From Mytilus galloprovincialis (taxonomy: Eukaryota; Mollusca; Bivalvia; Mytilida; Mytilidae): DNA of 64,000 bases. Below the pieces are notes generated by a model. It saw nothing but the letters and a program-made list of their open reading frames with translations. It did no database searches and was not told where the DNA came from. Made by a program: the position numbers and the translations under genes. Every line of letters starts with the position of its first letter. Within the stretch, counting starts at the first letter, position 1. The stretch is from contig NC_134849.1 in assembly GCF_965363235.1 (NCBI RefSeq), positions 48,306,122-48,370,121 on the forward strand, given 5' to 3'. Of the stretch, positions 1 to 64,000 are shown one piece after another.

Positions 1-430
1 AGGTCAACATACAAATTTGACCTTGAGGTATTTTTTAAAGATACATGAAATGATGATGATTGGTGAAGATCCTATGTGTCTACGACTTACGGTTTCTGAG
101 TTTTGGTGGCCAACCGACACCAGTTAATTTTCATAGGGGCATAACCCTACCAATGAGTCGTTGAATCTTTTCGATCCAAATGTAACGAAGAACCGGGGTC
201 TGGTCCTGAACAAATTTCACCCTTCATTTTTTTTCTACCTATTACGGTTACGGTGTTGGAACGATAACAAGGTTTTTGGGTTTCGGAGGGATTACTCCGA
301 ACCGACAAAATATTTCGACTCGCAGGGTGAGTTCAGGATAGGTATTCATGACACCGATACAAAGTGTGAACATGAAAGCGACACGTCTTACGGTTACGGA
401 GGGAAATTTTGTCAAAGTTTGGCGGAACAA
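1..430. other. Non-coding; probable end of an interspersed repeat running into (AAT)n
   Basis: CGG-rich short motifs (CGGTTACGG, TTTCGGAGGGA) run into an AAT microsatellite at about 434-461. The open frames here are short and show no protein features. Confidence 0.4.
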
Positions 431-433
431 GAA

Positions 434-461
434 GAATAATAATAATAATAATAATAATAAT
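434..461 (+). repeat. (AAT)n microsatellite
   Basis: About nine AAT units. They adjoin the hairpin array that follows. Confidence 0.9.
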
Positions 462-629
462 CAAAAGAAATACAGTAAGGTCTTTCCCTTTAGTAAAAGG
501 AAAGACCTTAATAATAATCAGAAGAAATACAGTAAGGTCTTTCCCTTTAGTAAAAGGAAAGACCTTAATAATCAGAAGAAATACAGTAAGGTCTTTCCCT
601 TTAGTAAAAGGAAAGACCTTAATAATAAT
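462..629 (+). repeat. Three tandem units each holding a long hairpin
   Basis: Units of 54-57 bp. Each contains AAGGTCTTTCC ... GGAAAGACCTT at 477-509, 534-566 and 588-620 (11-bp perfect stems extended by TTT/AAA). Units are separated by AAT-rich linkers. Confidence 0.9.
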
Positions 630-639
630 TGGACACCGT

Positions 640-1770
640 ACGACCTTCAATGATGAACAAAAGCAATACGATATAGTAATATACAAAAGGCATCTGCATA
701 AATAAAAAAAGTGTTTTAAAATCAAAAGCAGCAATGCCAATTGACTATTGGTTGAAATCCTTGAATAACACCATACTGGAAACAGTTAATGCAGATGGCA
801 ACCAACAGCAGCCACTACAGGCCTCACAAGTTCACCTGATTATCGTTGAAGACTGCTTAAGACTGGGTTACCATCTTGATGCTGGTTAGTTAATTTTTGT
901 CGTGTGATTGCTGTTTTATTGATGGATACCCCAAGCATTTGTTATTATTCATATAAAAACTGTTTAAACAATGAGATTGTGAGTTCTAATGATCAATCCA
1001 ATCCCACTCTTGGCAGGTATTGGCACTCGACTCTTGGCGCTCGACTCCAATCTTATTTGACTAGGATTGTCAATTTTTCTACCGAAGGTTGCCGGTTCTC
1101 TTCGGGCACTCGGGCTTCCTCAATCAATAAAAGAATGACCGTCACAAAATAGACAAAAGTGCTCAAAGCGGCGTTAAACACCAAACAATCACTCCAAACA
1201 ATCAATCGATCAATCAACCAACCAATAAATCAATCAATCTTGTGGCGGGGTTAAACATCATTGTTAGCACCACACCAACCTTGAAAGAGATTAATATAAG
1301 TTGCAAAACTTGTTTCCTAATCCACTATAAATAAATATGTTTAAACTAACCTTCCTTATAACCAAGGACAGTAGTGTAACAGTACAACATTACAATAACT
1401 AAAAGTCAGTTGATAATGACTTGACAACTAAGCAAACAAACAACCAACAAACTTATCACTCAATACTCATCATCAGGTACGGACTCTATATGTAGATAAA
1501 GCTTATAAAGCTTCAAAATGCAACCTATAGCTTGCTTGTGTACGAGTTTGCCCTGCTAACGTTTTACAATTATACGGTATGGGTTTTGCTCATTGTTGAA
1601 GGCCGTACGGTGTCCTATAGTTATATATCTCTTGCACGTTAAAGACACCCTTGTAGATTTCGAAAAGAGCAGGCTAATGCCGCTACAAGGCAGCACTCGC
1701 ACCCATAAAGTGGAAAGAGATTAATATAAGTTGCAAAACTTGTTTCTCAATCCACTGTAATTAAATATGT
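640..1770 (+). repeat. Interspersed repeat remnants: SINE-like tail and a bivalve repeat
   Basis: A GGCGTTAAACACCAAACAATC tail followed by CAATCAATC runs (1170-1245) is the usual end of molluscan SINE-like elements. A motif AATATAAGTTGCAAAACTTG occurs at about 1294 and 1724 and again near 21940. Positions 1565-1760 match the family also present at 21690-21995. No gene is visible. Confidence 0.6.
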
Positions 1771-3730
1771 TTTAAAAAAAAAACTATAGTTGTTAACTTC
1801 TATGTCATTTGATCATCTTACCACATCTTTTTTTATATATTATAAAGAACGCCGGTATAGTCTGCTTGAAAGCAAAATAGACAGTTCAAATTTTGACTTT
1901 TATTTTTATACATTTTAGGGCAGTTTTCCGCGGCGATGTCTCTGTACAAGAACAACATTAGATCCTCCCAGATGTGCTTCATTACAAGAGTACATATACG
2001 TTATGTATGTTATGTATGTTTTATGTTTCAATCACTACCATTGTCTGGTGAACTTACTTATTTATCATGTTTGTCTTATTTTCCTGTTTTTTGTCCACAT
2101 TCTATTGATAATTTACGACAGTGTTTATAACTGAAGTACTGATCGCATAGCAAATCATCAAAAATGTAAAGACATCCTGCATGTATAAATCTTTCCTTTA
2201 CAATTATTATATAGGCTTACCAAATTGAATTACGCAGCAAAATTTCTTTCGTCAAAATAGCTAAACAATTCAGGGAATATAAATTTTAATATCGTTTGCT
2301 TTATATGAAAATTTTACAAAAGAAATTAGTTTTTCATAAATTGAAATCTTAATTGTCAGCAGAACTGGAAGGTAATTATAAAGATACTGGAGTTCAAAAT
2401 TCTAGGTTTAATCGAGGATTAGTTTGACAAGGCTAATAAAAAGAAATTTCGAATCGCACTTTATTAAGTTTGTAATAGACAATCCTGACAGAGAGCATCT
2501 TTGTCAGCCAAAGGTGACGATCGATTCCCATGCATCCTTTCCACGCCAATGGTTAAAATCGAGTTCCTCACAGAGATCATCTTCGAGTACCATTCTTTCG
2601 ACCCTTGCTATCTTCTTTTAAACCTCGGGTCAAGTATCCCAGCTTAAATGTGTCAATGAGGAACACAATTCATTATTTGGGATACATCGAAAGTATAACA
2701 TATCTATAAAAAAAAAAACGAGAAGAAAGGATATATTCATTTTCTTAGTGAGAAATCAAAGGTCAATACACCTGGTTTTTCTCGTTTTTTTTAAATTTTA
2801 TTTTCCGTTAATGATCAATTAATGGATTTTATTTTACGTCCAGTGACCGGTATTTCGTGCATATCATGACGAGAACAAATTAGTAGTTTCTGGTTTCTGC
2901 ATGGGAGATTGTCAGACATGAAAGGAAGGATCGTTTGATCCACTGGAAATAGGATCTTGTGGCTTTACCCTGTCTAACCACAAACTTCTCGATTCGATGT
3001 AAAGAGAGTGCGCGACACTCTCCCACAACAGGATATCGAATTATAATCCCAACCTAGATTTCTTGTCAGAATTTTATGAAAGTCATATCAAAGGTTTATC
3101 TAATACGCAATTTTTCAGTCGAGTTAGATAATATGCACATATGGATTATTTTTACAAACAAATGATGAATTAAAGTTACACAAATCAAATCAACTCATAT
3201 ACGTTTATTTCATAATCAAAGGACATTCAAATAAAAAAAAAAGACGTGCGTAACACATTACAAATTCAGGCGCTTCTTTTTTTTATTATTATTATTTTGG
3301 TGTATAATTTTCCATAGTAAATTTTTTTTTTACATTTTAACTTATTTTCAATTATTTTATATGTTCTTGCTCTTTTAAAGAACGCTAACTAGAAAACAAT
3401 AGTCATGAAAGAAAGGGGGCATAGATTTGTAAGAGGGAAGGTAGCTTAATGGAAGAAAGATAACTCAATAATAATATAATGTCATTTAGGCATGTTAGGT
3501 GTGCCATTTTTGTAAGTTGTGTCTCGACCGCTTTGAAGTTCAGATATTTGCATATGGACATTATAAAACTTTTGTTCTAATATGACTTGATTTGAAAAAA
3601 TCAGTGAAATTTTAAAATAAACTACCGTTCATGTTACAGCTTTCGATAATTATCAAAATCATGATTGTTTCCGGTGAAAGACCCATCTTAAAATCCTCTA
3701 GTTGTATTTAGATTTTACTTAATTTGTATT
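1771..3730. other. Intergenic, no firm gene
   Basis: AT-rich. The only coding-like signal is a 37-codon minus-strand frame at 2504-2617, reported as a finding. A small hairpin AGAGTG-CGCGA-CACTCT lies near 3004-3021. Confidence 0.5.
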
Positions 3731-3734
3731 TTTA

Positions 3735-4125
3735 TCGAGAAGGTGTGAACTATATACGATACTATCAACTACAAAAATGCAGTCTTGATTAATATAATAT
3801 CCACTACAAAAACATTTATATAGAAGTCTTGATTAATATACTATCTACTACAAAAAACTTTCGTATAAGGGTCTTGGTCAATATACTATGAACTACATTT
3901 TTTTTATTGGAGTCGACAGAAATAGGAGTCTTGGTTAATATACTATCAACTTCAGAAACCTTTGTATAGGGGTCTTGGGTAACAACTACAAACATTTTGT
4001 ATAGGGGTCTAGGACAATATACTATAAACTACAAAAACTTGTACAGGGGTCTTGGGTAATATACTATCAACTTCAATTTTTTAATAGGAGTCTTGGTTAA
4101 TATACTATCAACTACACATACTTTT
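3735..4125 (+). repeat. Degenerate tandem repeat, TACTATCAACTAC type
   Basis: About seven imperfect units of 50-70 bp with the core ATACTATCAACTACAAAAAC and GGGGTCTTGG. The same motif reappears at 6283-6360, on the far side of the LINE fragment and a bivalve repeat. Confidence 0.75.
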
Positions 4126-4556
4126 GTTTCTCAAAAATCATCTCTTCATCGTCTTGATATTAACTCAATAAATATTGGAGAAACTCATGCAGTGTGGAAC
4201 ACAGCTCTTAATCTATCAGGAGAAACAAAAACGTCAATAATTAAAGCAAGAATTCTTACTGGAATTTACATGCTTCAAGCAAATAAGGCAAAATTCCAAA
4301 TAGAAAATGCTGACTCAATCTGTCCCTTTTGTATGATTGAAGAAGAAAATCCACTTCATTACAAGATGTCCTGTCCTTGAAGGTATCCGCAGAAAACACT
4401 ATGGAACCATCAAGCCCAGTTGATAACAGACTGTAGGAAACTCACTGGAGAATATCTGCCTTATGATGCAGAGCTTATGAACAATATAGAGTCAACATCT
4501 CGTAAAATGTGCTATGATATTCATGTGAAGCTTCTGAACGCAATGAACATAGATTA
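4100..4556 (+). pseudogene. 3' remnant of a LINE reverse transcriptase
   Basis: The frame reads KARILTGIYMLQANKAKF, then a Cys-His knuckle (CPFC, six residues, H, three residues, C; residues at about 4322-4377). This is the layout found near the C-terminus of non-LTR retrotransposon polyproteins. A TGA at 4378 breaks the frame, which then continues open to TAA at 4554 with LINE-like sequence (TLWNHQAQLITDCRKLTGEY). The 5' parts (endonuclease, RT palm) are absent. It is a dead, 5'-truncated copy; the clade is not determined. Confidence 0.7.
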
Positions 4557-4755
4557 ACAAAATGCAAACCGTATTTTTTCACCAAATATCTAGCCAAATT
4601 CAACTCTGCCTGGTTATCTGATTTCAAATGGTGCAGATACAGTACCAAGGGTCAAGACCATGCTTACCACACTTCATGCACAGCTGACTATGGTGGCCCT
4701 AATGACTTAATTGACCAAACTTATGGAGACAGCTACCCACCAGCAAGCCTACAAC

Positions 4756-4945
4756 TCAATTTAACACCCTCTGTTACAAGCATGTTCATTACCTACAACT
4801 CTATCAACTTTACACCCTCTGTTACAAGCATGTTCATTACCTTCAACTCTATCAACTTTACACCCTCTGTTACAAGCATGTTCATTACCTACAACTCTAT
4901 CAACTTTACACCCTCTGTTACAAGCATGTTCAGTAGTGGTACCAA
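4756..4945 (+). repeat. 48-bp tandem repeat, about 3.7 units
   Basis: Units begin near 4760, 4809, 4857 and 4905 with TTTACACCCTCTGTTACAAG. Being a multiple of three, the array gives an open frame (MFITYNSINFTPSVTS repeated) that is a by-product of the repeat. Confidence 0.9.
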
Positions 4946-5032
4946 AGTTGACAATGTAGCTTAATCAGAGGTACCTTTTGTATGATAGTTGATCATTTGA
5001 TCTTGAAATAAACATAATGAATAAATATTCTT

Positions 5033-5200
5033 CTATCTTAATCAAAGTAAAAATGGATATGCAAGTGTTTAAAGGTATGGAATTTTTGTTCTTTAAACAA
5101 CAACAAAAAAAGAAAAGATATTTGAAAACCCCTTATCTTCTATTTTAATCAAGTAAAAATGGATATGCAGGTGTTTAAAGGTCTATAATCAACAACAAAA
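5033..5200 (+). repeat. Two direct copies of a 50-bp motif
   Basis: The motif AAAATGGATATGCARGTGTT with its flanks occurs at about 5035 and 5143. It lies downstream of the LINE fragment and may be part of its 3' UTR. Confidence 0.6.
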
Positions 5201-5265
5201 AAGAAGAGATGCAGTTAAAACACCCCAAAAAAACCCATTGCGTACGTCAATAAAAAGGTCGATAA

Positions 5266-5733
5266 ACAAGAATGTGTCCAAAGTACACGGATGCCCCACT
5301 CGCACTATCATTTTCCATGTTCAGTGGACCGTGAAATTGAGGTCAAAATTTTAATTTGGCATTTTAATTAGACAGATCATATCATAGGGAACATGTGTAT
5401 TTAGTTTCAAGTTGATTGCACTTCAACTTCGTCAAAAACTACCTTGACCAAAAACTTTAACCTGAACTTCGCACTATCATTTTCTATGTTCAGTGGACCG
5501 TGAAATTGGGGCCAAAACTTAATTTGGCACTAAAATTAAAAAGATCATATCATGAGGAACATATGTACTAAGTTTAAAGTTGATTGGACTCAGTCAACTT
5601 CATCAAAAACTACCTTGACCAAAAACTTTAACCCGAATCCCGACGAACGGACGCACAGACGGACGGAATGACGAACGGACGTACAGACCAGAAAAAATAA
5701 TGCCCCTCTACTATCGTAGGTGGGGCATAAAAA
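5266..5733 (+). mobile_element. Bivalve repeat family B (ACAAGAATGTGTCC ... GGGGCATAAAA)
   Basis: Begins ACAAGAATGTGTCC and contains two units of an approximately 165-bp body (TATCATTTTCYATGTTCAG, AACTTCATCAAAAACTACC). It ends in a hairpin ATGCCCC...GGGGCAT followed by an A-tract. Other copies are at 43397, 48722, 49588 and 51449. No coding capacity. Confidence 0.8.
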
Positions 5734-6361
5734 TCTCCAACTATGAGGCCTAAACTCAGCTGAAAATTTCCAAATCTCCAGTTGTGGTTTGCCAACTCTG
5801 TCACATGTCTGAAAGTGAATATGTGTGTACTCAGTAAGAACCATATTGACTAATCAATAGCTATCGTTTATATATCATTTGTGTGCTTGGATGTTATCAT
5901 GCTTAACTATAGCATTATATTAATCTGTGTGGCTTGGCTTGCCTGCTAGAATAACAGTAGCAAATATTAGTGGCCTTGTCTTGCTATGTTGTGCTGATTA
6001 CAAAACCGTTTATATGAAAACTTTTCAGTTTTTAAAGATTTCAGTCTGAAATTTTTAGTCTGTATATATTAACATTTAAAACAGTCCATAGTTTTATGAT
6101 AGAAGTTTTAAAATTATACATTCTATGTGGAATACTTTTAAAATGGATTATATTGTGCCGTGTAACATAAGCCTCACATTCTATATTGATATTTGTGCAC
6201 GTGTAATATAAGCCAACTATTTCTTAAAATCCGTTTTGATGTGCTCCTCATTAGCCGGATAAAGATACAGAAAAGAAGAAGAAGTATAGAACTCTTGATC
6301 AGTATAATATCAACTACAAAACATTTTGTATAGAGCTCTTGGTCAATATACTATCAACCTA

Positions 6362-6970
6362 TTACGTCTTAATGAGTTTGTATTCCACTAGGCTATCCCC
6401 AGCCTAGTAGTCAGTACGTCTGTGTTGATCTGAATTGTCATTGATATGGTCATGATTATAAGTTTACACTTTGATTTTTTGAATTACTAAGGCTTTTCCT
6501 CTTAGGAATAGATAACGTTAGCTGTATTTGGCAATTATTTTTTTTTGGAACTTTGGGTCCTCTGTGCTCCTTAACTTCGTACTTTATTTTGCCTTTTTAA
6601 CAATTTTTTATTCGAGCGTCACCGATAAGTCTTTTGTAGACGAAACGCGCGTCTGGCGCAAATATAAAACTTTAATCTTGGTATCTATGATGAGTTTATT
6701 TAAAACCACTGGGTCGATGCCACTGCTTGTGGAGTTTTCATTCCCCGAGGGTATCATCAGCCATGTAGTCAGCACTTCTGTGTTGACATGATTTATCATT
6801 CATATGGTTATAGTTATAATTTAACTGTTTACAAAACTTTGAATTTTTGAAATCCTAAGGTTTTTCTACCTCAGGAATAGATTAACTAAGCTGTATTTGG
6901 CATAACTATTAGGAATTTTCGGCCTTCAGTGCTCTTCAAATTCGTACTTGATATGGCCTTTTAACATTCC
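6362..6970 (+). mobile_element. Degenerate retrozyme, about 1.6 tandem monomers
   Basis: Two related monomers are about 358 bp apart (GTAGTCAGTACGTCTGTGTT at 6407, GTAGTCAGCACTTCTGTGTT at 6765). Between them lies a hammerhead-ribozyme fold (6615-6661). Tandem monomers with a hammerhead are the known layout of metazoan retrozymes. Confidence 0.65.
6615..6661 (+). ncRNA. Hammerhead ribozyme, type I, with two core mutations
   Basis: Stem I pairs GCGTCA (6616-6621) with TGGCGC (about 6655-6660). Stem II is GTC-TTTTGTA-GAC. GAAA is followed by a short self-complementary ACGCGCGT stem III, then the GUC cleavage triplet. The conserved CUGAUGA core reads CCGATAA here, so G8 (a catalytic base) is A. 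This copy should not cleave. Confidence 0.7.
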
Positions 6971-7009
6971 TCATACCTCATTTTCTTCTTTTTATAAGCC
7001 ATACAAGTG

Positions 7010-7170
7010 GCAGTTAAGACAGTTGTAAAACCAGGTTCAACCAGATTTAACCAGAGACATTGTATTATGGTTCTCTGATTTAACCCACAATTCCCTTCAG
7101 AAAATGCCTGTACAGTTGTTTTTCGCTCGTTGATTGATGGACTCTATTTATTTTATTTGCCTTGGAGTTC
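7010..7170 (+). repeat. Mussel interspersed repeat family A, partial
   Basis: Holds AAAATGCCTGTACAGTTGTT and GCCTTGGAGTTCGATAATGT, degenerate matches to the family seen intact at 22561 and 50790. Confidence 0.55.
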
Positions 7171-7830
7171 GATAATGTTGTCATTTTTTTTTTAACATAT
7201 TTATTTTCAACAATTAAGACTGTCAAGACCGAAAATGCAAGTTATATTAATTCATGGCACAAAACCCGGAAAAAACTCAGGTTTTACTGTTGTTCTTCAT
7301 TTCTAAGTTCTTCAATCTCCCCGTTATATTTTTTCATCAAATAAGCCAATATTGAGGAGAAATTTCTATATAAAAAATATAGTCTAAATTTGATCACAGT
7401 GATGTTTATGAGTTGAAGTAGTTTCAACTTTATAAAACAAAAAGTAAACAAAAAGAATTTCAACAACATGCAAGATAATGCAGCACCAAACGTACAAAGA
7501 GAAATAACTCGAATTGACTTAAGTTTATTTTTTACATGAATAGTCTCTCTTCCAACATGTAATAATCCGTCATTTTCGAAACTGTTTATACATGTTACAA
7601 CGTAAATAAATAGATTAAAACAACTATTTTGAATGTGGGAAATCTCTAATCAAATATCGAAAACCAAACAAAAAAAAAATGAAAAAGACAAACAGACAAA
7701 CAATATTAATAATATAAACAAATTACAATACAGGAGAACGGAGACGGTCACCCAATGTACATTTCAACAACAACAACAAACACATAGATTCATAGAACAC
7801 AATGAACTAAAGTGTTGTCAGGTGCGTACT
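7171..7830. other. Intergenic, no gene seen
   Basis: AT-rich sequence. Frames here lack any recognisable protein features. Confidence 0.5.
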
Positions 7831-7839
7831 AGGGCAAAA

Positions 7840-8060
7840 ATGCCACACATGTGTCACGCAGGTACCTCAAAACGCATGTCACAGGTGTGTCACATGCGTT
7901 ATACACATGTTTCTTGCCACGCATAGGAATCATGCGTGATACACATGCGTTCACATGCGTAACACACACTTGTGAATCGCATGTATTGAATAACGCATGT
8001 GACACATGCGATATTTGCATGTGTAACACATGTAGAGTAAAACGCATGTGATACACAGGC
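7840..8060. repeat. Dense array of ACGCATGTGACAC-type motifs
   Basis: At least ten occurrences of CATGTG or its complement CACATG, many extended to CGCATGTGNNACAC in both orientations. It is followed by AATTCATGTGAATATTACA repeats near 8130-8175 and again at 8519-8560. Confidence 0.7.
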
Positions 8061-8214
8061 AAATTTTAATAAGAAATGTATTCCATTGAAATTCTTAATT
8101 TACTTAAAAAAAAATCTATTTTCACGTGAAATTCATGTGAATATTACATATTAAATTCATGTGAATATTACACGTTTCACAAATGGTATCGGATATGTTC
8201 CTTACGTCGTAACT

Positions 8215-8520
8215 ACAATCCCCTTCCCTTTCATGAATGTGACCTACAGAATAAGACTATTTACCGGATTTGTCATCGCATAAGCAACACGACGGGTGCC
8301 ACATGTGGAGCAGGATCTGCTTACCCTTCCGGAGCACCTGAGATCACCCCTAGTTTTTGGTGGGGTTCGTGTTGTTTATTCTTTAGTTTTCTATGTTGTG
8401 TCATGTGTACTATTGTTTATCTGTTTTTCTTTTTCATTTTTAGCCATGTCGTTGTCAGTTTGTTTGGATGTATGAGTTTGACTGTCCCTTTGGTATCTTT
8501 CGTCCCTCTTTTACAAATTA
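8215..8520 (+). repeat. Abundant mussel repeat family D, plus copy
   Basis: Carries CACGACGGGTGCCACATGTG, GTTTTCTATGTTGTGTCATG and TTTGACTGTCCCTTTGGTAT. The same sequence lies inverted at 12306-12610. Confidence 0.8.
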
Positions 8521-9360
8521 AATTCATGTGAACAATTCACAATAACAAAGTTCATGTGAAAAATTTATATTCAATTTATTCTGAATTAAAACATGGAATT
8601 CATTAGAACATTCATGCGTTAAATTTTTGTAACATGGAGATACAAATTCTCCTGAATTTTACACATTCCAATATTTATATCATTTCCTATTTGAAAAAAA
8701 ATAATCATTATAGCTGTTCACATTGGTCTGAAGATTTTCCATAAAAGGGGCACATATAATCATCAAATGATTCATATTTATCTTTTAATTTGGCATAAAT
8801 TACCTCCCTTGAAAGTAGATCAGGTGCAACTACAAAAAGTTGTCGATATTTGAATTATATTTCTATCTATGTTTATATTTACCTCTTGTAGATTCATAAG
8901 AGTGTAATTTTTATATATTATATATATATATATATATATGTGTGTATACATCTTTGATTTCAATTCCAAGATACCAAGATCATTTTTTAACATTCTTTTA
9001 AAGAATCCAGTCCTTAGCAAGGAAGAAGATTTGAAGGACTATTGGCACTATAAGTATTGAATATTGCTTTATGATCTGATGTGTAAACTGCATGACGCGA
9101 TTATCCCACACTTTTATGAATCGTTCGGTCTACTGCACACGAGTCATAAGTCGCATTGTACAATGATTAAGTTGGCTATGATCAAAATAAAAAAAAAAGA
9201 ACGTGAAACAGTTCATGCATGATACATATCGACCTTCTCTACTTCTTTCATTAATTTGCATTCATCTTCTGTTGTATTATCACATGTCCAAAGGAAATAT
9301 CAATCCAACAAAATATGTGCACAAATCAGGTTAAATGCCATCATTAAATTACATACAACA
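8521..9360. other. Intergenic with a TA dinucleotide run
   Basis: A (TA)n/(TG)n tract lies at about 8917-8948. Nothing else was recognised. Confidence 0.5.
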
Positions 9361-9531
9361 AAAACTGAAGTGTCTGGAGGCTGTCTTTGAATCCTACCAA
9401 TATGGACGATGCGACGACAGTAGATGGACTTTCTTTCCATAAATGAATTGCAGATAGAATAATTGCTTGGGCTTTTGTATTCTTGAGAATTAATAGTAGG
9501 AATCTGGTGTCATGTCCTCTTGTTATTAATG

Positions 9532-10530
9532 CTACACCCTCGGTATTAAGTATTGTTCTGATGTCATTGCATCAAGGTGATGTATTATGCGGTTGAGCAG
9601 GATGGTCTTTATTCTCTTTCTTCGTTCATGTAATTCGACCAATTGCAGGGCTTCTAGCATCTTGGTTACACTACCGATGGTTCTATAGTCGCGCAAGTTA
9701 CAAAAAGTGCTGCTCGTCTCTGTGTCATTTCTAATTCTATGATATTTTCCTGAGTTATTGGACCCCAAATGATACAAGCATACTTTATAATTGGTCTTAC
9801 TATAGTGGGTAGCATTGTGCCTAGATCGTATTAAGACAGGATATTCCTTCTAAAAATATTGATGTTGGTAGCTTTTATTGTTACGCAGCCTTTGTGCTAT
9901 ACAAGTAGTTGTAGAGCTTAGATATTGTTCGTTCTGTACTACTTCTTATGTCATATGGTGTAGTTCTTGATAATGAAATTTACTCTTTTTTGTTACCTGT
10001 TTCACCTCACTTATGTCTTGATTGAATTTCATAAACCATATGTCTTCCCATTTCTGTAGATTGTCTCTCTTGAGTAATATGGTATCACCCTCTTTACATA
10101 TCTTTATCGTATAAGTAAGCAATCCTCTGTGAATAATCTAGATTTAGTTTAACTAGTTCTTGCTAGCTATTTTTGTATACTAGATGTTACGTCTGATATT
10201 CTGACTTCTTTCTGTCTAGAACAACCTACTGTGTTCGGTCCTGAAAGATAGTAGTTTCCAATTAAAGTGTCTTCCCTCGTATACCATAGAAGCAGCATTT
10301 CTTTAATAGACAATGATGTGACACTTTGTCAAACGCCTCAAAAAGTCTAGCAATACTCAATTCATTTGATCCCAGTCCATCTGCTAGATCTTGTTGATTA
10401 ATAGCATGCTGGCTTTTACATGATCTATATTTCTCAGAAACCGTGTTGATTATCAAACAGGATGTTGTTTTCATCAAAATTAGTGATGATGTCACTATGC
10501 AGTATATGGTTCATGATCCTGCTACACATC
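9532..10530 (-). pseudogene. Decayed Jockey/CR1-like LINE reverse transcriptase
   Basis: Three pieces on the minus strand lie in the order expected of a non-LTR reverse transcriptase. About 10530-10262 has QDLADGLGSNE then FEAFDKVSHHCLL and GIRGK (around the RT palm). About 10070-9960 has LQKWEDIWFMKFNQDISEVK. About 9830-9532 has RPIIKYACIIWGPITQENI and LEMTQRRAALFV, then, after a frameshift, LEALQLVELHERRKRIKTIL. The catalytic YADD region is not found intact and stops and frameshifts separate the blocks, so the copy is dead. Confidence 0.75.
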
Positions 10531-12300
10531 GATTGATTCTCAAATTAAAATTATTGTAATTTATTAATTTGTTCATTACGCGACCTTTAATTGTTACAAA
10601 GGTTACAAAGGGAGAAAAGAATCTGCACAAAGAGGGATAACTCTATTTCATAAATAATATTTGTATCTATCATCCATATATACATATCTAATATTTTAAT
10701 ACGACCTAGACTAAATAGCGTTAAAGGTTCATGTGGATCCTTTGGCTGAAATGGCTGCATTATCACCTCAAAATTTACTTTGAATACATACTTTCCTGTG
10801 CATGTGGGACATTTTTACTACATAGTATGCCATAGATAACAAAAAATCAAAAGCATTTTATGTTTTAGAACATTTAGTTTTTGTCTGGATTTAACTGTTC
10901 ACTTTTTTCATTCATGCAGAAGATGATCAAATTAACAAAAAAAAATAAGTTTCACATGATATGATAAACTCACGCACACAGTTTAAATCACCAATTATTA
11001 TCAGATATCTAAGTGTGCCTCTATCGCCCAGTTATATAACACCACTGTTATTATTAACTATGGGAAAGTTCTCAAACCTCTTTCCAAACTTTGTTTATTT
11101 TTGCACTTCTGCATGTGCACTGTAAAATTCTGTTAGGTTTTTTATTTTCTAAAAACATAAAAAAGTATTTAAATGATATTTATCTAGAGTGTGCTATATT
11201 CTAAACAAAATCCAGATAATCTGGTTTGTCTGTTCTCAGATTGAGAAAATGCCGCTATTTTAGCCAAAGACTTCAATATTAACCATTGAATAAGATGATT
11301 GTAGCTTTTAAACATATATACAAGTGTTGTGAATTGTCAGTTAAAATTGATATTTACCATACTGAACACTAGATACACAAATTAAACGATCTTAAGTAAA
11401 CATATGAGGGAACCACATATTCTCAAATACATATACAACTACAACTATGAATTTTTATATACATAAAACAATTACACCGTGAACATTAAATAAAGGATTT
11501 TTAAAGTAAGACTACACAAATCCTTGATTAAATAATTTAAAAAATGAACAAGCTAATGTTTGATAATGAATCTTTTTGAAATCGTTTATTCACAACTATT
11601 ACACACTCTGACCAATGTAATCTTAACATGTTGTTCAGACACATTGCTATTGTTGAAGCCTTAATGCTAATCTATAGACGTCTCTTGATTTTTTAAGTAA
11701 TTTGTACTTTTTGTAGACTCTTATAAAATATTCAAACGGCGATACCGTGTACGATTTTTAATTATCAGCTCTTATTTTTATCTTTACCATTATTACTATA
11801 ATTACTAAGAATTTAGGGTTTCAACTCCGTATTTTGGTATCGTATTTATGTCCCTATTGCCCATATGCTCTTTATGTTTAAACGTCTTTACACGTTTTTA
11901 TACATCCATGTCTTTCGTCGTTTAGGTTTAGCACTCCTGACGATAATAAATCCAGAATAAGTATTCTATTTTAAAACGCATAGCACAGTTGACAACATAA
12001 CTTATCACCAATCAATAACTTAATTTCATGATAAATTTATGTAAACGCCTTGTTAACATCGATACAATTTTATTCATTTCAATACTTTCGATAAAAATAA
12101 GTTCATTTGTCAGTGTAATGTATAATGGTTTGAAAATATATTTCTTCTAATATAAAGGCCATCTTGATTTTGATACTTTTTATCCATAAAGAATATCAAG
12201 ACAAATAGTCTATTTGACAAGACAAATAATTTATTTCCTCAGACACAAAGTTGTACAACAGGTCATATAGGATATTGTAATGAATATGAAATATGAAATA
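10531..12300. other. Intergenic, no gene seen
   Basis: AT-rich single-copy-looking sequence. No frame shows protein features and no splice-bounded exon was noticed. Confidence 0.45.
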
Positions 12301-12305
12301 CAATA

Positions 12306-12610
12306 TAATGATGTGTAAAAGAGGGACGAAATATACCAGAGGGAAAGTCAAACTCATAAATCAAAAATAAACTGACAACGCCATGGCTAAAAATGATAAA
12401 GACAAACAGACAAACAATAGTACACATGACACAACATAGAAAACTTAAGAATAAGGAACACGAACCCCACCAAAACAAGGGGAGATCTTAGGTGCTCCGG
12501 AAGGGTATGCAGACCCTGCTCCACATGTGGCACCCGTCGTGTTGCTCATGTTATAACAAATCCGGTAAATAGTCTAATTCGGTAGGTGACATTCATGAAA
12601 GGGAAGGGGA
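12306..12610 (-). repeat. Abundant mussel repeat family D, minus copy
   Basis: Inverted relative to 8215-8520. A 71-codon minus-strand frame in it is repeat-derived. Confidence 0.8.
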
Positions 12611-12902
12611 TTGTATATATATATAATTTGTGAAACGGTTATTCCATAACGGTCAACCAACTCGTGATGGTGTCCGTAAAATTTACGAAGGTGCAAACGC
12701 TGCGATAGTTGTTCGGTTGTAATAATAAAAGGCACGTGCATTTCGCTAATAAATGAATGGAAAATTGACATGAAAATGTGCCTTTACAGCAGTGTTAAGT
12801 GACGTCATTATGTAATATTTTAAATCATGAAAGGATGTGATACTCGGAAATAAACCACTGAAAATGTTGTGAAGACAAACGACCAATTTCAGAAAAGAAA
12901 AA

Positions 12903-13100
12903 GTTTTTGAAATGGCTGCCGCTTAGTGGCAATGGGGGGAAGGGTGACATCCGCAATTCTAGTTTCACATTCTAATTAAACGCAAATCTTATCGTTAAGA
13001 CAAATTACAAATAAAACTAGAATTGCTATTGCAAGCAATAGCGGATGTCACCCTTCCCCCCCCCCCCCCATTGCCACTAAGCGGCAGCCATTTCAAAAAC
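12903..13100. repeat. Inverted repeat, about 63-bp arms
   Basis: The arms 12903-12965 and 13014-13100 share AAATGGCTGCCGCTTAGTGG and GATGTCACCCTTCC as complements. The right arm carries an extra 16-bp palindrome (CTATTGCAAGCAATAG) and a 14-C run in place of 6. Confidence 0.85.
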
Positions 13101-13189
13101 CTTTAACAGTGAATGCACATATTTGCATGGCTATACATTTTTCTGTAAATTTTTAGTACATTTAGATCATTTTTTAAAAACATGACATT

Positions 13190-13960
13190 TTTGCTGTTTG
13201 CATGGCAACGGCAGCCATTTTGACATTTTCAAAGTCAAAAGTCTCATCTATACATGCCAGTTTACAATAATATTAAGTTTCATTAAGTTTGGAGCATTTC
13301 GAAAATATTTAACATTTTTCCAGTTTCCATGGCAACGGTAGCCATTTTTGAAATTCCAACTGCAAAAGTCTCATGCAGACTTGACAGTCAACAATCCTAT
13401 TAAGTTTCATCAATTTTGGAGCATTTTGAAACTTGAAATTTTTTGACATTTTGATTTGTTCCTATGGCAACAGAGACCATTCCCAAAAGTTAATGGCATA
13501 TACCACATTGGTACATAGGAGGGGCCATACCATCAAAGTTTCGATCAATTTGACCTACCATTTTAAGAAAGTAAATGCCACTTTAAGGTTTTTAAACCAT
13601 TTTGACATGTTTTGCATTGTTTCCATGGTAACGGCAGACATTTTTTAAATTATAACGCCAAATTCCACATCTACCAATGTTGATCATCGTTAATGAAACG
13701 TTTCGTTAAATTTGGAGCATTCTGATATTTTTGAAATTTTTGGTGTAGTTTCCATGGCAACATAGTAGTTCCAATGATTGCCAAAATCCTCCAAAACCAG
13801 TATATAGTGGGCACCTACATTGTATCAAAATATAATGATTCTGAGTTTAAGCATATCCAAATAATTCATTAAAACCAAAAACCGGATTTTTCACAATTGT
13901 TCTGTTTCCATGGTAACGGCAGCCATTTTTTAGTTCCAAAGTTGCACTGCAACTCGAAAG
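13190..13960 (+). repeat. Six diverged units, each with a GTTTCCATGGYAAC palindrome
   Basis: Palindromes at 13196, 13323, 13458, 13619, 13748 and 13904 are spaced 127-161 bp apart. They are usually followed by GGCAGCCATTTT and preceded by AAGTTTCATYAA..TTTGGAGCATT. Confidence 0.8.
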
Positions 13961-14084
13961 TCAGGGTTCCTTGTAATAGTGAACTATCATTTAGATTGGT
14001 TCCTTTGGTTCCGAGAAAGCGGTCGGACAAAATTAGGTGGAAGAAAAATAATAATACGGAAAAAGAAACAGAGGAATAGCAATA

Positions 14085-14113
14085 TGTCACCCGACATTGT
14101 CAATCGGGTGACA
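14085..14113. repeat. Terminal-type hairpin
   Basis: TGTCACCCGA, 9-nt loop, TCGGGTGACA. It may be the right end of the element formed by the preceding inverted and tandem repeats. Confidence 0.7.
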
Positions 14114-17100
14114 TAATAATAGAATAATAACAATACGTTTTTTTTTTTTGTTTTACATCAGCTCAAACATCGGCTTGCATTAGGGAGCTAATTCTTGCTG
14201 ATAAGAAAATCAGTTCCAAAACCAGACTAGCCATTACATATACATTACATTTGATACAAATCTTAAACGTTTGCATGTCACAATACGCAAACATCACTCT
14301 GCTGGTATTATTTTATTCCCAAGATTGTTGTTTTTATCCAAATAATTAGGGTAATTAACATTAATAAAACTTTTTTTCAAAACAAGATGTATTAACCTGA
14401 AATTATGACCATGACTATTTCTGTAAAACTTATAACGTGATAAAGCAATTATATGACTGTAAATATGTATCTATTTTATTAAAATACTTTTAAGAATTGA
14501 AAATTGGTTGAGAACTTTCGAAGGTCTTATATTTGTAAACTTTTAAATATGTATTAATTTTAAGAGATTTTATCAGAAGTGGGTCATGTTACTATTTGAA
14601 CAACGGTTTTAACTGTACTTATGTCTAATATTATTGTGTATAGGTATGATAAAAGAGTGAAACATTACCCATGGTTCATATCATTAATCTGTCAATACTT
14701 TGTACGACGAAGGACATTAATAATCATAGCCGAATATTTCAAATTATATCGGCGTAGCAGTACTCGTTTAAAAAAAAACAAATATCATTCAAGTTAAGGT
14801 TTTTTACCAAACAATATGTTGCAATGTTATAAATTAAAAAAAATAACTAGTTAATTGACTTTATTTTCAAAATGCAACCGATCAATCTTATCTGTAAATT
14901 TATTTTTCTTTAGAACCTGACAGATGTTAATGCAACTTTATAATTTTGGTATATGAATGGGCTTCAACATAGTAATTATAGGAGTGTCTTTTTCAAATAA
15001 AGTTTGCTCCCCGTAATCATTTCATACACATCTTATTGTTTTGATAAATTGATACCATTTTTACATTCTTTTATTGCAAAATTAAACCCTGACACGGAAT
15101 ACAAAACAACAAATACCCCCCCCCCCCCCAACCTAATTTTACCTGTATAGTTTAAATATGTTATATACTGATATTTTTCTGTGCAAAAAAGAGATCGGTG
15201 AAAAAGAACAAGCGAAATCACCAAACAAAGTATGACTAAATATTTGACTGACTGTATTTAATGCAATACTGGGATAGTTCATCTTCAGCAATTAATTCAC
15301 TGATTGTTGGCTCTAACCTTAATCAATAATAATAGTAATATTTGCAATAAAACGATTACGAATAATTGAATGAATTAAAATGTGTGAATCTTTTTTTTTT
15401 TGTGGTAAAAGTCCCTGTTTCAAAGCTTTAAAAAGTGGTGTGTTTACATTTCTCAAAAATTTGATATTCTATTTCTATTTTTTTACTATCATGTACACAT
15501 TTCTTGTTGGGTGCCGTACTACCTGCGTCCTTTCGTAATTTTCCCTAGTTGAACTCAAGCAATATATATCAACAAATATGTTCTTACATTAATGTTAACG
15601 AATGCAAGGACATCACTTGAAATGTTGGTCTCAAAACAAACTCAAATGACCCGAAAAACTTAAAATCTAAATCTCTAGAATCATCGAAAAACATAAAACA
15701 ATTGTGACATTTTGTATCAGCCTATCTGCACTCTACAGACCATTTTTCATTCAAAGGCTGTATTTGTTTTATTATGTCATTATTTAATTTATTTGTTTTT
15801 GTGTTTGCTTGTTGAGGCAAACTACAGAACTTTGTCTACACATATTGACAAAAAAAATCTGATATGGCAAATACTCAAATATAGTTAACGTTTAAACAAA
15901 AAAAAAACAATAGTATAATTCGATATTTGTAATTTTAGCAATTTTTAAAAACAGATAGTTTTACGTCCCGTAAGTTACAACTGGATAATTTTTTTTTAAC
16001 ATGTTTAATAATACGGCGTTATAAAAAACTCAATTTACTGACGATTTTTTATCAAACGCTTTCACTTATATGGGTGTGGCATGATATGTAATTGTAATAT
16101 GCCTTTAAAATGGTGTTTAATGTTCAAAGCATGTTTTGTTTAAAAATTGAACAAAAACAACAGCTTTATTCCATCCAGACCTGTTAATATTAGTGATAAC
16201 AATAACTAAATATCACACTCATTGCATTTAAATCTACGTAGTATTTGCTCATTTTTATTTTTAAACACAAAAATATAACACAGACTAAAACAACAAAAAT
16301 ACAGTGTGGATCAATTAAGAGGCAATGAATTATGATTCTTTAATTTTGGCCGTTCGAAGTCAAAATACTAGAGTACTATGAATAAAATTTATGAGTGCTA
16401 TGTTATAATTGCAAAATAGCGTAACTTTACGTAAAGTAGTTTTATGACACCACATCCCTCTCCCTTTTATTCTGATGAGCGGAATAACAAAATGTAAAAA
16501 AAAAATGAACGTACAATAATAACTTCAATGGTATCAATGTCATTGCAACAAACCCGAATTTCGACAATGTATATCTCATCAGTAAAGCTTGAGGCTAAGT
16601 ATTTCAAACTTTTTACAAGCGTCTAAGAGCTGATCATGATACTACCAAAAAGAACAAATGTAAATTCAAACCTATACGCGAGGGAGATACATTCCTTTAT
16701 TTTGTACTGATTTTGTGTGCATCAAATTTCAATACACAATACTTTCCTAGATTAAAAATCACATTTCCCGTTTATGAAATCATGACTTCCTATAATCTAA
16801 TATCGGTAAAAGTAATTCAGAATATCTTCCATACAGTTCGTCGTAAAAAGTAAAATCACAAAAATACTGAACTCCGAGGTAAATTAAAAACAGCAGTCCC
16901 AAATAAAATGGCAAAATCAAATGATAAAACACACCAAACGATGGATATCAAATCCGTCACATTATGTTTGTAAAAGTCGTAAGTTTTGACGCATTGGTAG
17001 GGTTAAAGTCATATGAAACTTCAAATTTTAGAAAATGTGCATACATTTGAATGACTAAAAAACAAGTGTAAACTTTCTTGTTAAAGAAAATCCTTTTTAT

Positions 17101-20100
17101 CCTCAAAATTTTCATAAATCCTCTGCTATTGATTTAATGTCTTCCCGTACACTAATTCTCAAATGTAAGAATATAGGAAGCCATGATTTCATGAACAGTA
17201 AATGTGCTTTTTAAACTTGCCTCTAGTTACTATGAATATTCTTTGTTGCGTCATTGTATAATTTTTGTTTTTATAGATTAATTTATAATATAAAAATATA
17301 AATAAAGGGTGTGTTTTTGTTAACCCTTTGAACCCTAAATAAACCTCAAAAATCAAACTGAAAGTGATTGTATTCCGACCACTGACTATGAAATAGAACA
17401 GCTTAACATCACTTGTGCAGTGACTTTTGTATTTGATGCAATTATACATTGATGTAACCCGAAATCTACTATACATATTCTATAGCATTACATTTTTGTA
17501 TATTGTTTTCAATGTTTAAATTATTTTTTGGTAAATAATCGGCTTGAAATTTAATAACCGGTACGTGGATACGAATGGTTTTTAATACTGTCCAAAATAT
17601 GTGCCAGTAGTTAAAGGGGTCAAGTAAAATAGTAAATTTAAATGCTGTCAAAATATATTTAAAAAATTCCGTTACGAAATGTGTCCAAATGAATAGCACT
17701 ATTGGTCAGTGAAATGGATCAATTTATTATAAAGTTTTGTCAGTTTTGTGTTCACTATCAGCAGCATGACCACCTCCACTATATTCCTTCATAGATAAAT
17801 AAAATGAAAGAAAGTTTTGAAATAAACAATAGGATTTCCCCGAATGAAGCGGGAATAGCTCAGCATCGATTCTCACAGACTTAATTCATATTAAAAATAT
17901 GAAAGGTTTATTTACCAACATTTCAAATAACACCCTCAGATCATCTCTTTGTAAAAGTATTTCTAATCATCGAACGTGATTTAAAAAAAATATTTGTACA
18001 CATTTGTTTTAGTTCTTCAATTTCTGTGCAATGAAAACCTCTATTGTCGAAAGAGAAGAAGAATTAAGGCAAAAGTATTTTACCGACTTTCAAATCTCAT
18101 TAATCGATTCCAGAAGATACAAATCAAGTTACTACAGACAAAATGAGGGGATCACATGAATTCAAAAAGGACCAAGACCGCGTGCGTAGACAATGTAATC
18201 GTTTATTGCTATAAATGCATTACCTGCCACACAAGGAGACAGTGTTAATATGTCTGTAAAAGGGCATTTTTCTTCTGCAATATGAATTCACGAAGTATTC
18301 AATCCAAAAGAATTTCGAACAGATATATGTAGAATAAAATCAATATCAAAACTAGAAACATTACAAAACGTGTAATAATGGTAGATGTCAAAAGTGAATT
18401 TTATTGATATGCTAGAGAGTTCAGAAATAAAGACATTGACCGATTAACAAATTCATCGTGGAGAACGAAGGCTTTTTGAGTGATAATGTTAGATTCCCCT
18501 ATAACTCTGATGGATTAGTTTATGAGTTTAAAGCAAACCTTAGTAGGTGCCATCGCCATAATAAAAACAAACAATTATAATATATTATTGATAACAACTC
18601 CACTGATACGGTAATATTTTTAAACTCAAGAACGGAAAGTTGACATTACGTTTGTAAGTAGCCGTTTTTGTGATCCGTCAGCATTAAATTCAATTAATGT
18701 AGCATACCATCTTGTTTCTGTTGTTTCCTAAATTTGAAGTTCGCAGGCACATATGAAATATAAGTTCGCATTTAAAATAGATTTTTTTAGTAAAACGATA
18801 TCATTTATATATTTACAAAGTGCAAAAAAAAAGTTTTGCTTTTAGCTTTTCTTCTTGTCTTTAAGGTCTATATGAGAAATTAACACTTGATATGAAAAAA
18901 ATTATTCTGATGATATAATTACGATGTAAACAAAGGGTTATTTTCGTGCAACGTGTTTTGTCTTTTTTATTTTACGTTCAGTCGTGAAAAAGGTTCGTTA
19001 TTCACTGTGTTTCGTGAAATCAGTAAAAAGATCAACGTGAAAGACATTTTTGATTGATCGTTCATTGTGAAATGGCAATTTTATTTCGCATTTTTCGTTG
19101 CAGATACCCCCCCCCCTTACGTCCTCATTAAGAGGGTATACCCAAGTGGAGCCTTTGTCGAGTTTGTTAATACGGATAAAAGAACAATGACATTAAGTGC
19201 CTTTTCGACGAATGCATATTATCAAAAGTATTTAGAAAATCAACCAACCTTTCGGAAAAATTGTAAGCCGTGGAAAGATTAAAATTTAAATGTGATATAA
19301 GCTGCTTTAGACGTCTATATTTTGAATAATGAATCGGTTTATTTTGCTTGTTTAAAGTTTTTAAATTACCGGGTCTTGGCACAACCACAGGTGTCATAAA
19401 TGACCGTACTTAAACCAACATTCCACGGTTTCGTGATAACTGTTTATTCCTTGGAATTTGGTCCGAAAAGGTTAAACAAATGCATGCATAGCAATTTTTG
19501 ATAATTATTTAGATGATTTTACAGTGTTAGGATAAGTTATAGATTTATATCTTTATTAACTGTTTATATGACCGAACTGTCTATGGCTTGACACAATGCA
19601 AACGGAGTTGCAACTGTTTCACAGACACAAGGGTTAAAAGCCTAGATCTAACATTTTTACTTATAATATGTACCATACCTTTTTAACCATTGTTATTTCG
19701 TATACTGTTTTAATCATTAGACTCTATTGTATTGGTTTTTCATGTAGCATTTTCTCCAACCGTTTGTTGGTACTAAATTTGTATAAATCTCAAGAAAGTT
19801 TAGTCTGTCTCTCCGCTAACAGAAATTCTGCCTATATAGAAATTAATATTCCATACGCGACTAATCACCATTATACATCAGGTAACTGATATTTCTGATT
19901 GATTTGTATTTCGAGTATTTATCGATTTTGTCAAGAATATTCAGATTGTAAAACAGCAGAAAGGCGAAAATTCACAGGATTCTGAAAGGATATAATGTAC
20001 GTAAGACATAGATGTGATTAGAGAATTTAAAGCTGAAGTATAATGCAAACTGAAACATTTGATACAGACATTATGCCGTTTCAGTTGTTATGATTTGTCA

Positions 20101-20900
20101 GACAATATATGGAAACTGATAGAACGTTTTAAATGTCAACGCGACAGTGTGTGCCATCATTTCAAAGGTATGGGCAATGCAGTCCCATGTTTTATTGAAT
20201 TGTTTTGATATTTATATTTATCAAAATTGATTAACAAACGTCAAACCTATGAAGGAAAAAATAACACATTTTTCATCTTAATTTATTGGATTATCTCATT
20301 GGAATGTAATCAAATTTTATAGTATACGGTACATTGCTCAACCCTCACATCTTTCCTAATCTCATATATTCATTTAAACACATTTAAACACAGATATACT
20401 AGTATACAAATATAAAGCACTTAAGCTCTTCACTTTAACTTTCACTTCTCCGATTTCAAAATTATCTTTTACATTTCACTCATAATGCTAGTGTTTAAAA
20501 GTTAATAATGCACCAATTAAATCGAACAGATATAAATTAAAAAAGTATTCACACACTGAAATAACAGCAAAGGTTCTAGATTGTATTCTAAAATAAGATG
20601 TAAGAACACTACTAGCATTCCGAAAATAATATTCTCAAAACCAGCCAACTATTGATCGCGTCTTTGGTTAAATCATACAACAACCAATATGCTTGTCCAG
20701 TATGCTAGGCCGCTTTCTTATTATGTTTATTGACTAGAAATCACAGGGGAACCACCTGACACCGTTTATACGTCATATCATGAATATTAGGAATATTTTG
20801 GAATCCTCGTCATAAAACTGTTTTCTATATCTAAGTGTCCACCGAAATAACGATGTCGTCAAAATCTTTTCACCTGTTACCAACTGGCCATTCGTCAAAT
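14114..20900. other. Large intergenic region without a visible gene
   Basis: AT-rich. It holds homopolymer C runs at about 15116-15129 and 19108, and a minus-strand fragment of family A at 16845-16950. An imperfect 40-bp inverted repeat lies at 16757-16797 and 17172-17212. No exon pairs with consistent splice sites were recognised. Confidence 0.45.
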
Positions 20901-20924
20901 TGTATTGCTGAACTGTCTTTATAT

Positions 20925-21199
20925 TTATGCAGATAATTTCATCTTTGAAAATCGAGACGTCACTTGAGCTTGCGGTCGAATAGGGGGTAATGGTGGAATA
21001 GCTGATTTAGTTCTTAAATGTTTAGACTGCTGAAATAGTTTTTCATCGACATACTGATTACTTCCTATGTGAATAAAAATGCCTGCTACAATGTTCAATA
21101 ATAATCCCATGATTACTAACCCCATCGACCAACCAACGGAAAAGTCAATACTGTTAGCACCAGCACCAAACAAGATTACACCAAGAAATCCAAAGAAAC
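20925..21199 (-). CDS. Tetraspan gene exon 3 and stop
   Basis: 275 bases. The acceptor is TTTATTTCAG|GT. It encodes the rest of segment 3, a short second loop, segment 4 (GWSMGLVIMGLLLNIVAGIF) and a basic cytoplasmic tail ending KMKLSA, then TAA at 20927-20925. A minus-strand AATAAA at about 20727 could be the poly(A) signal. Confidence 0.85.
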
Positions 21200-24100
21200 C
21201 TGAAATAAACCAATTGCATATTTACTATAGATGTATTATAAACTGGCCTTGGTTATGTGTACATGTGTTTCCCTTATCATTTGTTTTCATAAAGATAAGT
21301 AATAAGATCTAATAATGGTACAGCACAATGTAAAATCAATATTATCGCGGAGACAATTAGTCATCTGTGGAAAGTCTTCTTACAATAATACGTCATGCTT
21401 TTCTCAGAATGTGTATGACGTATTTACACTGCCATTTAATGCATTTTTGTTGTATGATACGTTGGTCTAAATACAAATACTCGTATATCGGTACTGTATA
21501 TGTTAGTAGGTAGATTGACTGCTCACAAACAAGTTTAGCCCGCCACATGCATTATATGCCAAAACAGGAGCCTTTATATTGGGTGATTGTCATTTTTGTG
21601 TTGTTGTGCGCCGTATTTGTTTTTCATTAATTGTATTTTCATAAATCAAACCGTTGTAATTTCTTGTTTAAATTGTTTCAGATCTTGTCGTGTGGGTACT
21701 TTTACAGATGACTGTATAGTTAAGGTTTGCTCATTATTGACGGTCGTAACGTGCTTGCACCTTCGTCATTTGGACATGAGGAAACGATGATAGTCCGTCG
21801 GAATTGGACAATATATGTCTGACCCGTGTTAAGAGAGAGCCATATCTCTTGCATGTAAAAGACACCCTTGATTTCGAAAAATAGCAAGCTAATGCCGCTA
21901 CAAGGCAGCACTCGCACCCGCAAAGTGGAAAGGTATTAATATAAGTTGCAAAACTTGTTTCCCAATCCACTATAAATAAATATGTTTAAACTTAACTACG
22001 TCATTTGGACTCTGGTGGATAATTGTCTCATTGACAATCATATTCATAAGTTATATAAGTAATCTATATGTTTATAATTTAACAAATCAAACATACTTGT
22101 GATGTAAGATGTGAGTGCAGCTAATCTTCCAACTGCTTTTTCTTCGAATAAGCCGCACATGTACAACAGCATTAAAAGTAGAACAAATAGTAATCCACAA
22201 GTAGTAAATATCTCAATAACTGCAGCACCCATGACCCTACCTTTGGCTGAAATTATAAAATGAGACGAGTTGTTAACAATAAAAAAAAAGTGTGATATCT
22301 AAATCTAATAATGATAATAAAACACATATCATTTTGTACTGAAGTCATAAACATATGAATGAAGACACAGTGCAGTGGCGGTTCCAGGGGGTACGGGGTT
22401 GGAGCCCCCCTTTTTTGGACGATCTATGCATTTGAATGGGGACATGTAGTTGGAACCCTTGTCCTGGGTAAGGACCCCCTTTTTAAAATGGCTGGATCCG
22501 CTCCTGCACAGTTGTTAATGTCAAAGGCTCGTTTACACAGTCGGCGACTGTCGTACTAGTGAGAAAATGCCTGTTCAAAGTTAGGAATATGACAGTTGTT
22601 ATCCATTCGTTTAATGTGTTTGAGCTTTTGATTTTGCCATTTGATTAGGGACTTTTCGTTTTGAATTTTCCTCGGAGTTCAATATTTTTTTAGTGATTTT
22701 ACTTTTCACTGCATGAAATGTGGATTATTTAGTGACAGGATCGTCAATACATATGAAATTAAAATTAAAGGACTTTTTTTGAAAGATTTGTTTTATCTTT
22801 TTCCTTTAAGAATGTTTTTGTATGAATTCTGCTTCATGAGTACAAAATCAAGTGAGCCAGTAGGGGTGCACAATTATTACACATTGGAATACCAATTGTC
22901 TTTTGAAATATCAATTCACCAGACTCAGCCAATATGTTGTCTATCAAAATGTCAAGTATGATATCATTCACAGTATAGTTGGTAGTTTTTTTTTAATCAG
23001 TGCGTTTCTTAACAAAGTTAGATTTTTCATGGTCAAATGAATGCAATTTGTATTCACGAACCCATTTTTGTAGAAAAAAAAAACTCTGTTTAAAGAGGAC
23101 TAAGTTCTGTTTAACTAGGACTAAGCTCTGAAAAAACTAGGACTATGTTTTTTCAATGAATTGGCATTTAATTACTAAAACGAGGTAAAGTCTATGTCTG
23201 AATTTTCAGGAAAGACCACTTTATAAAGCGTGCTTATCTATGTTGTCACCCGACCAGTGACTTGATCCACGAAATTACTGTTAATTTGTTCATTATATCA
23301 TGCACAAAATATTTATAACAAAGAAATTAATTTGAATCTTGAGAAATAGATTTCATGATAGATTAGTTATAAATCTTATAAGATAGATTCAAAATTTCCT
23401 AACGTTCTTTCATAGCCATATGCCGCATGATTGATGATCCTGGTTATTCTTCTGCATGTCGAATAAAATCTGCAAAGAATACTTTTCGTTTTGTAGTAAA
23501 TAAAAACGAGATAGGTCTGTTCACAACTATGGTTATTGATTTAATTTTTGACTGGTTTTTTAATTATACTATATATTTTTTTTTAAATATTTGATAATAT
23601 TATATCATTACAAAAAAAGCGAAATATGGTCAGGAATATGCAATTGTTATCCATTCGTTTGATGTATTTGAGCTTTGGATTTTCCCACTTGCTTAGGGAT
23701 TTTCCGTTTTGAACTTTCATCTGAGTTCGGTATTTAAAAAAAAATACTCGCAAGAATATGTTATAATATATATAAATTGCGTCAATAACTGGAATGCATA
23801 CTGTAACTACGGGGAAAGTTATTTGCCTAAATTGTAAAAAAAACATTACATGGTATAAAAATGTCCTTTCCGAAAATGTTTTAAGGATTTAAATCAAGTA
23901 AACGCTGCTGTAATGCAATGAGAGAAAGAGAAATGAGAATACATGAAAATTCAGACGCAAATTAAACAACGACCCAAACTACAGATTAGTTATTTTTATT
24001 GTTTACAATAATTTCACTATGCTCATATATATTTTTTGAATGGTCTTAGAAGGGTGGAAGTCTCCGATACACAAAAGCTTTTTTTCTTTTTTTTAATCTC

Positions 24101-27100
24101 TCCTTAACTGTACTTGATATGGAATATATCAGGTACAATTAAGGAGAGATAAAACTTCTGCTCTACGATGGAAACATTTGGACATATATTGAATACGGGG
24201 AGAGACTGCAGTATAAAGTAAAATAACAAAAATACTGAACTCTGAGGAAAATTCAAAACGGAAAGTCCCTAATCAAATGGCAAAATCAAACGACAAAACA
24301 CATCAAACGAATGGACAACAACTGTCATATTCCTGACTTGGTACAGGCATTCTCCAATGTAGATTGGTAGATTGAACCTGGTTTTAAAGCGCTAAACCCC
24401 TCACTTGTATTCCATATGATAGGTAACAACTAATAAAAAAAACATATATTTATTTTTCTTTGTCCATTTTTTTTTATGATGATCAGATCAGATAATACTG
24501 TGAATCTGCGCTAAAAATGAACCAATGGTTTGAAACAGAGTTGCAAATTAACCATGGTGTATCATTTGACTGAAAAGTGTTGGAACTTCTTAAATTTGGC
24601 AAACTTTTTCGATGACCATAAACCTCCTTGCAAATTGGATATTGAATAAAAACCGTGTATGCAATCAATTCTATTTACTCTTCAAAGGTCATGTCATTTG
24701 AAGAAATTACAATACACATTTAAAAAAAACCCACCGAAACCTAACGGACTTACACAGAGAGGTGAATGACAAACTATGATTCACTTTGAAGACTTAAAAT
24801 GCATCACCTTGCCAATAAAATCAAAAGGTTATCAATTGATTTGTTTAAAAAATAAGATAACTAAATGTATTGAACGTCGATCATTCCTGGTAGCTATATA
24901 AGAAAAACGTGGCATACACAACTTATGTAGAAGTTATTGGTTACATCGGAATGTATATTGAATGAAAGAGTCGAAATCGAATAACTTTTCCTGTTTTATC
25001 AATCACTGAAACTTTGGTATAAGTTTTGAAAAAAAAAATGGTTTATTTCTTAATAGAACATCAAATTATAAACGCACGTAGAAGACTCCAATTTTAACAA
25101 TTTAAACTTTGACAAATTTTCAGTAGCTATCCCAATATCGCCGCGATATAGCCTTTTTGTGCTAATGCGGCGTAAAGCAACCAACAATCAATCAATCTAA
25201 TACCGTTCTTGGGATAGCTACTAAAAATTTATCAAAGTCTAAATTGTTGAAATTGGAGTCTTCTACGTGAGTTTATAATTTGATGTTCTATTAAGAAATA
25301 AACCAATTTTTTTTTCAAAACTTATACCAAAGTTGGGTTTTGGTTTACAACTTTCTAATTCCGCTATTTCTATTCTGCCGCACACGCTTCTTTCTTTTAT
25401 ATCTGATAAAAACAAAAACAAAAAAGCTATAAAACCAGGTTCAATCCACCATTTTCAACATTTCAAAATTCCTGTACCAAGTCAGGAATATGACAGTTGT
25501 TATCCCTTCGTTTGATGTATTTAAGCTCTTGATTTTGCCACTTGATTAGGATTTATATCTGGATATTGACTATGAGGGTCGGTTGAAAACAGAACTTTAC
25601 AACAAAAGAAATGATTTCAGCTTACCAACAGTGAAGCATTGGGAAGCTGAAATCATCACTTCATAAATTTTATAATTTTAATTTTCATTTAATATTCACA
25701 CGTTTTACTTGAATATCATTTGATCCCTTTGAGTTTTAAGTTCGATGATATGTTTTTTCATTTCGTTTGATGTTTTTGATTCTATAACATTGTACTTATT
25801 ATTAGTTTGATTTTATTATTTGCTATTATTAACTTTCCTGTCAATTTATCTTCATTGTTTTACTTAAAGATTTTGTCCTCTATGGCTAAAAATAATTGAC
25901 ATTTTTTTGTGTTGTTCAAATGGATCTCCTCAACGTAAGCACTTTCTCTACAAGTACGACATAAAAGACAGGTCGCAAGAAAAAGTTCTCGTAAATAGGT
26001 TATTATGAAGGAAAAAAATTAAACAAAACTATCAAATAATTTAACTTTTTTGCTCTGAAAAAAGCGGCCTCAAGATGTCATTAAAAGTATGAATTAAAAC
26101 CTTAACATCTAAAAAATAAAATACATGATATATATTATGTCTGCAAAACCTCTTTTTGTGAGTTTGTTGCGTTGTGGACAATATTTGAATTTTATTGTTT
26201 ACAAAATTTTAGTTTGAAAGAGACGTTTATAAACAGTTTATTAATAACCCATATTTTGAAAATATAGAAAGTAAGAAAAAAAATATGAATATGTCTACGT
26301 GAGAGAGCGAATACAGTTTGAAAACACTGAGAGAAGCGAGTATTTTATTTCAATTGCAAATATGGTCATTACATGTAATTGTCAGTCTCTTATATAATAT
26401 GATTCCGATGTTATTATATTAAGAGTTCACACTGAGTAAATTGGTATGCTCGAAATTTTATTTGTTGAAAATTGGTAGATTTCGGAAAGTTGTATCGTAC
26501 CTGAAAGATGAACATTTTTAGGAGAAAAGATAGTTACTTACAATGGTATAAAGCATGAAGAATATACAGAAATGATTTCTTACAAGTTTTTTCATTCGGT
26601 ACATTTGTGAGGAGGTTTATTGTCATAGATGAAGCTAGAACAAAATCATTTGTCCGTTGATAACAGTGTCTAAAACATCAAATTAAATAAATGTAAACTC
26701 AATTGACTGTACAAGGTTTTCTCGTATGAATTGTTTCACATATATTCATGTCGGGATTTTTGTATGACCAGCTATACGGTATGTGTTTCGCCATTTGCTG
26801 AATGAAGTGCACTTATCTATAGCTGCTGACATACACTGCATTTGAACCGGATTCAAGTGGATAGTTGCCTCATTAGTAATCATAGGTACTTCAACCAATG
26901 AACAATGCCTATACCGCATAGTAAGCTATAAAAGTCCCCGAACTGAGAAATGTAAAACGAGAAAAGTAATTGCCAGATTTATCTTCAAAACAATTTACAA
27001 AAACAAATACGATAAGCAGCAACAAACAACAACCACTGAATTATAGGCTCCATAATTGGAACAGGGACGTGTGGGGGGGAGGGGGGGTTTACACAATCCT

Positions 27101-27504
27101 CCCTATATGGTTTTGTCTTTGGTTGCAGGTTTGTTTTACTCATTTAAGGCGGATGTTTGTATTTAGTGTTGTCTGTCAATAATTTTGGTCATTTTTGTAT
27201 CTATTGTGTATTATTACAATAATATCGTTATGCTAACCTTCTTAAAAAGCATTTATTGTTATTATTATTTTCTGAAATAATTATTACCTGCTGATGAATA
27301 ATAATAGTTATGAGTAGCGTAACACAATATATGTATATCTGTGGTACACGTTGTAAAGAGTCCAGAATGTATAGCTCCATCTTCTGACACCGCCCAGTAT
27401 TTAGTCCCAAATCCAGACAAAAAGAAAATCAAACTAATAAGTTCCACAATTCCCGATATCCAGTCAAGACCAATTCGACAAGGACAGTTAAATTTGCACG
27501 GCAT
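20925..27504 (-). CDS. Four-transmembrane claudin/PMP22-like protein, 3 coding exons, 213 aa
   Basis: Spliced gene: exon 1 27504-27288, exon 2 22246-22097, exon 3 21199-20925. Both introns are phase 1 with GT-AG ends, and the joined frame is open for 213 codons to TAA. Predicted membrane segments lie at about residues 13-33, 81-105, 114-137 and 145-168, with both termini probably cytoplasmic. The first extracellular loop has W37, then GLF at 48-50, C53 and C61, which resembles the W-GLW-C-C signature of claudin/PMP22/EMP proteins with F replacing the second W. The N-terminus has C3, C7 and C9, possible palmitoylation sites (inference). The 45-residue tail is basic with a PPLPP stretch. The family forms cell-cell barriers or modulates membrane complexes; which of these applies here cannot be read from sequence. 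The ATG at 27504 is preceded by AACAAA and is the first Met of the exon. Gene structure is firm; the subfamily is uncertain. Confidence 0.85.
21580..21995 (+). repeat. Mussel repeat copy in tetraspan intron and downstream
   Basis: GGTTTGCTCATTATTGACGG, AAGACACCCTTGATTTCGAA and GCCGCTACAAGGCAGCACTC match the copy at 1565-1770. It sits in the intron between exons 2 and 3. Confidence 0.75.
22097..22246 (-). CDS. Tetraspan gene exon 2
   Basis: 150 bases. The acceptor is TAATTTCAG|CC and the donor ACAA|GTATGTTT; phase 1 at both ends. It encodes the very hydrophobic second membrane segment (LLFVLLLMLLYMCGLF), a short charged loop with EEK, and the start of segment 3. Confidence 0.85.
22373..22506. 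mobile_element. Short TIR element (CAGTGGCGG type)
   Basis: Left end CAGTGGCGGTTCCAG, right end CTGGATCCGCTCCTG (12 of 15 complementary). It is G- and C-run rich and 134 bp long. Flanks ACACAGTG and GCACAGTT could be a decayed 8-bp target duplication. Confidence 0.65.
22561..22710 (+). repeat. Mussel interspersed repeat family A
   Basis: AGGAATATGACAGTTGTTAT, GATTTTGCCATTTGATTAGG and TTTTCCTCGGAGTTCAATAT. Other copies are at 16845, 23623, 24215, 25425, 31785 and 50790. Confidence 0.8.
23623..23745 (+). repeat. Family A copy
   Basis: Degenerate copy (TCAGGAATATGCAATTGTTA ... TCTGAGTTCGGTAT) in tetraspan intron 1. Confidence 0.7.
24096..24150. repeat. 55-nt imperfect hairpin
   Basis: ATCTCTCCTTAACTGTACTT pairs with AGGTACAATTAAGGAGAGAT across a short AT-rich loop. 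Confidence 0.85.
24215..24400 (-). repeat. Family A copy, minus
   Basis: AAAATACTGAACTCTGAGGA, AACGGAAAGTCCCTAATCAA and ATTCCTGACTTGGTACAGGC. Confidence 0.8.
25010..25334. mobile_element. Foldback element, about 125-bp arms around a SINE-like tail
   Basis: The left arm 25010-25133 and right arm 25211-25334 are reverse complements with only a few differences (outer ends AACTTTGGTATAAGTTTTG / CAAAACTTATACCAAAGTT). The loop holds AATGCGGCGTAAAGCAACC and CAATCAATCAATC. Confidence 0.85.
25425..25555 (+). repeat. Family A copy, partial
   Basis: CCTGTACCAAGTCAGGAATA followed by GACAGTTGTTATCCCTTCGT, ending near GCCACTTGATTAGG. It immediately follows the foldback. Confidence 0.7.
25560..27250. other. 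Part of tetraspan intron 1, nothing recognised
   Basis: AT-rich. A G-rich tract lies at 27072-27088. No exon with fitting phase was seen. Confidence 0.45.
27288..27504 (-). CDS. Tetraspan gene exon 1 (residues 1-72 plus 1 nt)
   Basis: 217 coding bases from ATG to the donor GCAG|GTAATAAT. It encodes the Cys-rich N-terminus, membrane segment 1 and the first extracellular loop with W37, GLF and the two conserved-type cysteines. It ends in phase 1. Confidence 0.85.
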
Positions 27505-27582
27505 TTTGTTGTAAAGATCCTTTTTCTTCGAAATTCGAAATGATTAAACACTTTTTATTTTAATCCGAAATTTAGCAAAAAG

Positions 27583-27592
27583 GGTTATATAA
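27583..27592 (-). promoter_or_regulatory. Possible TATA box of the tetraspan gene
   Basis: Read on the minus strand this is TTATATAACC, 80-90 bases upstream of the ATG. A start of transcription about 25-30 bases further on would leave a 5' leader of about 50 bases. This rests on motif and position only. Confidence 0.4.
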
Positions 27593-27599
27593 GCACTTG

Positions 27600-30380
27600 C
27601 TTGTGCATTTAACAATCACACGGAACTGTTTGTTCACATTTCTCTACCGGCTTGGTATTCTGTCATTTTAGCACAATAATCTAAATCAAACTTATGTCAA
27701 TTTTCAGTAAGAAATTCAAGACTTGCGCTAATAGGTTCCTTCGTGTGGGCTAAGTATCAGAATACCCCAAATAAATCAAAACTTTGGACTGTTAAAACTT
27801 CAATCCTACTGCTGTTGATTACGCATGAAAGTTTAATGTGCAATTTTGGTTTCTTTCCAACAAATAAGATTTTAAACTGGGCCTAGTTCAACCTTTAAAT
27901 CATATGTATAGTTCTTATACCTTTAGATTAGAACGTGAACAACAATAAATACAAAACCCGAGGCTCTGTCGGGGTTTAATACTCCTATTTTGTTTTTTAT
28001 ATTCTTATTTTCTGTATACTTTATGTAAGTCTAAGTATGGAAATTTAAATTGTATAGAGCAAGTTCCAAGAACAATGAATGTTAGAAATTGAATATTGTT
28101 TATCTATGAACTTTTACTTATAATGTATTTGTCGGTTCACATTTCTTTTTTAGTTTTAATGAAAATAAGAAATATGAGGTAAGAACTAATTTGAAAATTG
28201 TCTGAAGCTTCTTGAGATCTGTTTCGCATTTCATTGTTAAGCGTTAAGCAATCTCAACCAATCAAAACTGTGGCATCAGGTTTACTTGTAAATTTATCCA
28301 TTCTAAAGTTTGGTAAAATCTTTAATAAAAAATCTGAGACTAGAAGAACATATTGGACAAAATATGTGTCGCACTTACTAACAAAAAGATTTTTTGCTTT
28401 CAAAGATTGGTATACGGTTTTTTTTTAAGTTGTAAATTAGCATTTCGCACTTGTTGGTGACCCTTGTTCCGTTTTTAAAGCTGAGTTTTATTAAGGTTTG
28501 TACGGATATTAGAATTAAAGCACTTCAAACAAATAGACGTATTTATAAGAACTTATAGAAATTATATTTAAATACAAAAAAGAGTAGATAGCAAACGATA
28601 AGAAGTAGAACGATCAACCCTCATTTTCTCCCAGACTATGGAATCAATATATCCAATAAATAAATAATTTTCTCCCAGACTATGGAATCAATATATCCAA
28701 TAAATAAATCATTTTCTCCCAGACTATGGTATCAATATATCCAATAGATAATAATGACGTCGTAAAAAGTCTCTAAGATGATTTTTTTGCAATGCCAAAT
28801 TATAAACACAATCCGTGACCAGGATTTAGGATAATAAGTTTTCATAAACATAAAGCAAGGCATATTAAGTTATCGTTTTTTCGCAATTAGGACTACTTTT
28901 GTGCACGTGTGCTTTATAAATTTATTCAATAATTAAAAAAATGTGTGTGTGGGGGGGGGGGGGGGGGGGGGGGATTCTGTCAAGTTTTTTAACTTTCAAG
29001 AATACAGCTTTATTGTTGAAATGGGTTGTTGTCTCATGAACTCATGCCGCTATACTTTAATTCGTACTTTTATCTACGTACATAGATTTAATATAATTCT
29101 ACACCCTAAATGTGCCCCATTAGTGCTGATCAATAATTGTATATTGAACAGCTTATATCTTTTGAAATATTCAATTCGAATAGACTATCGCATGTAAATA
29201 TTTGAAGGGTAGGTTGGTAATGTGGACCAAGGTTAAAATGCAAAAGAAATTTAAATCACGAATTTACATAGAGCATGTATCATAAATTATAACGTCTCGT
29301 TAATTTTACGAATCGTCACCTTTTTTTAATTGAATAAATTTATATCTATTCAATAATGTTATGGTTAATATAGTTTGTAATTTGCTATATTAAAAAAAAG
29401 TTTTTTGTCTTATCTACTTATATAATTTATAAACAATTAGTTTCAAGAAATATATGAATTAAGGATCTTTATTTATTTTGGTGCAAAATGTACTGATGAC
29501 AGTCAGCTATAAAAGGTCACGAAATGCCAAATGTAAGACACCTCAAACTTGAAAACAAACGGCCTAATTTATGAACAAAATAATTAGCGAAAAATAAATA
29601 TGCTACACGACAACAAACGACAACTTCTGAATTACTTGCTCCTGTTGTTCTTCTTTTCAGCTTCTTAATACACTTTTAGAAACAATTACTGCATATTTTT
29701 CAAACATACACAACTCGATGGAACCGAAGACATAAAAAGAAAAGTGCTTTGTTTGTTGCGTCCCTCGTCGAATTTAAAAGCTACAGTATAACAAATGCAT
29801 GGACCTGTCCTACGTCACGAACTTCGTTTAGATTTTGTTTTATGTCATTTCTTAATGCTTGTTATGTGTTGAAATAATTGTTTCCTTTAAAAACTTGTTT
29901 GTAGACACGGAGCTTTAAACATCACAGGTCTACTGTTGAAAACTGTGCGTTGCCTTCAATATGTTTTTGTGTTGTTTGAATGCGTCATTATCGCGTTCTT
30001 TTATTCAATCAGTAACTGGTATCAAGTCAGTTAGGTTCTGAAATCTTGATATTCACACGAATCCAATGTCTTAAGTCACGGAAAAATAGTCCAATACCTT
30101 CCCTGCATTCTATGATTAGCACTCACAAATATCCCTATTCACGGAATAATCAGTGATTGACTTCATAAAATTAAGAATGGAAATGGGGAATATGTCAAAG
30201 AGACAACAACCCGACCAAAGAGTAGACAACAATAGTCCAGGCGAGTAACATGCACATATTAAAAACATCATCTATACATGATAACAATCATTCCAATATC
30301 AGTTCACTCGGAATCTTGGAGTCTTGTAAATTTTCAGAGTTTCTAACAATGAACTGATTTGTCCTTTAATATCTATTCTT
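27600..30380. other. Intergenic with small repeats
   Basis: Three 44-bp tandem units (ATTTTCTCCCAGACTATGG) start at 28623, 28667 and 28711. A poly-G run is at 28950-28973. A mussel repeat fragment (AATGGAAATGGGGAATATG, TCAAAGAGACAACAACC) is at about 30175-30245. No gene was found. Confidence 0.5.
28622..28752 (+). repeat. 44-bp tandem repeat, 3 units
   Basis: Near-identical units with CCAGACTATGGAATCAATAT; the third has one A-to-T change. Confidence 0.9.
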
Positions 30381-31240
30381 ATTATTGATTTTTGTGTTCT
30401 ACATTTTTAAGACTCTGGTTGTATATGTCTAGCCGCCAGAGAAAAATTAAATCGATGTACCCCAGTTTGGACAGATTCTGTAAGTGGTTTGCATGATAAA
30501 ATCTCAGCCTCTACACAATTTTCGATCTTTTTTCAGTAGTTCCCCTCAAGCTTTTGTCGATCCACTTTGCGGAATCTACTTAATATTTAATTGTTGGTTG
30601 ATTAACTTGGACTCCTCCAACGGTTTCTATGTTATAAAAAAAACGTTTGATTAGTTGCAAATATTAATAATGTCACTTTAAATATTCCAACCATTCATGA
30701 TAGAAATCTTCGTTTCGTTCGTCATTACTAACTCTTATATGTTTTGGGGGTTTGCTTCTGTAACCTGTGTCGACTGGTGTTTGCTTCAATAACTTTCTCA
30801 TTAATATTCCAGCCGAATTCCCCTTTTTTGTTCTCTTTGGATTATCACAAATAAGCGTAATAGGTATTTTACCGGCTTTTATTTTTAATAGTCAGTCAGT
30901 TTAGATATTGTGTCACACAGGCACTCGTCTCTAAAAAAGAAATTTCCTATAGCCTTGATAAATGTTTTTTCAGAGTGTCCGTGTTATTTTGTGTCATCAT
31001 ACATATTTTGAACATTTATCCTTTAAACTCCGTTGACAGCTTTGACATTTTAACTCTTCCAAATACATGTCCACCAAATCGTATCAAATAAAAGTTTTCA
31101 ATTTTAATTAAATGGCAGTTGATAGATATTATTCGGTAACTCATATACAGCCCTCTTCTTTTAATGATAAATGTTAATAGGGTAGATATACTTACTAGAG
31201 GTGTGATGGGATGATAGAAGCTTCTTTCCGCGGACAACAT
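30380..31240 (-). pseudogene. Decayed coding-like sequence of unknown family
   Basis: On the minus strand several protein-like frames follow one another, broken by stops and frameshifts. 31240-31016 ends GGHVFGRVKMSKLSTEFKG. About 31000-30895 holds KTFIKAIGNFFFRDECLCDT. After a 1-base shift, 30891-30673 reads KIKAGKIPITLICDNPKRTK and on through GNSAGILMRKLLKQTPVDTG to EWLEYLK and a TGA. Further weakly coding sequence (KWIDKSLRGTTEKRSKIV) continues to about 30380. Mixed codon composition with many charged residues suggests true former coding sequence, perhaps of a mobile element. I do not recognise the protein. Confidence 0.4.
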
Positions 31241-32870
31241 TTATAAATAAAGGCAACAGTAGTATACCGCTGTTCGATAGTCATAAAACAAATCCGGGTT
31301 AGGGACATAAAAAAATAAAATGAAGGATAAAACAAACTTAATTCAAATAGTTTTGGGGTGGGGGTAAAAAATGCTGCAAGTTTTGTTTAAATCAATTGAC
31401 ATCGATTTTAAATATATCCGTATTGGTCAATCATTTTTTTCACATATAAAGTTAAGAGGGGGTAGGGGGTCAGTGAAAAACTATACGAATTAAGTTTTTT
31501 TTTAATCCTCCATTGAACTTTTGATGTCGTCCCTTACAAACTACAACTGAGGGAAACACATCAAATATAAGAGGAAAACAACGAAATAACAGAAATACTA
31601 AAGTGCAACAAAAAACAAAACGACAATATAACACACAAAGAAACGAACTTTAAGATAACAATAAACGTTTCGGCAATACATTTTATCGACAGGCTGTAGA
31701 TAATCGTATGGGTCATATTAATTAAGAAGCCAGACGGGAACTTTAGACTTGAATGCATTCATATGAAATATCCATTTAAAATTTACCTATAAAAAGTAAA
31801 ATCACAAAAATACTTAACTCCGAGGAAAATTCAAAACGGAAAGTACCTAATCAAATGACAAAATCAAAAGCTCACACACATCAAACGATTAGACAACTAT
31901 CATATTCCTGACTTGGTACAGGCATTTTCGTGGATTAAACCTGGTTTTATAGCTAGCTAAACCTCTCACTTGTATGACAGCCACTATGTAGACACTGAAG
32001 TATGAATGAAGCGAAGGGGTTTCATGTTCTTAAAACATACCCCCATGGAGGCCAATGCACAACATATGCAATGACAATACTGAATGACTTCCTCACAACC
32101 ACATTAAACTATCATTTGAAGGCACTTAAGCATGAATCTGCGGTGCCACCTCGTTTACTACACATGCTATTGAAATGCATGTTTGTGATCGATGTTAGTC
32201 TTTACCAAATATCAAAATAATAAAGTATACTGTTGCCAACTTGTTTTCCTACATGTCCTGCCTTCATTGCCATTCATAGATCAGACAAACATAACAAACA
32301 ACTGTTACCGTTTTACAATGTCTGTAAGGATCTCTTTTCAAACTATACCTTTAATGTTTTTTTAATAATTTTTTCACAATAGTCAATAAAATATTTTTAC
32401 ATTTTAATGGAATATTTTGAATGTTTAAACAAATGTTTGAATTTGTCCCATTTCTCATATGTTGTCATGAGATATACACCAAAATGATGTTGCAAATTCT
32501 ATATTATTTTTTCAATTTTAGAACTTGATATCAATGAAATCATTTCAAATATGAGCTGCTTCGGATAGAAATCAACTTTATGCAAGTGTACGTAAATATG
32601 AACATGTATTATCCTCTGATAGATTTTGGAAAATTCATATAGTAAATACAATGAAATAAAAGATGAATCATGTTCCGTTTTGTAGCAGTCGATTAACAAT
32701 ACAACTTGTAAACAGTCCAAGACTTTCTGTTGAATTTTTTTCAAAACTTAAAAAAGGTTAACATATGTATTGACATTTGATATTTTATCGTATGTTTTTC
32801 TATGGTGTGATGTTATGCTATTGTTTCAGAAAAAGGGAGAAGATTTGGTACCATTAAAACGTTTAATCCC
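31240..32870. other. Intergenic, repeats and short frames
   Basis: 31500-31750 looks like another mussel repeat (GGGAAACACATCAAATATAA). A 72-codon plus frame at 32002-32220 begins with ATG but shows no domain, splice context or repeat; its status is unknown. Confidence 0.4.
31785..31965 (-). repeat. Family A copy, minus
   Basis: AAATACTTAACTCCGAGGAA, AACGGAAAGTACCTAATCAA and ATTCCTGACTTGGTACAGGC. Confidence 0.8.
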
Positions 32871-33235
32871 GCTGCAAATGTTTGCACCTGTCCTAAGTCA
32901 GGAATCTGATGTACAGTAGTTGTAGTTTGTTTATGTAATTTATACGTGTTTCTCATTTCTCATTTTTTTATATAAATTAGACCGTTGGTTTTCCCGTTTA
33001 AATGGTTTTACACTTGTAATTTTGGGGCCCTTTATAGTTTGTTGTTCGGTGTGAGCCAAGGCTCCGTGTTGAAGGCCGTACATTGACAACAACTGCCATA
33101 TTCCTGACTTGATACAGGCATTTTCATGGATTAAAACTGGTTTTAATGATTATCTTTTTTTTTTAAATTGTTATTTGGATGGAGAGTTGTCTCATTGGCA
33201 CTCACACCACATCTTCCTATATCTATTGACGTTGA
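32870..33235 (+). repeat. Common mussel repeat family E
   Basis: CCTGTCCTAAGTCAGGAATC, TTTTGGGGCCCTTTATAGTT, GGTGTGAGCCAAGGCTCCGT and GGAGAGTTGTCTCATTGGCA. A family A fragment is nested at 33085-33140. A 3' fragment recurs at 36220-36285. Confidence 0.8.
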
Positions 33236-33502
33236 TTTGTATAAGGTTGATTTCTAACCAATACAGCTCATACTAAAAACATGGTAAGGAACCACTAAAC
33301 ACAGATACAATTTGAAATTGTCAAAGGAGTAGGGTTCGACAAGGTTCTAAAATGGCCCCTGTTTCTGGCGTAAACTTAAAATTAGGATTAATTGACCAAT
33401 AAGAAAACATATTATAGCTGATACATGTACAATGACAATATCGAAAATATGGGTTTTTTTCCCTTAGTTTTCGTACTTGCGGTCTATTCATGATGTCAAA
33501 CT

Positions 33503-34769
33503 AGAGGCTCTAAAGAGCCTGTGTCGCTCACCTTGGTCTATGTGAATTAAACAATGGACACAGATGGATTCATGACAAAATTGTGTTTTGGTGATGGTGA
33601 TGTGTTTGTAGATCTTACTTTACTAAACATTCTTGCTGCTTACAATTATCTCTATCTATAACAGTACTTTATGTGGAAAATGTTATTGAAAATCTTCAAA
33701 TTTTAAGAAAATTGTTAACAATTGACTATGAAGGGCAATAACTCCTTAGGGGGTCAATTGACTATTTTGGTCATACTGACTTATTTTTAGTCCTTATTTT
33801 GCTGTACATTATTGCTGTTTACAGTTTATCTCTTATAATAATATTCAAGATAATAACAAAAAAACAGCCTCAAAATTTCCTCAAATTTACCAATTCAGGG
33901 GCAGCAACCTAACAACCGATTATCCGATTCACCTGAAAATTCCAGGGCAGATAGATTGTGACCTGATCAACAATTTTACTTACTATCAGATTTACTCTTA
34001 ATGCTTTGGTTTTTGAGTTATAAGCCAAAAACTGCATTTTACCCCCATGTTCTATTTTTAGCCATGGCAGCCATCTTGGTTGGTTAGCCGGGTCACCGGA
34101 CACAATTTTTAAACTAGTTACCCTAACAATGATTTTGGCCATGTTTGGTTAAATTTGGCCGAGTAGTTTCAGAGGAGAAGATTTTTGTAAAAGATAAATA
34201 AGATTTACGAAAAATGGTTAAAAATTGACGACAAAGGGCAATAACTCCTAAAGTGGTCAACTGACCATTTTGGTCATGTTGACTTATTTGTAGATCTTAC
34301 TTTGCTGAACATTATTGCTGTTTACAGTTTATCTCTATCTATAATAATATTCAAGATAACCAAAAACAGCAAAATTTCCTTAAAATTACCATTCCAGGGG
34401 CAGCAACCCAACAACGAATTGTCCGATTCATCTAAAAAATTTCAGGGCAGATAGATCTTGACCTGATAAACAATGTTATACCTGTCAGATTTGCTCTAAA
34501 TGCTTTGGTTTTTGAGTTATAAGCCAAAAACTGCATTTTACCCCTATGTTCTATTTTTAGCCATGGCGGCCATCTTGGTTAGTTGGCCGGGTCACCAGAC
34601 ACATTTTTTAAACTAGATACCCCAATGATGATTGTGGCCAAGTTTGGTTAAATTTGGCCCAGTAGTTTCAGAGAAGATTTTTGTAAAAGTTAACGCAGGA
34701 CGACGACGGATGCCAGACGCCAAGTGATGAGAAAAGCTCACTTGGCCTTTCGGCCAGGTGAGCTAAAAA
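33503..34769 (+). mobile_element. Bivalve repeat family F with terminal hairpin
   Basis: The 5' end has AGGCTCTAAAGAGCCT (a hairpin) then GTGTCGCTCACC. The body has two diverged 510-bp units (AAGGGCAATAACTCCT at about 33733 and 34238, AGCCATGGCAGCCATCTTGG). The 3' end is AGCTCACTTGGCC-TTTC-GGCCAGGTGAGCT followed by five A. No coding capacity. Confidence 0.8.
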
Positions 34770-34823
34770 GGCGTTTGTTTTGATTGTCGACATAAATGTA
34801 ATTAAAATGTATACATTTCCTTT

Positions 34824-34970
34824 TAATTCTAGGATAGGAAAGCATAGAGTGCAGGGGTTGACAAAAAAAATATTTCAGCATAATACTTGTTATTGTATTT
34901 TACATATCCGAGACCAATATTTAGTTTGTCTATGCCTGCACTCTATGTTTCCTAGGCATTAATTTAGTTG
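34824..34970. repeat. Imperfect inverted repeat
   Basis: CTAGGATAGGAAAGCATAGAGTGCAGG-type arm (34830-34856) and its complement (about 34936-34962), about 80 bp apart. Confidence 0.6.
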
Positions 34971-37798
34971 AAATCAGTAGTTTTGTTAAATCTGGCAAAA
35001 ACCTTTGTTTTAGCCCATAGAGAGGGCTAGATCAGCAGTTAGTATAGAAAACAAGTTTGTATATGATATATTTCTAGTTAAGATTCATCTAAAGGCACTT
35101 ATCAATGACCTTTAGTCATTGCTACTGTATTTTGAACTCCAAATTTTGTTTTTATTTGTCTTCCTCATATTTAATATACAGTCACCACTAGTAATAGGTC
35201 ACATTTGACCTTTTTTTGATAAGGTAAGTTTTCTATGGTCTCAAGGGTGACCTTTATAAAGGTTTGACTGTAATTGTTTCTTGTTTGACATAATTACTTA
35301 TGTATGTATTTACATCCATATACTTATAAGTCTGGGCTTGTGAGAATAAATGTATTTATCAAAGTTGTACAAAAATTGAACATGTAAAAATGTTGTGTGT
35401 TTATAGTTGACTAGTGTTTGGTTAATTATAGTAAGGTCGCTTTGATTGGGATATTGAGTTCATGCACTAGTAAACTCATGTAGTTTAAAGTCATTCGAGC
35501 CATTGCTGTCAAAGCGTACAGTAGCATTTTGCCAAATAAATAATATCATTAATATATTATTTATTTTCAGATTTGTAGACCACTAGTATGGGAAAACCAG
35601 TACACGTATAAGCTGCTTAATAATACCTGTGTATTTATATGAACTTTACACAACATTATACTCATATTTATAATAAAATATGTGCTTGTCTCTGCAAGTG
35701 GCGTCTCCAATGTAAGAGTTTGTGGTTATTTGATAAATATTTTATGTTCGTTTGAGTTTACTAATTAGAATTTAAAAACTAATATTATCACAGACTATTT
35801 AATAATCAAATAAAAATATAATATGTGTTAAATATCTAAATATAAAATGTAACTCAAAACTCCAATCTTCTTCAAGAAAATCTAACTATTCATAATTCAT
35901 GTAATATTTCTGAACTAAAACTATCAACAATGTTAATATTCACAAAATAAATTAAATACTCATACAAATTGAACGGAATGTAACAGACATTTAAAATTGT
36001 ATCATTTAATTAACAATAAAAACATGCATAAAATATGTAAATAATTACAGCAATTAAAAGTGGACGGCATATTGAACAGAAAACAAGAGAGGTAACAGTA
36101 CATTTTTGTAATTCAGATAAAGCAATTGGCAGAATAAACTATTTTATCTAGCATATGTTACATACTTCATTTTATATGACAAATAGCTGTTGTGTTTTTT
36201 ACCAATAACAAACATTCAAATTGTTATTTGGATGGAGAGTTGTCTCATTGGCACTCACACCAAATCTTCCTATATCTATTGTAGTTAAATTTGTTTGATT
36301 TAAAAATTCTTATATATAAGAACTATGATATAGGTAAATCAGTGGATAATCTGGCTTTATTACTATTTTGTATATTTTTACTTTGATTTTCTATTTGTAA
36401 TAATTTTTCATATCATGCTACTCCTTGGAGATTAATAATAATTTTCAAAAACAAAGGGCCCACATGCTGTTATCAATGTCAACATCAATAACAGCATAAA
36501 CAAAATAGATTATCAATTGACTTCATAAGTCTGCTTGACTTGTGTCTTATCCGATTTGTACTTGATCAAATAAAATATGTTTAAACTAAAAATCTAAATA
36601 AGTAAAGTATTGAAAAATTGCAATGAGGGATCGATGTGAAATCCACTTGTGCTTTAATTTACAATGCACAACCTATGAAAGTACATCTTGTATGTATGAA
36701 GATGAAAATTATCCATTCAGATAGAAAACTAACTGTGTTTTTATAATTAAAAAAAAAAAATGAATTACTTTCTTGGTGTCAAAAGCTGCCTATACCTCGT
36801 TGCATTAATTAAAACAGAGTCACTTTGTCTAAACTCTTACATTTTCATTATATTAACCCACTAAAAAATTGTCCTATCACATATAATTTATTTTTGATTT
36901 TCCCCATATCTTTTTTTCTGGATTCCTTTTAAATACATGTACATTCTTGACTGAAGTAGCTATGACACATTCTCCATTTCCATTCTCAATTTTATATCAG
37001 TGAGTTTTAAAAAATTCACTCCTCACTCGTAAAAGCCATGGGGGGTATAGATTACTATCAAAGTTTAAAGTCTGAGATTCATGACCCCAAATAACCCCCT
37101 TCAGATCCATTTGGCTATAGGCCTGTATTCTGATAACAGAATTCAGTTTCATGGTCTGCAACCATTTTTTAGCAAAATCTTGAAGATTATCTCTGATATG
37201 TTTGTCACTTTACAGACAAACTAACTGATTAAAAAATAGCATAAAATTAAGAAAGATTAGATAAAATCAATAAAATTTTAATCAAGTTATCATAATTAGA
37301 ATTGTAATTGTTATAAGTCCTAAAATAGCATAGTAAATTATTTGATTTATTTCCCTTTAACCACAATTATAACTCTGTATGCAAAACTTATTAGATGTAA
37401 AAAAAATTATACACTTTCTTCTGCATCCAACAAGATGACAGTTATACACAACTTTTGGTGAATTCAGCAGCTAAAATATATCAATTAAGAGCAATTATGC
37501 TGTTATATGATATGTTTTTAATGTCTACCTTTTAACCCTTGAACATAAGAGGGTAACTTGTTTCGACCTCCATGACTTACAGCCTTTTTTTTTATTTCTA
37601 AAACTTGAAACTTTGTATGATTTCATCATATTTTACTAAAACTTATTTTGAAGGAAATCATACAAATGCTACAAACATACCAGATGACATTCAATTAACT
37701 TTAAAAGCACTATTCTACATAACATGTAGCAACTGAGTAACTTAAATAAATAAATATATATCAATATATAGTCATCATAATCATTCTTGTTGCATCCT
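34970..37798. other. Intergenic and 3' flank of the coiled-coil gene
   Basis: AT-rich. It includes a family E fragment (36220-36285) and a small hairpin (ATGCTGTTATC ... AATAACAGCAT near 36468-36499). No additional gene was seen. Confidence 0.5.
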
Positions 37799-38011
37799 TC
37801 AGTACTGCTGGATCCTGGTTGTAGAGGAACCAGTATGGGACATTGTATGTGACAATGACCTCATACTTTCTGCCAACTTTTCAAACTCTTCCCATTTCTG
37901 ACTTTGCATAGATGATTCCATCATACTCATTCTATCTGTATCCCGAAGCTTGCCTTCCATTGTCTGGTTCTGTGATCTTAACAACATTATCTCCTGCTCC
38001 TTTGACTCAAG
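37799..38011 (-). CDS. Coiled-coil gene exon 14, last exon with stop
   Basis: 213 bases. The acceptor is CATTTTTAG|CTT. It encodes LESKEQEIMLLRSQNQTMEG and on through KWEEFEKLAESM to a Ser/Thr-rich end, SSTTRIQQY, then TGA at 37801-37799. A minus-strand AATAAA at about 37590 could mark the 3' end. Confidence 0.87.
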   Translation of the reverse strand, partial: LESKEQEIMLLRSQNQTMEGKLRDTDRMSMMESSMQSQKWEEFEKLAESMRSLSHTMSHTGSSTTRIQQY

Positions 38012-41000
38012 CTAAAAATGAAGAAAAAATCAGATAGAGTCATGAAATTAAAATAAGTCTTAAAGGCTTCTTTGTCAGATAAATAAAAGATCTTGCATTC
38101 TTGTGTGGCCTTTATATACACTATTTACTCATATTTTTTTTTAACAATTCATGCATAGGCCCAACATAGCACTTATTGCAAATCAATGTACAATATAAGA
38201 AGACTTAGAATTACGGTGTTTTCCCTTGAAAATGAAGTAGAAGGCTCAGTTGAAATTATAGGCGGCTGTAACATGCATTCGGCAAAGCCGGATGCCCACC
38301 AAGCTGTAAGCTTGGTGCCTTACGGCAGGGGGTCTGGGGGCGGCTCAAGGCCCCAAGAAGCTCTGGCATAAATAGAGCAAAATCCTGCATTCTCGCAATC
38401 TCCTGGCACCTAATTTTATCTTTCAAATGACCATTCTTTATGTATGAAATTAAAGAAAGAAAAAAAATCTCAAAGAAATTTCATTTTTTTTATGTTATAG
38501 TTTTTTATTTTTATTACCTTATGCTTAAAATTCATTTACTGTTAAAGGAGTTTTATTTATATAATAATTCGGTTTGTTAGAAATCTTGATCGATTTAATT
38601 TGCATAACTACGTGCATTTGTAAACAAATGACCCCCTTTTCTCTCTAAAGACTGTTATGCATATTTAAATCATACAATTATTTCTCAAGCATTGACAGAA
38701 AATTGATATATCCTCTGATTTTCTCTTTTTTTTTGTAAACTGTTCAATAAGTGGGATACATAAATCATTTAGAAATGTTATTTATTTGAGGTCGAGTCGA
38801 CAATATTCTATTGTTTTTGACCTTGATTCTCTGAACACCACGTGGGTTTTGAAAAATGAACTTCAAAAAGGTACTGTTTTCCAGATTCTGAAAAATATGA
38901 TCTACTACACTTTCTTTAATTTGACTGATATTATACCATAACATAAGATTGTCATCCTATCTAATAGTGATTGTCTTCACGTTTTAAAAGCCAAAAAAAA
39001 GCCAACAAGTTAATGATCAACGGAACGTCTCTATTGTTATCGTTCAATGACCACCGGAACGTCTCTCTTGTTATCTTTGAAAAGAAACGATGCATTCTGA
39101 CTTTAAATAGACAACCAATCAGTGACCTGAATTCATATGAACTATATTTAGCCCAAGGTAAACACTGACTTTTCATCCTTGTTTATCGTGACCGCAACTT
39201 TGCAACAATACGTCTCTTGGCTGCCTGTAAACATTTGAAAAAGATATTTTTTTCTTTTTGAATTTATATTTTTGTCAGTGAAGTAGCTGGCACTTGAAGC
39301 CACCGTAAACGGCGGATTTCCGCCGACTACCGGCTTCAATGGAAAGCCCTGACTACTGAGAAAAAACTAGATCATCTGAACTTCTAAGAAATGTCTTGAT
39401 TACCTGGCTGTACTATAGAAACATTTATTTTTCCATAATGTTAAAAACTGAATCTTTGATTTTGAATAGCAAAACTAATATATGATTTGCAACTGATTAT
39501 TATCCTATTAAAAACTAAAGATCAGCTCAATATTAATTAAGTCCATAGGTTAAAAGTCAACTAGAAAAATATTTAACTTTAAATCTGTAGATACTTATAT
39601 TTCAATTTAGAACTGATAAAATGGTCGCAGCTGGTCTTCTACCATCTAAAGATATAAATCTGAGTTCTTATAATATATAATATATGCTGTCTATGGATTG
39701 TATTCTGTAATTAGAGGTAAGACAAAAACACCACCTCCTCTATCAAACTAACCTTTCTTTGTATTTCTGAGACGTGATCCACCAGAAGCAGTTTATCTTT
39801 GCGTAGTTGTTCACATTCTCTTTCTACTGCATGCTGAAAACTTTCCAACTCTGAAACTCTACTCTTTACCGTCTTTAGTTGTAGTTCTGTCGTGGTAGTG
39901 CTAGATTCTGTCTTTGTTAACTGAAATTAAAGAAATTTTTCCTCATATGTTTTTACACCATGTTTTATAATTCATATCCTGTCAAAGATTTAAAAAAAAA
40001 ATATAAATAGTTATTTATACAGCATGTTGTTCATTGTATGTAGTGATTATTAATTTTGTAATCAATGCGGATAATTAAATTTTGGATGTAATGTAATGTT
40101 TTTTCTGATTGGTTGACAGTGTTTTGTCTATCAGCTATAGACATAATTCTGTCATGTGACTGTGAATGTTTTTTTACGATTTACTCCAGCATAAAAGGGA
40201 ATTTAGAATTAAATTATAAAGAATGACTGTAATATTTTTCTGTCTATTTGAAATAACATCAAAAATGTGGTGCACACTTTAAAATAACAGGCAACACAGG
40301 TTATTAAGTGTGCTCCTCATTTTTGATGTTATTTCTTCATATCTTACAGTCAAATGTACATAATAGAAGATTCACACTCAATATCTTTCATAGTTAACAT
40401 CAAATGAAAATGTTCACAAATGGTCAGATAATCTAAAACAGGTTATCTTTTTTGTTCAGATGTCTGCAGCAAGAGTGAGTACTTATAATTTTCTATAGTT
40501 AATATTTTACTGCACAATCCATACCGGTATTTTATATTTGATAAAAATTTCCTATTTTTCTTAAAGTTCTACATTTTAATGTTTAATCAGATAAAAGTTT
40601 GAGAACATCAATCATCTGATTTTTTTATTTATCAAAAGATGACAATCATATTGACTTACATTTTCTAAATAATGTCTTGATTTCTCTTGTTCTTTTCTAA
40701 GTTGTTCTTGAAGATGACTTATTTCAAACTTGGCATCTTTTTCCCTGTCTCTTAATTGTATTAATTCACTGTGACTCTGAGTGTGTCTTGACTCGGTAGT
40801 TTGCCTAGCACCACGTTCCTGATATAATAAAGGTATCAACATATTATTTCTTTTAATCATGAAGTATAACAAATTAGGTAAATCAAGAGTGCACAAGCTG
40901 AATTATCTCGCCTGCTTTAATGACCATTGATTGTATGTTGAAAGTCTTAAATATAAAGGTTTTATTAACTCACATAAAGATAGCATTTACGTGTATATAG

Positions 41001-44000
41001 ATCCATGACAATGACTAAATGTCAGGTAAATACTAAAAGACCGATTTTTACACCTTACAATTATTTCATACACCAAATAAAGTTTACCTATTGCTTAAAT
41101 AGACTTAAACACAAAAACTAAACATCGACCAATATTAACCGTGAAAATGAAGTCAACGTCTGAGATAATACCTGTACACCAACAAATCATTTCATTGGCC
41201 TATTGCTTATAGTGCTTAAAACAGTCCCAAACACACACAAAAAACATCAACTTAACATTGACCAATGAACAATGAAAATGGGGAAAAGGACAGTTGAAAC
41301 CTGTCAGACTGACATAAACCCCTTACAATCATTCCATACACCACATTCAGTTGTCCTGCTGATTATAGTATCTGGGATATGGACGTAATCATGTAACTTT
41401 AACCTTGATCACGGATCCATAAAATGAGGTCAGGAGACAGTCTGATTAAAACCAGCCTCACTATCTACAAACACAAGTGGATATTGAGGGCTGGTTTTAA
41501 TCAGACTGGCCAGGAGGTGAACCCTGTCAGAAAAACATGTAAGCCCAGCAAGGAACCCATGTACCATTTAGTGTTATCGCACCGCGGGTAAAATATCACA
41601 TTGTGATTGGTTTAACGCCGTCACCTCAGAAAAATGCTCGAGCCACTTAACTTTCATAGCTCAAAATTAACGTTTTTACACAATATTTGAATAAAGTAGT
41701 TCAAGATTATTCGCTTCTCAAAGTGTAAGACGCAATAAAAATCGTATGCTTGCACTATCCTACCGAAATACGGATTTAATTAAGTCCTGAACATTTCGAC
41801 ATTTCTTCGTATATTTTGATCAAAACCGGTTTTGCCCAAATCACAAGTACGTGTTAAGATCCAACTAAATACCTATTTCCCAATATGGTCAGGTAAAGTT
41901 GCTACATATACAAAGAAAGAAACATATTTAAGATGGAAAAATTTCTGGGATTGATATTGCCTAAATATTCAATATTGTGTTGATGAAAAAACGCAATACA
42001 TTAAGGAGCTTGGTGGTGAAAAACCCAATTTGATATTAATTTGAGGGGTGAATTGGAATTGATAATGCAATTAAAAAACTTTATCACGCAATTACAAAAG
42101 AAAATGGTGGGTAAAAACCCCAATTTGTGAATTTTTATCTGGAGGGCTCTGTTAGATTCAATACAGAAAAATAAACAAATATCTGGAATTTTGCTTTTCT
42201 GAAGAAAACATTTTTTGTCCATAAATGAATCATTCGTATAGCTGCTTGGTATTCAAATCGACTTATACCAGAGGTATTAAAATTTGGATAGGAAAAACCT
42301 CAAGTTTAAAGAGAAATAAACTAAGCATGGATGATGATTGCAAATTAAGTGTCTAAAACAAATAGTAATAATTTAGGACAACAGTAAAGCAGCAAAAAGA
42401 AAGAAAAGTGATGGAATTGTCAAACAACAAACTTTCTCCTCTTAATTCTCTATAATCATTAAAGTGTTGATTAACACAATACCCTTTCTCCTCTTAATTC
42501 TCTATAATCATTAAAGTGTTGATTAACACAATAACCTTTCTCCTATTAATTCTCTATAATCATTAAAGTGTTGATTAACACAATACCCTTTCTCCTCTTA
42601 ATTCTCTATAATCATTAAAGTGTTAACACAATACCCTTTCTCCTCTTAATTCTCTATAATCATTAAAGTGTTGATTAACACAATACCCTTTCTCCTCTTA
42701 ATTCTCTATAATCATTAAAGTGTTGATTAACACAATACCCTTTCTCCTCTTAATTCTCTATAATCATTAAAGTGTTGATTAACACAATACCCTTTCTCCT
42801 CTTAATTCTCTATAATCATTAAAGTGTTGATTAACACAATACCCTTTCTCCTCTTAATTCTCTATAATCATTAAAGTGTTAATTAACACAATACCCTTTC
42901 AACTTCTTTTTGTAGATCCCCAAGCTGTTGAGTAAGTAAAGCATTTTCTCTGACAAGATTGGCATTATCATCAGTCAACTTGGACTTCATGTATCTATCA
43001 TGTTCTGCTGTCATTTCTGTTTCCTTCAAGTTCTGTCTCAACAGACGAATCTCATCCTGATAAAAAGAGCACTGAATATTATATAATGCCTGAACAAATC
43101 CATATCCTAAAATCTTATCGTTTACTTAGCTTGAGTTTCATTTCACAACCAATCAAGTTCAATTACTTTTACAACATACATTCTTGATAGCTGAGAACAA
43201 AACTTAGATTAACCCTAAGGCCAGTCAAAAAAAGATGCACCTATAAAAATAATTAAATGGTTGAGGCTTTTAGTATCTATAAATTGTCTTCAGTAGCACA
43301 CATGGGTACATACGCTTACATACAAGCAGATGTGGGAGGAACTTCCAGCGTCTTTCTAGGGAACAGCTAGGAGATATTACTACTAAAATGATTTTCAAAC
43401 AAGAATGTGTCCATAGTACACGGATGCCCCACTCGCACTATCATTTTCTATGTTCAGTGGACCGTGAAATTGGGTAAAAACTTTAATTTGGAATAAAAAT
43501 TAGAAATATCATATCATAGGGAACATGTGTACTAAGTTTCAAGTTGATGTAACTTTAACTTCATCAAAAACTACCTTGACCAAAAACTTTAACCTGAATT
43601 TCGCACTATCATTTTCTATGTTCAGTGGACCATGAAATTGGGGTCAAAACTATAATTTGGCATTAAAATTAGAAAGATCAAATCATGGGGAACATGTGTA
43701 CTAAGTTTGAAGTTGATTGGACTTCAACTTCATCAAAAACTACCTGGACCAAAAACTTTAACCTGAAGCGAACGAACGCACAGACGGACGAACGAACGGA
43801 CGTACAGACCAGAAAACATAATGCCCCTCTACTATCGTAGGTGGGACATAAAAATCTAGAACTGAGAACAATCAAAAGAAGCATTTGTGATGACTAACAT
43901 CAACAAAAGGGCTGTTAAAATTAAAATCAGCTATGATTGATTAATTGTTGCTCTCAGACTTAACATGCAGGGTAAATTGACTATGAATAAGATACATAAT

Positions 44001-47000
44001 TTCCATGCTATAATCTCTTGTATTATGCAAGGCTAAAATAATAAGGGTTTTATCAAAGGTTTGAAAATTGTTACATGCAATATGCACTTATAAAGAGCAG
44101 TCAGAGAATGAAAACTATTATTAAAAAATATTTAATCAATAAAAAGATAAGGTAGGATTGCCAATGCGACCAACTATTCTCAAGTGACCAGGATGTAAAC
44201 AACTATAGCCCACCGTATGGATTTTGCCATTGAGCAAAACCCATATCGTAAAATAAGCAATAAATGGTCTCAGTATTATAAAATAGGAATCAATTCAAGA
44301 GTATACCAACAGCAAACTGCTAAATTCAAAAGCCGTGTCTGTAAAATCATAAACAAGCATTTTTCATCATAATTGCAATAACATATTTTTTTTTAATTCC
44401 TATTACAATAATTATATGTCAAAGCTCTAACTAAGATGTAGCATCTAAAATTATGAGCTAAAGTAATTAAAAAAACTAAATTTCTTTAATTTACTTAGTG
44501 TGTGAGTAGGTGTGAAAGAAGTGTATCACATCAATTGTAATAGAAAAATTCCCTTTATCATTTATGCAGTGCTTCAATCAAAAATTTGGTTTTGTAAAAT
44601 GAGAAAAATAAAATGTTAGTTCACACATCACGGCATACACACACTGGGCAAATAATAAACTGTACCTCATTTGATGACATGACCTGTATGAAATGAATCA
44701 AAGTTAGTGAAATCAATCACCTAATATAGTCAATTGTTTTTAGTTTTTTTAAATCTTGAAGATTTATCTCCCCTTCAACACTGAAAAATTTGCAACAAAT
44801 TTTCGTTTAACTTATAAAATCTTTGGGTTTGAAATCAACCAGCATCAATAACCTTCTACTCAGTTTATGAAAAACAATCAATCTAAAATTAATTAAATGT
44901 CCAACATTTGATAATTATTCATGTAATAATTAAAATCAATTTTGAAGTTCTATTCTTTCATAGTTCTAAGTTTGTTTAAATTATTTGCCCCAAATCAATA
45001 AATAAAAAAAAATCATTAATTAAACCTGTGTGCAATTAATAGAATGATATTTAACTTATAAAATTTCTAAAGTTACCATTTTACTTCTTTTTTTTAATGG
45101 AATTCCTGTTTATAGAAATTTCTTATTCAACAACTATCATTTTTCTTAATAGCTTCTGAAACAGTCAAATAATAATTGTCTACTTGAAAAAAGTTTGTAA
45201 GTGTCATGCTACTTTTGCTGTTAATTGCAGGCTCAACAAAAATGAGGAAAACAAATAATAAAAAAAGTTCCTCTTGATACCATCTTTTTGATTGTAGGAA
45301 GATTCTGTCAAAGTTTGGTAAAAATCAAGGATAGTTTATGCAGCTCATAAATGTTTTTAAAAACTTTAACTGCAGACTATGTAAAATTAACCATTGCTAA
45401 CTGGAAGAAAACTAAGTCCATTTATAAGTAAAATACAGAAAAACAGGTAAAAAATTTTAACAAAATTTTCTTCTAGAGTAGATACTAGCTTTTGATCATT
45501 AACAAGCATCTGTCCAAGTTTGGTACAAATCCACGATAGTTTAAGAAAGTTATTGAAATTTTAAAACTTAAACCACAGAGTGAATGTTAATTTCTTGGCA
45601 GAAAAACATTTATAAGTAAAATGAGTTTTTTTTTTACAAAATTTACTTTTGGATACTATCTTATGATTATAAACAAGCTTCTGTCAAAGTTTGGTACAAA
45701 TCCAGGATAGTTTAAGTCATTATTAAAATTTTAAAAACTTTAACCAAATCTAGAGTGAATGTTAATTTCCTGGCAGAAACTTTTAAAGTCCATTTAAGAG
45801 TAAAATACGGAAAACAGGAGGTTTTTTTTTACAAAATTTACTTCTGGATACTATGGATAGTTTAAGAAAGTTATTAAAATTTCAAAAACTTTATCCACAG
45901 AGTGAATATTTGTGGACGCCACCAATGACAATAACGCAATGAAGGATCGCTATTTCTCGTTTTTTCAACAAAAATAAAAGGCTCGACAAAAAACATGTTC
46001 ATTAAATGAGTAGCCTCCTGATTTAGAAGCTTTAATTATATAACACTATGTAATAGATTGTCGAAGAACTGCGTTTCTTATTATTACCTTTAAGTCATTA
46101 GCAACTTTGTCTTGTATTTGTAAAGTATTATTGTAGTATTTATCTTCCAACTCCCTCAGCTGTGTCTGAACACTCAATAACTCGCTCCTCTTCTCATCTA
46201 AAGTAATCTGGGTCAAATTATGTTGTTCACCTCTTTGTTCCAGCTAAAACAGAAGAAAGAGTAATTTCAATCAATGAAGTAGTTCTTAACAAGAGGCTGT
46301 CACAACGAAATAAAAATTTCAAAAGCTTTGGTTGAATGGTGCATGAGAAAATGCACGGACACGACTGGAAACACCATTTTTCAATCTTTCAAGAACCATA
46401 ACTCCTGAACAGTATAAGTAAAAATCGTCATTATTGAACTTGACCTCCATTTTGTCATCAGTAACAACATATTAAAATTTGGGAAGCTTTGGTAGAACAG
46501 TTCATGCGTAAATGCATGGACACGACTGGAAAAACCATTTTTCAATCTTTCAAGAACCATAACTCCTGAACTGCGCCATTATTGAACTTGACCTTCATTT
46601 AGTTGTCAGTAACAACATATTAAAATTTTAAAAGCTTTGGTTGAACGGTTCATGAGTTAATGCACGGACAACATTTGATTGCCGCCCGCCCGCCCGCCGT
46701 ACATCCCCAAATCAATAACCGACATTTTTGTCACAAAAATCCGGTTAAAAACTATAATATGAAATAAAACAGTTGTTTGATGTCAATTAGACAGCAACCT
46801 GACAACATAAATAACCAAAAGACATCAAGAGGGCAACTACATAGAGTAGTAGTAACAACAGTTTATGTCTATATAGTATATAGCAAGCTCTCAATAAGTC
46901 TATAAACAGAAATAATTCTTTTGATCTCCATCTATGAAGATTACAAAAAAAAACCAGACTGTTTAATAACCCAAATCTTTACAAGTAGTCAATTTACAGA

Positions 47001-50000
47001 AGCTATATTGAGAAATATAAATGTACTGAATGTAATACATTTTTACAGAAGCTATTAAAAGAAATCATATTTGTTTGCCATGAAATGAAAAGGACAACTA
47101 TCAAATATGCACAGTAAATGTCTCCCAAATAAAACTACTAACCAGGACCATAGGGAAATAAATATTGTTCAATTTTGAAGTATAAATGTGGCAATTGTTT
47201 TTTCTCTTCTGAAATATTTCACTTTGGGTTTTACTCATTATTCAAAGCCATACTGTGACATGTAATTGTTCATTGTTAACATCTTTGACCATAATAAATA
47301 AATGTCTCATTGTCAAATTGACAATCAATGAACTTTATTTTGAAATTGGATTATTTGTATGTATATAATCATAACAGATTATGAACTTATTTCCTCAGTA
47401 TGTCATATATATAAAGTAAATCAATGATTGCACATACTTTCATTTGTTTTGCAAAAAATCTAATTTCTAGTTTGAAATAATTGTATTGGCATAATATAAA
47501 AAGATATTGTAAAATAAATAAATCTACTATTGAACATATAAAAATTCTATTATTCATGCATAAAAAATAATAGATAAGTTAATATATAGGCATGTTTACA
47601 TGTATTGCTATCAAATAAATCACAAAATATGTTTTGACTTAACCCAATCTGTTAGATGACCTGAAACAAAAACAATTCTGCTTACTGGAGATTAAAAGCC
47701 CTTACTGTGTACTTGTGACCAAATTACTTTTTTTATCCAAAAGCTACCCTATATCTTTTTTCGCTTATTCTTATTTGCTGACCCATAAAAATGAGGTCAA
47801 GGACAATGGACATATGACAGATAGAATCTTTGTAACATAAGGTATCTGTATTGTTAAAAAATATAAAGCATCTATATAGCTAGATCTTCTACTGTCTGAA
47901 TAAGGGTTACACAAGGGTGCTAATTTTCCATAAACCCACCTTTTTATACGCCCGTGAAAATGTTGATGGGACGTATTATGGTATACAAATGTCCGGCCGT
48001 CTGTCTGTCCGGCGTAAACATGTTGCACCGTAACTTGAGAACGACTTATCCAAATTTCATGAAACTTAATATGATTGTTTTTTATGATGGTCAAATGATC
48101 TGTCTACTTTTTGGTGAAAATAAGAATAAAACTTTTTGAGTTACGGCACTTTGTAAGGGGTCTGGTTTTTTTCACATGTCGCACCGTATCTCAGAAAAGA
48201 TTTTTGATTATTGCTTAAAACTTTACACACTTCTTAGTTATATTAATCTTAAGATCTGTATACTTTTTGGTGATGATTCAAAATTTTATTTTTGAGTTAT
48301 TGAGTATTTTGTAAAAAAGGGGGAGTTTTTTTTTACATGTCGCGCCATATCTCAAAAAACGATTTATGTTTATTGCTTAAAACTTTACACGCTTCTTTGT
48401 TACATTAATCTAAAGATTTGTATACTTTTTGGTGAAGATTCAAAATTTTATTTTTGAGTTATTGAGTATTTTGTAAAAAAAGGGGGAGTTTTTTTTTTAC
48501 ATGTTGCGCCATATCTCAATAAACAGCTGCGCCATGAGCGCATGATACGCCGACGTCTTGTGTGGAAGTTTTATGCAATAATCATAAATAGTTTCTGAGA
48601 AAGTTTTAAGCAATACTATTGATTCATTATTATTCTTTTGATACCAATTTTCGTGGCTTTCGTGGTTACAGGTGAACCACGAATTAAATGTTCAACGAAT
48701 AACAAATTTTCTATAGGCTTATATGCAGAATTTTTAATTTGGCATTAAAATGAGAAAGATCATATCATGGGGAACATGTGTACTAAGTCTAAACTTAATT
48801 GGACTTCAACTTCATCAAAAACTACCTTGACCAAAAACTTTAACCTGAAGTGGGACAAACAGACGAACAAACGGCAATCGGACGTCCAGAAAACATAATG
48901 CCCCTCTACTATCGTAGGTGGGGCATAAAAACTTGTCATCCTCTCATCAGAAATGCTCCAGGAAAGAACAATTATACCATTATATCCCCATGCATGATTT
49001 GACACTAGGAGAAACACATAGTAAATAATCTGATTACTGTAAATTAATTGCATAAATAATTCCCCATGCTATTGACTAGTACATTATCTATATCTCCTGT
49101 CGTGCATCATGCTGCTGTACTCACAGAAGGTCCCTCAGTCATTTCCCTATCAGTACAAACTTCCTCTTTAGGAGGAGGTAAATCAAATCTTGTAACTTTC
49201 CTCATCGATGAAAAATCATATTCATTAACACCACTATCAGATGACAACTTATAATTTCTAATATGCTTGTCAGAATATTCTTCATACTTCTCAGAATTAC
49301 TCTCCAAGACTTCATAACATTTATCATTTCTAGGGAGGGGCTCGTCATACTTTCTGAAACTTCCGTCAGACAAAATACTCCTTATAGGCGATAGATCATA
49401 CTTTCTGACTTTACTGTCAGATAAGACATCACATCTTGAAGTATCTCTACCCCTCTCAGAAAGATCTTTTAAGATTTGATGTATCTACAGAACATAACAA
49501 CAACTATGATGAAATCCAATACACAATCCAGCAACAATACAAAATTCTCAAAGCAACCTGAACATATGCTCACATTATAACTTCTAAACAAGAATGTGTC
49601 CACAGTACACGGATGCCCCACTCACACTATCATTTTCTATGTTTAAAGGACTGTGAAATTGGAATAAATTCTCTAATTTGGCATTAAAATTAGAATGATC
49701 TTATCAAAGGGAACATGTATACTAAGTTTCAAGTTGATTGGACTTCTACTTTATCAAAAACTACCTTGACCAAAAACTTTAACCTGAAATTTGCACTATC
49801 ATTTTCTATGTTCAGTGAACCGTAAAATTGGGGTCAAAACTCTAATTTGGCATTTAAATTAGAAAGATCATATCATAGGGCACATGTATACTAAGTTTCA
49901 AGTTGATTGGACTTCAACTTCATCAAAAACTACCTTGACCAAAAACTTTAACCTGAAATTTGCACTATCATTTTCTATGTTCAGTGAACCGTAAAATTGG

Positions 50001-53000
50001 GGTCAAAACTCTAATTTGGCATTTAAATTAGAAAGATCATATCATAGGGCACATGTATACTAAGTTTCAAGTTGATTGGACTTCAACTTCATCAAAAACT
50101 ACCTTGACCAAAAACTTTAACCTGAAATTTGCACTATCATTTTCTATGTTCAGTGAACCGTAAAATTGGGGTCAAAACTCTAATTTGGCATTTAAATTAG
50201 AAAGATCATATCATAGGGCACATGTATACTAAGTTTCAAGTTGATTGGACTTCAACTTCATCAAAAACTACCTTGACCAAAAACTTTAACCTGAAGCCAA
50301 AAACTTTAACCTGAAATTTGCACTATCATTTTCTATGTTCAGTGAACCGTAAAATTGGGGTCAAAACTCTAATTTGGCATTTAAATTAGAAAGATCATAT
50401 CATAGGGCACATGTATACTAAGTTTCAAGTTGATTGGACTTCAACTTCATCAAAAACTACCTTGACCAAAAACTTTAACCTGACGCCAAAAACTTTAACC
50501 TGAAATTTGCACTATCATTTTCTATCAGTGAACCGTAAAATTGGGGTCAAAACTCTAATTTGGCATTTAAATTAGAAAGATCATATCATAAGGAACATGT
50601 GTACTAAGTTTCAAGTTGATTGGACTTCAACTTCATCAAAAACTACCTTGACCAAAAACTTTAACCTGAAGCGGGACAGACGGACGAACGAACAGACGAA
50701 CGAACGAACGAACAGACGGACGGACGAACGGACGCACAGACCAGAAAACATAATGCCCCTCTACTATCGTAGGTGGGGCATAAAAATAAAATTACAAAAA
50801 TACTAAACTCAGAGGAAAATTCGAAAAGGAAAGTCCCTAATCAAATGGAAATTTCAAAAGCTCAAACGCATTAAACGAATAGATAACAACGGTCATATTC
50901 CTGACTTGGTACAGGCATTTTCTGATGTAGTAAATGGTGGAATAAACCTGGTTTTACAGCTAGCTAAACCTTTGTTTAGTCTAAAACTATTTTTAATATC
51001 TCGGAAGTTTTCTTATATGGAGTATTAATTTACATCTTTTGCATCTGATGCATTATAATTTGATCTATTCATTTTTAGAATGGGTATTTCCAGTTTCAGT
51101 GATAATGTGGATTCATATATTTTTGTGGATACCAATTTTCCTTGACATGTTTCATTGTTTTGTCATTACTATGGTCTATTACCTGACTCCTAAGGGACTG
51201 GATTTTTATTTCAGCATTTTTAAGTGCAGTTGCACTCTTATCAAGCTCAGTTTTGGCATCAAACAACTGTGAATCTTTCTGGTTTAATTCCCTATCCATC
51301 ATATCTTTCTCTTTTTTAAGCTCTATTATTTCATCCATTAGGTTTCTCTTATCTCTGGATCTGGCAGCTAAAATTTCAGCATTCATTTACAATTATTTTT
51401 AGTTCTAACAATGTATACATTTCAAAGGATACTTCAAGAAGTCTTATATAACAAGAATGTGTCCATAGTACACGGATGCCCCATGTCAATACTTTAATTT
51501 GGCATTAAAATTAGAAAGATCATATCATAGTTAACATGTGTACTAAGTTTCAAGTTGATTGGACTTCAACTTCATCAAAAACTACATTGACCAAAAACTT
51601 TAACCTGAGCTTCACACAATCTTCTTCTTTGTTCAGTGGACCATGAAATTGGGGTCACTACTTTAATTTGACATGAAAATTAGAAAGATCATATCATAGG
51701 GAACATGTGTACTAAGTTTCAAATTGATTGGACTTCAACTTCATCAAAAACTACCTCGACCAAAAACTTTAACCTGAAGCGGGACGAACGAACGGACGGA
51801 CGAACGGAGGCACAGACCAGAAAACATAATGCCCATCTACTATCGTAGGTGGGGCATAAAAAGAAAGTGAATAGCTACAAAAAAAACTCTTTCACATCAG
51901 AGAAGTTATAAATGCATCTCTTGACTTATAGATATCTTAAGTAATGAATATTTAAAGTAAACCTATTTTATGCTCAGAATATATACAGCGACTACTAAAA
52001 GAATTTTGTGAACAAAAATCCTACTCTGTATGATAATCTAAAGAAAACAAGATATTGGATGTAATATTGCTCAAATATCCCTTAAATCTGGTAATATCAA
52101 AGATAATACAACCTATTGTAATAAAATTCCAGACAAAATATAAAATCACTCACAATCCAAAAGCTGGGAAATATTTAAAAAAAGTTATGAACAGACACAA
52201 AGAATGACAGAATGACGGAGTGAAGAATGGATAGGCCAGGTGACGCAGTATACCATATTCTACTGTCTTATATCTAATGTAAAAGGTACCTTCTTCATCA
52301 TGCAGCCTCTCAAATGTTTTTTCTTTCTCAGTATTGGTCACTGCAATTATTGTTTCTTTCTTCTTTATTTCCATCTGTAAACTATCTATCTCTAGCTGCA
52401 TAGTCTGATAATATATATAACTCCATGTAAATATAAAAGGAATTATCTTATAAAGATGATATCCTTAGGATTGAAATAGGAAGAGGGCTGACAAAAATAT
52501 CCTACTTCATATAGTATTTAAGTGTCTGATTTATAACAACATCAGCATATGGAAATAAAGCAACTTTTTTGTGTGTTTAAATATACATGTATATATAAAG
52601 TAAGATGAAATACACAATGGAACACTGATTAACCTCAGTTTAAAAGTCACTGAAAATTAGCTTGGGCCAGTAGGTCAGAAGCTGTTTTTCATAATTATGG
52701 ATGTGAATAACACCCAATTACAATCCCTTTTTTTTCATGTTTTGTACAGTCGCCTTTTAACGTACATAACTCATGTGTACGGATTGATAGAAGATTAAGT
52801 AAGATAGATTTGGATACAAAGTACATTTTACTTAATATTATAATCAAGTAAAAACTTCATTTATTATTTTTTAATTTTAGAAATTACCAGTTAATTGATG
52901 GTTTTTTTAACAGTGGTATTCTACAGTTGCCTTTATTTATACATATATATGACAATATTTAAATAAGAATATGTGTCAGTTATAGGACACCATGTTCGTC

Positions 53001-56000
53001 TGATGACACTATCACATTTCAATGTCCAGTGTACTGTAAAAAGTAAATGTACTTACTCTTAATTTTGTTAACATTCTCTCTGCCTCAGCTGTCATCTTTG
53101 GATGCATTTCTGTTGCTTTCTTTGCTTGGTCTCGAGTAGTCAAGTTAAGAAAAAATAGGTAAAAGTCATTTTTATCAAGGACTAGCATCATTGACTCACT
53201 GTATATCTTTTTAGTGTCGAACTACTGATTCATTGATGGTTACTTATGGTTACTTATTTTCAAGGGTTTCTTTTAATTTATATTCAGACATTTATATTTA
53301 ATTCTTTCAAGCATGAAATGAAGGTGAAGGTTATGTTGACTTGTAAACCTTTTTATATGGGATATGGGTTATCTTTTCCAATAAGTCATACAAAATTGTG
53401 TGCATGATTCATTTTTCAATGTACATTTAAATGCAGACTTGCTTAAACAAATGGTCAATCAGAGTACTCCTTTGATGTTGTGATGATCAAAATAATATAC
53501 TTCCAATCTGTATCCTTCCTTGAATATAAATTGTTGTATTATAAAGGATATAGATAATTTGATTCTAGTTCCAGGAAGTAGATTTGCTGCTGTAGATTTT
53601 TTATATATTCTGCTTCAATGTTATCTAGATTGGCCAAGTTTGACTTTGATTTCCTGAAAAATAAAATAATGATAAATGAGTCATCTGAGTTTTAGATAGA
53701 GACACATCTCCCCAGTATTTTATTATTTGAATAGCATTATGGAATTTAAAATAGTATCTTTTCCCTGAAAATAAATTATAGTACTGCATTTACATGTAAA
53801 GTTACACATTAAAATACCAAAAACATTTTAAATAGCACCATGGCAAAATTTACAAGATATACATTACTTATTCTGAGCATTAAAAATAAATCACAATTTA
53901 ATTTATACCAAAAAAGAGTAAAAAATAAACTAAAGATTCTATATTTTCTAATACATTGTAAAGGGCACGATGAACATGGTGAACTCACTGATTAGATGTA
54001 GATGTAGAATTAAAATTAGCAGCTAAACTGCCTGTGCTTTTCCTCATCTTGTTTGTACTCTTAGTTTTCTTAAATGTAAAATCTGGCATAGACTTCTGGA
54101 CATCTGTCAGGTAATTTCCTGGATAACGAGAAAAATATCTTAATACATGTACTGCAAAAGACTATATACAAATTCTAGATTGTTTATAAACCAATTCATA
54201 TCTTTACCTACATGTAATTTTTTTTTTGTGATCACTTTTTTCTACAGACAAATTGGCAGTCCATAATTCTGAAAAGCCAATATCAACATAAACAAAGCAT
54301 TAATTAAACAAACCTTCAGATAATTTTCATTTTTTGTTAATATTTGCATAAGAACAGTTCTTAGTGCACGTGTTGGAGATTTATTGTACTCTTCTGTATG
54401 CAATCTAATTTTCATGAGTCTAGAAATAATGTTCTTTATTAAGTTATTTATAACACATTTACTATTCAGGTCACCTGTACCATAGAAATGTTCCTCAAAA
54501 ATTGGTGTATGAAACATTGCTTACTGAAACCACATATATGTATTTACTAATCATCCCAAGGCCAGCAATCTCAAGAGTCTCTTTTCCCATAAAAAAAAGG
54601 AAAGTGTGGTACTGGTACATACATGTACTATATACTGTGACTAAATGTTAAAAATGTACATAAAGCAAAATACAGATTATATTACTTAAGCAGTAAGCCT
54701 GAGAGCCACCTTTTATTAACTGTGAATGCATTAATCAAATATGTTACAACTTCAACGATACAATGGTTTTCCTAATCAAACATATTATTGCCATTGCCAT
54801 ACCAAAAGTATACATTTTTTTAAAGATATTTTTCATGTTTATGTCTATATCCTTTAAGCTCATCAACATGTTTAAAGTAACTGAATCAATATAAATCACA
54901 AATAAAGATAAATCCACAATATTGCAAAAAAATACAATAAAGCATGTTTAAATAAGTGAAAAGTTCATAAAACATGCATGTGAACTTGTTGGAAGCATTT
55001 AAATAAAATGCAAGCAATATTTGTGGATTTTTAATAAATTTCTGGCACATGCACATAAATCATAATCCAATCGATAAAAATTAAAAAAAGCTAAATGCAG
55101 GTCTGTTTGAGAATTTAATAAAAATTTCATGATAAATAATATGAAGCAAACTGAAGATTTAATATGGATCAGGGCAGGCAATTGATACATATAGATTATT
55201 ACATTGATACAAGTGGGTTATCAGATTTATCCAATCGAGATAGTTAAATTATCAATTTTAAAGGCCGAGCCTCGGCGAGGGCTTTAAAATTTATAATTTA
55301 ACTATCGAGATTGGATAAATCCGATAATCCAAGCGTTACTATGTAATAATCTGTTTCCCTAATGATTAAAAGATAAATTTCCTTTTTTTCTAAACCAAAT
55401 CCCCTTCGAGTGCCTTCAATTTTCCACGAAGTTGTCAATTTCATTAACACCTGTTAGAACATTTTGATCATTTCAGGGAGCTGAGAAAGGTTATGAACCT
55501 TTGAATCAGCCAATCATCTTCTGAGATCACTGGCAACCACACGTTGATTACATTTTTTTATACAATGGGTTGGGAAAGGAATATATTTCCATAGAATTAG
55601 AGAAACATATCTTTTCAACCAAAACTTTTTGAACAAGCAATTATATTTTGAAAGTACCATATATACTGTTCTTTAAAATATTGGGTACCCAATACCAGGA
55701 TTTAAATGTATTTAAGGTAGATCATAAGTAAATGTTTTTTGAGACAGAATTTTCTTATAATTTGCCAAAATGAAGATGTTACTATGCTTTTTTCAAAAAT
55801 ATAATAAAAAGTATGGGTCACCGTGCTATTATTCAAGCTATGAGTCGTTAAAAATTGCCTAAATTTGGTTAGTTTGTTCATGAAAAAACACATAAGAGTG
55901 CATAAAAAAAATTCTATGAGATAGAATTTTGAAATAAATTGTGAGAAGATAGGTTTCATAATATGCTTTAAAAAAATAAAAAGAAAACATGGTGTCACCG

Positions 56001-59000
56001 AACTTGTTTTCTTGCCACAAGTAAAAATAAAAAATTTCCCTATTAGCCCAGTATAAATTTTGTACTAAAAGAGTTATCTCCCCTTAAATGGCTCATTTGA
56101 AAAATATGAATTTAAAAACCAAAAAGGTTGATATTTGTTAAAATATTTTGAATAATACAATAAATCAACAAGTTTTCTTTATATAAATAAACATTCTAAC
56201 CATTAAATTGCAAATCTGTTTCCAAATTTGCTGATTTGGGAAAATAACAAGACCGATTTTGTAGTGTGATTGTACAATCCAAGATGAAGTATACCATGAA
56301 TCTACCTTAAGGAGGCTCATGGGTACAAAAATTTCAGGAAAAAATTAAACCTTTATTTTTTTATTACAAATTTTATTTATTACACTATAAGTTATTACTT
56401 TATGATTTGGTACAAAAATCAACCAAAAAAATTGATTCAGTTCGGCCCCAGAAGACTTTTAAAATGTTTATATCATTGAAAAAGCTCCAAATTATCTCCC
56501 TTTGGTGCAAAAATGAACGGTGACTCCATTTTTTTATTTCATTTTTCTATTAAGTATAGGATAAAGTTCATTTCTAAAAAAATATAGCTAAATCCTATAT
56601 TAGAAAAAAAATTTGATTTATACCCAGGAGCCCCCTTAAACCAGCAAAGTTTTCCCTCTCCCCTTTCCCCTCATCAGTATTTTCAATTAAACATTGTCAT
56701 TAGGACACTAAATTTGAGTTTGAAAGGTCTACGAAGAGGTAATCATAGTATACATTTTGTACATGCTGCTGCATGACTATTACCTTCAAAACCATTACAA
56801 GACATTACAAGACTATTACACTGACTGTTAAATCTGATAGAATCTGAAACCTATTTAAGAGAGCTCTTAGTTCAGAGCAGCTCAAAATTGAGCCTTTTCA
56901 ATACTTTTCAATATCCCACTATACTTTAAACTGTAAAAAATGTACACTACGTGCTTCAATTTAAGGACACCATCATCAGTACATTTAAATATAAGCTTAA
57001 GGAAAGTACAGTTTTATGAAAAACATGCATAATTATAATTATAAGTAAGCAATTGATGTAATGTATACATGTACCTATGTCCATATCAGACCTCCTCCAG
57101 TTTCCAATAACTGCATGTATATAATGTAAAAATGTTAACACAAATAAAATTTTAGGTTTAGATGTTCTAAAATATAGTAAACCTTATTAGTTAAAAGATA
57201 CATTGTACTATGTTTGTCAATCAGGATCAATGAACAATTGGATTGTAAGATACAAATTATATATCATAATTGATTGACATACATGAACATGTATGAATAA
57301 TATATCAGCATCCTGCAGTTGTTAAAATAACACCATTTAAACAAAATATGTTGACTACAAAATTTGTATGGGTTCCACGGAACCTGGTGTCTTGTCTACT
57401 TTTGCTGTAAATCACAGGCTCAACAAAAACAATCAAAAAAATAATGATTAATAAAAATCTTCCTCACGATACTATCTCTTAATTGTAAGAAGCTTCTGTC
57501 CAACTTGCAAGTTTGGTAAAAATCCAAGATAGTTTATGAATCTAATAAATGTTTTAAAACTTTAACTGCAGACTGTATGTAATGATAACTGGATGAAAAA
57601 CTAAGTCCATTTATAAGTTAAATACGGATAAACAGGTACAAAATTTGGACAAAATAACCTTGAGATACTAGCTTTTGATCATCAACAAGCTTCTGTCCAG
57701 GTTTGGTACAAATCAAGGATAGTTTAAGAAAGTTATTAACATTTTACAAACTGTAACCACAGAGTGAATGTATTGTTTCCTGACAGAAAAGTCCATTTAT
57801 AAGTAAAATTAGGAAAATAGAAAAAAAAAATTATCAAAATTTACTATCTTATGAGGCCTAAATTAAAATATAGTTTGTTTGCCCTTTTCCGACCCTATGT
57901 TTTGAAACAGGGTAGGTAGGTAGGTAAAATATTTTATTTTTTTCCCCATTAAAATAACTTGGCTCGGTATATTATTTGTCATGGGTAGGCAGGTAGGTAT
58001 AATATTTTATTTTATAGATACAAAATCTGCAGAATGTCATTTTGGTCCATTTTGTTTTTGCAAATAAGTTTTCTGGGACTATTAGTTTTAAAAAAAAGAA
58101 TGTGAAGCTAATTCATATGCACTACTATTCTGTTTTCAAATATCAAAATATAGACCTGTGCCGCATATCTTCAACGTTTATATGCCTGGAACTTTGAAGA
58201 GTTTGAATTTGCGCTCACATTCTGTACTACGTACCTTGTACGCTTACCTAAAGGTTTTCTGTAAGAGATAACTTTGTACTGGTAAGATATGTCCGGGAAG
58301 TCATACATTACTAGTAGAAAAAGTCCATAGAGGGTTAAAAATTTCGCGCGTGCCTAAAAGTTGTTTCCAATAAAAATGCTACAAGACTTAAAACTCAATT
58401 GTCAGGTTTTTTACATCGCATTTATAAATGATCTGTATGGAAAACTTGGCGATTTTACTGCCAGATATTCTCCACTTTACAGGGTTTTGTCACTTTTGGT
58501 TCATATCAGATATAAATAATATATCGGCATCGTTAACATAATCATCCTGATCTGCGGATCACAAAAGGCAATCCCTACATAGAACACAACGTCCGTTTAA
58601 AAATTAGTTTGTGCACACGTTGATAATTTTGTATCAAACAAACTTTTTTGTAAATGAACCCTGCTCTTTAAGTATAAAGGTACAGAGTAACGTACGTCAT
58701 ATCATGATTTCAGGAAGCGTTCAACATCGATTTCAAACAAATGCATTGAAACTTCAAATGCAAGTGTTCATGTCAAACGCTCAGGTGATACCAAACGGAC
58801 TGGACCTTATACGTTACAGATAAAACCCGAGGATTCCGGTAAAAATGTTTTGAGCGGGAAATACAAATATAAGATTTTTGGTAGGAACGAAAAAATGAAA
58901 TAAAATAAAATCTTGCTGGTTAATACAAATAAAAGATTTTCAGGCGCAACGAATTTATAGGGTCGGTCGGTAAAGGGCAAACAAACAATATTTTAATTTA

Positions 59001-61591
59001 AGCCTGATCATAAAAAAGCTTCTGTCCAAATTTGGTAGAAATCCATGAAAATTTAAGAAAGTTATTAAAATTTTACAGAGTAAATATTTGTGGCCGCCCC
59101 CGCCAACAAAATGTAGGATCGCTATGTCTCGCTTTTTCGACTGAAGTCGAAGGCTGGGCAAAAAAGAAGAATGCCACCTGTCTATGGGACACAGGTGTCC
59201 CAGCTTGTCATATATATATATATATACATGTATATGGCAAATTCAGCTATTTTTCCCTTGGTTATTGGACAAGTAATTTACTAGTGAATAATTGAAGTTC
59301 CCAAATTCAAACTTGATCTGTGTTTGGTGGAAATATACATGTAATTACATGTACATGTAAGCATTGAATATGCATGATATAAATTGCATATAAACTGATT
59401 AAGAAAAACTTAGATTAGATTTTACTTGTTTTACCACTTTTTATTCATTATTTACATAAATAACACCATTAATATGCTATTATTCTTGATTTTTTCTTGC
59501 CTTTGTCAAACTGGAGTGGAAGGAGGCATTAAGTTTGACCCTTGTAAATGTAGGAGATTGAGGTGCAGGAATGTCAAATTTAGTAATTTTTTAATCAAAA
59601 GGGGACACAACTCGAGAACAGTAAAATAAGCAATGCAAAAACATTTCATTCAGGAAAACTCAAGTAAGAGAAAACTAACTAAATTCAGGATGTACGGACA
59701 TCCAGCTGGACAAGGGTCAAACTTAATGCCTCCTTCCACTCCAGTTTGACAAAGGCAAGAAAAAATCAAGAATAATAGCATATTAATGGTGTTATTTATG
59801 TAAATAATGAATAAAAAGTGGTAAAACAAGTAAAAAATAGAGAAAATTGCCATAAAGGGCATAAAAACTTAAAAAGTAAACAAGTGTGCACCCACTGGAA
59901 TTTTATGCCTAATTGATCATCATGATCAATTGAATTTTAAACTGTACACTAAATATATACATTTGTAGTTAGCCTATTATTCATACATGTAGTAATATAT
60001 GAGATCAAAAGTTTATTAAGAAAATTGAACATCAACCAATGAACAATAAAAATGAGGTCAAGGTCAATTGAACCCTGCCAGACACTTGAACACCATGCAA
60101 TCATTCCATACAATGAACAATGAATATTATCAATTAGTATAGTTGGCTTTTAAATAATTAAACAAATATACATGTAACATCAAGGTTGTAATCTTTTGAA
60201 AACTGTCATAAAGAAAATCATTGCTTCACCATCTATACAAAATAACTGTGACAGTCAAAAGAGTTACATCCTTTTTACATGTACATATAAATTAAATAGA
60301 ATGGAAATGGGGTATGTGTCAAAGAGACAACAACATTTGTACATGTAGGAGATTGAGGTGTCATTCATTCCATAAGTTTACACAATACAAAGTACACACT
60401 GAAAATGATGATGTCTTAAACTTAGACCCTGTTCACACAAGGACATTTGGATGGGTTCACTTTAGATTGGTTTAAAGGCTTTTGTGAACGCTTTGAATAG
60501 ATCTTTAATCCTTCTAAACTAAAACACCAAAAAAGGCATTTTAATTTGAAATGATCTAAGGTAACCAATCTAACATTAAATGTGAACCCAAAGATCGGTT
60601 TGAACTAGTACATGTAGTACGATTGAACCAAAAATAATTTATGCACATGTATAGCATCAATTCTTAAAAGTGTAATTACATAATATCCATGTATAAATGG
60701 GTGGTTCTTTGTTAAACCAATATTTCTCAGACCTCTGTTTAAAAACAGACCTTTGTGTATACGTACAAACAAATTAAAACAAAACACTGTACCATTTTTT
60801 TAAAATTAATTTGTATGTCTAGCTTCCTTTCTTCTGTTGTTTTGGGTTGGTTTTTTTTTCTTTTCAGGAACCAAAGCAGTTATTTATGGTGTAACTGCCT
60901 TGCTACAGTTTTTGTTTCAAAATTAATGAAAACTACAAGAATACGGTGACTTTCACCAGTATCAAAATTTGAACTTTTTTTAATTTTCAAGAGAAACAAT
61001 AACTTGAATAACTTTGGCCATTTTTTTGAAGTGTGTGTATCCATGTATCAGAGCACCAACACATACATTTGATTATTTTTTCTATTTATACACAATATTT
61101 GCAGTTTTACGGGTAAATAGGTCAGATCGATTGCATATTTAATTATAGTGTGAACACAGTGGTTCAGATAGATAGCTAGAGATCCTTATGATTAAAGATA
61201 AATTAATGTGAACGCTATCTGGTTTCATTATTTAGATCAATTCAAATTAGATTGATGAAAAAAAAATGCTAGTGTGAACAGGGTCTTAGTATCCCAAACA
61301 TTTAACTTATTACAACATGCAGTGACATGAATCTGTCATCATGCAGTCGTATTTGTAATTACTAAAACTATTTTTATAACTACATGTACATTTTTTAAAA
61401 TATATCATCTAAAATTCTGCTGCTTAATACTGATTTTACCAACCTCTGTCTGTAGAAGGTCGAGAGGGTGATGGACTACGAGACCTAACATTCTGCCTGG
61501 ATGGAGAAGGACTTCTTGATCTCAATGACCTGCTCCATTCAATAACATCAGCAGTTTGTGTACCCATTGGTGCAGAAATTCTTTCTGTCAT
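37799..61591 (-). CDS. Long coiled-coil protein with Arg/Ser-Pro N-terminus, 13 coding exons, about 670 aa
   Basis: Thirteen coding exons join with consistent phases into 2013 bases, i.e. 670 residues plus stop. The first ATG in the spliced frame is at 61591 (context AATACTATGA). Residues 20-46 are repeats of RSRSPSPSR. Residues 50-105 are basic and probably disordered. From about residue 110 to 635 the sequence is mostly heptad-like coiled coil, with a well-ordered block around IKNLQQQIYFLELESNYLRD (residues 122-141). A non-coiled insert (266-385) comes from one large exon. The C-terminus ends in a Ser/Thr-rich tail. Proteins of this build are often centrosomal, ciliary or sperm-tail components, but I cannot assign a family name and no function is claimed. 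All introns are GT-AG except one AT-AC. Further phase-0 exons hidden in the long introns cannot be excluded. Confidence 0.85.
38259..38405. repeat. GC-rich structured insert in the last intron
   Basis: Stem-loops CGGCAAAGCCG and CACCAAGCTGTAAGCTTGGTG are followed by GGGGGTCTGGGGGCGGC and AAGCTCTGGCA. It contrasts sharply with the AT-rich intron around it. Confidence 0.6.
39753..39920 (-). CDS. Coiled-coil gene exon 13
   Basis: 168 bases, phase 0 at both ends. The acceptor is TTTAATTTCAG|TTA and the donor AGAAAG|GTTAGTTT. It encodes LTKTESSTTTTELQLKTVKS and on to LVDHVSEIQRK. Confidence 0.87.
40225..40351. mobile_element. 127-bp imperfect palindrome (MITE-like)
   Basis: GACTGTAA / TTACAGTC ends. 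Inner arms GAAATAACATCAAAAATG and CATTTTTGATGTTATTTC pair perfectly, then GCACACTT / AAGTGTGC. Confidence 0.8.
40660..40818 (-). CDS. Coiled-coil gene exon 12
   Basis: 159 bases, phase 0 at both ends. The acceptor is TTATATCAG|GAA and the donor GAAAAT|GTAAGTCA. It encodes ERGARQTTESRHTQSHSELI and on to KSRHYLEN. Confidence 0.87.
41438..41508. repeat. 71-nt hairpin with a perfect 20-bp stem
   Basis: CAGTCTGATTAAAACCAGCC (41438-41457) pairs with GGCTGGTTTTAATCAGACTG (41489-41508). A few more pairs extend inward around one bulge. Confidence 0.9.
42432..42900. repeat. 52-bp satellite, about nine units, abutting exon 11
   Basis: Units start at 42432, 42484, 42536, 42588, 42636 (a 48-bp unit, GATT deleted, precedes it), 42636, 42688, 42740, 42792, 42844 and the exon junction at 42896. 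Units are nearly identical. Confidence 0.95.
42895..43056 (-). CDS. Coiled-coil gene exon 11, donor inside a 52-bp satellite
   Basis: 162 bases, phase 0 at both ends. The acceptor is TTTTTATCAG|GAT and the donor GAAAGG|GTATTGTG. It encodes DEIRLLRQNLKETEMTAEHD and on to LQKEVER. The last bases of the exon and its donor are also the first unit of the adjoining satellite. Confidence 0.85.
43397..43854 (+). mobile_element. Family B copy
   Basis: Full copy with two body units, a GAACGAAC/GGACG tract and the ATGCCCC...GGGACAT terminal hairpin. It lies in an intron on the strand opposite to the gene. Confidence 0.8.
43860..45180. other. Intron sequence, nothing recognised
   Basis: AT-rich part of the intron between exons 10 and 11. 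Confidence 0.45.
45200..45996 (+). mobile_element. Repeat family C (GCTCAACAAAAA ... GGCTCGACAAAAA)
   Basis: Begins near TTTTGCTGTTAATTGCAGGC and has four diverged body units (AGTTTGGTACAAATCCANGA, GATAGTTTAAGAAAGTTATT). It ends GGATCGCTATTTCTCG...AGGCTCGACAAAAA. A second copy at 57390-59168 is split by a transposon. Confidence 0.7.
46088..46243 (-). CDS. Coiled-coil gene exon 10
   Basis: 156 bases, phase 0 at both ends. The acceptor is CTGTTTTAG|CTG and the donor CTTAAAG|GTAATAA. It encodes LEQRGEQHNLTQITLDEKRS and further heptads ending DKVANDLK. Confidence 0.87.
46289..46749 (+). mobile_element. Repeat family G (GAGGCTGTCACAACG ... CCGGTTAAAAA)
   Basis: Diverged 180-bp body units (AACCATAACTCCTGAAC at 46389 and 46555), a (CCGC)n-type tract at 46681-46698, then a TTTTTGTCACAAAAA hairpin and A-tract. 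Confidence 0.7.
46750..47930. other. Intron sequence between exons 9 and 10, nothing recognised
   Basis: AT-rich. A fragment of a common mussel repeat (AAATGTCTCATTGTCAAATTG) may be present near 47300. Confidence 0.4.
47940..48560 (+). mobile_element. Repeat family H (TTTATACGCCCGTGAAAATG)
   Basis: The start CGCCCGTGAAAATGTTGATG is followed by three body units with ACATGTCGCGCCATATCTCA (at about 48175, 48338 and 48501; spacing 163 bp). It ends around GCGCATGATACGCCGACGTC. Confidence 0.7.
48722..48930 (+). mobile_element. Family B copy, 5' truncated
   Basis: Only the last body unit and the ATGCCCC...GGGGCAT hairpin with A-tract remain. Confidence 0.8.
49125..49484 (-). CDS. Coiled-coil gene exon 9, 360-nt symmetric insert exon
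   Basis: The acceptor is TGTTCTGTAG|ATA and the donor GGACCTTCT|GTGAGTAC. Phase 0 at both ends, 120 codons. Unlike its neighbours it is not heptad-rich: it is Asp/Ser/Tyr/Arg-rich and holds three degenerate repeats of the type SDSxVRKYDLSP, SDGSFRKYDEPL and SDSGVNEYDFSS. Exons 8 and 10 join in heptad register without it, so it may be alternatively spliced (inference). Read-through past the donor meets a TGA within a few codons. Confidence 0.75.
49588..50787 (+). mobile_element. Family B copy with body expanded to six units
   Basis: Body units start at about 49626, 49792, 49961, 50130, 50319 and 50508. Spacings are 166, 169, 169, 189 and 189 bp; the last two carry a duplicated CCAAAAACTTTAACCTGA. 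Units 2 to 6 are nearly identical, indicating recent amplification. Confidence 0.85.
50787..50975 (-). repeat. Family A copy, minus
   Basis: AAAATACTAAACTCAGAGGA, AAAGGAAAGTCCCTAATCAA and ATTCCTGACTTGGTACAGGC, directly joined to the family B A-tract. Confidence 0.8.
51183..51367 (-). CDS. Coiled-coil gene exon 8
   Basis: 185 bases. The acceptor is AATTTTAG|CT and the donor GAGTCAG|GTAATAG. Phase 1 in, phase 0 out. It encodes AARSRDKRNLMDEIIELKKE and further heptads ending KIQSLRSQ. Confidence 0.87.
51449..51862 (+). mobile_element. Family B copy
   Basis: Lacks part of the first body unit. It ends ATGCCCATCTACTATCGTAG and GTGGGGCATAAAAA. Confidence 0.8.
52290..52404 (-). CDS. Coiled-coil gene exon 7
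   Basis: 115 bases. The acceptor is ATTATCAG|ACT and the donor GAAGAAG|GTACCT. Phase 0 in, phase 1 out. It encodes TMQLEIDSLQMEIKKKETII and on to RLHDEE, with strong heptads. Confidence 0.85.
53057..53135 (-). CDS. Coiled-coil gene exon 6, downstream of the AT-AC intron
   Basis: 79 bases. It begins TCGAGACC directly after ...TTGACTAC, an AC acceptor, and ends ATTAAGA|GTAAGTAC. It encodes RDQAKKATEMHPKMTAEAER and then MLTKLR. Only the AC acceptor keeps the frame with exon 5. Confidence 0.8.
53136..53551 (-). other. U12-type AT-AC intron, 416 nt
   Basis: The 5' end ATATCCTTT matches the minor-spliceosome AT-AC donor. The branch-site-like TTTCTTAAC (53152-53144) lies about 10 nt from the terminal AC at 53136. 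Joining at these points preserves the reading frame (NYL|RDQ). Confidence 0.8.
53552..53653 (-). CDS. Coiled-coil gene exon 5, upstream of the AT-AC intron
   Basis: 102 bases. The acceptor is TTTTTCAG|G. The exon ends TTATCT| followed by ATATCCTTT, a U12-type AT-AC donor. No usable GT donor exists before the in-frame TAA. It encodes the start of the coiled coil, AEYIKNLQQQIYFLELESNY, plus two bases of the next codon. Confidence 0.8.
53989..54118 (-). CDS. Coiled-coil gene exon 4
   Basis: 130 bases. The acceptor is TTATCCAG|GA and the donor AATCA|GTGAGTTC. It encodes a Lys/Ser/Thr-rich segment starting NYLTDVQKSMPDFTFKK. Phase 1 in, phase 2 out. Confidence 0.85.
55193..55352. mobile_element. 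160-bp foldback element
   Basis: Ends AGATTATTACAT / ATGTAATAATCT. The arms pair for about 70 bp with some mismatches around a GC-rich centre (CCTCGGCGAGG). Confidence 0.8.
55712..56310. mobile_element. TTAA-flanked TIR element, about 595 bp
   Basis: TTAA at 55712-55715 then GGTAGAT; the right end is ATCTACC then TTAA at 56307-56310. No transposase. It contains GAGTTATCTCCCCTTAAATG. TTAA duplications are typical of piggyBac/Kolobok elements. Confidence 0.65.
56307..56639. mobile_element. Second TTAA-flanked TIR element, about 325 bp
   Basis: TTAA 56307-56310 then GGAGGCTCATGGGTA; the right end is TACCCAGGAGCCCCC then TTAA 56636-56639. The inverted ends match at 13 of 15 positions. Confidence 0.65.
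57075..57110 (-). CDS. Coiled-coil gene exon 3, 36-nt microexon
   Basis: The acceptor is ATACATGCAG|TT and the donor GACATAG|GTACAT. It adds IGNWRRSDMDI and completes codons on both sides (phase 1 in, phase 1 out). Its phase fits exons 2 and 4 exactly. Being symmetric in phase, it could be skipped without a frameshift. Confidence 0.7.
   Translation of the reverse strand, partial: LLETGGGLIWT
57390..59168 (+). mobile_element. Family C copy interrupted by a TIR transposon
   Basis: Left part 57390-57854 and right part 59005-59168 (ending GGATCGCTATGTCTCGC, ACTGAAGTCGAAGGCTGGGC, A-tract). Removing 57855-59004 and one TGA restores the family C sequence CTTATGATCATAAA. Confidence 0.75.
57855..59004. 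mobile_element. Non-autonomous TIR transposon, 1150 bp, TSD TGA
   Basis: Left TIR GGCCTAAATTAAAATATAGT..., right TIR complement GGCTTAAATTAAAATATTGT...; similarity extends about 45 bp through TTTGTTTGCCCTTT. It is flanked by TGA on both sides. Subterminal GTAGGTAGGTAGG at 57908. No transposase frame. Confidence 0.8.
59420..59835. repeat. 126-bp inverted duplication with 164-bp spacer
   Basis: The arms 59420-59545 and 59710-59835 appear identical in reverse complement, without indels. The mirrored frames containing TGVEGGIKFDPC on both strands are a product of this duplication. Confidence 0.92.
59840..61440. other. Intron 2 remainder, short repeats only
   Basis: A mussel repeat fragment (GGAAATGGGGTATGTGTCAA, AGAGACAACAACA) lies at 60300-60335, and GTAGGAGATTGAGGTG recurs at 59551 and 60345. 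No exon was seen. Confidence 0.45.
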
Positions 61592-61630
61592 AGTATTTCT
61601 ATATTGTATATATTCCAATGGATTTTTAAC
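61444..61630 (-). CDS. Coiled-coil gene exon 2 (start codon; RSRSPSP repeats)
   Basis: 187 bases. The acceptor is TTGTAATTAG|GTT and the donor ACAGAG|GTTGGTAA; it ends in phase 1. Translation is placed at the ATG at 61591. If translation began upstream in an unseen exon, thirteen more codons of this exon would be coding. The alternative donor 4 bases downstream (TTG|GTAAAA) would bring an in-frame stop in exon 3, so it is rejected. Confidence 0.8.
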
Positions 61631-62277
61631 CTAATTACAAGGTGTACAATTAATGCACTACGGTCTAAAGGAGGCGGGGTATAGTGGTATTTGCTTGGAT
61701 TACAGGGGTGAAAGGTTATAATGTCCGTCACCGAAAATGCACTTCAATCTTTAAATGCATGCGATAAAACAAAGTATCAGTTTCCTTCCGATTGTTAATC
61801 CTACCAACCTCCCAAAGACTTCTGAGATGACATTAAACTTTCTTGCTTTCCATAAGTAGAAGAAATCCTGGACATTTTTGCAAATTTTTGACAAGTTGGG
61901 ACGCGGTTTTCGTTGCAATGGGCAACAAATGTAAAGTTTTTATTTTCGTATTTTTCATTTCCGAATTCTCAATAGAAATTAGATACATGAATTCTGCAAA
62001 TTATCTTAACAATTTTAAAATTCATTTTTTCTTTATATTTGAAAACAATTGTCTTGACATTTTCCCTTTTTATACCTTATTTTGGCTTTAGAATTGTTGC
62101 TAAATATTAAATGCAATGGCTGCTTTTCTGCAAGTGGGTGTCTTTTATTTTAAAAAGTTTAACGCTTTATCTTTCTTTCAAAAATTTGACATATCCTCAT
62201 ATGAAAATCAATTGGTGTATAAAATTATATTGATTTGAAAGTTATCCTTACACTATCCACTAAATACCCGTACACAT

Positions 62278-63362
62278 CAGACTACACGAATGAATTTGAT
62301 TTTTACAGGACATATTTCGGTCTTGTAAGCATCCTAGCTTTACCAGACCGAATGAAATTCTACCAGACCAATTTTTTTTACATCTAATTGTATATTATCC
62401 GACAAAAAACAAACGATCCCATAAAATTCAATTTTCATTAAACACCCTAAAGTCATGAAAGTATAGTCAACAATACAACTACAATACTGGTATATCAGTA
62501 TCTATCTATCTATCTTCCCGTCAAGGAGTGGACTCATATTTGAGTGTATTTACTCCAGCAGTAATGTACCAGTATAGCTGTTTTTTAAAAGAAGTTACAA
62601 TACTGGTACAAAATTTGTATACCAGTATTGTGGACATACCAGTATTGCGATCACCAACTACAGAAGATCCCAAACATATGACTTTGTTGTGCCCTACTCC
62701 CCAAAATGCACAAATTAAAACAAAATGATGTAACAAGAGGGTATATTGTTATCATGGTTATGAAAGTTGTGTACAAATGCTTGAATGCATTTCAGTAAAG
62801 AGTAATGTCCCATTTTATTGGATTTTGACAATGTTTGTGAACTAAACCTAATTTAGAGTTTCTGTATAAAATATTATTTCCTGTTTCTTCTTTCTTTTTC
62901 ATATATCTTTTGGTTTTCAATTCTAGTATTTATATTTCATAGCTAAATTTTGTGATCTGCTTGGATTTTTATTCATTTATTGTATTTTTAATCGGCAAAC
63001 CCGGAATTATCCTTATCCATTCCCAGAATCTGATCCGGTTTTATTTACAGTTCTGGTTGTGCCAATGAAGGCATCTATAGTTGTATTTGACAGTCAGATC
63101 TGTCTTTACCCGCATTTACACATTACTGGTTGGCGATGTTCGGCATAGAGCTAGCGGTTGAATAAAATAATCATCGCTGTGATGAATAATAAAGATGAAA
63201 ATGAATTTAAGATTGTTATCGTTTGGCAATTTTGCCAGAATGTTAGAAAAATCCATGAAAAAAAAACACCTGACATTCAGACCGGAATTCAACAAAATTT
63301 TACCAGACCGATCCATTATTCACCGGATTTGTCCGACGGTCCGACGTATTTCGTGTAGTCTG
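62278..63362. mobile_element. Non-autonomous TIR element, 1085 bp, TSD CACAT
   Basis: Perfect 13-bp TIRs CAGACTACACGAA (62278-62290) and TTCGTGTAGTCTG (63350-63362). Direct CACAT copies flank them at 62273-62277 and 63363-63367. The subterminal motif TACCAGACCGA occurs near both ends (62341, 62362, 63301). No transposase. Confidence 0.8.
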
Positions 63363-63490
63363 CACATAAATTACAAAACTTTTTTTACTTTGTTTTGAAA
63401 CCTGGTAACTGCCCTGTTAAGGTTCATCATAACAAACAAACAAATATGGCTGTATTTACATGCCAAAAATTACTCCGAGTACAGACTTAC

Positions 63491-63640
63491 CTGTGAAGTT
63501 GGAAAAGTTTTAAGGCAGTGTCTGCGCGTACCCACATGCGGGTACGAATAGTCAAATTGCTGGTCTTGGCTGCGCGTACCCACATCCGGTTTTCTATTAA
63601 AATAACATCGGATCGGGAATGAAACGTGAAATGTATACAG
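63491..63640 (-). other. Probable 5' non-coding exon of the coiled-coil gene (right end not defined)
   Basis: The donor TTCACAG|GTAAGTCT at 63491 is near-consensus. The frame leading into exon 2 is open here but contains no ATG and meets an upstream stop near 63645, so the exon is most likely 5' UTR. It contains a duplicated GCGCGTACCCACAT motif. The transcription start is not visible. Confidence 0.5.
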
Positions 63641-63644
63641 AAAT

Positions 63645-64000
63645 TATTGATGATATGGGGATTTCATGTAGAACAAGTGAAGAGTATGAAAAATAATATT
63701 TTCAAATTGTATTTATTAAATAATGATAGATAATAAACATTGCAAAATTAAATGCACAATGATGGAAAATAAGACTGTACAGTCCCTGTAAAAGAAAAAC
63801 ATGATAGAAATTAATACCGTACTATAAAATTTAAATGAAAATTTAAAGAATAAAATTTTAATAATTTAAAAATATACCCATATGATATTTTAAAATAATC
63901 TTTTAGTAAAATGTAAATCAGAAACTGAAATTTTAAAATATATAAAACTACTAAAATTAAAGCTTGAGTTTATAAAAATTAAAGAAGCAAGTAATAATAT
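63645..64000. other. Upstream flank of the coiled-coil gene
   Basis: Very AT-rich. No TATA box or initiator can be assigned with confidence. Confidence 0.4.

Follow-up and report, generated by a model that had tools for sequence, protein, structure and literature searches.

A predicted U12-type AT-AC intron in a coiled-coil gene of the mussel Mytilus galloprovincialis

We analyzed a stretch of 64,000 nucleotides from Mytilus galloprovincialis (contig NC_134849.1, forward-strand positions 48,306,122 to 48,370,121; hereafter the window), in which splice sites and reading frame outlined a long gene on the minus strand. Its early protein contains SRSPSPSR repeats, and most of the remainder was judged by eye to be a charged coiled coil. 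The initial model of the gene began with an ATG at 61591 and had 11 exons; a later model had 12, through the addition of 61875-61809 and a shift of the next exon's start to 61584; the AT-AC intron considered here is intron 3 in the former model and intron 4 in the latter. The 12-exon frame was open throughout to a TGA at 37801-37799. The features referred to below are as follows (a slash marks a splice junction):

37799..61875, minus strand: host gene, 12-exon model of 558 codons, built from splice sites and reading frame
53552..53653, minus strand: upstream exon (exon 4 of the model, apparently exon 5 of the first-pass annotation), 102 nt, acceptor TATTTTATTTTTCAG
53136..53551, minus strand: U12-type AT-AC intron predicted from sequence, 416 nt, phase 2
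53543..53551, minus strand: 5' splice site ATATCCTTT, consensus match 9/9
53539..53541, minus strand: TAA reached on intron retention (..NYLYPL, then stop), intron positions 11-13
53144..53152, minus strand: branch site TTTCTTAAC, 8/9 to TTCCTTAAC, branch A at 53146 or 53145
53139..53141, minus strand: possible tandem AC acceptor GAC, in frame, adding Thr, 3 bases upstream of the preferred one
53136..53138, minus strand: 3' splice site TAC, acceptor preferred on branch distance and heptad
53057..53135, minus strand: downstream exon (exon 5 of the model), 79 nt, donor AGA/GTAAGT

The model is least certain in exon 1 (61875-61809) and at the acceptor that precedes 61584. The likely first coding exons on the minus strand are 61875-61809 and 61584-61444, in which MSRISSTYGKQESLMSSQKSLG is joined in phase 1 to ERISAPMGTQTADV...SRSPSPSR; the acceptor between them, ATACTATGACAG, contains few pyrimidines. 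The intron that they enclose (61808-61585, GTTGGT...GACAG) was classed as GT-AG by reading only. Searches for the identity of the host protein returned Pfam matches solely below the curated cut-offs and no PDB match for the full-length protein at E 1e-3; fragments of the protein gave only weak PDB matches, three at E of at most 1 (with a query that carried three surplus residues at one junction) and eight at E of at most 5. No relative was detected in bacterial/archaeal and viral collections, which contain no animal genomes (35 and 14 stretches fitted a pattern, with none confirmed). The literature on minor introns in coiled-coil or ciliary genes named human examples, none of them tied to the host protein, and a search that included Mytilus gave no paper naming this genus among the matches listed. 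Rfam reported no RNA family at gathering thresholds across the whole window.

Elsewhere in the window, three open stretches with hydrophobic segments on the minus strand (27543-27268, 22298-22047 and 21221-20928) resembled, on inspection by eye, exons of a claudin-like protein with four membrane passes; a Pfam search of these three stretches was negative at E 0.01. The plus-strand segment 4060-4377 showed a match below the cut-off to the reverse transcriptase zinc-binding domain (PF13966, E 0.0067) and is probably a retroelement remnant. Copies of a repeat were present in introns and elsewhere (50500-51870, 48763-49068, 43681-43893 and 5593-5853), with FLCPTYDSRGALCFLV..VRPSVR and KFLVKVVFDEVEVQST in translation, and short tandem repeats in translation were found on the plus strand at 342-702 and 4715-4961 (KKYSKVFPFSKRKDLNN and units of LCYKHVHYLQLYQLYT).

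In the minus-strand sequence, the upstream junction reads ...AATTATCT/ATATCCTTTATAA at 53552/53551 and the downstream junction TTTTTTCTTAACTTGACTAC/TCGAGACC at 53136/53135; the intron opens with ATATCCTTTATAA and closes with CCTATTTTTTCTTAACTTGACTAC, and its branch site is followed by TTGACTAC. The sequence and coordinates of an AT-AC intron at 53136..53551, as proposed in the first-pass annotation, were correct on this strand, and the following U12-type signals were recovered: donor 9/9, branch site 8/9, adenines at -11/-10 and an intact frame. The donor consensus of U12-type introns is given as ATATCCTT(T) (PMC2831892, PMC6259924), and the donor agreed with the published RTATCCTTT at all nine positions. 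The branch 9-mer TTTCTTAAC had a single mismatch to TTCCTTAAC (TTCCTTRAY). The two branch adenines, 53146 and 53145, occupy intron positions -11 and -10, at or slightly below the short end of the 11-13 nt that PMC3584512 describes as the optimum distance between branch and acceptor of U12-type introns. Introns of the U12 type end in YAC or YAG and lack a distinct polypyrimidine tract; here the end is TAC, but a T-rich run, CCTATTTTTT, extends into the branch site and blurs the second of these features. Position +5 of the donor is C and not the G that PMC2831892 describes at +5 of the sodium channel AT-AC introns handled by the major spliceosome. The intron joins coding exons in frame (their coding status comes from the reconstructed model), with the junction after base 2 of codon 147 (TAT CT/T CGA, Tyr-Leu-Arg); minor introns are described in PMC10639083 as under-using phase 0 and as comparatively numerous in molluscs. 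These sequence signals give us high confidence that the minor (U12-dependent) spliceosome removes 53551-53136 as an intron, with the exons most likely joined at TAT CT/T CGA.

The other introns of the gene served as an internal control. All ten of them were GT-AG in the model (nine scored and the first only read), in agreement with the first-pass annotation. Among the nine scored GT-AG introns, the donor matched TATCCTTT at no more than six of eight positions and the branch region reached no more than 7/9, and the two never occurred together in one intron. Intron 5 of the 11-exon model (minus strand, 52289-51368) opens with GTACCTTTT, which matches the U12-type donor at 6/8 from position 2. 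Since its branch region matched at no more than 5/9, we did not accept intron 5 as a further minor intron; it is perhaps a converted minor intron, or its donor likeness is due to chance.

The donor on its own hardly exceeded chance expectation. Four exact copies were present on the two strands of the window together, whereas 60 Markov simulations averaged 1.37, and the donor alone was rejected as evidence, since three of the four copies had no partner within 5 kb on their own strand. Pairs of ATATCCTT and TTYCTTRAY-N4-12-YAC on the same strand, 60-5000 nt apart, occurred once in the window, namely as the AT-AC intron; simulated sequences held a mean of 0.27 such pairs, and 13 of the 60 held at least one. 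The sole pair in the window coincides with two in-frame exon ends. With a null of composition-matched simulated flanks (120+180 nt), a donor of 9/9 together with a branch site of 8/9 in frame was obtained once in 200,000 trials, and relaxed thresholds gave 10 of 100,000 (donor 8/9, branch 8/9) and 152 of 100,000 (donor 8/9, branch 7/9); both the motifs and the thresholds were picked after the site was seen, and these rates therefore serve as guides.

We then enumerated the possible splices between the two exons, with the upstream exon start fixed at 53653 and the downstream exon end at 53057. There were 21 candidate donors before the in-frame stop (16 AT, 4 GC and 1 GT), and 152 combinations kept the frame (2 GT-AG, 18 GC-AG, 51 AT-AC, 75 AT-AG and 6 GT-AC). 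The earlier statement that the upstream exon has no usable GT donor was fair in substance, but one GT does precede the stop (53644, AAA/GTCAAA, 5/9 to the major donor consensus). It allowed two frame-keeping GT-AG choices, to the purine-rich acceptor at 53199 or to the AG at 53076 inside exon 5; both acceptors are poor, and either choice would keep nine bases of the upstream exon. The further statement that a single AC keeps the frame proved incorrect, as six do so (53214, 53139, 53136, 53112, 53091 and 53067). Two of the 51 AT-AC choices, 53136 and 53139, scored 17/18 for donor and branch site together, and the next best scored 13.

The closest competitor of the preferred acceptor is thus TTGAC/TAC at 53139, used alone or in addition, which would insert a threonine (NYL-T-RDQ). 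It shares the donor and branch site with 53136, has an equal motif score and is in frame. However, the exon would then begin just 8 or 7 nt from the branch adenines, under the 11-13 nt optimum described in PMC3584512, and the heptad would be broken: with the register continued across the junction, the mean Kyte-Doolittle hydropathy of the a/d positions that follow was 1.8 at 53136 and -1.83 at 53139, a weak comparison of only 10 and 11 residues. We preferred 53136 on the basis of branch distance and heptad register, and consider the use of 53139 improbable as a rival account; its additional use alongside 53136 would be compatible with the best explanation.

Slightly less probable still is that GT-AG splicing bypasses the exon 53653-53552 altogether, with exon 3 (ending at 53989) joined to an AG in the intron or exon 5, or to some other small exon. 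The upstream exon of 102 nt is symmetrical and its skipping can therefore preserve the frame, as in a direct join to an exon start at 53198 or 53075. Its G+C content (31.4%) was the lowest among the 12 exons (33.8-45.4% in the others) and equals the background level of the window (31.6%). Among models spliced by GT-AG introns alone, with a single intervening exon no shorter than 15 nt, 306 were in frame, four of which combined a donor of at least 6/9 with two acceptors of at least 7/12 pyrimidines. On the other hand, the acceptor before 53198 has only 3/12 pyrimidines, 53075 sits within exon 5, and the four better models require exons of 17 or 53 nt while discarding an exon whose acceptor has 10/12 pyrimidines (range 6-11 across the nine scored GT-AG introns) and whose translation carries a heptad. 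Bypass of the exon would also make the AT-AC signals a coincidence.

It is very improbable that 53653-53552 is instead part of a terminal exon that ends at the TAA 53541-53539 and closes a 150-residue protein, with the exons below belonging to another transcript: ATTAAA is present 3' of the stop at 53302 and 53277, but AATAAA is absent from the intron, the frame runs on through eight further exons to a stop, and the AT-AC signals would be left without explanation. Such a form may occur alongside the spliced form, as a retained-intron isoform.

Under the preferred reading, removal of the intron by the minor spliceosome, U11 and later U6atac would base-pair with the donor ATATCCTTT, and U12 would pair with TTTCTTAAC, where one or the other of the adenines would serve as the branch nucleotide, as expected from the known biology of this class. 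The exons would then be joined, most likely as Tyr-Leu-Arg (NYL-RDQ), and the coiled-coil heptad would continue. Retention of the intron would lead to the TAA within four codons and to a product of 150 residues, and thus the full 558-residue protein would depend on minor splicing. In human cells with low U6atac, minor introns are described as staying unspliced and limiting the mRNA (PMC3728624); by analogy with these human genes, expression of the host gene could depend on the U6atac level. Human minor-intron genes with altered expression upon reduction of ZCRB1 are associated in PMC13216214 with processes of the cilium and centrosome. A coiled coil would fit a role in the cilium or centrosome, and would equally fit many other roles. 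As a speculation to which we attach little probability, this could be an ancient, position-conserved minor intron of a perhaps centrosomal or ciliary coiled-coil gene, in which the early TAA provides an on/off switch limited by U6atac and the tandem GAC/TAC acceptors may give a pair of proteins, with and without a single threonine and hence one step apart in heptad register.

With regard to annotation, gene finders restricted to GT-AG introns would split the host gene or lose an exon at this site, and the AT-AC junction repairs the model. Conservation of position in orthologues is frequent, though not obligatory, for U12-type introns; if the position of this intron is common to other phyla, it would provide an orthology marker. 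The intron in itself offers nothing new, its class being already well known.

The intron is very probably a textbook member of the U12-type AT-AC class, the first description of which is attributed in PMC2831892 and PMC3584512 to Jackson and to Hall and Padgett. It resembles the members described in these sources in its donor ATATCCTT(T), its branch site nearly identical to TCCTTAAC, the short distance between branch and acceptor, the AC end and its position as a lone minor intron amid GT-AG introns, and no difference from those descriptions was detected within the intron. The AT-AC intron of mammalian SMYD2, for which the human donor is given as ATAAAT/ATATCCTTTA (PMC7367187), has the same first ten bases, ATATCCTTTA, and also ends in AC, whereas its branch region is CTTTCCTTGACT and its phase is 1, as opposed to TTTCTTAAC and phase 2 here; no kinship between SMYD2 and the host gene is known. 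The consensus class is also shared with the D1S1 U12-type AT-AC site of voltage-gated sodium/calcium channels, likewise animal genes. That site belongs to ion channels and is conserved across their paralogues according to PMC6259924, whereas the host here is a coiled-coil gene. Finally, AT-AC introns that the major spliceosome removes, intron 21 of SCN4A among them (PMC2831892), have the same terminal dinucleotides, but the U2-type AT-AC introns of sodium channel genes carry +5 G in that description, in contrast with the +5 C and U12-type branch site of the mussel intron.
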